Shown here: positions 1-64,000 of the stretch, one piece after another
Position numbering within the stretch: the stretch's first letter is position 1
Layout of the letters: every line of letters starts with the position of its first letter
NCBI GenBank assembly: GCA_021234155.1
Contig: JAJEKV010000009.1
Location: 7,055,546-7,119,545 of the forward strand
Length of the DNA stretch: 64,000 bases
Direction: 5' to 3'
DNA from: Isoetes taiwanensis
Lineage: Eukaryota > Streptophyta > Lycopodiopsida > Isoetales > Isoetaceae
The notes under the pieces: model-generated
Database searches by the model: none
The model's input: the letters and a program-made list of their open reading frames with translations, nothing else
Told to the model about the DNA's origin: nothing
Program-made: the position numbers and the translations under genes

Positions 1-543
1 AGGACCCCACGAGTCTTCCAGGTGGGTGAATCGGTTTGGCTTAAGATTAAGGTAAAACAAGCCAAGCTTAAGATTGGTAACTGCAAAAAGCTAGCACCCA
101 GATGGGCTGGGCCGTTCAAGATCACTGAACGTATTGGATAGCAAGCATATCGCCTGGATTTGCCACCCCGCTTGAAGATCCACAAGGTCTTTCATGTGAG
201 TCTTCTAAAGCAGCACACCCCAGATCCAGAGAAGATCTTGGATACACCCACCCTACTTGAAATGACAGAAGAGCATTTGGATATAGTGCCTGAAGCTCTT
301 CTTGATCGAGCATATAAGCAGACTCGGAGGACCCAGATGCTGCAATACTTGGTCAAGTGGAAACACTTGCCAGTGGAGGATGCTACGTGGTTGATGGAAA
401 CAGACCTTGAGAAGCACTACCCAGACTTCATGCGCGAATCTCAAGGCCGCACCATCAACGATGCTATCAACCCCGCTCCCGGCGGTAAGCTTGAAGGCTT
501 GATTCGCCGAGAATCAGGCAGAAGAGGGGTAGATGCATCGTAG
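1..543 (+). pseudogene. Chromovirus integrase C-terminus and chromodomain (3' end of an element cut by the window edge)
   Basis: This is the end of a Ty3/gypsy pol gene. Bases 1-160 encode the integrase C-terminal region (WLKIKVKQAKLKIGNCKKL, then APRWAGPFKI). From 160 to 543 follows RLKIHKVFHVSLLKQHTPDP and a chromodomain with YLVKWKHLPVEDATW and DLEKHYPDF. In chromoviruses this domain helps direct integration to marked chromatin. An in-frame TAG at 139-141 splits the reading frame, so the copy is not functional as it stands. The stretch is nearly identical to 18053-18595, including the same TAG. The two copies therefore share an ancestor that was already mutated, or one is a duplicate of the other. 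The rest of this element lies upstream of the window. Confidence 0.85.
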
Positions 544-1122
544 TTGACAACAGTTACCGATGATGGGATCACCCTCGTGTTCCCTAGGACGTGGTGTATT
601 GTCAATGTGGACACGACCGCGAACTGCTTGTAAAGCATGTAGTTGATAGCCGCATTCATCTTGGCTATAATAGGAACTTAACCATTCCTTAAGCCGCAAT
701 GAATCGCGAACCATAGGCATGATAGATTCCTTGTAGGTAAATTTTCTTTTATTTCTTATAGGGGGTGGACCCTTCAACCACAACCTAATTATTTCATCTA
801 TATATACTGATATACTGACATGTGCAGCCGCTGAGCAAAGGCGCGTGACTCCGCCCATGTTAAAGGGTTGCTGATGGCCCGATTTCTTCAGTTTTAAATT
901 GTCTACACGTTGTGTTTTGGTTGTGACTCTGATGTTGATATTGGACTTCGGTCCTTGAACTTTTTCGTTGTAATAAATCATGTGAAATGCACCACGCTGC
1001 TTAAACTGTTTTTAAACTTTAAAGTTTTTAATATATTACCTTTGGAAATAAGGAATTATCTTCCTTATAATGTGATTTCCTATATGTGGATCTAACCCAA
1101 TGCTGAGGACAGCATTAATTCT

Positions 1123-1135
1123 AAGGAGGGGAGAA
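1123..1135 (+). other. Polypurine tract of the first chromovirus copy
   Basis: AAGGAGGGGAGAA lies directly before the LTR start TGTGACGTTCC. It is the usual plus-strand priming site of an LTR element and is identical to 19172-19184. Confidence 0.75.
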
Positions 1136-2567
1136 TGTGACGTTCCGAGTATTTATACGGTATACGTATAAATATATTGACACATCACACGGTATAGATA
1201 TGCCACCATGGGGTATGGTAACCTAGGGGGTGACCTAAAAGGGATTAAATTAGCTATGCTAATTTAATTGTTAAGGATATTAACCTATATTTAAGGAATT
1301 ATTATTTAAAAAGGATAATTAAGCTCATTATGGTGGGAAGGCGCCACCTGGCCAAACTCGATTGGCCAGCATGGGGGATACTATTTTGACCCATTAAGGT
1401 GGATCACCACCCCCGTATCTTTCATAATCGACCAAGAGCTGAGCGCCTACCTTTTGCCAAGCTGAGCGCCACCTTTGCCAAAGTACTTGTACCTGTGAAA
1501 CCAGAGCTGAGCATCGAGTCCCAGGAGGATGGAGGCACCAATGGATAACGGGTCCAGCAGAAATACAGGTGGGTGGTTCAGATAGCTTGAGAATTTAGGG
1601 TAGCGCCCGGGCTGGGCACTTGTTGTGTTGTTTTGTCCGTTTCTCCGGTTTTACTCAGAGGGAGCTAACCCTTGATTGTCAAGGTAAGTTCTCTTTATAT
1701 TCGATTCTCGGGTTTGCTCTTAAAGGGATGGATTGATGGTTCTTTGCATAGTATTACTCCGAAATGGGGAAATAAGGGGGTAGAGACCTCCGAGCCATGT
1801 TAGTAGTATACTCCTAGGTTGATTCCCCAGAATTCCCATAAAGGCGGCCTGCAGGCACAAGAGACCACCGAAGTCGTGGATGCTATGGAATGGCTTAGCA
1901 CCAAACAAGGGACACAAGGGTGAAGTGGGGGTGGGGTCTTGTAACATAAAAGGCTCTTGAGACTCCTACGCTGGACTAGGCCTAATAGCCGGCCCGCTGA
2001 GCTAGGCGCCGATCCAGCCGGTATGGGTCCGACACTCCCCCGGGTACGAGGTGTGACCCGCATGGGGCATCCCGTACTTTGAGTAGATTTAGGGCGAAAG
2101 TAAGTCGGGCACGGATGGGGGTCGCTGATGCGGCACGTATTCTCTAGTCCACCCATGGAACCACCGTGGATCCCGGAAGGGGACGCTTTCCCCGACCGCC
2201 TCATCCGGACGGGGCTTCATGAACCCCGTAGTAGGCTCGTGAGGGTGATACCTTGAGTCTGGCGGTCCGGAAGGCTATAGTGATACCATAGCATGATTCG
2301 ACTCATCTGCAAAATGTGCACAGGAGGGGCGGATGGAGTGGACAACCCTAGCCGATGTTCTATGCCAGCCAACGCCATGTCAGGACTCGGTCTGCTGATC
2401 TCTTGAAACCTAGTCGTCAGTCGATCCTCACTGGAGTCTGAGCCGGGGTAGAACCATGGGTTTGGGGTGTTTTCCCTAGTATTAAATGCATATTCTTTGT
2501 TGTTGTCACTTGGATGGATGTGCCACCCTTCGTGGTGGTAAATTATGATATGATTATGCTGGGTGCT
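1136..2567 (+). repeat. 3' LTR of the first chromovirus copy, truncated
   Basis: The LTR begins TGTGACGTTCC and follows the 3' LTR of element A (19185-20813) closely until 2567 (GATTATGCTGGGTGCT). There the match stops and unrelated sequence begins. About 197 bp of the LTR end, including the terminal GTCACA, are missing. This is the truncated end of the element that enters from the left and not a solo LTR. It carries the short AAATTAGC/GCTAATTT palindrome near 1240-1265 that the 5' LTR of element A lacks. Confidence 0.85.
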
Positions 2568-2571
2568 GAAC

Positions 2572-2656
2572 AGAGGACCGGAAGGGCTATGGCAGAAACG
2601 TTTCCCTTGAATGGAGGACCGGATTGGCTATCGCAGAAACTTTTCCCTTGAACTAC
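2572..2656. repeat. Short tandem duplication (two units of about 42 bp)
   Basis: The phrase GAGGACCGG, GGCTAT, GCAGAAAC, TTTCCCTTGAA occurs twice in a row with a few differences, immediately after the LTR breakpoint at 2567. It may have arisen during the rearrangement that truncated the LTR. Confidence 0.6.
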
Positions 2657-3254
2657 TATGCCTAAAAAACTGGGTGTCTGGCTGTTAGGGCTTTGATTTG
2701 CAGGCCGGAACGCTTCAGACACGCCATTGCTACCCGAGATCTACGCTTCTATCATTGCTGAAATGCTTCTATCATTGCCATCGGAGCTTCTAATGCATGC
2801 ATGTAACAGGGAAAAAATGCAGGAACATGGAATCGAAGGCATGAAATGTCACAAAAAAGAAACGAAAGTTAAGAAATAGATTTGCAAAAGAAACCTCTGG
2901 CTTTCTTAAATGAAGAAGCTCTCCGGTTGCTCTCTGGCTCTCTGCTATTTAGACTGCTCTACTTCAAACATCCGACAAGAGTGCATCACTTTGGTTTGCC
3001 CTCCTTAGCTATGCTGGCTTCAGAAGAAGAGATTTGAAGGAAGGGTCGCCAGAAGAGCTAATCCGCCATAGCCACAAAATACGGGCGGCGCCGCTATACA
3101 CAGGCGGAGAGAGCATTGCGCGGGATAAAATCAGCAGAAAAATGCAGTAATTCTACCTAGGTGTGCATTACATTGACTTTCATCCGTGGTTGGCTTCCAG
3201 AATATCTCATAATAACAGGGTTTCTTTTGCATTTTTTACCCTTTAAAAAAAATA
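2657..3254. other. Spacer without recognisable gene
   Basis: No convincing coding frame, RNA gene or known repeat was seen. The right end runs into an A-rich stretch with ATAGA repeats, which is the tail of the adjoining LINE fragment. Confidence 0.5.
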
Positions 3255-3850
3255 GAATAGAATAGAATGTGTTATTTTATCTTCCAAGGAGACCAATTGG
3301 TCTATGGGACCAAACAAAAAGAGCAGCAAGCATATTACTGTCGGGATTAAAAAGCCCCCGCCCGAAGGGTTTTCGAGAGAAAAGCCTTAGTAATAATAAG
3401 TATGCTGATATATTGTACAATTGTATAGGACAATTCAATACTGCCCTAGTGGACACACTTGAGTCCGTGTATCTATAAGCTCATGAAGGTATGATCCCAA
3501 CAAGCCCACGAAGGTCGTGTTAAAGACCACATGTAGCAGTTGGTCAGGCACAACTAACTGAGCATATCGTGCCCGGATATGATCGAATGCTAGGCAGGTT
3601 TGAAGGGCGTGGCGTTCATCCTCAATGGCGCCATGTTGGCAACACTAACAGATCATGTCCTCCCGTGCTTCCCAAGTCCATCGGCCTGTCTCAATGCGGA
3701 GGCGATCCACACCCATGCGAATGGAAGCTATCAGTCTGCACTTCTTCATGGGCAAATGGATGCGTAAATAGTGTTTGCGGGCCTCATGTGAGCTTGGAAT
3801 TGACTTGCTGCTGATAGTATGCCATCTTGACATGTGTCAGAGCATCTGCA
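3255..3850 (-). mobile_element. LINE 3' fragment, 5'-truncated
   Basis: Read on the minus strand, 3640-3833 encodes MKKCRLIASIRMGVDRLRI, followed by a zinc-binding stretch (HGAIEDERHALQTC) in a second frame. Both match the C-terminus of the LINE at 32.2-37.5 kb (KKRRLIASIRHRC and GAIEDESHTF). The 3' UTR also matches: 3285-3390 is the reverse complement of 37405-37520, with the same GGTCTATGGGACC and GGGTTTTCGAG phrases. The element ends in a short repeated tail (ATTCT units, then T-rich on the element strand), where the full copy ends in CTTC units. Coding capacity is lost. Confidence 0.75.
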
Positions 3851-4131
3851 TCCAGAGCTTGCCAAGGAAGCACGCATCAAGGTACTGCCTCAATACATCA
3901 TGATCCTTTTTTGTCCATACCTGCATGCATCTAACCACTGAGCTTGCTTGTCCTTCCAGCAGGCTTTGAGGCACTGTGAACCCATTGCTATGGCTAAATC
4001 AAGATTGGGCAAATGGGCATCACCCATACTAACTACCTTCTGGAAGTAAATGGTATGACGATCCGGTGCAGCCCTCTGAAGCAGTTGAAAATTTATCTCC
4101 TGAAGCAGGATCTAATATGGAACTATGGACT

Positions 4132-5500
4132 CTTTTTTTTTTTTTTGAAAGAGAAAGAATGAAGCTTTTTAATCATTAATTATGGAAAACAATTACATTA
4201 GAGATTTGGTACATAATCAAGAAGATAATGTCCACAATCTCGTAATAGTTTAAACAAGAGATTAAGATATATTAAGATAGATAAGCAATGTGCATGAAAT
4301 TTGCCCTTATCCTAAATCAAAAAGGCATCACAACCATATGCTTTTTGAAAAATCAAAATGAGGTTCAAAATATCAAGGGTTGAGTTCAGCTTCAGCAAAT
4401 CGATGATGTAATGTTTTGGTACAGCAAAAAAGTCAACTCCCCTGTAAAGATACTATAGAGCCACTGCACCTGTGAACATATCTATAAAGGAGTCAGAAGT
4501 TATAAGAGTCTAGGAAATGAAAGTGGTCTCGAATTTGTGGCTGATAAATAGGGATTTGGTTATCTCCCCAGTCAACAATTTCCATCAATCTCACTGCATT
4601 ACATGTGGCCATCAAATGGATCATAGTGCCATAACAATCAGCTCTTCCCCTATTGTAATAATAACTTTCTCTGTAGAACTCAAATTGTGCATCTGTCATG
4701 TTCTGACTGTTATTATGGATTAGAAGTGCGCTGCGACGAATCCACGGCGACGTCATTTGCGACGAGCGGGAAACATTATTAAAGCGTGTGCATGCGACGT
4801 TTGATGTCCTTGTTACGTCGCTAAGACGTCGCAAACGACGTCGCAAACTGCCTATTCTGTAGTAGTGTTTCCTTACAAAATTCCTCTGTCAAAGCACTTC
4901 ATGTATTGGGATCTCACTTGATCTTTCCATCAATTTCCCCTTAATTGTCCCTGTCCAAAGGCTGTAATCACGGTTGTTCTGAAAGCAATGTGTTTGATCA
5001 CTGACCTGACCTCTGTATAACCTTTCTTCTTCCATATCATATTGAAGATCAAGCTTGTGCTTGCAGTTCCTCAGATAATCTAGCATCAAGAATATTAGTG
5101 TTAGCAAATTCATCATGACATTAAAGTCTATAACATTTAAATAAACCAATAAATTCTCCAACTTGATTCCATTTATTGTCAAAATGTTGCTCTTCATTTT
5201 TAGTTTCATGAGCAGATGCTGCAAGCTCAATGTCAAAAATAGTTTGCAATTTAATCCATACAACTGAAATATTGTGACCACCATGCATACATCTATTTCT
5301 ATGCTTCCATATATTCCAAATCATTGTGTAAAATAAAATGTTATAAAATCAATCGTCATTGATAAGAAAATCAATTATGTTCACAGGTCTATGAATATCA
5401 AAATTTTGTTCAAACCAGTCCCAAAACCTACTAATTCTTGGGCACATAAATATATGTTCCACAGTTTCAATGGAATCTCACGAAATTCGATGCATCTTTG
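4132..5500 (-). mobile_element. LINE fragment with poly(A) tail
   Basis: A poly-T run at 4132-4146 marks the poly(A) tail of a minus-strand insertion. On that strand, 5330-5500 encodes a reverse-transcriptase zinc-binding stretch (ETVEHIFMCPRISRFWDWF). It is followed by the FWNIWKHRNR-type motif (5324 downward: MIWNIWKHRNRCMHGGH), typical of the C-terminal part of plant LINE ORF2. Frames below this are broken and the domain core upstream is absent, so this is a 5'-truncated, dead copy. It is interrupted near 4720-4867 by a CACTA-like sequence. Confidence 0.65.
4724..4867 (-). mobile_element. CACTA-like terminal sequence or small non-autonomous element
   Basis: Read leftward from 4867 the minus strand begins CACTACTACAGAATAGGCAG and continues with repeated TTTGCGACGTC units. 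This is the usual build of an En/Spm (CACTA) end with subterminal repeats. At 4755-4785 the plus strand carries the same GCGACGTC-TTTGCGACGA motif in inverted orientation, so the two ends form a fold-back. A clean CACTA start at the left end was not found; the left border is approximate. Confidence 0.45.
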
Positions 5501-5688
5501 CTTGCATTAAAAATCCGTGGAACTCCTTCATGTAGTTTTGATGCAAATCCATGCAACTCTCTTCCATGCAGTTTTGAAGGTAATCAGTGAATTTTAGATT
5601 ATGCTTCTTTTTGTCATCTCAATTGTATTTCTTCGTTCTTTGTTTTTCTAGGGTAAAATTGCAAAAATGATAGCAGTATCAGGGACAA

Positions 5689-6024
5689 ATGAGAATTCAG
5701 GTACCAAGATTCGAAAAGGTGCATCTGAATCCACTTGCAAATGGTTATGCAACAAAGAAGATCATGAAGAGGGTTGCTAAAGTTGCACAATGCATCCAAT
5801 CTGAGTCTCAAATATTGCACCTTGACCAGAGGAGTGTAATGGCAGCAAAATTGTTGGAGTATCCAAAAAAGGCAGTTGTCAGAGGTATGCTCCTCACAAA
5901 TTTGAGAGAAAGGCTTCAAGAAGTGAAAAGCTCGAATAGCAAAGACAAATTAGCAGCTAAACATGCTCTGCTCTCTATGGTTGTAGGAAAGGATGGTGGC
6001 CTCAAACAAAAGGGATTGGCATAA
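5689..6024 (+). CDS. Hypothetical protein, 111 residues, possibly a captured exon
   Basis: An open frame starts at ATG 5689 (MRIQVPRFEKVHLNPLANGY) and ends TAA at 6022-6024. It is basic, with many Lys and Arg, and predicted mostly helical (LDQRSVMAAKLLEYPKKAVV). No family was recognised and no signal peptide or membrane segment is visible. Just upstream (5640-5652) lies a pyrimidine-rich TTTTTCTAG that could be a splice acceptor, so the frame might be the last exon of an older gene. It sits between a LINE fragment and a T/G-rich repeat array, and no partner gene is nearby. It could also be a chance open frame. Confidence 0.3.
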   Translation: MRIQVPRFEKVHLNPLANGYATKKIMKRVAKVAQCIQSESQILHLDQRSVMAAKLLEYPKKAVVRGMLLTNLRERLQEVKSSNSKDKLAAKHALLSMVVGKDGGLKQKGLA

Positions 6025-6119
6025 AAAATACCCAAAATCTGCTCAATGTATCGTTTTTTGCTATTGTTTTTGCAAAAAAACAACACGTAAAGAACATGCA
6101 TTGTTTTGTTCAAAATGCT

Positions 6120-6573
6120 AGAAACAACAAAGTGGTCTTCAAGTGTGGTTTCTAGATGTAAAAAATTTGGTTTGTTTTTTTTAAAGTGTGGTTTTCAATC
6201 AAGTGTGATTTTTTAATGTAGTTTTCACCAATAGAAAATTTATGTGTTTTTTTAATTGGTGTGGTTTTCAAGTGTAGTTTTCATAATAGAAAACTCATGT
6301 AGTTTTTTTTTAGTGTGATTTTCAAACGTAAGAATTTGGTTAATTATATGTTGTTTTTGTTTTCAAAGTGTAGTTTTCATAGGTAGAAAACTTGTGTGGT
6401 TTTAAGTGTGTTTTTAAGGTAAGAAATTGGTTTCTATATGTTGTTTTTAAGCAACCCTACATTGTTTCTTTTTAAAAACATATATGTTTTTAAGAAACCT
6501 AATGTTGTTTCTTCAAAATTGCTAACCTTGTTTTCTTAACACATATATGTTTTCTTTTTAAATGGCTGATGTT
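6120..6573 (+). repeat. T/G-rich degenerate tandem array, left part
   Basis: Degenerate units such as GTGTGGTTTTCAAGTGTAG and TTTTCATAATAGAAAACT recur many times, later passing into ACATATATGTTTT and TTCAAAAT units. The array resumes at 8273 with the same words (GTTGTTTCCTTCAAAATG, AAATGGCTGACGTT). The two parts were one array before the LINE at 6574-8272 inserted. Confidence 0.65.
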
Positions 6574-8272
6574 TTTTTTTTTTTGAAGAATATAGGAATA
6601 TATTAAACCACTAGAATGCGATCAAGTACAATGATAAGTGTGGTGCTAAGAAATGAAGTGCCCATCGTGATTCACAATCTGTAGGAATGTCGACCAAATT
6701 TCCCGCTTTAATCTGTGCTGCATGCATGGGCTTGAGACTTGGTAAGCCCGCCACAACTTATGCCTCAAGATCGAACCAAACGAAAAGGGCTAAGCACCGC
6801 GATTCGAAAGACCTTCGCCTCCGTCTTGGGAGGTATTATGTATTCGGCACAGAAGCCAAGCTCTGCATAAATGGAACGCCTGTTGCTTGGCCACTGGCCA
6901 ACTGCAAGGAAAGACTCCCAAGAGAATCTTCTGACTGCACAGTGAAGACCCAAAGAGGGCTCTCACCCAGGACCAAGCTGCCCCTACCTCTGTGCATAGG
7001 ACAAAGCAATGCTCAATAGTCTCTCGACGCCTCCCACATAGAGGGCATGTTTCCGCTACCTGAGGCTTGAACCTGTGGACTCGGACATTCACCCTGAGGC
7101 TACGGTGCAAGATCTGCCACAAAAGGGTACGGATTTTAGGAGGAGGCAATGTATTCCACGCCCACTTCCACATGGCGGGCCACTTACTCCCTGGAAGCTT
7201 AAGCGACCACTTATCCGAAGGCGGCAACGTGTCCTGAAGCGCTAGAAGCCCATAAACCGATGCTACAAACTGAGATGCATCAAGTCCACTATGCGACTTC
7301 CAAACGCGATTGACTTGAGAAGACAACTGCAATGGAATAGCATTAGCAATTCTGGCCCAAGTCCGTATGTCCCACCGCCGAAGGCCAAATCATTCCCTAA
7401 AAAACTCCCACGACGCCAGATGACCCTCCCAATACCAGTCACGGATGGATGTTACCCCTGCAGCAATCCATCGGCGCTGAGTACTTGGGTGTAGGGAAGA
7501 GGCCAAGGGAGATGCAGAATCCAAGGGTACCCAGAGAAAGGGCGATGAGGCTACCATACACCTGCTAGGGTCCAATGAAAAGAGAACCTTGATCACTTCC
7601 AGGCCTTCAGGAGACCCTTAAGAAAAGGCGAAGCATGAGAGAATGGCTGCAAATCCTCAAACATAGCCCACGGTAACTGAGCCGGAATTGCTGGCTTCCT
7701 AAACACAATAGAGTGGCGAAGCGACTGTGCCAACAGAGTCAAACCTGGGGATTGTTGCTCCTGCACTGCCAGATGAATTTTGACACCAGAACCTTCGTGT
7801 GCAACGACATATCAAGCATACCTAAGCCCCCGCCTTTCTGGGACTCACACACTTCCACCATGCGACCTTCACTGTAGCCCCCTCCTCATTTCCTCCCCAA
7901 ACAAAATTGCGAATGGTGTCATCCAACTCCTTAACCACACTTTCTGGCGCAAGTATGCAGGAGGCTGCGTAAACATGAGTGCTACAAAGCACTGACTTGG
8001 CTACCTGAATCCTACCAGCCATGGTGAGTTTACTTCCCCTCCACCAGTTCAGATGCTGCTTAAGATTCTGTAATGTCTCCGCCCAAATTGTCCTAGCATT
8101 AATGTCCAAGCCAAATGGTATGCCTAACAGTTTGGCAGCTGTGTGTGGCGATGTAAGAGCCCAAGGAAACTGACTCAACCATGCAGGAGGAGGTTCCTCG
8201 AGTACCCACATGGCCGAGCACTTCGACCAGTTAAGCAAGCACCCTGAAGCTAAAGAAAAGGCAACCAAAATA
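6574..8272 (-). mobile_element. 5'-truncated LINE (L1-like) with reverse-transcriptase tail and zinc-binding domain
   Basis: The minus-strand copy has its poly(A) tail as poly-T at 6574-6584. From 8268 to 7822 it encodes the region after the RT core (LNWWRGSKLTMAGRIQVAKS, then FVWGGNEEGATVKVAWWKC). From 7332 to 6790 it encodes the RT zinc-binding domain, with KIRTLLWQILHRSLRVNVRV and CPLCGRRRETIEHC. The upstream endonuclease and the catalytic RT part are missing, as expected from 5' truncation. Frames are broken between 7390 and 7820. ATGTT occurs at 6569-6573 and again at 8273-8277 and is a plausible short target-site duplication in the T/G-rich array. It is the same family as the LINE at 39984-42257. 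Confidence 0.8.
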
Positions 8273-8400
8273 ATGTTGTTTCCTTCAAAATGTATATGTT
8301 TTCTTCAAAATTGTATATGTTTTTTTTTTAAATGGCTGACGTTGTTTCCTTCAAAACGTATACATTTTATTCAAAATTGTATATGTGTTTTTTAATTTGA
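8273..8400 (+). repeat. T/G-rich degenerate tandem array, right part
   Basis: TTCCTTCAAAATGTATATG, TTCTTCAAAATTGTATATG and AAATGGCTGACGTT units continue the array that ends at 6573. Confidence 0.6.
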
Positions 8401-9659
8401 GAACTGCAACCCTGTTTATTCTGTTTATATTTCGCTATAGTTATTGTTAATTACTTTTTAAGCCCTTAGATTATAAAGTATAGAGTATTCAAGACAATCG
8501 TCCAAAACTAAGGTCTCAGTTTGACATTTTTAGAAAATGAGTACTATAATCAAAGAATGGAAAAGACCATTGCTTCATTTTCAATATTTATATAAAAAAT
8601 ATTTATATTGAACCGTCACAGCAGGAACACAGAAATAGAACACACATGCTTAAAACAAAAACTTGGATTTGGTATCGCCTGCGCAAATACAAAGGAATGT
8701 CCAAGGAAGGCATGGATCCCAGAATAAACCTCTCCCCTTGGTTTTTGTGCTTCTCCTGGTACTAGAAACATAGCTTTCCAAGATTTTACAACAGTTTCAT
8801 TGCAAGTTTCTTTTGCAAAAGAAGAAAAGTCTACATATAAAGGTCCTATTCACTGCTATAATGCGGAAAATAAGTATCACTCCAAAGTTCCTGAATATCC
8901 ATGCTGCTTACCCTTTCTGGTTGGGATCAAATCCAGCCTGAATCCATCTCTCCTTAAATATTGGGTCCTCATGAATATTTTCTTGCAGGCTGAAACGCCA
9001 TTGCATTTGGTTTTATAAATAAACAAAACCTAACAGACTTAGCATTCTCAAAAATGGCCCTGGACTTGGACGCTGGACTTGATCATTTGAAGCAAGGATG
9101 CTTCCCAGCCGGCCTACGAAACATCTGAAACAAAAGATAGCAAGTGAAACATCTGAAAGAGGAGATATCGGATTCAAACAAGTCCAAAATATAACCTGGC
9201 CCTTGCCTTACCAGAAACTTAAGGTGTCAAACCTCGTCAACTCGTAGAAGACAGATTAATCGCCAAGTAAGAAACAAAACAGAAGGAAAGGTTAAATCCG
9301 GCTCCAAGCCACAACACCTCGTCACTTTCAGATGATCTGGCATCTTGTCTCGTATCCGCCAAGGCAGAATGGATTGGCAAGGCGGTAAGGCGCCAGGGAA
9401 GAATGGATTGGGGGAGGCGGTAAGGCGGTAAGACGCCAAGGCAGTAAGGCGGAGGCGCCAAACACACAAACCAGCAAGCGGCAAGTACTGAAGAATAGAA
9501 AGAAATACAAAAAAATACAGCCAATAGGATGTTAGGACCGAGATCGAGATCTCGGCCGTTGATCTCTACCATTGAAAATTTTTGAATTTCTTCAATATTG
9601 CATTTCTCCATCTTTATTGTGTGGCCTTTGGATCACGGAAGATTCTTTAGAATCTTCCA
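8401..9659. other. Spacer without recognisable gene
   Basis: AT-rich non-coding sequence. At 9355-9465 several GGCGGTAAGGCG-like units repeat irregularly. No supported coding frame or RNA gene was seen. Confidence 0.5.
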
Positions 9660-10121
9660 CATCATCCCACGCCCTTTCGACAGAAAATGGTCTTTCAGGT
9701 CCACACCACGCCTCAGCAATATCAACAACCTCAGCAACCTCAGCAATCACGAGGACAAAGCTCGCGTACTCCTTTTGACCCAGCGAAAACTCAATGTTAT
9801 CACTGTTGGGAATAGGGCCACACCACCACAACGTGTCCACAACTCCCCCAAGTTCAAGTACAACTGTCGGGTACTAACCAGACTGCTTCAGTACGCCTCA
9901 CGGCCTATCAACTCTGGGTGGCAAATGAGAAACAAGGCCCACATCCCACTTTGTGGAGACCTCCACGTACTCCTCAGCAGCAGCAAAACCAACAAGTTCC
10001 TCTGATAGCTGTGTTGGACCAACAAGCCCAAGAAGAGATCTATCAAGCTCTCAACCCTCCTGTGCAACAATCCAACTGGTTTGGTCTGGTATCATGTCAG
10101 CACCTTGGCACTTTCGATCTA
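9660..10121 (+). pseudogene. Athila/Tat-like gag relic, left part (split by element A)
   Basis: The sequence is homologous to the gag region of element B at about 49790-50250. It has the PFDPAKTQCYHCWE-type zinc knuckle with a stop inside (TAG at 9812-9814), then GHTTTTCPQVQVQLSGTNQ and SVRLTAYQLWVANEKQG, as in B (SVRLTAYQLWLANGKQG). A Gln-rich stretch and QAQEEIYQALNPPVQQSNW follow. It stops at 10121, where element A begins, and resumes at 20814. No rest of this older element is left, so it is a fragment. Confidence 0.75.
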
Positions 10122-11743
10122 CGTGGCGTTCGGTATTTATACGGTATAACATTATAAATATATTGACACGTCACCCGGTATAGATACGCCACCATGGGGT
10201 ATGGTAACCTAGGGGGTGACCTAAAAGGGATTAAATAGGATATTAACCTATATTTAAGGAATTATTATTTAAAAAGGATAATTAAGCTCATTATGGTGGG
10301 AAGGCGCCACCTGGCCAAACTCAATTGGCCAGCATGGGGGATACTATTTTGACCCATTAAGGTGGATCACCACCCCCGTATCTTTCATAATCGACCAAGA
10401 GCTGAGCGCCTACCTTTTGCCAAGCTGAGCGCCACCTTTGCCAAAGTACTTGTACATTGCGGAAACCGAGCCGAAAGGCCGAGTCCCAGGAGGATGGAGG
10501 CACCAATGGATAACGGGTCCAGCAGGAATACAGGTGGGTGGTTAGTATAGCTTGAGAATTCTAGGGTAGCGCCCCTGCTGGGCACTTGTTGTGTTGTTTT
10601 GTCTGTTCTCCCTGTGTTTTACTCGTAGGAGCTAACCCTTGATTGTCAAGTAAGTTCTCTTTATATTCTGATTCTGGGTTTGCTCTTAAAGGGATGGATT
10701 GATGCTTCTTTGCATAGTATTACTCTGGAAATGGGGGAAATAAGGGGGGTAGAGACCTCTGAGCCATGTTAGTAGTATACTCCTAGGTTGATTCCTGTAA
10801 TTCCCATAAAGGCGGCCTGTGCACAAGAGACCACCGAGTCGTGGATGCTATGGAATGGCTTAGCACCAAACAAGGGACACAGTGGTGAAGTGGGGGTGGG
10901 GTCTGCACCACGAACATAAAAGGCTCCCCGAGACTCCCTACGGTGGACTAGGCCTAATAGCCGGCCCGGTGAGCTAGGCGCGATCCGGCGGGTATGGGTC
11001 CGACACTCCTGGATGAGGTGTGACCCGCATGGGGCATCCCTGTACTTTGAGTAGATTTAGGGCGCAGTAAGTCGGGCACGGATCTGGGGGGTCGCTGATG
11101 CGCACGTATTCTCTAGTCCACCCATGGAACCCGCGTGATCCCGGAAGGGGGGACTTCCCCGAGCCCGCCTCATCGGACGGGGCTTCATGAACCCCCGTAG
11201 TAGGCTCGTAGGGTGATACCTTGAGTCTCAGGTGTCAGGAAGGCTATAGTGATACCATAGCATGATTCGACTCATCTGCAAAGTGTGCACAGGAGGGGCG
11301 GATGGAGTGGACAACCCTAGCCGATGTTCTATGCCGATAGCGCCATGTCGGGGACTCGGTCTGCTGATCTCTTGAGACCTAGCCGTCAGTCGATCGTCCA
11401 CCGAGTCTGAGCCGGGGTAGAACCATGGGTTTGGGGTGTTTTCCCTAGTATTAAATGCATATTCTTTGTTGTTGTCACTTGGATGGATGTGCCACCCTTC
11501 GTGGTGGTAAATTATGATATGATTATGCTGGGTGCTAACATTGTATTCACGCTTCCGCGACGTAGGAGCCCCATTGAAGGCGTGGGCCGAATGACGCCTC
11601 TGTGTCCTTCACTTGGGCATCCTCTTATAGATGGCCCGAGTTAGACGGAGGGCCCTGCTGCTCATGGTGAGTTGGTTGCCATGGGAGGGGGAAGTCCCCC
11701 TATGTATACGTCCGGGTGTCGTATATGTTCAGGGAGCGTCACA
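10122..11743 (+). repeat. 5' LTR of element A
   Basis: The start is altered (CGTGGCGTTC in place of TGTGACGTTC); the end is intact (GGAGCGTCACA). Compared with the 3' LTR it lacks about 23 bp containing the TAAATTAGC/GCTAATTTA palindrome (near 10231). It also differs over a block at 10455-10480. Otherwise the two LTRs align throughout. Terminal inverted repeat: TGTGACG(T/C)TCC / GGAGCGTCACA. Confidence 0.88.
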
Positions 11744-11744
11744 G

Positions 11745-11757
11745 TGGTATCAGAGCC
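11745..11757 (+). other. Primer-binding site for initiator tRNA-Met
   Basis: TGGTATCAGAGCC lies one base after the 5' LTR. It is complementary to the 3' end of plant initiator tRNA-Met, the usual primer of plant Ty3/gypsy and Ty1/copia elements. Confidence 0.9.
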
Positions 11758-13617
11758 GTGATTTCGGTTACTCGAAATCATAGCACGGACCAAACCCTAA
11801 CTCGTTAGTCGGTAGTTAGGAGGGAGTTAAAGCGGGTGTGATTGTTTAGCTCTTTGATGTTTGGTTTGGTGCTAGGTTGATATAGTAAATTGTAAGTCTT
11901 TAGGAAGTCTAGGGCGACTGGAGGACTCAAGTTGGAAAGTGCCATAACTTTCTTCAGGAATCCCGGAATCGGAAAATTTTTGTAACGGTCCTGGCCACCT
12001 AATGGGTCAATATACCTATTTATATATGTATATACATATTAATGGCATATATGCAGCATGAGATTAGGGTTTTATCTCTTTGGAGAAAGGATTGTTGCAG
12101 AGCATGAAGGTAGGGAGCAATTCTGGGCAGTTTTGGAGCCCGAAATTTGAAGCATTATATCTCGGCAACCCGAGATCCTTTTCAGGGATTTTTCTTTTGT
12201 TGGAAAGGTCTTTAAGTAAGCTTTCCGGAATGGGTCTGATCAAGCCAAAACTCATCCGTATGCAAAAGTTATTACAGAAATAGTGATCTTTGAGTCCTAA
12301 TTGACCGCACTATGCCTATTCTTCAAGTAGTTTGCTTCTTGGAGCTAGAAGGCGATCTTTGAGGCGCAATCAATTACAAGGGGTCCAGAGGTCTATGTGG
12401 AAAGAAATTATCAGGTGGGGTTTTGCTTTTGATCAATTGAGGTGTGCTATGAGCTGCCATGATTAGTCTGCACATGATTTTTGCATGCAAATATGATAGA
12501 TTATGAATTTGTTGGAGACTCATAAGGCTAGAGAAGAAAATCAATGATTGGAAACATCCCCTGAAAGGCTGATTTTAAGTCAAGAATGGCTGAATATTAC
12601 ATGAAGAGCACCGATTCAACATGGAAACTTTAAAAAGGCGTAATTAGATTGGATCCGGCGGCAAGAGAGCTCTCCAACGCCATTTTGTGTTCATGTTATG
12701 TTTTTGTCATTTTGGTTTTGTGCTTTATTTTGTTGGTGTTGTATTTGCTGCCTTTCTCAATTTATTTGCATGTCCTAGTATGAAGCTAAGTCCTCATAGA
12801 TGGAATTGGGTTGCATTCGAGCTTAGCGGCCAGAGGAGATCGGAGCATGAAGAGTCGAAAGAGAATAATCATAATAGTAAGAATATGCATTGTTTGATAA
12901 TTATCTAACTATGGTAAAAATTCTAAGGTTTGGGATAAAGTATCTTTCTTAGCTCATGGAGATGGGGCTAATGCTGAAAAGTAGTCTAGCACGGATGTAG
13001 CGTCAACGACCCCTCGGCATCAAGGATTTCAAGCATCAAGTTCGCATGTGGATCTTGAAATAGGAATAAGCGGTCATCGACATCAAGGATTATTGAGATT
13101 GAGACGGGTCCACATTGGTACAAGGAGAGCCATGTGAAGCTTGGGGGTTCGAATGTGACTATAGCATGAAGTACATCTAGTCCGAAAGGTGAATTGTAAG
13201 TTTTCAAGTTGTTGCATTGTATTTTATCAAGAGCATCATAGCTAATGGATTCAAAGTATAAACATTATGGAACGTTGTATTCCTCATGGGAAGATGGTTT
13301 CGAGGTAAGTTTTGCATTATAGAAGATGTTAGTATCTTTCCTTGATCAGTAACGTATATAGGTATTGAAGCTACATCCATGACAGTCAGGCTTGTAACTT
13401 CCTCCACATGTTTGTATTGTGATCATGATCTTCACCAATGAGTTAGCTACTTCGGCATGGTTAGGTTGTATGGGCAACCTCGACAAGGGCTAAGAGTATG
13501 ATCTAGGCACATGTTTAATAAATATTGTAATGAACTTCACATGTCATGGTCTTTGCATTGCTCTACTGTTGTCTTGGTATTTAATTATGTCTATTGGAAC
13601 CTCCGGGTGATTATGAG
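11758..13617 (+). other. Untranslated leader of element A
   Basis: 1.86 kb between the primer-binding site and gag hold no supported coding frame. The stretch is mixed in composition and full of stops in all frames. Long leaders occur in plant gypsy elements, where packaging signals would lie; none can be named from the sequence. Confidence 0.6.
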
Positions 13618-14784
13618 ATGGAGGAACCCGCAGAGCCAGAAGAGCCTTATGATCCAGCCAAGGGGATGGAGGTAGTTAACATCCTCAGAGAACGGGCCTT
13701 TGGCGACCTGAAACAGACCCTTCGCCGCACATGGGACTATTGGGATATGTCTAGGCACGAAGCTTTCGAGGATGCCAACGACCACTTGTGGCAAATCTTC
13801 TATGCATTAAGGAGGCTTTTCAATCTCCTTATTATTAGCCCCACATGGGACTACCAACCTGTTATCGTCCAGGCCTGGGCACGTTACAAGTTCGTCAGAG
13901 CTGTACGTGAAAGTGTTCGCTATTCTATCATGTACCCTTTTGCGAACCCCTAGACGGTGCACGCAACGCCGCCTGGCAGACACCCTCGAATGCCAGTCGA
14001 CTAACACCGGAGCAAGAACTTCTGTTGATGAAGAGGCAATTAGTCGAGTTACAAACTTATGTGTTGAATGCCAACCCACCGCAACACGTACAGGAGGATG
14101 GACCGGAGTTACCTCCGTTGCCGCCAAGCCCACCACCCCAGCAGCCACTTGCACCTGAACCAAGCCCTGTACACGCCCGAAGGAAGCACCGTTCCAAACG
14201 TCATCGAAGCTCCTCAAGGGATAGTGCCACATCTTCACAATCAGCCTCTGAGTCGTCCGTATCATCGGGTGAGCACCCCAAGCGCCGGGACAAGGAATAC
14301 CGGGAAATCTAGGGGCGGACTGAATGCAGAGTCCTGGTTGGACGAAATGAAGGAGTTTGGGAAATCCTATGGCATGACAGAAAAGGATACGGGAAAGAAC
14401 GCCACCACAAACCTTACAGGAGCTGCCCGTATTTGGTGGAAGGGCTATGCGAGCCAAGCATCCGGACGAAGCGCATGCAAGTTCAAAAAGTTTGCCAAAG
14501 CTTTTTTAAGTCGCATTATGTGCCTCGGCGCACAAATGCCCGCAAATTGAGACCCTTTACGAGGTTAGAGCGAGTAAGGGTATGTCGTTCAGGCCTACAC
14601 TGATGAATTCATGCGCCTGAGGCTGTATGTGCCAGGAATGAATGAAAAGAGGGCGGTGGAGGGCTACATTGAAGGGTTGGCCCCATCAATTAAGCGAATG
14701 GTTAAGGCCATAGACCCGAAATCGATTCTGGTGAGGCCGAGGCTAAGGCATTGAGCCTCGAGGAGGACACGCCAAGAAAATCAG
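13618..14784 (+). pseudogene. gag of element A (frameshifted)
   Basis: The reading begins at ATG 13618 (MEEPAEPEEPYDPAKGMEVV) and stays open to 13953. It then shifts frame: 14025-14312 holds a Pro/Ser-rich linker, and 14300-14550 holds the retrotransposon gag core (ESWLDEMKEFGKSYGMTEKD, then GAARIWWKGYA). The expected continuation (FMRLRLYVPGM-type, 14600-14700) is in yet another frame. Gag would form the particle core. At least three frame changes and several stops show that this copy is dead. The homologous gag of element C (44600-45600) has the same WLDEM, YTKEFMRLRLYVP and zinc-knuckle order, which supports the assignment. Confidence 0.75.
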
Positions 14785-15693
14785 ATGCCAGCCCCGCGCC
14801 CCTTACTCGCGCCCACGCCCGCCCCGCTTGCGTACAAACCCCGCTCACCAAGTCAGGGGCCCTCTCAAAGAAAACTCTTACCGCCCGGGGAAAAGAAAGT
14901 CACCTTCAACATGCCCGACAAACCGAATAATGTCGGCAAGGAAGTTCGGAATCTCTTACAGTCTATTCCCAAAGAGGCCCGAGACCAGTTACGCAGAGAT
15001 AAGGCATGTTACAGGTGTATGCGACCCGGGCACTACATGCAGAATTGCCCTTATGTCACACAAACTGCGCAGCTGGCCATGGCCGACCTCGATTGGGACG
15101 ATCTCGAGTCGACTCTACCTGTCGAGGAGGACGCTCCCGAGTACATTCACGGTGCGTCTCATATCCTTGCAGCTATAGAAACCGGCAATGCTGAAAGTCA
15201 GCCTGCTGTCATTTCCACCATAGGTCAAGTAGACAGTAAGCCTTTTGTAATTCTTATGGATACGGGAAGTACACATAATTTTGCTTCTCCTAGAATGGCC
15301 CAGGCCTTGCAGCTTGAAACCTTGAGGTCCCGACCGAGACCTGTCACTTTAGCCAGTGGTAAGGTCAGACATACTCATGGCCGTCGCATCAATCTCAAGA
15401 TGCAGTTGCCAGGTGCACCAGTTGCCTTGGGTGCCGAGATAATGGATATTGGCAAATATGATCTTATTGTTGGTATGGAATTCTTGGCATCTGCAAAAGC
15501 CAATATAGACTGCGCGAAACGGGAAGTTACCTTCAACGCCGCTAACGGAGCCCGCATGACTATAAAAGGTGACTCCTTAAACCCCATTATGCAGTCTATC
15601 ACCATCAGACAGTTAGATAAGGCTATACGTAAAGATAAGTTGCTTTGCATTATTAGACTTGCCTCCATTGAGTCGGATGCTAGGCAGAAGTAA
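14785..15693 (+). CDS. gag C-terminus with zinc knuckle, and retroviral-type aspartic protease (element A)
   Basis: An open frame of 302 residues. A Pro-rich N-terminal part is followed by a CCHC knuckle at residues 75-88 (CYRCMRPGHYMQNC), which binds RNA in gag proteins. The protease active site VILMDTGSTHNFAS follows near residues 155-168, then the flap and hydrophobic end of the fold (KYDLIVGMEFLASAKANIDC). Its role would be to cleave the gag-pol polyprotein. The frame ends at TAA 15691-15693, but the RT continues in the same frame, so this TAA and a TGA near 15736 are nonsense mutations in a formerly continuous polyprotein. The N-terminal boundary is arbitrary because the frame is entered by a frameshift. 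Confidence 0.8.
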   Translation: MPAPRPLLAPTPAPLAYKPRSPSQGPSQRKLLPPGEKKVTFNMPDKPNNVGKEVRNLLQSIPKEARDQLRRDKACYRCMRPGHYMQNCPYVTQTAQLAMADLDWDDLESTLPVEEDAPEYIHGASHILAAIETGNAESQPAVISTIGQVDSKPFVILMDTGSTHNFASPRMAQALQLETLRSRPRPVTLASGKVRHTHGRRINLKMQLPGAPVALGAEIMDIGKYDLIVGMEFLASAKANIDCAKREVTFNAANGARMTIKGDSLNPIMQSITIRQLDKAIRKDKLLCIIRLASIESDARQK

Positions 15694-16775
15694 GTAATCG
15701 ATACCTTGCCAGAGGGGGTTGCTAATCTTCTCTGAGAATTTGGTGATCTTTTCCCAGATGAGATCCAGAAGCTTCCTCCTTTCAGAGGGGTCGAATGTGA
15801 GATAGCTTTAGAGCCCGGTACTAAGCCTACCAGCAAGGCCCCGTACCGTATGAGTCCCCCAGAGTTGGCAGAGCTTAAGAAGCAACTTCAGGAGCTACTA
15901 AACCTAGGTTTCATTCGACCTAGTGTTTCGCCCTTTGGCGCTCCTATTCTTTTTGTTAAGAAAAAGGACGGCTCCTTGAGGATGTGTATTGATTATCGGC
16001 AACTCAACAAGCATACCATCAAGAATCGCTATGCTTTGCCGAGAGCAGATGATCTCATGGATCAGTTGCAGGGGGCTAAGTATTTCTCAAAGATTGATTT
16101 ACGCTCCGGATATCATCAAATAAGGATTAAGGAGGAGGACATTCATAAATCTGCCTTTCGCACTAGATATGGGCATTATGAGTTTACCGTTATGCCTTTT
16201 GGACTCACTAATGCTCCAGCGACTTTCATGCGATTAATGAATGATGTCTTCCGACAATACTTGGATGATTTTGTTGTTATTTTCTTTGACGACATTCTCA
16301 TCTATAGTAAGACCTTAGAGGAGCATGAGAAACATCTTAGATTGGCCTTACAAAAGCTAAGATGCCATCAGCTCTTTGCCAAGTTCTCTAAGTGCAAGTT
16401 TGCCACTCCGAAGGTCGATTATTTGGGCCATGTTATTTCTGCAGAGGGAATTGCTACAGATCCGGCAAAGATAGAGGCCGTAAGGGAATGGTCTATTCCA
16501 GGAAATGTTTCCGAGGTCCGAAGTTTCTTGGGACTAGCAGGATACTATCGAAAATTTGTAAAGGATTTTGCGAAGATTGCAGCACCTCTTACAAATCTTA
16601 CAAATCATGAGAAGGTGAAGGATTGGATGGAGCACTGGAAGGCAAAGGTTCAGGGAAGTTTCCAGCAGCTTAAAGATGCCTTAACGTCAGCACCAATTCT
16701 CACATTGCCCAATCCTGAGAAGGATAAACTAGCCCGGCAACAGATGCCAGTAAGATTGCCACTGGTGGAGTCCTA
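15694..16775 (+). pseudogene. Reverse transcriptase of element A
   Basis: The frame continues from the protease with one TGA near 15736, then is open from 15850 to 16776. RT landmarks in order: [73 protein letters not shown], and the catalytic [13 protein letters not shown] (FFDD where YVDD is common), then [16 protein letters not shown] frameshift at about 16735-16750 separates it from RNase H, whose first catalytic Asp ([12 protein letters not shown]) lies in the next frame at 16740-16785. It would synthesise cDNA from the element RNA. Confidence 0.88.
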
Positions 16776-17957
16776 ATGCAGGAGGGGAAGGTTATTGCCT
16801 ATGATTCAAAGAAAATGAACGAAACGGAGCAGCGATACCCTACCCATGATCAGGAATTGTTAGCCGTTGTCCGTGCCCTGCGGATATGGAGACACTACCT
16901 CCTTGGTAGAAGATTCCAATTGGATACGGATCATCAAAGTCTCCGTTATTTATTCACCCAGCCAAATCTCAACCTCCGTCAGAGGAGATGGATGGAATTC
17001 TTGGAGGAGTATGATTTTGAGATTATGTATAAACCTGGCAAGCACAATGTGGTTGCGGACGCGTTGTCACGCCATCCCTTGGTAACCCGAACCCATTGTA
17101 ATGCAATTTCTACACTCACCAGTGAGTTTGGAAAACAGATAGAACGGACCTTGGCCATGGATCCCGAATTCTGTGAAGTTTGGGCTAGTTTGGCTAAGGA
17201 AGCTTATTCTCCAGGAGTACGTAAGCTTATTCTCCATGATACACACAACAGCCCTATAGCTGGACACGCAGGTTTTATGAAGACCTACTTTAAGATTCGC
17301 TCCAGCTATTTCTGGCCTTCTATGAAAAAGGATATTGCCAGATACATTAAGCAGTGTCAGGTGTGTCAGCAAACGAAAGCGGAGCAGTTAAGGATTCCAG
17401 GCGAGTTACAACCTCTGGATGTGCCCAACGCTAAGTGGGAAGTGATAACCATGGATTTCATTGTGGGCCTCCCACGTACTCTCCGTGGATATGATGCGTT
17501 AATGGTAGTGGTCGACAAATTGTCGAAAATGGCTCATTTCTTGTCATGTCGTACCACCGATACAGCCTTCGATACTGCTCTGCTATTTGCCAAGGAGATC
17601 TTCAGATTACACGGAATGCCACGAGCTATTATATCCGACAGGAATCCCAAATTTGTAAGTGCATTCTGGAAGGATTTCTTTGCCACCATCCAGACCAAGC
17701 TTGCTATGAGTACGGCATATCATCCTCAAACAGATGGTCAGACAGAGCGTACCAATCGCATTATAGAGGACATGCTACGCAGTTATGTCTGGAGTAAGCA
17801 ATCACAATGGGCTTACTATATTTATCTAGTTGAGTTTGCCTATAACAGTATGAAACAGGAGTCTTCCAGAATGTCTCCCTTCATGATAAATTATAGTTAT
17901 CAATGCCTTACTCCAGACACGTGGCATAACCCCGTTTCTAAAGTGGAGGTTTCGTAG
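16776..17957 (+). CDS. RNase H and integrase core of element A
   Basis: An open frame of 393 residues. RNase H comes first: VIAYDSKKMNETEQRYPTHD, ELLAVVRALRIWRHYLLGR, DTDHQSLRYLFTQPNLNLRQ and MYKPGKHNVVADALSRHP. The integrase has the HHCC zinc domain (HDTHNSPIAGHAGF to CQVCQQTK), then the DDE core with MDFIVGLPRT, ISDRNPKF and TERTNRIIEDML. A segment of about 40 residues seems shortened between RNase H and the zinc domain (EVWASLAKEAYSPGVRKL) when compared with element C. The frame ends at TAG 17955-17957, where the chain should continue into the C-terminal domain at 17958-18595. Confidence 0.88.
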   Translation: MQEGKVIAYDSKKMNETEQRYPTHDQELLAVVRALRIWRHYLLGRRFQLDTDHQSLRYLFTQPNLNLRQRRWMEFLEEYDFEIMYKPGKHNVVADALSRHPLVTRTHCNAISTLTSEFGKQIERTLAMDPEFCEVWASLAKEAYSPGVRKLILHDTHNSPIAGHAGFMKTYFKIRSSYFWPSMKKDIARYIKQCQVCQQTKAEQLRIPGELQPLDVPNAKWEVITMDFIVGLPRTLRGYDALMVVVDKLSKMAHFLSCRTTDTAFDTALLFAKEIFRLHGMPRAIISDRNPKFVSAFWKDFFATIQTKLAMSTAYHPQTDGQTERTNRIIEDMLRSYVWSKQSQWAYYIYLVEFAYNSMKQESSRMSPFMINYSYQCLTPDTWHNPVSKVEVS

Positions 17958-18595
17958 CAACTCCTCTTGGAAATGCAAACTCTCGTTGAAGAAGTTCGTG
18001 GTTACCTATTGGCTGCACGCAGTCGCCAGAAGAGTGTAGCCCCGATAAGCACAGGACCCCACGAGTCTTCCAGGTGGGTGAATCGGTTTGGCTTAAGATT
18101 AAGGTAAAACAAGCCAAGCTTAAGATTGGTAACTGCAAAAAGCTAGCACCCAGATGGGCTGGGCCGTTCAAGATCACTGAACGTATTGGATAGCAAGCAT
18201 ATCGCCTGGATTTGCCACCCCGCTTGAAGATCCACAAGGTCTTTCATGTGAGTCTTCTAAAGCAGCACACCCCAGATCCAGAGAAGATCTTGGATACACC
18301 CACCCTACTTGAAATGACAGAAGAGCATTTGGATATAGTGCCTGAAGCTCTTCTTGATCGAGCATATAAGCAGACTCGGAGGACCCAGATGCTGCAATAC
18401 TTGGTCAAGTGGAAACACTTGCCAGTGGAGGATGCTACGTGGTTGATGGAAACAGACCTTGAGAAGCACTACCCAGACTTCATGCGCGAATCTCAAGGCC
18501 GCACCATCAACGATGCTATCAACCCCGCTCCCGGCGGTAAGCTTGAAGGCTTGATTCGCCGAGAATCAGGCAGAAGAGGGGTAGATGCATCGTAG
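17958..18595 (+). pseudogene. Integrase C-terminus and chromodomain of element A
   Basis: After the stop at 17957 the homologous protein continues (LLEMQTLVEEVRGYLLAARS), shifts frame near 18035, passes an in-frame TAG at 18191-18193 and is open from 18212 to 18595. The last part holds RLKIHKVFHVSLLKQHTPDP and a chromodomain (YLVKWKHLPVEDATW, then DLEKHYPDFM). 18053-18595 is nearly identical to 1-543 of this window. The integrase part binds DNA; the chromodomain is known in this group to bind methylated histone tails. Confidence 0.85.
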
Positions 18596-19171
18596 TTGAC
18601 AACAGTTACCGATGATGGGATCACCCTCGTGTTCCCTAGGACGTGGTGTATTGTCAATGTGGACACGACCGCGAACTGCTTGTAAAGCATGTAGTTGATA
18701 GCCGCATTCATCTTGGCTATAATAGGAACTTAACCATTCCTTAAGCCGCAATGAATCGCGAACCATAGGCATGATAGATTCCTTGTAGGTAAATTTTCTT
18801 TTATTTCTTATAGGGGGTGGACCCTTCAACCACAACCTAATTATTTCATCTATATATACTGATATACTGACATGTGCAGGCCAGTGAGCAGTGCGTGACC
18901 TGTCCATGTTAAAGGGTTGCTGATGGCCCGATTTCTTCAGTTTTAAATTGTCTACACGTTGTGTTTTGGTTGTGACTCTGATGTTGATATTGGACTTCGG
19001 TCCTTGAACTTTTTCGTTGTAATAAATCATGTGAAATGCACCACGCTGCTTAAACTGTTTTTAAACTTTAAAGTTTTTAATATATTACCTTTGGAAATAA
19101 GGAATTATCTTCCTTATAATGTGATTTCCTATATGTGGATCTAACCCAATGCTGAGGACAGCATTAATTCT

Positions 19172-19184
19172 AAGGAGGGGAGAA
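19172..19184 (+). other. Polypurine tract of element A
   Basis: AAGGAGGGGAGAA directly precedes the 3' LTR start TGTGACGTTCC. Confidence 0.8.
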
Positions 19185-20813
19185 TGTGACGTTCCGAGTA
19201 TTTATACGGTATACGTATAAATATATTGACACATCACCCGGTATAGATATGCCACCATGGGGTATGGTAACCTAGGGGGTGACCTAAAAGGGATTAAATT
19301 AGCTATGCTAATTTAATTGTTAAGGATATTAACCTATATTTAAGGAATTATTATTTAAAAAGGATAATTAAGCTCATTATGGTGGGAAGGCGCCACCTGG
19401 CCAAACTCGATTGGCCAGCATGGGGGATACTATTTTGACCCATTAAGGTGGATCACCACCCCCGTATCTTTCATAATCGACCAAGAGCTGAGCGCCTACC
19501 TTTTGCCAAGCTGAGCGCCACCTTTGCCAAAGTACTTGTACCTGTGAAACCAGAGCTGAGCATCGAGTCCCAGGAGGATGGAGGCACCAATGGATAACGG
19601 GTCCAGCAGAAATACAGGTGGGTGGTTCGTATAGCTTGAGAATTCTAGGGTAGCGCCCCTGCTGGGCACTTGTTGTGTTGTTTTGTCTGTTCTCTCTGTG
19701 TTTTACTCGTAGGAGCTAACCCTTGATTGTCAAGGTAAGTTCTCTTTATATTCTGATTCTGGGTTTGCTCTTAAAGGGATGGATTGATGGTTCTTTGCAT
19801 AGTATTACTCTGGAAATGGGGGAAATAAGGGGGGTAGAGACCTCTGAGCCATGTTAGTAGTATACTCCTAGGTTGATTCCTGTAATTCCCATAAAGGCGG
19901 CCTGTGCACAAGAGACCACCGAGTCGTGGATGCTATGGAATGGCTTAGCACCAAACAAGGGACACAGTGGTGAAGTGGGGGTGGGGTCTTGCAGAACATA
20001 AAAGGCTCTTGAGACTCCTACAGTGGACTAGGCCTAATAGCCGGCCAGTGAGCTAGGCGCGATCCAGGCCGGGTATGGGTTTGACACTCCCTGGGTACAG
20101 AGGTGTGACCCGCATGGGGCATCCTGTACTTTGAGTAGATTTAGGGCGAGTAAGTCGGGTACGGATGCGGGGGTCGCTGATGCGGCACGTATTCTCTAGT
20201 CCACCCATGGAACCACTGTGATCCTGGAAGGGGACGCTTCCCCGACCTGCCTCATCGGACGGGGCTTCATGAACCCTGTAGTAGGCTCGTAGGGTGATAC
20301 CTTGAGTCTGCGTGTCCGGAAGGCTATAGTGATACCATAGCATGATTCGACTCATCTGCAAAGTGTGCACAGGAGGGGCGGATGGAGTGGACAACCCTAG
20401 CCGATGTTCTATGCCAGCCAACGCCATGTCAGGACTCGGTCTGCTGATCTCTTGAAACCTAGTCGTCAGTCGATCCTCACTGGAGTCTGAGCCGGGGTAG
20501 AACCATGGGTTTGGGGTGTTTTCCCTAGTATTAAATGCATATTCTTTGTTGTTGTCACTTGGATGGATGTGCCACCCTTCGTGGTGGTAAATTATGATAT
20601 GATTATGCTGGGTGCTAACATTGTATTCACGCTTCCACGACGTAGGAGCCCCATTGAAGGCGTGGGCCGAATGACCCCTCTGTGTCCTTCACTTGGGCAT
20701 CCTCTTATAGATGGCCCGAGTTAGACGGAGGGCTCTGCTCATGGTGAGCCATGGGAGGGGGAAGTCCCCGTATGTATACGTCCGGGTGTCGTATATGTTC
20801 AGGGAGCGTCACA
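19185..20813 (+). repeat. 3' LTR of element A
   Basis: 1629 bp, TGTGACGTTCC to GGAGCGTCACA. It contains the 21-bp TAAATTAGC-TAT-GCTAATTTA palindrome near 19293-19320 and a near-tandem AGCTGAGCGCC...TTTGCCA pair near 19485-19530. It is closer to the truncated LTR at 1136-2567 than to its own 5' LTR in the 19530-19570 block. Confidence 0.9.
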
Positions 20814-20890
20814 ATCTCTGACCCTCACGCCATAGGATACGCAACCTGCTTTTGCTATGGATGTTGTCCCTGTTGAATATATGCAACCCT
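20814..20890 (+). pseudogene. Athila/Tat-like gag relic, right part
   Basis: GATACGCAACCTGCTTTTGC matches element B at 50295-50320 (GGACACGCAACCTGCCTTTG). It continues the relic that was interrupted at 10121. The match fades after about 20890. Confidence 0.65.
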
Positions 20891-20954
20891 CCACCTCATC
20901 ATATAGGCCACGTCATCATATGACATGGCAATCTACATAAGGAGTCGTGTCCAT

Positions 20955-21922
20955 TCATGTAGAGTCGTATCTGTAGAAAAGATGTTTGACTGCCTCCCAT
21001 ACTATCAACAAGCCACGCAAAAATGGAGAAGCACTTGGAAAAGGTTGTAGAGTCTGAAATAATGCCCAAGGTAGGACTAGTTTGACAGCCTTTTTGCCTA
21101 GAGGGATACAGTGACCAAGAGCTTGTTTAAGAAGGCGTAAACGAGGAGAATCATCTTCACCATTCAGGAGTCTCCAAATGAACTTTGAAATAAGGACTTT
21201 GCTTTGCAGTGAGAAGTCCATCATACCTAGACCACCTGCCCATTTGGGAAGGATGCACTTCGACCATGCCACCTTAATCACATCATCTTCCTCAGTACCC
21301 GCCCATATAAAGTTTCGAACTATTGCAATGAGCTCACGTACTTTGTTCTGCGGAGCTAGCAATATGGATGCCATATAAACATGGGTACTACTAAGGACTG
21401 ACTTGGCCACTGTAATGCGACCCGCAAGAGACAACTTTGCGGTGGACCACCAGAACAAGTGCTTCTCCAAACCCGTAATGATCTCCTCCCATGCAGCTCC
21501 CATAGTAACATGGATGCCAATTGGAATCCCCAACAACTTGATGGCCTGTCCATGCGCAAGTAATTTCCATGGATAATCATGAACACACGCCGGAGTCGGA
21601 GTATCCAATGTCCATACAGCACTTCTGCCACCCCACAAGGACACCCGAAGCCAGTGAAAAAGTGTCTAAGAGCAATTTGGCAGTTGCAAGATTCTCAGCA
21701 TTAGCGACTAGAAAGAGGAATGTATCGTCTGCATATTGATTGCAAACCTCCTGTGTGCCATCCTCCGTTGCAAGACCATGGAGAAGCCCCTCTATGGTTG
21801 CGACGGTGAATAACTATGACAAAGCCTCTGCAACAATTGTGAAAAGCAGTGGTGCTAAAGGGCATCCTTGGTTGCTTCCAATGTTTGTAGTTTAAAGACT
21901 TTTCACTGATATTGATGGTCAA
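20955..21922 (-). mobile_element. LINE relic (reverse transcriptase part)
   Basis: On the minus strand, 21922-21701 contains the RT core with the catalytic motif as NQYADDTFLF (about 21750-21720). 21644-20955 encodes the following region (VSLWGGRSAVWTLDTPTPAC, IPIGIHVTMGAAWEEIITGL, LSLAGRITVAKSVLSSTHVY, FIWAGTEEDDVIKVAWSKC). A frameshift separates the two. Both ends are missing: no poly(A), no zinc-binding end, no endonuclease. It belongs to the same family as the LINEs at 6574-8272 and 39984-42257 but is more diverged. Confidence 0.75.
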
Positions 21923-21959
21923 TATACTTCATAGCCAATATAACAGTGTTTTGACACTA

Positions 21960-22740
21960 ATTCATCTTAGTTACTATAAGAAAGTTGACTAATCTATTAC
22001 ATGGCCTCCCTAGCCATCAAGATGAAAGTACCACCATCTAGATTAATTACAAATTAGACGAACTGAAACAAAAGCACATGCATTTTTAGCAAGAACTTAT
22101 CATATCACAAGAACCTGAGAATCTGAGAATCTAATTCTATTGCTCTGTGACCTAATCCAAGAAAAGGAAAGCTACATAGACCCAATGCTATGTTCTATCT
22201 AATTCCATGGCATGGACCTAATCCAAGAAAAAGAAAGCTACATAGAACAAATGCTCTGTTCTATCTAGTTCCATGGCTTTGTCACCTAATCCAAAAGAAA
22301 GTGCAATAGCAAGCAAGATACTCACTCAACCTACCAAAAGATGATCTTACCTGTTAAACACAGATGCTTCCATATTAGCAAAGCAGGCTTTGGGTATTCA
22401 GATCAGAATGTCAGACCTAGCTCGAACCCAGTTGCATGCAGTCGCCCATGCAGGTCACAAATCTAGCATCATCAATTTCTAGGATATTTCTTTCTCATGT
22501 TTTGGATCAGACAGCCATATGAATAGATTCAACTTCTGCATGCATGCGAGGCCTGCTTCCACTCCTACATGTTCGTTAACTGCCACTCTATTTAGAAAGC
22601 ATGCATGAAAGCCCGCTTTCAAGTGTGCTCTTAGCTGCTACTGCATCCATTTTGCCTTTGTTTTGGGAGCTTGGGCTCTCAGATATCGGTGTCCATCCCC
22701 TTCTCTCCCTTTCTTGGTGTAACTTTGACAAAAATCAGGC
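21960..22740. other. Spacer with a short tandem duplication
   Basis: No gene was recognised. At about 22150-22290 the phrase ACCTAATCCAAGAAAA..GAAAGCTACATAGA..AATGCT.TGTTCTATCTA.TTCCATGGC occurs twice in tandem (unit about 60-65 bp). Confidence 0.5.
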
Positions 22741-22853
22741 AGGAGAAATATGACAGAGGAAGGATGAAGAAATCCAACAAACAGATTGGTGGATAAAATT
22801 ATTGGGGATGATCAATCTAGTGCACAACAGGGGAGCAAGAATATTTGTGTCCA
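22741..22853 (-). pseudogene. Duplicated fragment of the MYND gene 3' end
   Basis: 113 bp match 25743-25855, the last codons and 3' flank of the intact gene at 25805-28186. In the copy the codon for the Trp of the final HWIDHPQ is TAG, and the rest is cut short at 22853. It is a non-functional fragment left by a local duplication. Confidence 0.75.
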
Positions 22854-23115
22854 TTGGAGACCTCTTCCAATTCAACTTCACATTGCATGTTTGCATGAGG
22901 ATTCAAACCCGAGACCTATACATCATTCGAGTGATTCAACCGATTAATTAGGAAGTCATACCTCAACAAGTGACTATTGTCATTTGCTAGGGTCAAACTC
23001 TAAAAGGAAAATCATATTCATGCCTTGACTTCTTAACAAGCTTGCCATTGTCATCAGAGGATTGATACATGGAAAACTTCAAGATAGATTGTCAATCTCA
23101 AAGAAAATCCCATGG
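22825..23115 (-). repeat. Direct repeat unit 1 with tRNA-like box B
   Basis: About 290 bp repeated at 23357-23664 (shared words: TCCATTGGA, TTCCAATTC, CTCAACAAGTGACTATTGTC, ATCATATTCATGCCTTGAC, GATAGATTGTCAAT). On the minus strand it contains GGTTTGAATCC, close to a polymerase III box B, with a TTAATCGGTTGAATCAC stretch before it. This suggests an old SINE within the duplicated segment. The two copies are clearly diverged. Confidence 0.5.
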
Positions 23116-23356
23116 ATTTTGTATTACAATAAGTAAGCCCTTTCCCTAGTCTTTAATTTCTTGCTGAGCCCTAATGTGTTTTTGAGTAATACTTTGCCAG
23201 TAAGTTCTCATTACTAATCCTATCTCTGTGGCATTGAAAAAATATGTCTGTCTGTCCATTTTTATCCAAAAAAATCTGATGAAGATGTAAAATTCATAGA
23301 ATGAATTGATGCAAAGATAACTATAATTCTACTCATTTCTTATTAAGGGGAAATAT

Positions 23357-23664
23357 AACAGAATAGCGTAGTATTTGTAATGTCCATTGGACACTTGTTC
23401 CAATTCACTTACATTGTATGTTCGCATGGGGATTCAAACCTGAGATCTATCATACGAGTGGTTCAACCAATTAACCCTTAACCATTTGAAGATAAAGTTA
23501 GAAAGCTAAACCTCAACAAGTGACTATTGTCATTTGGTAGGGCCAAATTCTAAAAAGAAATCATATTCATGCCTTGACCTCCGAAGAAGCTTGCCATTGT
23601 CATTATACAATTGATACATGGAAAGCTTCATGATAGATTGTCAATGTCAAAGAAAATCCAATGG
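23357..23664 (-). repeat. Direct repeat unit 2 with tRNA-like box B
   Basis: Second copy of the unit at 22825-23115. Its minus strand has GGTTAATTGGTTGAACCAC and then CAGGTTTGAATCCCCATGCG, which look like tRNA-derived A and B boxes. Confidence 0.5.
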
Positions 23665-24032
23665 TAGCAGAGAAAAAGTATCTAAGTAGAAGCAAAAAAT
23701 CTAGTCATGGTGGGAACCAATTTAAAAACATTAGGAATTTAACAAGCCTTCGGGACGAACCCAATGTCTATGTAGTGTACAACAATTGGACTATACGTCA
23801 ATTTTTAGGCAAAACTTTTGTGTACATTGGAATTGTCCTCCTTCTAGAGCAAGCAAGGTAAGAAGTTGCACATGGAATTGCTAAGTGCATGGAAAAATCC
23901 ATTATCTAGTTAGTGAACGAATGTAAAACCTATATAAACAAAAATATGATGTCAAGTTGAGACGTGAATCAAAAACTTTGACTAATCATCTAGTGCAATG
24001 ACTTGCACAATGATCTACAAGGCTAACATTTC

Positions 24033-24174
24033 AAAAGCTTATCCATCTTTTATGAGCAAGTATGTTTATTCTGTCAGTACAATGACTTGATCTAAGGCTA
24101 AGCACGCACCTGAAAAGCCTATCCATTTTTTTGAGCAAATATGTTTATTCCTCCATAGCAATGACTTAAGGCTA
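24033..24174. repeat. Tandem duplication, unit about 70 bp
   Basis: AAGCTTATCCATCTTTTATG / AAGCCTATCCATTTTTTTGA, followed in both by AGCAA.TATGTTTATTC and CAATGACTT...AAGGCTA. Confidence 0.55.
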
Positions 24175-24814
24175 CGGAAGTAACTTCAAAGGATATTACT
24201 GCCCCAGATACTCGAACTCGAACTTGATCAAGGAAGCCAAAGAATTATAGTCAAATGTATTATAGAATCTATTACCACCAAACCCAAACTCTCCACTTGT
24301 GCTTTGACTCTTCATTTGAGGCTAGAGATGTCAAATTCTTGAATATACTCAAGCTCAAGCTCATGCATCCCTTGAGGTGAAACTGAATTGATTCGTATAG
24401 CAAAAACTCTGTCAAAATATTTTTGAATGTCCATATTATACTAATTGTGATTAGTAGTGAATCGATTGTTAATATATTTCTTATAAAATTGTTCACAAGC
24501 GAAGATGTGCTTAATAAGGTAGGTAGGTATAGATAGATAGGATTCTTATGTCCACGAAAAACACCAAGTGCCATAGGATGGTACAATGAATAAGGGCATC
24601 AAACCCAAAGCAAACAAGGGACCAGGCACCATAGAACAACGAATAACAAACATGGGTAGAAAGCAAAGGAAAGAGGGCAAAAAGCGTAAACAAATGAAGA
24701 GGGCTCTAAGGCCCAAATATAAAGGTGAACAACATTTTTAGATTATCTAGTCGTGGTCAATCCAAAAATTAAAATGCTAGTGGTCACTTTCAACTTGGTG
24801 TGAAAGTGAATAAT

Positions 24815-25684
24815 CATGAAAGCATTGTTGATGAGGCATTATAAACAAATTTTTTAATGAGGTCTATCGCCAAAGCAAACAAAAAGTTAAGGTCCAAAAA
24901 ACAATTGTAAGGTTCATATATATACAAGAGCAAGAGGCATGTAGTTAAAGCAATTTTTTGGCAGAGTTTCATGTATATATATATATGAGAGCAAGGGGAA
25001 TGTAGTTAGAGAGAGCAAGGGGAATGTAGTTAGAGAGCAAAAAATTTACACAACATTTCTACTTGTACACTGAAGTTGTTACGCATGCACAATGGGGTTA
25101 TTTTGTGATAAATGGAAAAAGAAGTACATGACCAGTGGGGTTATTTGGTTATTTTGTGATGGATGCTGGTTTTTAGAGGTGCGAGGAGATGGTGGATTCA
25201 CATGGTGTAATGGTTGGCAATTGGAAGAACCTATTATGACTTCAATCTTCATTTGAGCCTAAGAAAGCAAACTGAAAACTCCTAGAACTCAAACTCAAAC
25301 TCAAAACTTCAATCTTCATTTGAGCCTTAAGAAAGCAAACTGAAAACTCCTAGAGCTCAAACTCAAACTAAAATTCTTTGCTGGGGAAAAGCTCTCAAGC
25401 TCAAAGTCAGAATTAAAACTCTTTGTGATTAGGAGTGCATTGATTGGTATTATTTGCTTAGGAAAAAAACATTAGTTGTCCTTAACTAGATTGAAGAAAG
25501 CATTCTCTACATGGGTTCAAAAGGGAATGATGAAAGCATTTTGTTGAGGAGCGAACAGTGGCATTATTTTATACAAAAAAAATTCTGATAAGGTCAACAG
25601 GCAAAGAAAAACAAAAAAGGCAAGGTCCAAAAAACAGTTGTAAAATTGAAGCATATTCAAGAGAGCAAGGGGCATGCAGTTAGG
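24815..25684. repeat. Segmental duplication downstream of the MYND gene with nested tandem repeats
   Basis: 24815-24955 and 25530-25684 share GAAAGCATT.TTGA.GAGG, CAAAGCAAACAAAAAG-like words, AGGTCCAAAAAACA.TTGTAA and AGAGCAAG.GGCATG.AGTTA. Between them lie two tandem pairs. One is GAGAGCAAGGGGAATGTAGT twice at 24988-25040. The other is a unit of about 70 bp twice at 25240-25375 (CTTCAATCTTCATTTGAGCC...GAAAGCAAACTGAAAACTCC). No coding potential was seen. Confidence 0.55.
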
Positions 25685-25804
25685 GAGAGGAAAAAGAGCA
25701 AAAGCAGATTCACATGTTTCATGAAAGAATCTGAAAAAAATGAGGCAGAAGAAATATGACAGAGAAAGGACGAAGAAATCCAACAAACAGATTGGCGGAT
25801 AAAA

Positions 25805-28186
25805 TTATTGAGGATGATCGATCCAGTGGGCAACAGGGGAGCAGGAATATTTGTGTCTGGCTTTCCAATCCAGGGCCTGGCAAGTTCTGGAGCAGTAATT
25901 CACAGATCCGCACGAAGAACAGCGTCTAAATTCGTGTTTTCTGGTCTCGGGCCGTCCGCACTGCGAATGCGAACAGAGCCTCAATCCGGCAGGCAAAGGA
26001 TGAGCATTTGGATCGAACCATTCCATCAGAAATTTATTGGCAATATGCAGGGATCTGGGCTGCGCGCAGAAGGATTGGCGCATTGATGCGATCAACCGCT
26101 CCTGCGCATAATATGCGGCCCTCTGTTCTTCAGCCCGCTCTTCAATTTCACGCCTGTTTCCTGCTTCATTTCGCGAAGTTGCATCCGCTTGATCGATTTG
26201 CTCTTCAGAATCCGGCACAAATCTACCATTTCTCGCGGCAGAATTAATCCCTGCTTCCCGAGCTGGCATTGAATAGGGAACCAATCTGTTTGCAGCTTGA
26301 ATTTGAGCTTGAATAACCCGGGAACGAGTTGCAGAATAGCTTCCAGCATGAACGGGCCTAGAAACATTACCCAATTCACGAATTCGACCAGCGGGATTCT
26401 GAGAACGAGAACCCAATGCATCAATTTGATGATGGATGGCATGAATCTGAGCATGAATTTGAGAACCCAGATCGCGAATGTGCTGAGTAAAGGGGCGAGA
26501 GGCATCAAGACCGGTACGACGGATGAAAAGGCGATGGGCAAGTTCGCGTTTTAGAGAGGGGCCATGTTTTTTGAGATCCGCCATAGCCACCGGAACAGAG
26601 AGCTTCCAGCCGGGGGCCTCACGGGAGGTGGCCTCGAGCAAGAGGCGACGGCCTTGGGCGATATTCTTAGAGACGCCATAGCCGTCCTGCAAGCAATGAC
26701 CCAGTTCGCGGATCGCATCAACATGGCCAAGAGCAGCAGCTCTGGCGCAGAGGGCCACTCCGGCCTTCAAATCCTTGAATCTTCGCCCCTTTCCGCTCCC
26801 GTTGAACTGGATCACCGCCAGCGAGTGCAGCGCCGGAGCATGGCTCGCCATCGCCGACCTTGCCATCAGCGCCGCGCCCCCTCCCCTGTTCCCCATACAG
26901 TAGAACCGAATCTGCCATTACACCACACAAACCACAGTCAATTTTCTTTCAATTTTCCTCCCATGGATCTGCCGCATTTTTTTTGCATTAAAAAACACCG
27001 CCGGACTTGCCGCCGGATTAGCAGCATTGCAAGCTTGCCCCGAATCCAGCCCTGTCCAAGAATGTCGGGCTGTTGGGCTTCATCATTGGCTATCCTATCT
27101 GCCTGCCGCTGCAGCATGCTTCGGCTGGCGGATTGAATCATAAATTTTCAAGCCGGATTTTCGCTAGTGGACTCTGTGTCACAATTTTTCTAGCAGTGCC
27201 CTCAGCTATCTATATATGGCAGATTGAATCATAGCCTTCTGCCGGATTTTCGTAAAGTGGGCTTCGATTTTTTTTTGGTTCTGCGATTGAATCATAGCTC
27301 TGCGCACTAAGAAAGGGATTTTTTTAGCCAAGTGGTTCGCCATTTTCTGGGCAGATCCTATTATTCCTTGCATTGGATAAGGCTTGAATAATGCTTCTAC
27401 ACTGTTAACCCACTATCTATACTGTTGATGCGGCCATGAATTTGCTCGAATCATAGACTGCTGCTGTTGGAAGGATTGCGTCAAATAAAGCTTATGCATT
27501 CATAGTTTTAGATTTTCATGCCGCTGGAAGCCATAGCTCGCTTGCAAAAGGTCGGACTAGAAGCTCTAAGTGCCCAAAAAATTAGATGATTTTGGCTATG
27601 GCCGGATCGGATCAAAACAAAGAAAGAAATTTAACTAAAGAGATTAAATACTCACCATGCCCAGTGTATAGCATGCTTCAAGATTCCCTGCATCTGCGCA
27701 GTGTTTTAGAAATCTGTGCGCTCCTTCCGACCATCTTGAAGCTCTTACTCTTAACGCATTCATGGAAACCTTTGCTAGGACATTCTGCTTGATCGCAGCA
27801 GCGCAGAATCTCTTACATCTGCTCCAAGAAATCAGAAAAATATCAAACCAAGCATTACCCAACAGAAGAAAAGTGTTGCGACAGCATTAAACACTGCCCA
27901 TCAAACAGAAACCTTTAAAAAACAGGGATCAAAGCACATACGTTAGCATGGCATTGAGCAAATCTGAAGGGGAGTTCGCCGTAGAAGCCACAGCTTCTAG
28001 AATAGATATAACCAGATCATCGTGAAGAAAATCTAGCACGGAGGACAACCTTGCATTCTTCCAAGCCCTCAAGCACCGATTTGGGTGCTCGGAACAGGCC
28101 ACTTTTTTTCGTTTTTTCTCCGCTGGTCTGATAAAAAACGTGATTCCGTCGGAGGCAGAAGCATAGCTCCTCTTCCTGGTCCTCAT
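25805..28186 (-). CDS. F-box, Sel1-like and MYND-type zinc finger protein (intact, three exons)
   Basis: Exons on the minus strand: 28186-27942, 27818-27656 and 26911-25805, giving 504 residues. Splice sites read AAC|GTATGTGC...GGAGCAG|ATGT and ATG|GTGAGTAT...GGCAG|ATTC, and frame is kept across both. Residues 24-28 are a basic KKRKK. Residues about 51-95 form an F-box (DFLHDDLVISILEAVAS), which in SCF ubiquitin ligases binds the SKP1 adaptor. Residues about 118-232 carry Sel1-like helical repeats (AHRFLKHCADAGNLEACYTL, LAVIQFNGSGK, ARAAALGHVDAIRELGHCLQ). Residues 449-493 are a MYND finger with all eight ligands (CSHSQC, CSSC, CSRTC, HKYSC), a protein-contact domain. The Arg/His/Gln-rich stretch 233-448 between Sel1 and MYND is longer than I recall for Arabidopsis relatives such as At1g67340. 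No frameshift or stop is present, which is unique in this window. Substrate unknown. Confidence 0.92.
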
Positions 28187-28253
28187 GAATTAAACAAAAC
28201 AGAAGCAGAGCTCCCAAAGGATCCACCGGAGCTCTAAAAGCAGAAGCTCTATT

Positions 28254-28262
28254 CTTATAAAG
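28254..28262 (-). promoter_or_regulatory. Possible TATA box of the MYND gene
   Basis: CTTTATAAG on the minus strand, about 70 bp before the start codon at 28186. The spacing would give a 5' UTR of about 40 bases. Upstream elements could not be assigned. Confidence 0.3.
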
Positions 28263-28743
28263 GCATATACACTCCTTAGAAGCAGAAAAAAGGGAGCCCA
28301 AATGAACTTATGCTTGTAAAAAGGAAGAAAAGAGGCTCAGGGAGTGGGATTTTCTCGAGCTATGGAGCTCCGGAGCTTTTGTGGGTCATTTTTTGACCGG
28401 ATTTGATGCCCGAAAAAGTAAAGCAGGGCATAAAAAGAGATAGAATCGCATGCGGGGGGGTCTATTGTGGCGATTTGGCGAAGGATTTGTGCTATAAATT
28501 TGAAGGAGAGAGTATGGGTCGTCAGTCTTGGGCTGGAACAAAAGGGCTCGTCTTTTCGTAAGAGGGTGACGGTAGGAAGGGCCGCGCTCCACTGCACCGG
28601 GTGTACTTAGTCCTTTTTTTTTCTAGGGGAAAGGTGGGACACACATTTCTTACTCCCAACAAGAAGTTGTTGGGCACACATATTGTATTGTTGTATGTTC
28701 CACCCCTTGCATTCAACCTAAACACTTGTCTCCATCCTCTTCA

Positions 28744-28789
28744 GACCGATCGATCGATGATCATCGATTTTTATATCGATCGATCGGTC
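28744..28789. repeat. Perfect inverted repeat of ATCG units
   Basis: GACCGATCGATCGAT (28744-28758) and ATCGATCGATCGGTC (28775-28789) are perfect 15-bp arms around a 16-base loop. It lies about 560 bp upstream of the MYND start codon. Confidence 0.8.
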
Positions 28790-29770
28790 CATTGCCTCAG
28801 TGCACCCTGACTCTCTTGATCTCAAAGCCTCGCCCCCTCCCCCCTTCAAACACGTATTCTCCTCACTACTCCTTACCAGCCCCCTCCTACTCCGTCCACT
28901 CATCACCTCCACACTGCTCACCACTTCCACACGCATCTCGCCACGACTCTTTCCCAACCCTGTCCTCCTTCATCAAACCCTATGCATCACCTCGCTCCCT
29001 CGCGTTCGTCTCTCCATTCATCACTCGTGGTTGGATGTTGTTTGCAGCATGAAAATCTGCGCATTCTCTTGTTCGAATTAAATTGCACAGAATTCCTTAT
29101 GTTCTCATCTGCATATAATACAGTGCACCATTCTTTCTTTCTATTAAAGAAATTGTTGGTAGGCGAGCTCTGTAATGCGAGGTTTGCAATATGTCAACAT
29201 TGTTGGTGGCAATCTGACAGGTCTGGTACTTGTGAATCTCAACACAACTTGTGTGCTTATGAAATATTCCTTTTCTCTTCTTGGATTCAATGGTTCTTGC
29301 ATTGTATTGATTGCTTTATATATGTTAATATGCACAACATCTTCCCTTTTAAGGTCTGAGTTTGCAATTCATAAAGATTGTGATGATAGAAAAAGTTTTT
29401 ATAGCTTAAGTTGAATGTTGTGCCTTAATTAGAAGATATTGTAAATGGACATTCCATGTACATGTGATAATATATTCATAAGAGGAATTCAAATATGAAC
29501 CATCAATAATTTGGAGTTTACTATTTAGTTGTTGTATATATAAGATGCATATGAACATTTCAATTTATTTGATTTTGTTTTTTCATTCTTATTTTCATAT
29601 TTGTCTTCATCTTGAAATAAGCCATTTAAACGTGTCCAAATATCAACAGACTTCATTTTAATTAATGAACATTATGAAACTTGAATTTTGAAATAAGGGG
29701 ATGAAAGGACAACCATAAAAAGATCTATATAGTCCTTGTTTTACATCCCTTCGAGGAAAAAGAGGATTTT
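28790..29770. other. Spacer, pyrimidine-rich then AT-rich
   Basis: 28800-29000 is strongly C/T-rich on the plus strand, like a 5' leader, but no supported coding frame follows. The rest is AT-rich. Nothing further was recognised. Confidence 0.45.
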
Positions 29771-29898
29771 GAACATCTTATTTTTAGGAAGGAGTAATTT
29801 GAGTGAGCTTAAAATTTCTTGTGGAAAAAGGAAAAAGACTTTGAACATCTTATTTTTAGGAAGGAGTAATTTGAGTGAGCTTAAAATTTCTTGTGGAA
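29771..29898. repeat. Tandem duplication, unit 72 bp
   Basis: GAACATCTTATTTTTAGGAA followed by GGAGTAATTTGAGTGAGCTT and AAAATTTCTTGTGGAAA starts at 29771 and again at 29843. The second unit passes into the left arm of the inverted repeat at 29871. Confidence 0.8.
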
Positions 29899-29994
29899 AT
29901 TTTGAGCTAACCTAGTGGGTCGCGAGCGGCGGAGCCGCGCGTGGCACCGCCAGGGCTGCTCAAAATTTCCACAAGAAATTTTATGCTCACTCAA
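29871..29994. repeat. Long inverted repeat with GC-rich palindromic loop
   Basis: Left arm 29871-29907 and right arm 29958-29994 are complementary over 37 bp with a single mismatch (core AAAATTTCTTGTGGAAATTT). The 50-bp loop is GC-rich in an AT-rich setting and holds its own small palindrome (GCGGCGGAGCCGC). This could be a fold-back transposon end, a hairpin MITE or a small-RNA precursor. Confidence 0.8.
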
Positions 29995-30004
29995 ATTCCC
30001 CAAC

Positions 30005-30521
30005 GAAATTTTAACCACCATCAAATTTTGAAGGGATCTTGCTCGTTCTTGAAGAGATCTTGATACATGCAATAGTCTTTTCCTGTAGGTTTGCTTTCTA
30101 AAGTTTGTCATTGAATTTTTCTTCTATTGCAATCAGATTCAAATCGAAAATTTCTGCCAGTCGTTAGTTGTGGCAGCAGAGCATTCTTGGTATCGAGATG
30201 CATGCGTGATGGTGGACCACTGGAATGCCAGAATGAGTCACTTGCTGGGCTTTCAGAGCCCAATCGACCCTTCCAGGCTTGATTCCAAGTAGATTTCAGA
30301 GCCAAATCGGCCCTTCCAGGCTTGATTCCGGATAGATCTGTTGCATTTGCAGTAAAGGGTTTCGGACATGGAGAATGGCTGCCAGATTCAAGGCGGATGG
30401 GCAGGCGACAAAAACAGAGTGGAGGCGGCGCCGCCTAAAAAATGGACAGAACTTCAACAGAGTTTTTCGCTTTTTAAAAAGCTGTCAAATAAGGGCGAAA
30501 TTTGATGGTGGTTAAATTTTC
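30005..30521. repeat. Pair of inverted repeats, possible non-autonomous DNA element
   Basis: GAAATTTTAACCACCATCAA plus ATTT at 30005-30028 is inverted at 30498-30521 with about two mismatches, enclosing 469 bp. No transposase is present and no clear target-site duplication was found. Inside, a GGCTTTCAGAGCC / GATTTCAGAGCC phrase with CCCTTCCAGGCTTGATTCC occurs twice (30247-30330). Confidence 0.5.
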
Positions 30522-32240
30522 GGAATCGTAATGAATTAGTGGAAGTATTTCAAGGTGCTACGTTATATGTTGTCAAACTTTGTATTCATAGGTTTGGGGA
30601 TGAAATGAAAAAAGAGGAAAGAAACTATAACACGTTTCTTATTAAAAAACAATTAGGCAATCTATTATTTGGAGGGTAGATTTTCCAATTCAAAGGCAAA
30701 ATTGTTTGTGAATGAATTGCAATAGTCTTTCGCTTTTGGCACTATAATTCATTTTTTGAAAACATGGTCACTTGGCATATGCATTTTTATTCAAATAACT
30801 TAATTATATGTTCTTTTTTCTTTCAACTTTGGTTTAGATTAAATAATCATAAGAAGTTAATACCTAGTGGATTTCTTGATTCTGTGGTTGTATAGTTCAC
30901 ATTTGTAGTTCCTTCCTTCCTATGATATCTGTTGGTTCATCTTGGTTGTCATTCTTCTCAGTGTCTTCCAACAATGCAAATGGACAATCAGGAACTTGAA
31001 GGTTGAAGTTTATGCATTTAAAGCACAATCCACTTTTTCTAGGGTTCTCTCGAGTGGGGTCACAAAATTGTCGTCGAGGTGGAATGGGGTCACAAAATTG
31101 TCATCCATGTGGGTGACCACCTCTCCCTCGTGTTGCAATTTCTTCCCCTTTGCCTATTTTGTTGACGTTGTTATTGTTGTTTGTTGTACTTTCGATGCCA
31201 CATTTGTCTGCCTCTCTTGGACGAGCTAGATGATGAGGATGATGTCGCTCTAGCTGATGGTGCCATATTCGTCTACCTCTCTCAGACGAGCTAGATCATG
31301 AAGATGATGTCGCTCTATTTCAATTCTAGGGTTTTCAATTCTATGGTTCAAAATTGATTGATTCTAGGCATACTCTAGGTTTCAAAGGCCGAGATTTAGC
31401 CATAGAGGGATTAGCTTGGATAAAATTTTCAGTCTCTGCATTAATACTATTTGTTTTATTTGGCAAGGTAGTTGAAAGTTGAGCACTTTTTTGGCATGTA
31501 ATTGAAGACCATGTAGGGCAAGTTGGAGATGTATGACAAAGGTGTTAGAATAATGTGCATGTGGTGGATGTTTCATGGAAGATTCAATGTATCTACTCTT
31601 TGGTATCACTACCAACCTTTAATACGTATATAATTCCTACCTAGGCTTTGAGCAATCACTTTCACTAGTTCCCAACAAGGACCTAGACCACTCTAAAGGT
31701 TATCCTGCCTCCTATAAAGTTGTGCCCAATTCTTGTAGAGGCAAAGTCAACAATGTTTAAGAAATATTACCCTTATAACTTAATTTATTGATCTCTTTAT
31801 TTGTAAAACCCCTGGGGTATGATTTTGTTAGGATTTGAACATTGGGCTACTCTATCTAGTCTGGTTTAGGTCGTCGATTTGGGAGCAACTTTGAAGCGAT
31901 TAATTTGGATATATGGCTTTTGGAATCATGGAAGATGTTGGATGCTTTTTATTCTGGTATGTTTTCTAGGGTACATAAAGACCTCTCTATTCTTCAGTTG
32001 TGCAAGCGTATGAGGAGTTATATAAACTAAGAGAAGGATGGCTCCAAAAGAAATGGGCAATTTATTCGTGGAGGTGTAATTCTTATCGTGGACATCCAAC
32101 CTTTGGTTTGGTTATGTTTAGATAGCCTGAACAATATAATATTGCATGCAATTTTAAGTTCTATTTAATTGTTTGCCTGTCGGGTATCTCCTAATTTTAT
32201 TTGAACTTTTGCCCATCTTTCTTATTAGAATGGGATGGGG
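30522..32240. other. Spacer with small tandem duplications
   Basis: TGGGGTCACAAAATTGTC occurs twice at 31055-31105. A unit of about 60 bp (GACGAGCTAGAT.ATGA.GATGATGTCGCTCTA) is repeated at 31196-31251 and 31261-31315. No gene was recognised. Confidence 0.45.
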
Positions 32241-32371
32241 AATGTCTCATGTGCCGCTGCATGCGGTGTTCCTTTGCTCCTTGGGGACGAAAATGAAAAT
32301 TTTGAATCCCGCCGCCCATGTATTTGAATGCCACCATCTCTCTACCTCTCTCCCCTCAAACTTTGGAAGTC

Positions 32372-33395
32372 ATGGCCACAGAAGATGGGCCAGCCTGGGA
32401 AACCCAAGGTGAGGGGCCGCCGCACAAACGGTCCCGATCAGCCATCATGGACAGGGGAGAGTCATCCTCCATGAAGAAGGAGGCTCGGGCTAAGGCTAAG
32501 GCCCCCTCAGCGAGGCCAGCCCGGCCGGAAGGGATTGATTGCTCAGACCACATAGGAACTCCTGCCTCGGCAGAGAATTGGAGCCATGTCAAAGCGAGAG
32601 TGGAGGCTAACAGTGCTCATATTGAGGCTAACAGTGCCCGCCTGGCTGGCATGACAGTGGAGATGGAGTCCTCGGCATCCCATGTGCTCAAAAGGCAAAT
32701 GGTGGTCGAGAAGAACCGCATCACAGGTCTGGAGACCCGCACGCTGCATGTGGAAGATGGCCTTGGCCTGGCACACTTCGAGCGGCAACAGGCCAGGCAG
32801 GAGGTCGCTGACATGCGGGCCCGCCTAGACTCTGTGTTCATCACTCTGGACACCATGACCACAGAGAGAGGCGCCAATCACGAGGGAGGCGATGGTCCGC
32901 GGTGTCACCGGCCGGTCTACCGAGGTGGAGGCAGCCACCACCATGGCACGGGAAGCGCAGGCTGCTCTTGCAGACAGCCAGACACAGCTTCGGGATCTTC
33001 AGAGTAAGATCGGAACAGCAAGCCCGGCCCTCGACGCCCGTGTGCTGGGGCTCGAGCACGCTCTCGCTACTCAGAGCCTGGAGCTCCAGGGGTTGCGGGC
33101 AACCATCCATAGACAGAGCCAGGGTCTCCCTGCCGAGGTTCATAGTCACCGCAGCCCGGAAGGCGGGGAGATGGCCCAGCGGCTACCCGGCCAAGCGCCC
33201 GCGCCACAACCTCCACGCCGTAAGCCGCTACCATGGCCGCTACCGCCCGTAAGCCGCTACCCGCCAAGCCGCTACCCCGCCCGGCCTCCCGCAGCGGCGG
33301 CGGGCCCCGCTGTTGCCCCGCCTCCATCCACTCCCCGCCATCCCGGCCACCACCACCACCCCCGGCCACAGGACCCGGCCCTCGCCCACCTTTGA
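32372..33395 (+). pseudogene. LINE ORF1, coiled-coil protein (one frameshift)
   Basis: It starts at ATG 32372 (MATEDGPAWETQGEGPPHKR). Residues 80-170 have heptad-like spacing (VKARVEANSAHIEANSARLA, LKRQMVVEKNRITGLETRTL). The frame changes near 32890, where VEAATTMAREAQAALADSQT and LQSKIG continue the coiled coil. A Pro/Arg-rich tail ends at 33395. LINE ORF1 proteins are RNA-binding chaperones that trimerise by coiled coils. The tail and what follows (FTFLERPSWGSARAWTRIVI at about 33520) suggest that the original ORF1 was longer. Confidence 0.6.
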
Positions 33396-33984
33396 CCCGC
33401 GGCAGCGAGAACTCGGGGGCCTTGGCGGAGAGGCCCTGTCAGTAGTTGAGGCATGCGACGGCCCGGGGAGAGTCGCCCACAACATTGAACACACATTCTC
33501 GATCGGATGACATTCGAGGGGCGGTTCACATTTCTCGAGCGGCCGTCATGGGGCTCGGCCCGGGCGTGGACCCGCATTGTCATATTCGCGGTTGCGGATG
33601 CAGTGCGTGATGCCATATTGCGCGGGGCGGATCTTTGAAGGGGACATCCACATGCGTGGGCTGGGACCTCACACCGTCTGGCGGGAGGCTTGTGAGGCGG
33701 GGAGCTTGTTGGAGGCATTACGCCACCCGGGGTGCCCGTAGGATTGGTTCGGCGGGATGCACATTTCCGACGCTTGACCACGCTCTGCTGCGGACCCCCA
33801 GCCCCAAGCCGCGGTTACCGCGTGGCCACCTTACGCTTCTCCTACCACGCCCCCCCTTCTCCTGCTCCTACTCCTGCTCCCTCCGACCCATGCCCTCTCG
33901 ACCACATCTTTGCCTCCCGCTCCATCTACTTCTCACTCGGCCCTCGCTTCCCGTCCTCCCCGCTGATTTCGAGGCGGCGCATAC

Positions 33985-36900
33985 CATCCCTGCGACAAAT
34001 AGGAATTGTGCCTCGGGTGGTCTCATGGAATTGTCGAGGCTTCCCTTGGCGAAGGGGGATAGGATCGAACTTCGTGTGGCGGAGATATGGATCTCATCTT
34101 TCTCATGGAGACATGGGAGCATCTTTGAGCACGAGCTACGATCTGTAGGGTTACCAACATTTCTCGGTCTTCAATACATGCGGGGCGAGAGGGGTCATGG
34201 TGGAGTGGCTTGCTACTACCGGACAACCTTGGCACATTCGGTTACCCTCCGAGGCAGGACATGAACCAACCGGTACTTGTGGGTTCGTGTGCATAATACC
34301 GGTGGCAACCCTCTTTTTACGGCGCTGTTATTTCCCTCGCGCAGAGAGCACCTTCTATCGCGACCACCCCGATGCGGATAGGATGGACCCTTATGTCGAT
34401 CTATATGATGACATCTGGAAGCACCAGCGGTTGGGTAGGGTCGTCCTTCTTGGAACTTCAATGCGCGGACGGGGAGTAGAGCAACCCATGCGACTTGACC
34501 CCCTCACGACGATGTCTGCGGCTTCGCCCCGCCGAAGCAACGGCGCCACGAGGATCGGATGCGGCCCAGTCACTCGCTTTGTGACAGTTGCTCTGCTATG
34601 TGGTATTTTGACTTGATAATTTGCAATGGCACATCCACGGTGGCGATTCTCGCAAGTGCACATGCGCGAGGCCAATCGAGGGGGAGGGTCTAGTGTGGTG
34701 GACTATGTGCTCGTAGTTGCGCCAAGATATGCATCTCGTCACTTTCGTTTAGGGTGGGCACGATCGGGGATGAAGGGGTCGACTCGATCACCTCCCACTT
34801 TATTTGGACTTGGTTTGGCAAGCCGCCCGGAACCCCACTATACCCGCCCCTCGCCGTCCTCAACTAGATTATGAGCGTGCGAGGACTACGCCGAAGATGC
34901 TCATGGATGCCCTCCCGTAATTAGCGGACCTCCACACTAGAGCAAAGAGCACCACCGGTGACCGCTATCACGGGATGCAGCGGGACGGGTGCTTTGGCGA
35001 ATCCCCCGCTCGCCCGCTCGGGGCCCAGCATTCCCAGCCAAGAACCGATGGTTTGATGCGGAGTGTAAAAGCATAGCGGCAGCTCCGTCACATTGCGGAT
35101 CCGGTACCCATTGCGGGCCACCCACAATCTGGCGCCCATCATCCGAAGGAGACAAAGGCGGCGGTACCTTGCCGAGCATCGGGGAGATGTTCTACTTGGA
35201 CACTCATCCTCGAACCTTTTGGCGAAGAGTGCTTGAAGGCCCGATCCGACCTCTGAGGGGACATCACACGAGGCGGTGGGAGCAGTACTTGCAGCAGCTC
35301 TATGACCCGCCAGGGACGCGTACGCCCATACCCCCACAGGATGGCCCCCCATTGGTTCTCGTGGAGGAGGATGTTGAGGAGGGCCTGCGAACGGTGGCTA
35401 ATGGGAAGGCGGTGACCTCGATGGTATCGTGTGCCGAAGTTACTCAAATGGGCGGGGCGGTACCGGCTTGTGTGGGTCCTCACTACCCCCGTTCAACGAG
35501 CATTGCGGGAAGGTCTCCCAGACAATGGACCCTGGCGGGGTTGTTCCCATTCACAAGGCGGGCGACCCACTTTGTCCGGCCAATTACCCGACGATCATGG
35601 TTAGCTTCGGTATTTGCCAAACCGTTATCGGCATTCTCGGCAAAGAATTGACCCATTTGGCAGAGGCGGCAGATGTCGCGAGCCCCTCACTGAGGCGGGC
35701 TTTAGACCCCGCCACTCAACGATTGACCATATCTTCACTGCTGCGGGGCGATTGAAGGCGTACCGGAATCATCGGCCGGGACTTGTATTGCTGATTTGTG
35801 GACTTCGCTGAAGGCTTTTGATACGGTTCCCAGGGAAAAGTTTGTGGGCTAGGCTGCGTCAAGCTGGGGCTCCTAGCTGCGCATGCGAGAATGCCATATA
35901 CGAGGTTGTATGAGAGTTGTTTTGGCGGGGATGCGACCCGGCGGGCCAAGCATTCACCGATAGTATCGGGTCGGCGCGGGGTTGCCCCCTCTCGCCAACA
36001 CTTTTTGGCCTCTACATTGATCGGTTAGAGCCCGGCTTCTTGAGCATGGGGAGATGGCATCTGACTTTTGCACCAGGTCATCCGCCCGGCTCATCTATGC
36101 GGGACGATGTTGGCCTCTTGGCCCACACCCGAAGCTATGCGGTCTCATCCGGATGCCCTAGACACATTTTGTCGGGCTACTGAGACATCTTGGCGTGAAT
36201 CGGCCAAGACGGGGTGGTTCTCATATCCTCTTCACATCACCCCATGCCTCCTGCGCGACTCACATATCGGGGGCGGACTCGCGTGGGCGTCACGCCCACC
36301 TACAAGTATCTAGGGGTGGAGTTCCCTTCCTCGCTCTCTTTGGGAGGCGTCTATCCGGCTATAAGGTGGTGGCCCAGTAGGAAAGCGCTTTATGCCATCG
36401 CAGAACAACGATCGTGCGGTGAGCTCTATGATTGGGGCCATCGGTCACATCTGTTCGCACGGGTCGTGAGCCTGTCCTTCATCATGCGGGGTCGAGGTTT
36501 GGGGCCCGGCCGCGTCTCTTTGGCGACATGGAGCGACTTGGGCAGTGCGTAAGGCATTTTTGGCACGGGCACTTGGGGTGAAACCTTCAGGTTCCCTATC
36601 GGTCTGGCTGCGCTAGAAAGCTGGATTCTTGCGCTTCAGTGGGCAGCCCTTGATAGATACATCGTCTATTTTCGAAAGTGGTTACTATGGGTGATGCTCG
36701 GCCCCCCGCACTTGGGCTTACACTTGTGGCAATGAGTCCGCTGGCTTGGCTTAGGGCCTTTGTTGGAGGGGTAAGAGAGATCGGTGGTTCGCCGGATGGA
36801 GCGTCGGCAGAACAATGAGTCGCGTGAGGTGGACCTGGCCCGGCCGATCGTGGCAGACTGGCGGGGAGTACCTAGGCGCTTGTTTCTTTGGCAAGCTCAC

Positions 36901-37322
36901 GGGACCCTAAGGCTCTAGAGCAGGTCAAAATGGCCCATTACAAGGAGCACATCAACCCCGTGTTAGCGGGGCCGCTGGCTCTACTGCGTTCCCGTTGCCC
37001 CTCGAAAAAGCGCAGACTCATTGCCTCCATTCGCCACAGGTGCCCACCATCTTCGCGATCGAGGCAGGCGGGTGGATTGGGGAGCCCCCCGGGGACGAGC
37101 TCGTCGGTCTGCCGTCAAGCGGGTGCCATTGAGGATGAGTCTCACACTTTCGAGTTGCCCAGTTACGCCGGATCCGGGCGGATCACGGCTCCCTTAGTAT
37201 GGCCGGACTTGCCCTTACATTTGCCGATGAACACACCGATGCATGCGTGCCACGGGTCGTACATTCGGGGAGGTCTTGGACTGCGAGGTCACCTTTGCCC
37301 CCTTTGGCTTTGCTTTCGTTGA
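33985..37322 (+). pseudogene. LINE ORF2: endonuclease, reverse transcriptase, zinc-binding C-terminus (many frameshifts)
   Basis: The endonuclease of the exonuclease-endonuclease-phosphatase fold is recognisable from VSWNCRGF (34020) and ELRSVGLPTFLGLQYMRGER (34130-34190). RT motifs are KAFDTVPREKLWARLRQ (about 35815-35860) and GSARGCPLSPTLFGLYIDRL (about 35965-36030). The catalytic YADD is at about 36096-36109 and is split by one extra G (GCGGGACGAT). KKRRLIASIRHRC (about 36995) and GAIEDESHTF (37120) form the zinc-binding end. The protein nicks target DNA and reverse-transcribes the element RNA from the nick. The frame changes at least six times. Confidence 0.75.
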
Positions 37323-37944
37323 TTAGGCCTGCAGTCGCGGTGCATGATTGTATATATTTGGGTGTTTTACGCATTTTGTATGTTAGTTTGTCGTGGTGAT
37401 TGTCGCCCGCGGTTTTCCCTCGAAAACCCTTGAGTGGGGTTTTTAATCCGGCGATGTAATCCGCTTGCTACGTTTTTGTATTGGGTCCCATAGATCGATT
37501 GGTCTCCGTGGACGATAAAAGTACCTTCCTTCCTTCCTTCCTTCCTTCCTTTCATGTCAAAGAAACTTGTATTCGAATTTCTGAAGCTCATGGTTTCAAT
37601 GGCTTTGGCACTTCAGGATTTGGGCATTTCAGAATTGCTCCCTTTATGCGCCACAAGTACTTGATATCGGTCCTGCTATGTCAGATCTTGCATTTTGTTT
37701 AGAGTGAGCCTTGTTTGCTCTTCTATTTCTCTTAGTTTGCAGGATCTGACCCTAAACTTGCAGGACCCATTCATTAGTAGCATGGGGTCGTTGGTCTTCG
37801 ATTGCGAACAAGAGTAACACCAGAGGTGTAGGTATTTCTTACCATTTGTGATGTACCAGCATAATATAAGGTACAAATACATATATTATACGGCCAGGTC
37901 ACTCGTACATGTCGCCTTGATAACATGTACTTACAACTGTAAAG

Positions 37945-38225
37945 GGGTCAAAGCATGGAGCTGGGGGGCATTTTTGCGCCAGCCAAGCACCCCCTAAGCA
38001 CCTAATGCGGGAAATTTTACTTATTTTTATCTTTTTTTCTATAACTCCGATGAAGCTGAAATTTTGTATTCCAAGGCGTAATATGAATGCGTTTCAGGGA
38101 AAAATATCAAAAAAATAAAAGAAAAATATTTTTTAAAAATACAAAGAAAATAGCTCCAGAAAGCACCCCCTAAGCACCATGTGTCGCTGACACAAAAAGT
38201 GTCCCCCACCTCCATGCTTTGACCC
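37945..38225. mobile_element. MITE-like element with terminal inverted repeats
   Basis: GGGTCAAAGCATGGAG at 37945-37960 is inverted at 38210-38225 (CTCCATGCTTTGACCC). The similarity extends inward for about 40 bp with mismatches. AAAG flanks both ends (37941-37944 and 38226-38229), a possible target-site duplication. AGCACCCCCTAAGCACC occurs as a direct repeat inside both arms. The 281-bp body is AT-rich and non-coding. Family unknown. Confidence 0.7.
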
Positions 38226-38342
38226 AAAGGGTTGCACCATAGGAGACAACTTCCTAGGTTGCGCATATCTTTACTTGTGCAGTTAACCCCTTTTTGCCAC
38301 ATAGCAAACACCGCATGACCTTTTGGTCCTAACCCTAAAAGG

Positions 38343-38384
38343 GCCGTGTAAAATTTAGCTCAATGCTCTCGCGCACTGTGTGAG
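38343..38384 (+). promoter_or_regulatory. Hairpin module a1 (left arm eroded)
   Basis: It retains the inner TAAAATTTAGCT and the right arm GCGCACTGTGTGAG (38371-38384), then GTGTTTGAC, as after module a2. The left arm is not recognisable. It is the first of two modules before gene 1. Confidence 0.6.
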
Positions 38385-38533
38385 TGTTTGACCATCATTC
38401 ACCCAAAAAGATGTATAATTAGAGTAATCTCATAGCATAAGGCAGCTTAGAACATGATTTAAGCTAGGAGAACATGTCATAACCCTAAGAAAGTGTCTAC
38501 AAAACCTAAAATAGTGTTAAAAAGGGGTGTCCC

Positions 38534-38596
38534 CTCACAGAGTGCGCCAGGACCCCAAGCTAAAATTTAGCTCGACCCTCTCGCGCACTGTGTGAG
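38534..38596 (+). promoter_or_regulatory. Hairpin module b1, upstream of gene 1
   Basis: Outer arms CTCACAGAGTGCGC (38534-38547) and GCGCACTGTGTGAG (38583-38596) pair with one mismatch. The inner palindrome AGCTAAAATTTAGCT is at 38558-38572. The module recurs at 42402-42464 and 42605-42666. Its place before two different genes suggests a control element, a transcript end signal or a transposon-end structure. Confidence 0.8.
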
Positions 38597-38710
38597 TGGT
38601 AGCAATAAATTTAGTCTAAAGGAACCTAATATTCTAGTCCAGCAAACACTAATGTTTTAAATAATGGTATAACAGGAAATTGCAGGTCGAATCCCTAAAA
38701 TTCCCACACC

Positions 38711-38718
38711 TATAAATA
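38711..38718 (+). promoter_or_regulatory. TATA box of gene 1
   Basis: TATAAATA in CACCTATAAATAGACC is a textbook plant TATA box. It lies 52 bp before ATG 38763 and 112 bp before ATG 38823, so a start site near 38745 would suit either. Confidence 0.65.
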
Positions 38719-38822
38719 GACCTTTAGGGTTCGTCATTCTCATTGTACTCCTTCAACTTGCTATGATCCGACCAACAAGGCGATCTTTAGGTGCTTGGAA
38801 GACGATTGCATTATTTCAAAAC

Positions 38823-39982
38823 ATGGCCCACATCAAACAGACTGCTCGAGTGGTTATGGAGGACAGATCAACAAGGTCTAGGTTCTCGCCGCCGACAGAA
38901 GGCGAGGGAGGCCAGGAACGAGCCAGAAATGAAGAATCCCAAAATCCAATTTCGGATCAACTAAACCCAGAGAACCAGGAGGAGGAGCAAGAACAGGAGG
39001 AGAACGAGCATGATCAGGATCAACAAGGCCACCAACAGAATCTTGGTCAGTAAGTGAACCTAGAGAACCAGGAGGACGGAGACTAAGAGGATGAGGAGAA
39101 GCAGAATCATGCAACTGCAGAGAAGGAGGCTTGTCATCATAGGAAAATCACCAAGAAGAAGAGGAAAGCCAAGAAAAGAAAACTTGCAGAGAAAGCGAAA
39201 CTTCTGAAGCAGAGCGAAGAGAAGGGGAAGGATCCAGTACTCCCGAAGCCTCAGAGGAAAACAAAGAAGACACTTAGCAAAGGGGTGAAAATTACGGAGA
39301 GAGATCCCGACAGACTGGCATCATCATCCTCAAACACAGACTCAGACGATGACGCTTGGAGGATATCTCGCCAGACAGAAGGGACGTGACCCTCCAATCC
39401 CAATAATCTAGAAGTAGCATCCCCACCTCCCTACCCAGCATGGCCGGAACCAGCTACAGAGCCCAAGTCGGCACGGGAGTCTTACGTACTCAAGCATGAA
39501 TGGGAGTACAAGAAGGAGATGAGGGAGTACAAGGAATATATGAAGATGTACGAGGCATACTCCAAATACTATGAGAAGCACAGGGTGATGTACGTGGAAG
39601 GGGAAGGCCGACCAAAGAAAACAACTTGAAGCCACCCCCGGAGAGACCCGTAACGCCAAAGAAGCCTATGAAGCGGAGTAAGGGCTTGTACTTTGCCAAA
39701 GCTGCTCGAGAGGTTCGGCATTTCCAGAGGAGCTATGGACTTCTAATCCCAAAAGCCGCATTTGCAAGACTAACCCGCGCGATCTTGCAAGAATTCGACA
39801 AGGAGAAGCGAGGAACAGACAACATGTTGCTTGCATTGCAGGAAGTAGTTGAGCAGAGGCTGGTGCAGCATTTTGAAGACTCTCTAGCATGTGCTCTTCA
39901 TGCGAAAAGAGACACTTGTATGCCCAGAGGTATGAAGCTGGCAAGATTATCAAGAGGGAAGACTGTTAAATTATGTACATAA
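38823..39982 (+). pseudogene. Gene 1: long histone H3-like protein (three nonsense codons, one frameshift)
   Basis: The best start is ATG 38823 in AAAACATGGCC. The protein begins MAHIKQTARVV, so after Met removal Lys4, Gln5, Thr6, Ala7 and Arg8 match the H3 tail. An upstream in-frame ATG (38763) would add 20 residues. Then follow an acidic Glu/Gln stretch, a Lys-rich stretch (about 39140-39280), an acidic Ser stretch and a helical Tyr/Lys/Glu stretch (EYKKEMREYKEYMKMYEAYS). From about 39690 there is a histone fold: REVRHFQRSYGLLIPKAAFA, LLALQEVVEQRLVQHFED, CALHAKRDTCMPRGMKLARL. I count about 41 of 85 residues identical to canonical H3, without gaps. Lengthwise it is about 386 residues against 135 for H3. 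TAA 39051, TAA 39084 and TGA 39387 interrupt one otherwise open frame; a 1-base loss near 39626 shifts into the fold's frame. The true stop TAA is 39980-39982. The linker is unlike CENH3 as far as I recall, and loop 1 has canonical length. Confidence 0.8.
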
Positions 39983-39983
39983 A

Positions 39984-42257
39984 TTTTTTTTTTTTTTTTT
40001 TTTTTGAAGAACTGTGTCATCAATATATTAAAAGAATGGTAATGTTACAAAGCAAGTGAGGAGGAAGGAGAACTGCCCCAAAGAGACAGCGATACCTCGA
40101 CACTCCACAACAAACTCACAGAAAAACTGCAACTCTACTGCTGTACAAACCGACCATCGCCAAATGGAAAACTTCCGCTCTACTAATCCCGGGAACACCA
40201 GAAAGCTTTGAAATAGCTTGTACCTGAGTCGAGGAATCAGAGAGGCTGCCGCAGTCTTTGAATCCCCTAAAGATCCACAACAACCGCTTTCAAATCAGCC
40301 ACACCAACCAAGCAGCGCCACGGATGCAGGCTTGTTGCCGCAAGAGCGCCAACCACGGAGATACACATGAAGCAAAGAAGCGCGCTTGCTAGTCAATCTC
40401 ACCAAAGCGAGCCACGACCCAATCGAGGCGGGCTGCAAGTGAGGGCATAAAACCGGACAATGCTCCACAATCTCACGATGAAGGCCACAACAAGGGCAGA
40501 GAGGGCTCACACCCGCCCTAAACTGACTCACAAGGGCATTCACCACGATCTGATGGTGCACCACCGCCACGAAGCACCCTAACCCGATTGGGGAAGTGAG
40601 CTCCATGTCCACGTCCAAACCAAGCGCCATCGAGAACCTGGAAGCTGCAGAGACCACTTGCCTGAAGGGGGCAGAGTGTCATGAATAGCCAGCACCCGGT
40701 AACAAGACCGCACAAAACAAGAAGACACAACATCCGGATGAACCTTCCAAACCTGCACCACCACATCATCCTGAGGGACTATAGGTATGTGTAGCGGAAT
40801 ACTCCCCGCCACTTGTTCCCAGATAGCCCGGTCACTGCCCCTCAGGTGAAAGCGAGCTCGAAAGAACTCCCACGAAGCTAGCTGACCACCCCAATACCAA
40901 TCCTCCAAGGTGAGCACAGCAGCTTGCCTCCAACGGGCCTGCGTCCGAGCATGCACAGTGGCAGCCAAGGGCAAGTGCGTAGGGGGTAGAGGAACCCACA
41001 AGAAAGGAGAAGAGTGGTGATAAACTGAGGCATAATCTAGCTGGAAGAGCACATGCACATGATCCCAAGCCCGCAACACCCCCGTGAGAAAAGGGGATGC
41101 ATGTGGGAAAGGCCGGAGACCATACAACAGTGCCCAGGGCAACTCTACATGCACAGACGGCTTCCCAAATGCCACACAATGGCGAAGAGACTGCAACAAC
41201 AACGCCGCACCAGGAGAAGATGCTCCATCCTGTAGAGTGCTCCAAACACCTTACCCCTTGTTTGGTTTAGTGGCTAGTCCACTATGTTCGTACCCAAGAG
41301 ATCTTGTGTTCAAGTCTCTGGGTGGGGGTCCGTCATATGTCCTATATGGATGCTGCCCTGTGGCATGACGTAAAAATAATATCTATATCTGTATCTGTAT
41401 CCAAACAAACTTGGAGACCAACACCTTACTATGCAGTGCCAAATCCAGAATGGCCAAGCCCCCATCCTCCCGGGGACGGAGACACTTCCACCAAGCCACT
41501 TTAAGAACCGCCCCTTCATCATCCCCGCCCCACACAAAATTTCGAACAATCTTATCCAAAGCCTGTATCTTACCCTCAGGAGCTAACATCGCAGATGCTG
41601 TATACACATGAGTGCTACAAAGTACTGACTTGGCAACAGTGATCCTACTTGCCATGGATAACTTGCTACCCTTCCACCAATTGAGGTGTTTCTGCAACTC
41701 CTGCAAAATCTCGTCCCACACCCTCCCCAGGGAAACATCCCCTCCAAAGGGAATACCCAACAGCTTAGTACACACATTACCTGGAAGCACCTTCCAAGGG
41801 AATAGAGCCAAACAAGGGGGAGGCGGAGTCAGTTGAGCCCATAATGCGGAGCATTTACCCCAATTAAGAAGAATGCCTGAGGCCAAGAAGAAAGTATCCA
41901 GCAGACCCTTCACATTCCGCAGATTCCTCTCTTCTGCCACCAAGAAGAGGAAAGTGTCATCGGCGAACTGGTTAATAATCTGCTGGCTACCATCCTGCAT
42001 CCGAAGCCCATCCACCACCCCCTCCTCCACTGCAGCCAAAAACAACTGAGACAGGGCCTCTGCCACAATCGTAAACAAAAACGGCGCCAAAGGTCACCCC
42101 TGACGCACCCCTCTGTCTAAGGAGAAAAAGGCGGAGGGTTCGCCCTGGCACACCACCGTAGCCCGTGCTGATCTATGCAGCTTCATGACTGTCTCTGTAA
42201 AGCGTGGACCACAGCCCAACGCTAACATCATGGCAGACAAGAACTCCCAACGGACAC
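39984..42257 (-). mobile_element. 5'-truncated LINE (L1-like) inserted at the end of gene 1
   Basis: The target-site duplication TATGTACATAAA is at 39972-39983 and 42258-42269. The poly(A) tail appears as poly-T from 39984. On the minus strand it encodes the end of the RT core (EALSQLFLAAVEEGVVDGLR, NQFADDTFLFLVAEERN, 42060-41930), the connecting region (LNWWKGSKLSMASRITVAKS) and the zinc-binding domain (CPCCGLHREIVEHCPVLC, 40530-40470). A TGA replaces the Cys codon of the RQGCPLAP motif at 42091-42093. The reading frame is interrupted by a SINE at 41249-41399 and is otherwise fairly well kept, so it is a comparatively young copy. Confidence 0.9.
41249..41399 (+). mobile_element. tRNA-derived SINE inside the LINE
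   Basis: 151 bp flanked by TCCAAACA (41241-41248 and 41400-41407). It has box A-like TTTAGTGGCTAG (41267-41278) and box B-like TGTTCAAGTCTC (about 41308-41319), the internal polymerase III promoter of tRNA-derived SINEs. It ends in a short CTATATCTGTATCTGTA tail. Removing it joins SKFVW to STLQDG in frame on the LINE strand, matching the related LINEs. Confidence 0.75.
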
Positions 42258-42269
42258 TATGTACATAAA

Positions 42270-42400
42270 AATTTTTGTGGTATAAAAGTTGTTAAATTTG
42301 AGTTGCAAACTGTAATAATATCTTTGTTGTAGTTGTATTGATGGCATGTGTAATTTATTTTGATTAATTTGGACAAAATGTGACCTAATAGAGTCCCACC
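42270..42400 (+). other. 3' flank of gene 1 with possible poly(A) signals
   Basis: AT-rich, with TGTAATAATATCTTTG at 42308-42323. A very similar TGTAATAATATTTTTATC occurs after gene 2 (44361-44378), so the two genes share 3' flank features. Confidence 0.45.
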
Positions 42401-42401
42401 C

Positions 42402-42464
42402 CTCACAGAGTGCACTAGGGCCCCAAGTTAAAATTTAACTCGGCCCTCTCGCGCACTGCATGAG
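42402..42464 (+). promoter_or_regulatory. Hairpin module a2, between gene 1 and gene 2
   Basis: Outer arms CTCACAGAGTGCAC (42402-42415) and GCGCACTGCATGAG (42451-42464). Inner palindrome AGTTAAAATTTAACT (42426-42440). Compared with module b1 both sides of the inner stem changed (C to T and G to A), which keeps the pairing. It is followed by AGTGTTTGGC, as module a1 is followed by AGTGTTTGAC. Confidence 0.8.
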
Positions 42465-42604
42465 TGTTTGGCTACTGATCTATACCTAGACAAGTCCAAA
42501 ACAAGAAACTAAGGGCATATTCTAGCTTACTCCGCGAGATAAGCAAGATTCTACCTTCATACCAGAATTTTCAAGTCATCTAGGACCCAAACAGGAGCCC
42601 AGCC

Positions 42605-42666
42605 CTCACAGAGTGCGCCCAGACCCTTAGTTAAATTTAACTCGGGCCTCTCGCGCATTGTGTGAG
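42605..42666 (+). promoter_or_regulatory. Hairpin module b2, upstream of gene 2
   Basis: Outer arms CTCACAGAGTGCGC (42605-42618) and GCGCATTGTGTGAG (42653-42666). Perfect inner palindrome AGTTAAATTTAACT (42629-42642). It lies 140 bp after module a2, against 149 bp between a1 and b1. It is followed by TGGTCCGAATTAAATAG, similar to TGGTAGCAATAAATTTAG after b1. Confidence 0.8.
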
Positions 42667-42699
42667 TGGTCCGAATTAAATAGCCATAACTACCCACAA

Positions 42700-44333
42700 C
42701 CCTCATTTGCATCCTACAGTCTCACTCCTCACTCCAAAGCAATTTTCCTACTCACAGAGGCACTTGCATATCTATTCGTTGAACCCATCTACATCAGCAT
42801 CGTGGCCATTTCTTCATTCAGGCGATGGTACAACGCCACTGCTCATGTGGCAGAGGCCGACATCAACTCTGTCTTTGCTATCTTCTAGACAGAAATCGAG
42901 TAGATGCCACCATAAATGCCACACCATACTACCAAGACATCATGCGAGAGTTCCAAGCTAAGATAGGCCCCTCCTTGGTAGAGCTTCCCCCATCCATAGG
43001 GTACTTCGCACCTAGGACAGCTCTTCGAGCCGCACTGAGCGATGTTCCAAACATTGACAAGTACTTAGAAAATAGAGTTGGTCCATGTCCGACTACATGA
43101 CCATATCTATAAACAGAAAGAGATATTTCTCTTATACTTTTGTTGTAGCCATCTTCTTGTCCCACATAGCCCAAACTCAAATAGGGAAACCTTCTATCCA
43201 GCCAATGAACATAGAATCCACTGGCCCCACAGCAGAAGAGCAGTTGCTCCTCGAGCATGAAAGCTCAGAACAGGAGGAGGAGGAGGAAGAAGATGGACTT
43301 GGATACGATGTCGAAGACCTCATCGATGTCGACCCTATCCAAGAATGGCAGCAAGCAAAGCAAGAACTTTAGCGCCTCAACGAAGGCCTGAGGATGACAA
43401 GGACAGCTCTCTCGATCTGGTTAGGCATCACCAGCTTAACCTCAGTCATGATCGAAGGCCAAGAGTACCTCCTACTGCACGACATCAAGAATCTTCCAGA
43501 GTGCGGAGACAGAGGATACCGGATGGACGAGCTCCTACACCTCGTGCACCAACAACCCAACCTCAATGACTTCATCGACCGAGAAACTCAAGACTTCCCC
43601 ATCAGCATTCAGGAAGCCTACACTGACACGGGGCAGTCATCATCGGACATCGAGACCTACAGTAGCATCCGACCGATGATGACTCAACAGGAGCTGTCTT
43701 CGGAGGAATAATTCATTTCCATCCAAGAATGGATGGGCATTCGGGGCAGGACGACGAGCGCACTCCTGCCCAATTCGTCATCAATGGCGCCAATCGGGGT
43801 CGACAAAGTGGGGTCAACTTGGCCTCTTTCAGGTCCGTATTTGCAAATTACAAGGACCTGACTGCAGTACCGGTCGACGAGTACTCCAGAAGGCATAGGG
43901 CCAGCATCATAACCAGAGAAGAGGCGGGAGAAGCGGGACATGATAAGGCCCTCAAGTACTACCTCCACTCCTCTTCGACGGAAGGATACCAGTAATACAC
44001 CGGCAGTTCAGCCCACGGGGAGAAGAAAGGGTGTTCATGCTAATTTTCCTCTCCGAATTTGGTAGACATACGCGGATGCCTCAAAACATCGACCATGTCA
44101 TATTAGTGAAGAGGACAATAGACCTGAGCATCTTCGACTTCGCAGTCCCTCATCGACGTCAAGGCAGATTAGCCATCATTCTGGCCTATACATCGGATCG
44201 AAGAGTGGTAGATTTGGTAACACCAGGTGGTACACCCACCAATATTCGCAGGAACTTGGGACGTACAGTTGGTACAGCCCAAGTAAAGAAGTTCTTGGAA
44301 GACCACCCTGCATATCGGAGATTCCAAGAATAG
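42700..44333 (+). pseudogene. Gene 2: unrecognised protein of the hairpin cassette (frameshifted)
   Basis: The start is unclear. A hydrophobic stretch in one frame (LLTEALAYLFVEPIYISIVA, about 42750-42810) leads into ATAHVAEADINSVFA, then shifts near 42885 to RNRVDATINATPYYQDIMRE and PPSIGYFAPRTALRAALSDV (to 43080). From 43085 to 43711 one frame is open with a single TAG (43370-43372). It holds an acidic run (EQEEEEEEDGLGYDVEDLID) and YRMDELLHLVHQQPNLNDFI. Further frames give FRSVFANYKDLTAVPVDEYS (43830-43890) and, at the end, DHVILVKRTIDLSIFDFAVP and VGTAQVKKFLEDHPAYRRFQ before TAG 44331-44333. No histone fold, polymerase or transposase motif was recognised. The original length would be about 500 residues. 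The arrangement of hairpins before it mirrors gene 1, so both probably belong to one unit. Confidence 0.5.
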
Positions 44334-44509
44334 TTTAAGATTTTGTTCTCCATAAATCATTGTAATAATATTTTTATCTTATGAATATATTTTGTTGGCA
44401 TTATGAATGTTCTTTGATATATTTTTGTTCCCACAACTACATCATCAAACAACGAATGCAACAATAAACAAAAGCTAATTATAAGAGTCCAATCCAATGT
44501 GTATACAGC

Positions 44510-47500
44510 TAGAGCACCCCAGACCTTAGAGCAAAACCGACGCCATCAGAAAGAGAAAACTCCCCCACGACAATTCCAACCAAGGAACTGGTACTAGGAG
44601 TTCGAGGCACCGACCCCAGAAGAAGATATATCCCAGATGAGATTGGACATCCAGGAGATAAAAGCTTTACTGGCAGAAAGGGTAGCAATAGCACCAGACC
44701 AGAACGTCCAGCTGCCCCATGCACCTGCTCAGGGAACGGATAAGGAAAGGAAGAGAAACTAGAAAAGGAGATCCCCCAGCAAGGACTCCTCCAACGCCAA
44801 TTCCAACTCCGATTTGGACTCAAAAGAGCAGGATAATGATCAAGAAGATCGCCTGAAGGGTCCGAATCGTGATAAAGGCAGGAACGGGGCCAACTATCAG
44901 AAGAAAGTTGCACTGAGCAACGTGTAGAAAGCCAAGAAGTTAGAGCAGTTTTCAGGGGATAACAGGTCAGATATGGAAGCCAAAGCCTGGTTAGACGAGA
45001 TGAGAGAGTATATAGGAATGCTTATGGCATGAAAGATAAGGACAAGAGAAGGGTAGCAACAACCAACCTCAAGGGAGCGACAGGATTTGGTAGAAAGCTA
45101 TGCCAAGGCCCATGCGTTGAGCAGGGATAGCTGCAGATTCAAGAAGTTCTCCAACGCATTTAAGCGTCACCATGTGCCAAGGGAACACAAGTGTCATATG
45201 ATGCAACATTTTTATAGGTTGGAGCAGGGCAATAAGATGGTGCAGAAGTATACCAAAGAATTTATGAGGCTAAGGCTCTATGTCCCAAAGCTAAGCGAAA
45301 GACATGCACAGTGGAGGGGTATATTGAGGGCTTGAATGAGGAGATCAGGAAGCTTGTGTGAGTCATCAACCCCAAAACAGTGTCAGAAGTAGAGTCCAAT
45401 GTCGTGAGCCTACAAGGAACAGGTCCCCAAAGCAGTGGGCAAAAGCAGTAATACTATCAAGACAAGCCCGGCAGCTGCCAGTCCACAGTACAATGCAAAC
45501 TATGGGAAGCAAGGCAATGCAAATTTTGGGAAGCAGGACAAGAAGCATGTCAGCTTCAAAGACAAAGAACAAACGGGTAGTTCAAACTACTCCAAAGCAG
45601 TGAAGTAGTTCTTGCAGTCCATCCCAAAGGAGAAGAAAAATGAATATGTAGAAAAGCAATTGTACTTCAGGTGCTTCCAACCGATAAATCGGACATACAA
45701 CTGTCCTTTTGTAACGAACGTGGCACTAGCAGAGCTAGGAGGATGGGAGACATCCCTGGAACGATGATGAAGACGTGAGCGACTACATCTAGGGCGAGTG
45801 CCACATCTTTGCTGCCATTGACACCGAGTCAACAATAGGGAAGGTCAAAGCGAAATCCTTCATAGTGTTGATAGACATGAAGAGCACCCATAATTTTGCT
45901 TTGCCAAGGATGGTAGAGTTGTTGAAGCGGAAGCTTTTGAAATCCAAGCCTAGGCCTGTTGTGTTGGCAAGTGGAGCAATCCGACACACAACGGGAAAGA
46001 GGATCAACTTTGGCATAGACTTGCCAAGTATCAACATTGTAATGGGAGCAAAGGTCATGAATGTCAAATATGACTTGATCATACGCATGGAATAGCTTGG
46101 CCCGGCTAGGGTTGTGATTGATTGCGGGTAACGACGCCATATGGCAAGGTCATTGAGATAACATGTAAAGAAGTTACCCCAATCATGCAATGCTTGTCTA
46201 GTAAGAAGTTACTTAGGTGCATACAGAAGGAGCAAGTGGCCTATGTCTTTAAGCTCGAAGTTGAGGGGCAGAAACAGAGGAAGACAAGGAGGACAAAGCA
46301 TTGAGCAAGTTGCCAAAGCAAATAGCCAAGCTAGTGAAGGAATTTTATGATTTATTCCCAGATGAGATCAAGCAACTTCCACCTTACAGGGGAGTTGAGT
46401 GTGAAATATCACTTGAACTAGGGACTAAGCGCAAGTAAGGCACCTTACATAATGACACCTCAGGAGTTGACAGAATCGAAGAAGCAATTGGAGGACTTGC
46501 TAGACCTAGGGTTTATGTGACCTAGTGTCTCCCCGATTTGTCAAGAAGAAAGATGGAAGTCTAAGAATGCGCATTGATGATAATCAATTGAACAAACACA
46601 CCATCAAGAACAAGTATGAAATGTCCCAATTAGACGATTTGATGGATCAGCTACAAGGTGCAAAGGTTTCTCCAAGATAGACTTGAGGTCAGGCTATCAT
46701 CAGATTAGAGTCAAGGAAGAGGACATTCATAAGACTGCATTCAGAACGAGATATGGCCATAAGACTGCCATTCAGATTGTTCAACGCCCCAGCAACATTC
46801 ATGAGGCTCACAAACGACATTTTTTGTGAGTTTCTAGATATGTTCATCATAGTTTTCTTTGATGACATTGGTGTACAAGTCCTTGGAGGAACATGCCCAA
46901 CACTTGAGGAAAGTACTTGAAAAGTTGAGGAGTCATCAACTTTATGCGAAGTTATCCAAGTGTCACTTTGCCACTGAAAGAGTGGAGTACTTGGAGCATG
47001 TAATTTCAGCAAAAGGGATCTCCACCGACCCTGCGAAGATTGAAGCAGTAATTGATTGGCCTGCACCGAAGAATATCCATGAAGTGAGGAGCTTCCTCGG
47101 TTTAACAGGGTATTATAGAAAGTTTGTCAGGAACTTTGTCAAGATAGCAGCACTGCTGATGGACCTCACCAAAGCATAGAAGATAAAAGATTGGGCGAGT
47201 CATTGGCAAAAGAAGGCCCAAGCAGCATTTGAGACATTGAAGGAAGCTTTAACGATTGGCCGGTCTTAACATTGCCAGATTCATAGAAAGACAAGTTGGT
47301 GGCAACCGATGCTAGCAAGATTAGGAGCAGTCTTGATGCAGGAGGAGAGGGCTGTAACATATGATTCAAGGAAATTGAATGATGCTGAAACCCGTTACCC
47401 AACCCATGACTAAGAGTTGTTAGCAGTGATGAGAGCATTGAGAATATGGAGACATTATCTATTGGGAAGGAAGTTCCAATTAGACACAGACCACTAGAGC

Positions 47501-47843
47501 TTATAGTATGTCTTCACCCAACCCACATCTCAACTTGAGACAAAGGAGATGGATAGAGTTCCTGAAGGAGTATGATTTTGACATCATGTACAAGCCAGGC
47601 AAACTCAACGTAATTGCGGACGCACTCTCAAGGCATTCTTTGACGACAAGAGTCCATTGCAATGCCATATCAACACTCACCAGTGAGTTTGGCAAGAGGA
47701 TAGAAGAGACGCTGCCAACGGATCGAGACTTTAAGGAAGTATGAACAAGCCTTTCCAAGGAGGCAAGAACGGACAAAGAGATGGAAACCTTCAAGCATTT
47801 TAAAAAGGAAAGCAATCTATTGTACCATAAGAATAAACTGTGT
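44510..47843 (+). mobile_element. Element C: decayed chromovirus, left part (gag to RNase H)
   Basis: Gag (44640-45610) shows AKAWLDEMREYIG, CRFKKFSNAFKRHHVPREHK and YTKEFMRLRLYVPKLSERHA; the zinc knuckle is damaged (LYFRCFQPINRTYNC). The protease region (45840-46095) has HNFALPRMVELLKRKLLKSK with the active-site DTGS changed to DMKS. RT (46340-47180) has [20 protein letters not shown] and [20 protein letters not shown], with frameshifts. RNase H ends in MYKPGKLNVIADALSRHS (47590-47640). The chain breaks at 47843 in NKLC, where element B is inserted. No 5' LTR lies between gene 2 and gag. Protein order and sequence are those of element A, but it is far more eroded. Confidence 0.8.
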
Positions 47844-48425
47844 TGTTAGTCCTGTGCCTCCTGGTACAGGACTATTCATGCATACGTCAGACCAGGTCAA
47901 GCTCAAAGATCCTCAGTCAACCACGGGTCAGACATCCAAGCCTCCCAGAAGACTAAGCAAAGAACCCACCTTGATCAAAGCCTTTGGTACATCAACAAGA
48001 GGCGCCCTTCGGATAAGTGGCGGCCCGTCACCGCCCAGCGTCGGCGTCGGCGTGATTCTAGGCACTTCAAGAGGCACCGCCAATATTCTCACAAATCAGG
48101 CCTCCTTCGAGAGTCGGCATAGAGATCGGTCGAGTGTCTATATTGGGCCCAAGGCCATTGTACTATATATATGAGTAGAGTTAGCTCATAAGTTTTTAGA
48201 TGAGTTTTGAGTCTTGTCTCCTTTCGATTTTTCTCTCTATTGCGAGAGCTCATGTATTTTCATCATTGATATCAAGGAAGCTTATCATCTTTCTCTCATT
48301 TGTTCTTGTTCTCTTCTTTTTCTTCTCTTTCGGCCAAATCCAGCGTGACATAGTCCCCGGACTCTCTGTTAGATCCACGGGTCCTCACAGAGGGTTGTCT
48401 TCGAGTTCCAACCGGACCCCAAACA
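47844..48425 (+). repeat. 5' LTR of element B
   Basis: TGTTAGT to AAACA, 582 bp, matching 58322-58908 with scattered differences and small indels. The TATA box CTATATATATG is at 48163-48173. Confidence 0.88.
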
Positions 48426-48439
48426 TGCATGCCGGGCCG

Positions 48440-50560
48440 GGTCTGATTTTCTCCTACTTTCTTACATGCGCCATATGCGTCGTAATTTCACGCCCGGAAG
48501 AACTCCTTTCTCGGACGGCATCTCGCTTGGGGCGCCATCGGCGCGGAAAGCTGCTTCGCGACATGTATGGATCGCTTATGACATAGAGGGAGGCCATCTT
48601 GGTCGAGGGCTCAAAGTCGCGCCACCCACCCTCGTGTCGAGTCTCGTCCCAGTTCCCCGCCCCAAGCGTGCAAACATTGCTCCCAACCTCAGTCCCCTCA
48701 TCACTATCAGGAGCCTTATCCGGCTCAACCTTCTCAACCGTACTTTCACACCCCTGAACATGCCTACATCCATCATTCTTCAGGCCATACGCCTCTTCCT
48801 TCGCAACCATCATCTCCCCCGGGTGGGCACGGCTATCCACATGTCTCCTTTGCGCCTACCCAGGAATATCCTTTCCCTACGTTTCCCACTGCTCTTCCTG
48901 TTTACAACCTTACAGATCTCAAAACCAATGCTCGGCTGCCGGTTTCTCAACCGCAGTCACCCCTTCATCAGGGTCCGTCAGGCACAATGCCACATCCACC
49001 TCAACCTCAATATCCTCACTATCCTGTTCCTGTCCAGCCCAGCACTTTCACATCTACCTTTCGGACTTCTGGCGACTTATCCCACCTTTGGCAACACGAA
49101 GGCAAACCGTTAGACCAAAGTGCTCGGGGCCCACATGGAAGAATTTGAGGCTCTAGCTGTCCTAAATGGTCACGCCGCAACCTCAACTGAAATTCCACAT
49201 CTTTTCCACCCACATGCGTGGCTCTCCTCATCAATGGCTCATGTCCAACAAAAGCCATTGGAAACAAGACTGGTCCGAAATGCGCTTTGCTTTTTTCTCA
49301 TTACGGGACCACGGATGATGATCAACTTCATCTCAAGCAACTCAATGAACTTCAACAAGAGCCCCGGAGTTCCGCGGGATTTTGCGGATCGACTTCACAT
49401 TCGCTAAGTAAGCTCAAGGAGTACCCTACACGAGCCGATTTTTGGTCTGGTTTCTCCAAGGACTTCCTCCTCGCTATTCGACTCATGATGAATACTGCGG
49501 CCCAAAACTTTGGAGCGGGGGCTATCGACCTTGTCAATCACTCGTCAATGTTTCCTCCCGAGGCGTGGCTCTTCAAGAGCTCCGTTCATTCCACCCGTCA
49601 TGGTTCCACAAAGCGGTACATTCAGCCTCAACACGCTAATCCACAGTGATAGTCAAATGCGGTGCCATATTTGCAAATATCAAGGCCATTTGGCCAATGA
49701 GTGCAACTCCACCAATGGCCCGCCTCATTGCAAGCGATGCAACATGTGCAATCATGCCACGGAAGAGTGCACTCGCACTCATCCCACACCGTTCCGCAAC
49801 AAAATGGTTTATCAAGTGCAAACCACACCTCAGCCACAATCACACTATCGGCTGACCACCCCGAGGTGCAGCCACGCAACTCTATCGAAACGGGACCAAC
49901 CACGGGGATCCAACCAACGTCCTCCTTTTGATCCTTCTAAAGCTCAGTGTTATCACTGTCAAGAATGGGGTCATACCACCACAGCGTGTCCTCAACTTCC
50001 ACAAGTTCAGGTCCAGCTTCCTGGCACAAATCAGACCACATCGGTCCGCCTCACGGCTTACCAACTCTGGCTAGCTAATGGCAAACAAGGCCCGCGACCA
50101 GTTCTTAAGAAGCCCCTAAGGCGCCTCGGCAATCACGCTATCAACCAGCTCCGGCAAATCAACCTCATTTGGATCACCAAGCCCAAGAGGAAATTTTTCG
50201 TGCACTTAATCCTCCCCGAAATCTGGCCCGTCAAATTGGGTTGGTCTAGTTTCACGCTTGAGACCAAGGCATCACGTCCCTTGACTATTATTCAGAAGGA
50301 CACGCAACCTGCCTTTGCAGTTGACACCATTCCTCATGAGGACGAAAAAAAGGTTCACTTTGCACCTGACTTGGAAAAGCTCATGCCAAATGTCATGCCC
50401 AAAGTTCGCCAAAGCATTTTGAATCTCATGCAAGCCTTTGAAGGCCGCACATTGGCCAATGTTCATGCCACCACTAGAGCTCAACAAAGACAAGATACCC
50501 CTTCAACATCTCAACCTCCACGCTCTCGGACATATCCCAATATTGCGGCCCGAGGTTGAC
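48440..50560 (+). pseudogene. gag of element B, with three CCHC knuckles
   Basis: 48440-49420 is Pro/His/Ser-rich and frameshifted. 49510-50559 is open and contains three zinc knuckles in a row: CHICKYQGHLANEC, CKRCNMCNHATEEC and, after a linker, CYHCQEWGHTTTAC. CCHC knuckles bind the element RNA. Downstream SVRLTAYQLWLANGKQGPRP is the part also seen in the older relic at 9660-10121. The frame ends near IAARG at 50557-50559. Confidence 0.75.
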
Positions 50561-50739
50561 TTACTCAAAAAAGTTCTTTGCTTCCCCGCCACGCACTCCC
50601 ACGGTGGAACCAGCAGATCCTTTTTTCTCATGTACCTCTCGAACTCCAAGAGGAGCTTGCCAAGATCAAAATTCCTTTAAGCTTGGCAACCATTTTAAAA
50701 CGTCATCCGCTCTCAAGGACCGGTTATCACTCCCAACTG

Positions 50740-51193
50740 TTTTTTAGTTGGGGCTGTGGCTACCTCTACACCCACGGTCCATGCCACGGTGGGAAATCAG
50801 CAAGTCAACCATGTTCAAATCGATGGAGGTAGTGCAGTCAATCTCATCACGGATAAACTCCGCAAACAAATGGGCATCACACAACTCTTTCGTGCCCCAT
50901 ATGACATCAAATTGGCTAATGGCCATATCACGAGACCTCAAGGCGTCACACCTATTCTTCACATCAACATAGGTGATCTCCGCTTTCCCATGGAATTTGG
51001 AGTGTGGAAAGCTGGCGAAGATCCAGGTGACTATGAAATGCTGGTAGGCAGACCCTTTCTCCGCCAGGCAAAGAGTATCCATTACTGGGCCACGGACCAG
51101 TTAGTCATCACAGATGGTCATCTCAATGCCACCATGGACTTGCAAACAGGCAGGATCATTTCTGTTGACAATGCGGAACCCTCTCTCGGATAA
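50740..51193 (+). CDS. Aspartic protease region of element B
   Basis: The open frame 50756-51193 encodes HVQIDGGSAVNLITDKLRKQ, the DGG-S active site typical of Athila/Tat proteases in place of DTG or DSG. LANGHITRPQGVTPILHINI and the fold's end YEMLVGRPFLRQAKSIHYW follow. It would cut the gag-pol polyprotein. The piece is entered and left by frame changes, so it is part of a broken pol. Confidence 0.75.
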
Positions 51194-51739
51194 CCGATTC
51201 TCAAGGCGCTTCGAGAATATTTATCAAGTTAGGAGGCTCCCCTGCTGGCGTCGCCCTCGTCATCCTACCCCGAATATGCCGATCCTTGGGGAGAAATGAC
51301 TCTTGATCGGGACCGGTGTGGCTGCCTTGCTTGACCCTACGGCTCCTTGCAATCGAATCCAACGCATTGATCACTTTTGGGATCGCGACACTCCACGCAA
51401 CTCCCTGTTGATGTACACTTTGATCATGAAGCAACCAACGCTAGATAAAGCCGAGCAACCTCTCTTTTCACCACGCAAAGTGCCACGCATCCGGTTATGC
51501 TCCAACCTCCACGCACACATTGTCCGGGATGAAGTCATACCCCATATTGGACTCTGAAGTCGAGATTGTGGATGTTGGCAACAATCAAACTGTCGCATTG
51601 CCGCAAACCTTAGGCTCCTTATCGTGCAGGGCCGTCCGCGGCTGTTCAAAAATTCAAACACATTTTCGCTGGAGTTACAAAGATCTTGGGGAATCAACAA
51701 AAGCTTGGGGAACTCACCATTCCTACCAAAATCGATGCG

Positions 51740-53010
51740 ACCCGATGTAGCAACGACGAGATGAGCTCAACCCTAATTACCGTGATCGCGTCAAGGCGGA
51801 AATTGACAAACTCCTTGCTGCGGGTTTGATCTATGAGGTCAAACATTACGAATGGGTGAGCCCTATCGTCATTGCCCTTAAGCACAATGGTAAGATCCGG
51901 CGTGCGTGTGGACTATCGGAAACTCAATCGGGCCCGCGGGCGTGATCATTTTCCACTTCCCTTCACAGACCAAGTTACGGAAGAAGTGGGCGGACATGAG
52001 ATGTACTCCTTTATGGATGGTTTTTCCGCTACAATCAAATCTCCATCAAAGAATCGATCAACTCAAGACCACTTTCACCACCCCCAGGGGCACTTTTTGC
52101 CTACAAGATGGTTCCTTTTGGATTATCCAACTCTCCTTCAACATTTCAACGCATCATGCTCTCGTTTTTCATGATTTCATGAAGGAAAATCCCTTCTTGC
52201 AAATTTTTCAAGATGACTTCTCGCCCTCTGAGTTCCATGGCTGACCATTTGGATAAATTGGAACTCGTCTTCCAGAAATGTGATGAGTCCGGCATTAGTC
52301 TCAATCACGAAATGCACCTTTTCGTCACTTACGGTGTTACGTTAGGCCATGTTGTCGAAAAAGCGAGGCATCACCACCGATCTGCCAAAATCGGTTGTGT
52401 GCTCAAAGCTCAAGCACCAGCCAATATCAAAGAGACACGCTCTTTCTGGGAAAGGTCAATTATTACTCCACCTTCATACGGGTGGCAGCCATTGCAGATC
52501 CCATTCATAAACTCACGGGTGACGAATCCACCTGGGCTTGGAATTCCCAGGCGGAAGCTGCTTTCCAACAGCTGAAGCTTTTGCTTACTCAGGCACCGGT
52601 TCTTGTTCCTCCTCAATGGGACAAGCCCTTTCACGTTCATGTCGATGTCTCGGCGTTTGCTATTGGAGCTGTTCTTTCTCAAGAATATGATGTGCACTGC
52701 CGATAAACCAAATCGCTACCCGGCCCGAAAACTCAATTACTGGCGGCGCAACTATTACGCCACGCGGGCGTGAAGCTTTGGGTCTCATTTTCTGTGTCCA
52801 ACGCTTCCGTCATTACCTTTTGGGCAGTCAAATCAAGTTCTTTGTGGACCACCAAGCACTTCTCTATTTGATCAACAAATCCACGCCCACGGGCCGCATT
52901 GCTCGTTGGGTCCTTCTTCTCCAAGAATTTGCTCCTTTTGAAATCGTTCATAAAGGCGAGGCAAATCTCATGTTGTTCGGATTATCTTTCACGCATCCAC
53001 ACGGATGATC
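51740..53010 (+). pseudogene. Reverse transcriptase and RNase H of element B
   Basis: RT: RVDYRKLNRARGRDHFPLPF (51905), GHEMYSFMDGFSA (51990), then in another frame LKTTFTTPRGTFC (52070) and the catalytic region as LQIFQDDFS (about 52200). RNase H: FHVHVDVSAFAIGAVLSQE (52630), HYLLGSQIKFFVDHQALLYL (52812) and FEIVHKGEANLM (52940). Frames change at least five times. Confidence 0.75.
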
Positions 53011-53099
53011 ACGCAAGCGAGGGGTCTCGAGGCGCCTTCCACGATGCTCAACTCTTTTTTAGTCACGGCAACACCACATTGGTTTCATGATTTTCAGCG

Positions 53100-54358
53100 G
53101 TACCTCCTCACCGGTGCTCTTCCACCGGAAGATGAGGCGGCTCTCTCACCTTAGCGACAATCACGTCGCCATCAATTTCTCCAGAGAGGTCCGTGACTAC
53201 ACCATGGTTGCGGACATCTCTACAAAAGGGTAAGGACACCATCCTTCGATTTGTGTTCTCCCTCATGAAGTTCGGACATTGTTCGAGAAGCTCATCAAGG
53301 GCTCGGTGGTGGTCATTTTCATGGTGACACCACGGACGCATAAAATCCTTCTCACCGCCCAGGGTATTATTGTACGCTCTTTAAAGATGCTCCGCCCACG
53401 CCGTGTGGCGCTTTTGGTGGGTGGGCGCCCACGCCCGTGGCGCTCTTCCCTTGGACGCCGGTCGCCACGCCACTTCCCTTCAAACAAATGGGGAATGGAC
53501 TTTGTGGGACCTATCGATCCTCTGCGGCGGCACCTTTCGTGCGATACATTCTGGTTCTCACCGACTTCGCCACCAAATGGGCGGAAGCTTGTGCACTTCG
53601 GACAACAACTTGCTGCGCAAGCGATTTCGAGTCCTCTATCAACAAATTATCACGATTGATTTGGCTGCCCCGCGGGCTGGTGGTTGACCCGTGGTGTTCA
53701 TTTCATCAATCATACTATCAAAAGGCTAGCGGATTATCTCTTGATCCATCATCACAAGAGCACACCTTACTATCCTCAAGGCAATAGGGTTGGCGTGAAA
53801 GCACCAACAAAACTACGGTCACCATTCTCAAGAAAATTTGTGACGCTTCCCGCACAGATTGGCAGACAAAACTTCCTACTGTTCTTTGGGCCTACAATAC
53901 TTGTTTCAAGATTGCTACGGGTCACACTCCTTTTAAATTGGTTTATGGTCAGGAAGCTCTCATGCCCTTTGAATACATTCTTCCAACACTTCGGTTTCAA
54001 GCAAGCTCTTGCTCATAATCCACCATTTGCTCTCAAAGAGCGGGTCTATCAATTAGAAACGGTTGGATGAACTTGAAGGGATGCTTATATTCGTGTTCTT
54101 CATGGACAACAGTTGCAAAAATCTTTACATGACAAACGTTTGAAGACAAAAACATTCAAACAAGGAGATTTGGTTCTTCTTTATGATTCCAGGTACAAAA
54201 ATTTTCCGGGTAAACTCAAGTTTCGTTGGCTTGGCCCTTATCAAATTGTTCAAGTGGTTAGACCAAGTGTTTTCCAACTCGCTGAATTAGATGGCACTCC
54301 ATTACCTACATTCGTTAATGGTTTTCGTCTCAAAGCATTTCATCACCGTAGAAAGTGA
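53100..54358 (+). pseudogene. Integrase of element B
   Basis: The DDE core is seen as NKWGMDFVGPIDPL (53487) and ILVLTDFATKWAEACAL (53550). It is followed by IKRLADYLLIHHHKSTPYYP (53717) in further frames. The open end 54113-54358 is the C-terminal DNA-binding part: FKQGDLVLLYDSRYKNFPGK, LKFRWLGPYQIVQVV and the stop at 54356-54358. No chromodomain follows, consistent with the Athila/Tat branch. Confidence 0.75.
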
Positions 54359-54954
54359 ACATCCCAAACACGTAGGCAGGTTCAAGAATCAAACACCACG
54401 AGAAAGTGACTAGAAAAGCGGTGATTATATTATAGTGGAGATTTTTTACAAAATGTGGCGCTGACCCAGCTATTTCGCTATGGGCCGCGCCCTATATACA
54501 AAAGCGGGCTCGAGCCCTATCTACTAAGTCCTAAGAGGAAAAACCCTCTACTCAGGGTTCGGGGCGAGAGGTGATGCGAGGAGATGGTAGAGGTTACGCT
54601 CCGGATCGAAGGTGCAGAACCACCTCCATCCGTTGGTCTTGGTCGGGATGTTCAGCCATCCGGCACACCGGCCGTCCATGCGAATACCCGCGGTTGTGGC
54701 GGCGCCCGAGATCCGAACAATTCATCTTACAAGTGATCCACTCGGCGGTTAAATTCGGCATGGTGCAATCTTCGTTCAAGCGGGCGGCCGCCATCTTGGC
54801 GCCATCGGATGCCTTCGTTTCTCTCGGTCGCTCGTCTTATATAGCCAAGCGAGGAACTCCTTGTCGGCGTGGACCAATCACACAAATCGCCAGCGTGTTT
54901 GCAATGCAAGGTCGTTTCTAATATGAGAATCTGTTCTCCCCCGCATATCTAGCC
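54359..54954 (+). other. Spacer between pol and the 3' ORF of element B
   Basis: No convincing coding frame. CCTATATACAAAAG at 54491-54504 is TATA-like and could serve a subgenomic transcript of the downstream region. Otherwise nothing was recognised. Confidence 0.4.
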
Positions 54955-57700
54955 ATGGTACCTTCCGACACATTCCTTTTAATGATATCCCACTTCGAGT
55001 TACCCGGCATTGAATGCCATTCCTTCTTTCCACGCCCGTCGAATATTAATGGGTGTCCTTTGCCATCTGTCACATCGATCTTTCTTTCGTCTCATCCTCA
55101 CCGTTCATTGCTTCTCCCTTACGTTTTTGGGGACTTAGCCAAATTTTTGCCTCTCAATCCCCTTCTTCGCATCTTTTGACACTGGCATCATCAGCGGTTC
55201 TGTTTAGCCCTCTTCATACCTCTTAGCCTCGGTTATGCGCCCTAAAACAAACCTTTTCGTTCCTCTGCGCCTTCATCCTCCGTGCTTTCGACTTTCGTCT
55301 TCCGCCTTTGGCATCTCTCTTCGATTCTGCGAATCATTCCCATGTTTGCCCCAAGATTTTCTACACTTCAAGCTCTTTGCTCCCAAGGATCGGCCCTTTT
55401 TGCATCGTATCCTTCTTGGCGCCCACTTTCAGGTGAAGCCCTTGTTGGCCCCGATAAAGAAGTATTTGAGCGACACCAGCTTTACGAATTCTCTCAAAGC
55501 GGAACTTAGGCTCCAAATCCCCGATTCGCGGCGGTTCATCGCCAATATTGTTAACGACGCCCAGGAGGGGTACACCCGCGTGGTCGATGGCACCACTATT
55601 TCATTGACTCAACACTTGATTTCTGAGGTATTTCATATTCCTTGCACACTCCTTGTGTATCATGGTACGCTATACGGGATATTGATGTCCGCGAGTTTGG
55701 TGCACTCGCTTATCATGCCAATGTCCATCGTCGACCAATATCGACCAAGCCTCCGCGAGACCTTTGTTAAATTTACGTGGCGGAAATTCCTTGGGTATTC
55801 TATCAAGAACACCCATATCAATAAGCCTTTCTATAACCTGGTCCTTTTGCTACACACTCCAAACACCACATAGATTGGCCCCAAATGATGTTCTATCGGC
55901 TTCTCCAAGAAATGTCCACCGCCTTGAGGGTACCACTTCCATTCACGAAGTTTACGTGGGAGGGCACTTTCAAGCCCTCATCCGTCATTACTTCCTCCCA
56001 CACCACCAAATTCTCATACTTCCACTCGCGCTCCCTTCCGGTCAATCACCAAGTTGGCACATCACGCCCATCTTCCCACGGTCATGACCACAGTCCACAC
56101 TCATGTCCTTTGTCTCTTCCTCGCTACACCATCCACTTCACACCATTTTTCCCAAACCTCCCAAACCGGGCAGCGTGACCCGGTTCCACCACCACAACAC
56201 CCTCGTCGGTTGTTGTATCGATTATCGGCGGGATGCTCAAGCTGCTTTGCTCTTAAGTTACAAGAATCCCAAAGGCGCTCTTATGGCCGGGGTTCAACAG
56301 GCACTTTCGAGGCCTCGATGCGGTACACCAAGACCTTCAAGCTGCAAGCTTGCCCAAGTTGCAACTTTGGAGGCCAAACTTCAAGACAAGCATGAAGCTC
56401 TCTGCTGGGCTCATGCGGATCTCAAGTACACAAGCTCAAGTCAGCCAACTCGCGGATCAGCGGGGCTCAGCTCGGTCGAGAAATTCAGACTCTATTGGAG
56501 CACAACAAGTCCAAAAGCTGCTCTCACGAGTACCAAGGGCGAAGATATTGCTAAACTCAATGCCTTGTACTCGGGCGTGTGAAAATTTCAGCACTCAAGT
56601 TCAAAATCTTTCAGCCGGGGCGCTCAAGTAAGCCTCCTTGGCCCGGCTCGGCTTTCTACAGACCTCTCGGCTCACCTCTGCGCAAGATCGGCTACCGAGG
56701 TAAAGCGAGAAAATATTAGATGACGCGGAGATTGCCGTGCTTCGTCTCAATACACCGGGGAAATCTTCCTCTCAGGTCAATCCTTCTCAGAAACGGGTCC
56801 GTGACCAGTCACGCCTGCTACTCGAAAGGGACAATCGGATCCGTGATCTCGAACAACAGCTGCAGCAAGCTATTCAGTCTGCTGATGAGGCTCAAGCCAA
56901 ACTTGACGCCCAGACTTCAATTCTTCACAGAATGCCAGTGGACTTCCCAGCTCCCTCCTGCTATCATGATTATGTGGTTGCTCGACGCCACCTCTTCCTT
57001 TCAAAGTGGCACGCGGCTGATGGGCCAATGGATATCCTTTGGCGGTGCTGATTTTTCTCGGTTGGCGAGAACTCTCCATTGAAGACAAAGGGTTGTCTTT
57101 GTGCCCTTGTTGTCTTTGATCTCATACCTTTGTGCCCGATCCGGACTTTCTCACTTTCCGCGTGGTTCAGCCCATGGCTTATATCTTTCATGATTTCTAT
57201 CTGGGTGATACACAGGAAAACTTTGGCAATGGGCCACGCCAGCTTTTCCAGGGTGACCCCACTGCGCAATGGGTGCTTCAGGATAACAATCCATATCTTG
57301 CGGATCCTGCTCAGACCAAAACTTTTCATCAGGAGTACATGCCTGAGCTTGCCAATCATTTATCTCTCGGCAAGCGGAGCCCGGCTGCAACAAATTAGGA
57401 AGTATCTAGGACATCACGAAGATCTTCCCTATGCACAAGTCTATATCGACACCTCGCTGGTTACAATCGATTCTGGGCTCTTTTGGATAGCAAGGCGGTC
57501 CCCACGGGATGGGATAGCCCTCTGTCAACTCTCGGCTCTCTGCTTCTCTTTGGGATCGTGGTGTCGGGCACTTGATCCGGATCTTGTCGATCAATTCGGG
57601 GAGGCGCTTTCGGCAACCCACGCCCACGGGCATGGTTCCTTCTCCCTATGCTTCCACGGGCGTACCTCCCGCCCCGGGTTCTGACCCTCGATTGGCGCCT
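54955..57700 (+). pseudogene. Extra 3' coding region of element B (Athila-type ORF3, broken)
   Basis: Several long frames follow pol on the same strand. 55235-55873 encodes KPLLAPIKKYLSDTSFTN, then FIANIVNDAQEGYTRVVDG and TISLTQHLISEVFHIP, resembling the putative plant transposon domain found with Athila-like elements. It continues in other frames (IDWPQMMFYRLLQEMSTAL, 55875). 56740-56930 has coiled-coil character (RDLEQQLQQAIQSADEAQAK), and 57130-57400 contains DNNPYLADPAQTKTFHQEYM. A membrane segment or envelope signature was not seen, so I do not call it env. Function unknown. Confidence 0.5.
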
Positions 57701-58310
57701 TCCTTTTTTGGACCAAGGTCATGGATGGTCATGCGGCTGGACACCACCCTCGGATCTCGGCCGGATCTCGGTGGGATCCGTTTTTTAAGCGCTCACATTG
57801 GGAAGAAGGTGCTACTCACGGACAACACCACCAATTGGATCTACATTGCTAATGGCGTGGTTGCAACGGCCGGCGGCGGATGCGCTTCATGGTCTCAACA
57901 CCTTCTTGCGAGCGCCTCCACCTCACGATCCTTACATCCATCTTCAAGCAGGGATTTTCGCTGCCCTCAAATGCATTTTGCTAAGCTCCTTAAATCGGCG
58001 TCCCATTTTTCATTTTGCAATCCAAATGCGGCGTCGGTGCCTTTGGCCTTGAGACTGTCTCCTCATGGAGTGTCGGTACATTTCTTGGGCGCCCATCTTT
58101 GCGCTTGAAGACATGTAGTGCGCTCTCGTTTTCTTATTGATGCTGATCACGCCCTTGGGCCAAAACACACCTCAAGCTCTTCAATCACGCCAAGATCTCA
58201 TCAGCCCGATTACCATAATGGTGCCCGTCCTCACTCCGTGAGGATCACTTTCAGGCCCGATGGCTTCAGCCCTCGGCGCTTCCTCCTTTTCTTCACTCAC
58301 GAGTGTCGTT
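57701..58310 (+). other. 3' untranslated region of element B
   Basis: Short frames only; no supported protein. It ends at the polypurine tract. Confidence 0.4.
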
Positions 58311-58321
58311 TGGTGGGGGAG
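58311..58321 (+). other. Polypurine tract of element B
   Basis: TGGTGGGGGAG immediately before the 3' LTR start TGTTAAT. Confidence 0.65.
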
Positions 58322-58908
58322 TGTTAATCTGTGCCTCTGATGCGGGGACTATTCATCACATCACGTCGGACCCAGGTCAAGCTCAAAGATCCTCGGTCAA
58401 CCCACGGGTCGGACATCAAGCCTCCATGAGAAGACTAAGCGGCGAGCCCACCTTGATCAAAGCCTTTGGCTGTCAACAAAAGCGCCCTTCGGATAAGTAA
58501 TGACCCGTCGCAGCCAGCGTCGGCGTCGGCGTGATTCTAGGCACTTCAAGAGCCGCGCCAATATTCACCAAATCGGGCCTCCTTCCGGGAGTCGGCGCAG
58601 AGATCGGTCGAGTGTCTATATTGGGCCCAAGGCCATTGTACTATATATATGAGTAGAGTTAGCTCATAAGTTTTTAGATGAGTTTTGAGTCTTGTCTCCT
58701 TTCAGTTTTCTCTCTATTGCGAGAGCTCATGTATTTTCATCATTGATATCAAGGAAGCTTATCATCTTTCTCTCATTTGTTCTGTTCTCTTCTTTTTCTT
58801 CTCTTTCAGCAAATCCCGCGTGACATAGTCCCCCGGACTCTCCTGTTAGATCAACGGGTCCTCACAGAGGGCTGTCTTCCAGGAGTTCCCGAACCCAGAC
58901 CCCAAACA
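58322..58908 (+). repeat. 3' LTR of element B
   Basis: 587 bp, TGTTAAT to AAACA, followed by the TGTGT duplication. The TATA box CTATATATATG is at 58641-58651. It differs from the 5' LTR at many sites (for example TAGTCCTG against TAATCTG at the start), so the insertion is not recent. Confidence 0.88.
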
Positions 58909-58913
58909 TGTGT

Positions 58914-60235
58914 GTACCAGAGTCATCCAGGGTTAGGAAATTGATACTCCATGACACGCATAATAGCCCAATAGCCAGCCACGTAGGTTTCATGAAAACC
59001 TACTTCAAGATAAGAAGTAGCTACTACTGGCCCGGCATGAAGAAGCAGATAGCCAGGTACATTGGAGAATGTCGGCTATGTCAGCAGATGAAGGCAGAAT
59101 AGCTTCGAATTCCAAGAGCACTAGAGCCATTGCCAGTGTCAAATGCCAAATAGGAAGTAATAAGCATGGACTTCATAACAAGGCTCCCAAGAACCATAAG
59201 GGGCAGGGATGCCTTAATGGTAGTAGTCGACAAGTTGTCGAAAATGCGCATTTTATGCGTCGCGAGGACCGCGGATCGACATTGGATACCACCGTCTTGT
59301 TCACAAAGGAGATCTTTTGACTCCATGGGATGCCAAGGAAGATAATCTCTGATAGGGATTCGAAGTTCATGAGTGCATTTTGGCAAGATCTCTTTAGCAC
59401 CATCCAGACGAAGCTATTGATGAACACGGCATATCATCCTCAGACAGATGGGCAGACAGAGTGTACGAATCGGATTGAAGACATGTTGGGAAGCTACGTC
59501 TGGAACAAGCAATCAAAGTGGGATGACTATATCCACTTGATGGAGTTTGTATGCAATAGCACCAAGCAAGAGTCATCTCAAATGTCGTCGTTCATGATCA
59601 ATTACGGCTACCAATGTTTGACCCCAGACACTTGGCACAATATTCCAGCAGATGCTAGCCGACATGCAACAGTTGGTGGAGGAAGTGTGAGGATATCTTC
59701 TTGCAGCAAGGAGCTGACAGAAGAGGATGGCAGATAAGCACACGAATAGTAAAGGAGTTCCAAGTAGGGGACAAAGTTTGGCTGAATATCAAGGTCAAAC
59801 AAGCGAAGCTCTGCATCGACAATTGCAAGAAACTTGCTCCAAGGCGGGCTGGGCCATTCTGGATAACCAAAAGAGTAGGTAACCAATCCTACAAGCTGGA
59901 CCTGCCAGCACACTTGAAGATCCATAGCGTCTTCCACGTAAGTCTCTTAAAGAGGCACACTCCCAATCCAGACGGAAGTGTTGGAGACAACGGAGTTACT
60001 GGAAATGATGGACGATCAACTCAAGATTGTCCTGGAGGTTCGTCTTGACATGTCCTATAAGAAGACAAGAAGATCCCAATTTCTCCAATACCTAGTGAAA
60101 TGGACACTTACCTGTGAAAGACGCTACGTGGGTACTACAAACAGATCTGAAGAAGCGGTACCCTTGTATGGAGCAATACAAAGGTCGATTCATCATCGAA
60201 GTAGTCAATACCGAACCGATAGATGAATGGGAGGT
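58914..60235 (+). mobile_element. Element C: right part (integrase and chromodomain, decayed)
   Basis: It resumes with VPESSRVRKLILHDTHNSPI and the zinc domain (YIGECRLCQQMKAE, then a TAG at 59100-59102). 59320-59640 carries the DDE core (ISDRDSKFMSAFWQDL, AYHPQTDGQTECTNRIEDML). 59750-59960 holds VWLNIKVKQAKLCIDNCKKL, GPFWITKRVGNQSYKLDLPA and FHVSLLKRHTPNP. The chromodomain (TRRSQFLQYLVKWT, about 60065) is then lost to a frameshift. No 3' LTR was recognised after 60235. Confidence 0.82.
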
Positions 60236-60246
60236 TGATTAAGAAG

Positions 60247-60273
60247 TCTACTTCCGTCGCCACGAAAGTAGAC
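60247..60273. repeat. Small hairpin after element C
   Basis: GTCTACTTCCGT (60247-60258) and ACGAAAGTAGAC (60262-60273) pair with one mismatch around a 3-base loop. ATCCTAGGCATTA is then repeated directly at about 60295-60330. Function unknown. Confidence 0.5.
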
Positions 60274-60444
60274 GAAATTGAAAGATAAGAGATAATCCTA
60301 GGCATTAGTGATCATCCTAGGCATTATAGGGCGCTGTCTCCACGGCCACGGTGGAAGCATCCTCTTCTTACGCTGGGAGATTAGTCTTGCATCCATTTAG
60401 TTAAATTAGTTATAATAAATGGGTGGTTCCCTAATAACCAACTT

Positions 60445-60477
<33 letters not shown>

Positions 60478-60680
60478 TCCACGGGAAGCCGAAGCTTATG
60501 GGACAATTTACAACACACCCAGATGGGTCCTGCCCTCACCATTGTACATGGTTGAAGTGGTCCTTCCCCCACCAACTTTACAATGCATAGTCACTTTCAC
60601 AACGAGGCGTTGAACCTGTGACCTTGGGTACCACAAGACTAAATGCGTACTAACATAGTGTTGGACCTGCAGGCCAATAG
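60445..60680 (-). mobile_element. SINE-like repeat with (AAT)n tail
   Basis: On the minus strand, GTTAGTACGCATTTAGTC and then ACAGGTTCAACGCCTCG resemble polymerase III boxes A and B. About 150 bp further the sequence ends in a run of ATT units (plus strand 60447-60477). The boxes fit a tRNA-derived SINE; a target-site duplication could not be confirmed. Confidence 0.45.
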
Positions 60681-63600
60681 AAGGATCTAGACGATAGGAG
60701 GGTCGCACTGCGAAGACTTGCAACACATATTTTTGTCATAATGTGTTGCAAGGAGATGAAATGGACCTTCAAATTATAAAATTTTGGAAATTTTGTGAAT
60801 ATTAAGTGTGAAAAATTATAAAAGTTTTGTGGATATTAAATCTACTTAAAAAGTTTTTGCCCTTTCTCTCTCACGCCGGTGTGCCGGTATGCCCTTTCCG
60901 GCGTTACATTTGGAAGCCAAAAACGCGTTTTCCGGCCAATCTTCTTCTCCCGAATATTTTTGTGTTGTTTCTCTGCATTTTCCGGCAACATCTTCTCTCT
61001 CTTTCTCTCTCGCGACTGTGGGCGGTGGGTTAACTGCAACACTGCAGCTGCCGTTACGCTGGGGCATACCATCGTTTATGAAAATATAATGTGAGGGAGG
61101 GAGGTGGTGCGGTTTATACATTTTTTGAAATAGTTTTGGGGCACGTTTCTACAGGCCGGTGATGGCAGAGGAGTTTCTACGGCAAAACTAGGCTTAGAGG
61201 TGTAAAAATCGGTGTACCAATCTCAGGTAGAGGCTTATTGCTTATTTTTTTTCATGCTTAATACTCAAATCTAGCCCTGCCATAGCCATGAATTTTGCAT
61301 TGCTTAATGCCTTAGAAGATTTACAAGATTTACCATCTCATGCTTGACGACCAACTTTCTTCTCAGGTTTTTTTCTTTCATGGATCTGCTATTCGTGGAG
61401 TAAAAGCCAGCTTCCTTGAGCAATGGGTAACGCATCGAACCCTGCACCCTAAATCCGCATTTGTCCAGTTTTATAGAGGTTTGTTTTGCTCCTTCTGTCT
61501 GGTTTTGCAGTTCTATCATTTCTTCATTTTTTTTTATTTTTTTTTTTTGTGGAAACGGCAGTGGTATTATATTACATGTAAATACATAGTAATACAAAAA
61601 TACAGGGGGAAGCCCTGTTATGAAGACCAAATTGAAAAATGGTCTTGACACTCCCAAGGAGGATAATTACTTAAATTAAAACACTGATTAAAGTTTTTTA
61701 GGAATATCAAAATCAAAATTATAAAAGCATTAAGTTCCTCTTGTTCCTCTTGTTCTGGAAATTTCTGCTAATAAACTGAAACTTCAGTTTTCTGTGACAC
61801 CATCCAAGGAGATAATTGCCGAGGCATGAATGGTAAATCTGAACAGCAAGTCGTCAAGCTCCACTGCTCCATAGGGGGAGGAATCCAGAATTTCTTCATT
61901 TAGGGCCAAAATCCAACAAGGGAAACTGCAGCAGGCAAGCGGCATTTTCAACATGGTTGCATGGAGTGTTGATATATCAGAAGAAAAGAAAATCGAAATG
62001 CAAATCACTTGGTTGCCGTCACTTTTCACTTTTGCACAGATTCCTTTGATCCGGGAAGTTTTTCTCTACTTTCCTGTAATTCTTAGCGCCCGAAAATCTT
62101 CAGGTCTCTGCTCTGCGCATCCTGCTTGAAGTAAAAAAACTTCTGAATCAGTCCCACTGTGTGAAGGATGGAATGGCGTGGCAGTGGCCTCCTCATTTCT
62201 ATTTCCGGCGCCCCTGTTTTTCACAGGTATTTCTTCTAACAAGCTAATCATAGCAAGATAAAAAGGCCGGATTTGCTGTGGTTAATGCATTTCGTCCTTA
62301 GCTTTTCTGTTCTCTCTTATTTTCACCTTCCCAGCTTGCCCTTTCTTTGATAGGGTCAAGTAAAGATATGATATTTTATGTATCCATGGCTGTTCTACAT
62401 GTTTAGAAAGGGTCACTGGCTCAAATCTTGCATTCAAGACCCAAAATCTTGAAATATGTAAGATGACTTTTAATCATTTTGTAAACAGTAAACAAATGAA
62501 TTACAGATGTGTATTTGAATTTTGATGTGAATGTTTCTGAGGTGTATGGTCTATGAATCTCTGCTTCTGACAGAGCTTGCTTTTTCTTCCCCATTCTGAT
62601 TTTTTCCATTGTCACATCTCAAACTAATAGATATGCAGATAACCTTCTTGATCTTCTTTGCTATTGCTTGAGTTTCTTTCTTTTGCATAGCACAGAGCAA
62701 GGGCAAATGTAGTTAACCCATGAAATAGAAGAGACATTTGCATTTGCTGACTGTTTAACACTTGGAATAGAGTCAAAAATTACCATTTCGCACGTTTTAA
62801 TATTTGGTGCTCCTAGCTGGCATAGCGAAATAAAGAATTCCTTGCGTATAAAGGCTTTGCATGTTGCAATTTTTAAAGTTGTATTTTGGTGCAGCAGAGA
62901 ACCTTAGTGGAAACTTTTTGTAACCAAAGCCACTGGCCGATTACATGTTTTAAGAGCTTATTCTATTTTCTATAAAGAAGCTTCCAGTATAATTGAAGAA
63001 TTATTTAGCGTGCAGGTTGGCTCTGAAGAACAGAACAGAGGTAAATGGTGAAGCTCCGGCTATGGCATAACTGGGTTTGTGCAAAACGTATATACAGATA
63101 GAGATCACATGCAACAAACTCAATCTGATGGGGAAGCTTTTGATAAATCTGGCATTCTTTTGGGTTCACGTGATGTAAAAGCGAACCATGTTTGGCCCGC
63201 TCTCCAAGGCGCTGATAACCAGTTAAGATTGTGCCTTATTCTAAAACAATGTATGTTTTGTCTTCTATCTGATGGCATCACCCAAATTTTTGTTGTGCAG
63301 AACTAGAAAGTCGTCATGTTACTCGAAGGATCGAAACATTTCTCTACTTTCAACTCTCAAGACGAAAGGTTTGGAGCTTATAGATTTCTGTTATAAGTAA
63401 CAGTAGCTAGGTTTTTCAACTCTTTGTGCCTTTATTATTGGAAAGATTTATGCCTTGGGTTATTATGTTTTGGCACTAGATCATCAATATAGACGATATG
63501 TTGAAATTACCTGATTTGGAAAGTTTGATAACCTGTTAGAGATCGTTTGCAGACTAGCATATACTAAGGATTTGGGGTCATAATTGTTTTAGAAAATCTT

Positions 63601-63861
63601 TGGAATAAGTATCTTATTTTTTCCATGTCTCCATGTAGGAGAAAAGATGCTTTGCTAGAAGGTCCTCTAACTCTAGGAAGTAAATTGATAGTTTATGACA
63701 TGCAGCCAATGATTTTGTATCTAATAGGATCAATGACGAATGTGCAGGGCCAAACAAAGGCAGCCATGCTGATTATGCAAAGAACTCCTGGATATAGTGT
63801 TCTAACAGAGGTAACAACCATCTTTGTAATACACTGCATTTGTATCTGTAATATGGAGGCA
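60681..63861. other. Spacer; possible weak exons near the right end
   Basis: AT-rich, with a T-rich run at 61527-61549 followed by a GTGGTATTATATTACATG stretch similar to other poly(A)-tailed insertions. At 63301-63368 and 63639-63810 open stretches are bounded by AG and GT (GTGCAG|AACTAG...GAAAG|GTTTGG and ATGTAG|GAGAAA...CAGAG|GTAACA). The best frames of the two do not join directly, so they are only weak exon candidates. No gene is claimed. Confidence 0.3.
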
Positions 63862-64000
63862 CCCCTGACGCACCCCTCTATCTAAGGAGAAAAAGGCGGA
63901 TGGTTCGCCCTGGCACACCACCGTAGCCCGTGCTGATCTATGCAGCTTCATGACTGTCTCTGTAAAGCGTGGACCACAGCCGAACGCTAACATCATGGCA
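63862..64000 (-). mobile_element. LINE reverse transcriptase fragment at the window edge
   Basis: 139 bp match 42097-42235 of the LINE at 39984-42257 at nearly every base. On the minus strand they read VMKLHRSARATVVCQGEPSA, then FFSLDRGVRQGC. The match ends at 63862 exactly after the Cys codon of RQGC. The part outside the window would be the upstream RT. It is a 3'-truncated piece or a rearrangement end. Confidence 0.8.

Follow-up and report, generated by a model that had tools for sequence, protein, structure and literature searches.

The window, i.e., the whole stretch of 64,000 nucleotides analyzed in this study, carries on its plus strand an H3-like coding sequence that opens with a histone H3 tail at 38823, closes with a histone fold and stop codon at 39982 and is almost certainly the ORF1 of a dead Ty3/gypsy LTR retrotransposon, probably of the chromovirus type, in a genome that is plant-like by its element types and its host H3. 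The H3-like start MAHIKQTAR claimed in the earlier note was confirmed at 38823-38849. The tail start as a whole (38823-38852, plus strand) reads M-A-H-I-K-Q-T-A-R-V, in which H3 residues 4-8 are retained, residues 2-3 are H-I and residue 9 is V. It is followed by a charged linker (38853-39620, plus strand; tblastn of the L029 ORF1 against 38604-39620, 45% identity), whose length of ~270-280 residues agrees with the earlier estimate of ~270. The H3 fold and the stop codon (39980-39982) occupy 39626-39982 on the plus strand, as delimited with Pfam PF00125, the H3 chains of the PDB and a comparison with L029, and the fold itself, within 39626-39979, lies in a frame other than the tail frame. The profile search placed it in the H3 family, with a score of 61.3 bits (E 1.4e-16) against PF00125 (Pfam Histone), for which the cut-off is 26.4 bits. 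The PDB H3 chains matched at ~71 bits (E ~1e-18) with H3.3 and H3.1 at the top, and 175 distinct PDB sequences matched at E ≤ 0.01. Where 41 of 85 residues had been counted as identical by hand, the alignment with the canonical H3 of the host gave 45 identical residues out of 93; identity to L029 is 74% over 39599-39949. The window copy has G at fold residue 123 and keeps the K at 64. Given the three in-frame stops in the tail frame (39051, 39084 and 39387) and a frameshift somewhere between ~39599 and 39620, this copy is broken, and it is an old one. Since relatives (L029, L030, L031, L032, L034 and L035) join tail and fold in a single open frame, the two belong to one gene, as the earlier note had it, and the possibility of separate genes for tail and fold is ruled out.

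The remainder of the element could be followed on both sides of ORF1. Its 5′ leader (38367-38822, plus strand) was recognized by blastn to L029, oriented 683 onward, and includes a TATA-like sequence, TATAAATAG, noticed by eye at 38711. Upstream of 38367, neither an LTR nor a primer site belonging to this H3 copy was found, and a scan of the window for primer-binding sites with up to one mismatch gave a sole match at 11745. A LINE-like insertion (39984-42257, minus strand) adjoins ORF1 with its poly(A) end and is bounded by a 12-base target duplication, TATGTACATAAA, at 39972-39983 and 42258-42269, which spans the ORF1 stop; the RVT_1 match within it, at 41386-42090, scored 22 bits and was under the cut-off. 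The element resumes at 42395-44609 (plus strand; 42395-42619 and 43107-44609) with a stretch that in L029 corresponds to the remains of a second ORF (ORF2), and continues with decayed gag, protease and reverse transcriptase (44772-47843, plus strand; tblastn to L012 and L020, and blastn), a nested LTR element inserted in pol (47844-58910, no strand assigned; repeats at 47844-48427 and 58322-58910 are 89% identical) and a decayed integrase (58909-60150, plus strand; comparison with relatives). The window is colinear with L029 across the leader, ORF1, the ORF2 stretch and gag, and with L020 across pol. Thus gag, reverse transcriptase and integrase of the H3 element are all present in decayed form, and reverse transcriptase precedes integrase, as in Ty3/gypsy elements. 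A candidate remnant of a chromodomain of the H3 element was seen, by eye only, at ~60000-60150.

A second Ty3/gypsy element lies at 10123-20813, and its LTRs are at ~10.1-11.7 kb and ~19.2-20.8 kb. It has an exact primer site at 11745, and the interval from there to gag yielded no H3 ORF. This H3-less sister element encodes a chromodomain (PF00385, E 1.3e-9) at 18194-18592, and both of its LTRs are matched by L017 at 86-91%. The stretch at 1-2567 consists of a pol end and an LTR from a further copy of the same family as the element at 10123-20813; several 300-base segments of it match the copy at 18-20.6 kb with 100% identity. The GC-rich stretch at 34473-37520 has minus-strand matches to L017 at 66-78%, and a short MITE-like element with inverted ends GGGGTCAAAGCATGGAG and CTCCATGCTTTGACCC, recognized by eye, occupies 37939-38227, just 5′ of the leader. 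The Rfam scan of the window gave no match at the gathering cut-off.

The family to which the window ORF1 belongs is large in the 1.66-Gb host genome. A search of the genome with the Histone family scored at least 150 matches among 8705 first-look candidates, with surrounding open frames of up to 494 residues, and the window's own fold as query scored at least 150 relatives among 8000 candidates, at 65-83% identity with the window itself set aside. Two matches to the window fold (G000:C907:46167968 and C907:46751465), 0.58 Mb apart and equal in frame (478 aa), score and identity, represent either a recent insertion or a duplication. In 20 places selected among those with longer frames (L009-L028), termed here the main families, the H3 fold ends an open frame of at least 300 residues in all except L024 (19/20). 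The element context was counted in 21 long copies (L009-L029): gag/pol lies downstream of the H3 fold in 19, ORF2 lies downstream on the same strand in 20, and both occur together in 18. The spacing is regular, with ORF2 homology beginning 211-288 bases past the fold in 19 of 20 copies and gag/pol homology 2416-2741 bases past it in 16 of 19 (L020, L026 and L029 deviate). An exact initiator-tRNA (Met-tRNA) primer site, TGGTATCAGAGC, is found ~600-780 bases 5′ of the H3 ORF in L029 and in 13 of the 20 main-family copies, an exact match being absent in the other seven. The gag-pol domains of L020 comprise a Ty3 capsid, protease, reverse transcriptase, RNase H and integrase. The ORF2 of the H3-bearing elements (L022:3117-4502 and relatives) is ~440-470 residues long in five aligned copies; one copy searched against Pfam at E 0.1 matched no family, and a five-copy profile searched against the PDB at E 1 matched no sequence. 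The family consists of Ty3/gypsy LTR retrotransposons whose ORF1 is a histone H3, captured, retained and amplified by these elements. The earlier reading of the gene as H3-like stands for its fold, which is of the H3 family; the gene is not a cellular H3 variant, being instead the accessory ORF of an LTR retrotransposon. The view that it is not a simple processed copy of a host H3 was upheld by copy number and element context, and intact paralogues, i.e., relatives with open frames, are present in the same genome.

The H3-bearing ORF1s are of two kinds. In the main families the fold is ~85-90% identical to host H3 and is preceded by another N-terminal part, without the H3 tail start; the N-terminal 325 residues of one main-family ORF1 had no relative among 5.8 billion proteins (4609 candidates). 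In the window's lineage (L029-L049) the fold is ~46-52% identical to H3, and the proteins open with the H3 tail start, as in L029, whose 388-residue open ORF1 starts with MARTKQTARMV. In the tree, 11 rows of this lineage, the window included, form one group with 100/100 support on a long branch. A protein search with the L029 ORF1 gave 74 matches among 7996 scored candidates, covering 12-43% of the query, and the 70 stretches of viral contigs that fit a peptide pattern yielded no confirmed relative.

In both groups, conservation within ORF1 is highest in the fold. Of the 21 folds of the window's lineage, two had a stop within the match and were set aside; residues were checked in the other 19. 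R69, C110 and R116 are kept in all 19, R83 and H113 in 18, and R49 and D123 in 17. All 19 carry K56R and K79D, and R63 has been lost. Among the checked residues, those with DNA- and H3′-contacting roles in H3 are largely retained apart from R63. Selection was estimated by the uncorrected Nei-Gojobori method from the 21 pairs of seven ORF1s, in which residues 1-11 had a mean pN of 0.072 and a mean pS of 0.346, the linker 0.227 and 0.619, and the fold 0.096 and 0.659. In the 66 main-family pairs, pN/pS was 0.12 in the fold vs. 0.44 and 0.57 elsewhere; all of these ratios are rough, since synonymous sites are near saturation. They indicate purifying selection on the fold and, less strongly, on the tail. 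In line with the argument of the earlier note for selection on the whole protein before it decayed, tail and fold both show purifying selection among the relatives. Structure prediction, which the note had named as a check, gave two AlphaFold models of poor mean pLDDT (56 and 57). The helices of the first (293-311, 317-334, 339-367 and 377-384) have a layout that would suit H3, to which we attach little weight, and Foldseek found no match for these models at E 0.001.

The tail was surveyed in the 21 copies of the window's lineage, which had been selected by the length of the frame around the fold, irrespective of the tail. A recognizable H3 tail start occurs in 19 of them, the tail region being missing in L041 and L049, and stops fall inside two of the tails (at residue 2 in L036 and residue 8 in L046). 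Residue 9 is I in nine tails, M in seven, V in two and K in one; the sole copy with K9 is L045 (MARTKQTARKVVPEG), in which K9 may be the older state. The conservation of K4-Q5-T6 is partly by construction, because 18 of the 19 tails were located by a KQT key; residue 3 is T in all 18 keyed tails. Residues 10-12, S-T-G in H3, are replaced in this lineage. Over residues 1-9, four of the 19 tails (L029, L034, L043 and L048) match the H3K9M peptide exactly. Genome-wide, the pattern M-A-x-T-K-Q-T-A-x-[I/M/V] has 386 + 434 = 820 exact matches, summed over I, M and V, and the tail of the window copy, which has I at residue 3, lies outside it. The reversed control gave 0 + 0, so a chance origin of the tail is excluded. 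It should be noted that the figure of 820 does not give the number of working genes, because about one-third of the listed matches, by hand count, belong to one near-identical family (L050-L053) with decayed frames.

The tail also heads proteins of another kind. Among 16 loci picked from the tail matches for variety (L050-L057 and L059-L066), four (L054-L056 and L065) have MARTKQTAR followed by V or M at the head of another protein; L065 is a 330-base piece that resembles L055. L055 had no Histone match, and its 9.9-kb context, L058, had no H3-fold match at E 1e-8. The tail-bearing protein without a histone fold lies at L058:3158-4162, and a search of 2386 candidate proteins gave it no relatives. 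As L058 has no gag-pol match at E 0.01 but has a DUF7869 gene, on the strand opposite to the tail-bearing protein, it may come from another kind of mobile element. L050-L053 start with MARTKQTARI and their frames are broken shortly after; an H3 fold survives in part in L051 (E 1e-13) and as a faint trace in L050.

H3K9 methylation is a route of transposon silencing in plants. A transposon-encoded H3 with a K9-substituted tail could be a decoy for H3K9 silencing, the reading that we favor, though tentatively and at somewhat less than even chances. The ORF1 protein would enter the nucleus and pair with H4 or sit by the chromatin, presenting a tail that resembles the H3 N-terminus yet could not be methylated at position 9. 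A K9M tail, and perhaps a K9I tail, would hold H3K9 methyltransferases without turnover, and H3K9 methylation of the element would be blunted as a result. Expression, chromatin entry, enzyme binding and the effect on silencing are steps that we infer. In one report, the SET domain of G9a with SAM was found to bind the H3K9M peptide ARTKQTARMSTGGKA, and the in vitro activity of Clr4 was lowered by an H3K9M peptide (PMC5030085). The decoy reading is weakened by several observations: the exact K9M peptide is matched in only four of 19 tails, residue 9 is most often I, and is V in the window; residues 10-12 are replaced, and L045 keeps K9; the abundant main families do without an H3-tail N-terminus; and about one-third of the listed pattern matches come from a single near-identical decayed family. 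The simplest reading would be a decoy by which H3K9 methylation is blunted or, at minimum, a tail not markable at residue 9. The broadest form, in which H3 has been turned into a counter-silencing weapon and K9-to-M/I/V tails of several lineages, on histone-fold and unrelated proteins alike, poison H3K9 methylation, is doubtful as a whole.

Retention of residues 1-8 but not 9-12, together with the invariant T3 of the keyed tails, would also be expected if the tail served in docking, i.e., bound readers or editors of the H3K4 region (PHD-type proteins, LSD1-type demethylases) for integration targeting or activator recruitment, the loss of K9 merely repelling heterochromatin proteins. We consider this rather unlikely, given that the K4-Q5-T6 conservation comes partly from the KQT key used for 18 of 19 tails and that docking alone leaves unexplained why 18 of 19 copies, and several lineages, have only I, M or V at residue 9. 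The fold offers another explanation: it could bind the cDNA or RNA of the element, or host H4 in the particle or pre-integration complex, and the tail would be a relic of the captured gene. Consistent with such a packaging role are the superior conservation of the fold in both groups and its ~85-90% identity to host H3 in main families that lack the tail start. A relic tail, however, would be expected to decay, whereas the tail is kept in 19 of 21 copies and also occurs on a non-histone protein, and packaging is in our judgment unlikely.

If the captured H3 were a passenger without function for the element, broken copies such as that in the window would be no surprise, and many copies are indeed broken. 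This is very improbable in view of the long open frames in many copies and of the comparisons between subfamilies, in which mean pN is well under mean pS in the tail, the linker and the fold. Least credible of all is a host H3 variant or CENH3 retrogene copied by chance beside mobile elements, for which the H3 homology could be cited: at least 150 relatives were scored among 8000 candidates, and the order with ORF2 and gag/pol is fixed in 18 of 21 copies. CENH3 would be one or a few host genes at centromeres, whereas the window fold belongs to a repeated element family with at least 150 scored relatives. As the identity of the gene, a host H3 variant, CENH3 and a processed pseudogene were all rejected, given the copy number and the element context.

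The H3 elements share with plant chromoviruses (chromodomain Ty3/gypsy elements) the order of gag, protease, reverse transcriptase, RNase H and integrase and the Met-tRNA primer site, and the chromodomain typical of chromoviruses is found in the related H3-less element of the window; the H3 elements differ in having an H3-fold ORF and ORF2 between the primer site and gag. Additional ORFs ahead of gag occur in plant LTR retrotransposons, e.g., the ORF1 of Ogre, which has the same pre-gag position; here the ORF encodes a recognizable histone H3. Compared to canonical H3/H3.3, the window's lineage has in common the fold, tail residues 1-8 and most of the checked fold residues, and differs by an internal linker of ~270-280 residues, the replacement of K9, K56R, K79D and the loss of R63. 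Viral histone mimics are short motifs in unrelated proteins, and the VANC-type anti-silencing proteins of plant transposons act via DNA, through loss of DNA methylation. In both cases, likewise, a parasite protein imitates the H3 tail or counters silencing, but neither, to our knowledge, carries a histone fold. The likeness to dominant-negative H3K9M histones (PMC5030085) is identity over residues 1-9 in four of 19 tails; the tails reported here are natural and transposon-borne, have I or V in other copies and differ at residues 10-12, and their inhibitory activity is putative. Chromodomains are known in plant LTR retrotransposons, and the portions of two reports consulted describe no H3-fold ORF in them (PMC3350952, PMC6338049). 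In the open-licence PMC literature, covered mostly as titles and the openings of abstracts, neither a retrotransposon-borne histone H3 nor a K9-substituted H3 tail on transposon proteins was found. Within the reach of these searches, the H3 cargo has no precedent; the vehicle itself is an ordinary element.

The loss of K9 makes it directly testable whether transposable elements counter H3K9 silencing with decoy histones. If true, such decoys would be the equivalent in nature of the K-to-M histones known from work in yeast and cancer, and if the counter-silencing reading holds, the host's main transposon-silencing mark would be attacked by a decoy of its own substrate. Should the ORF1 protein enter nucleosomes, a transposon would supply part of the host chromatin. 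Whether or not the proposed mechanism is wrong, a histone fold under strong selection in mobile elements needs explaining.
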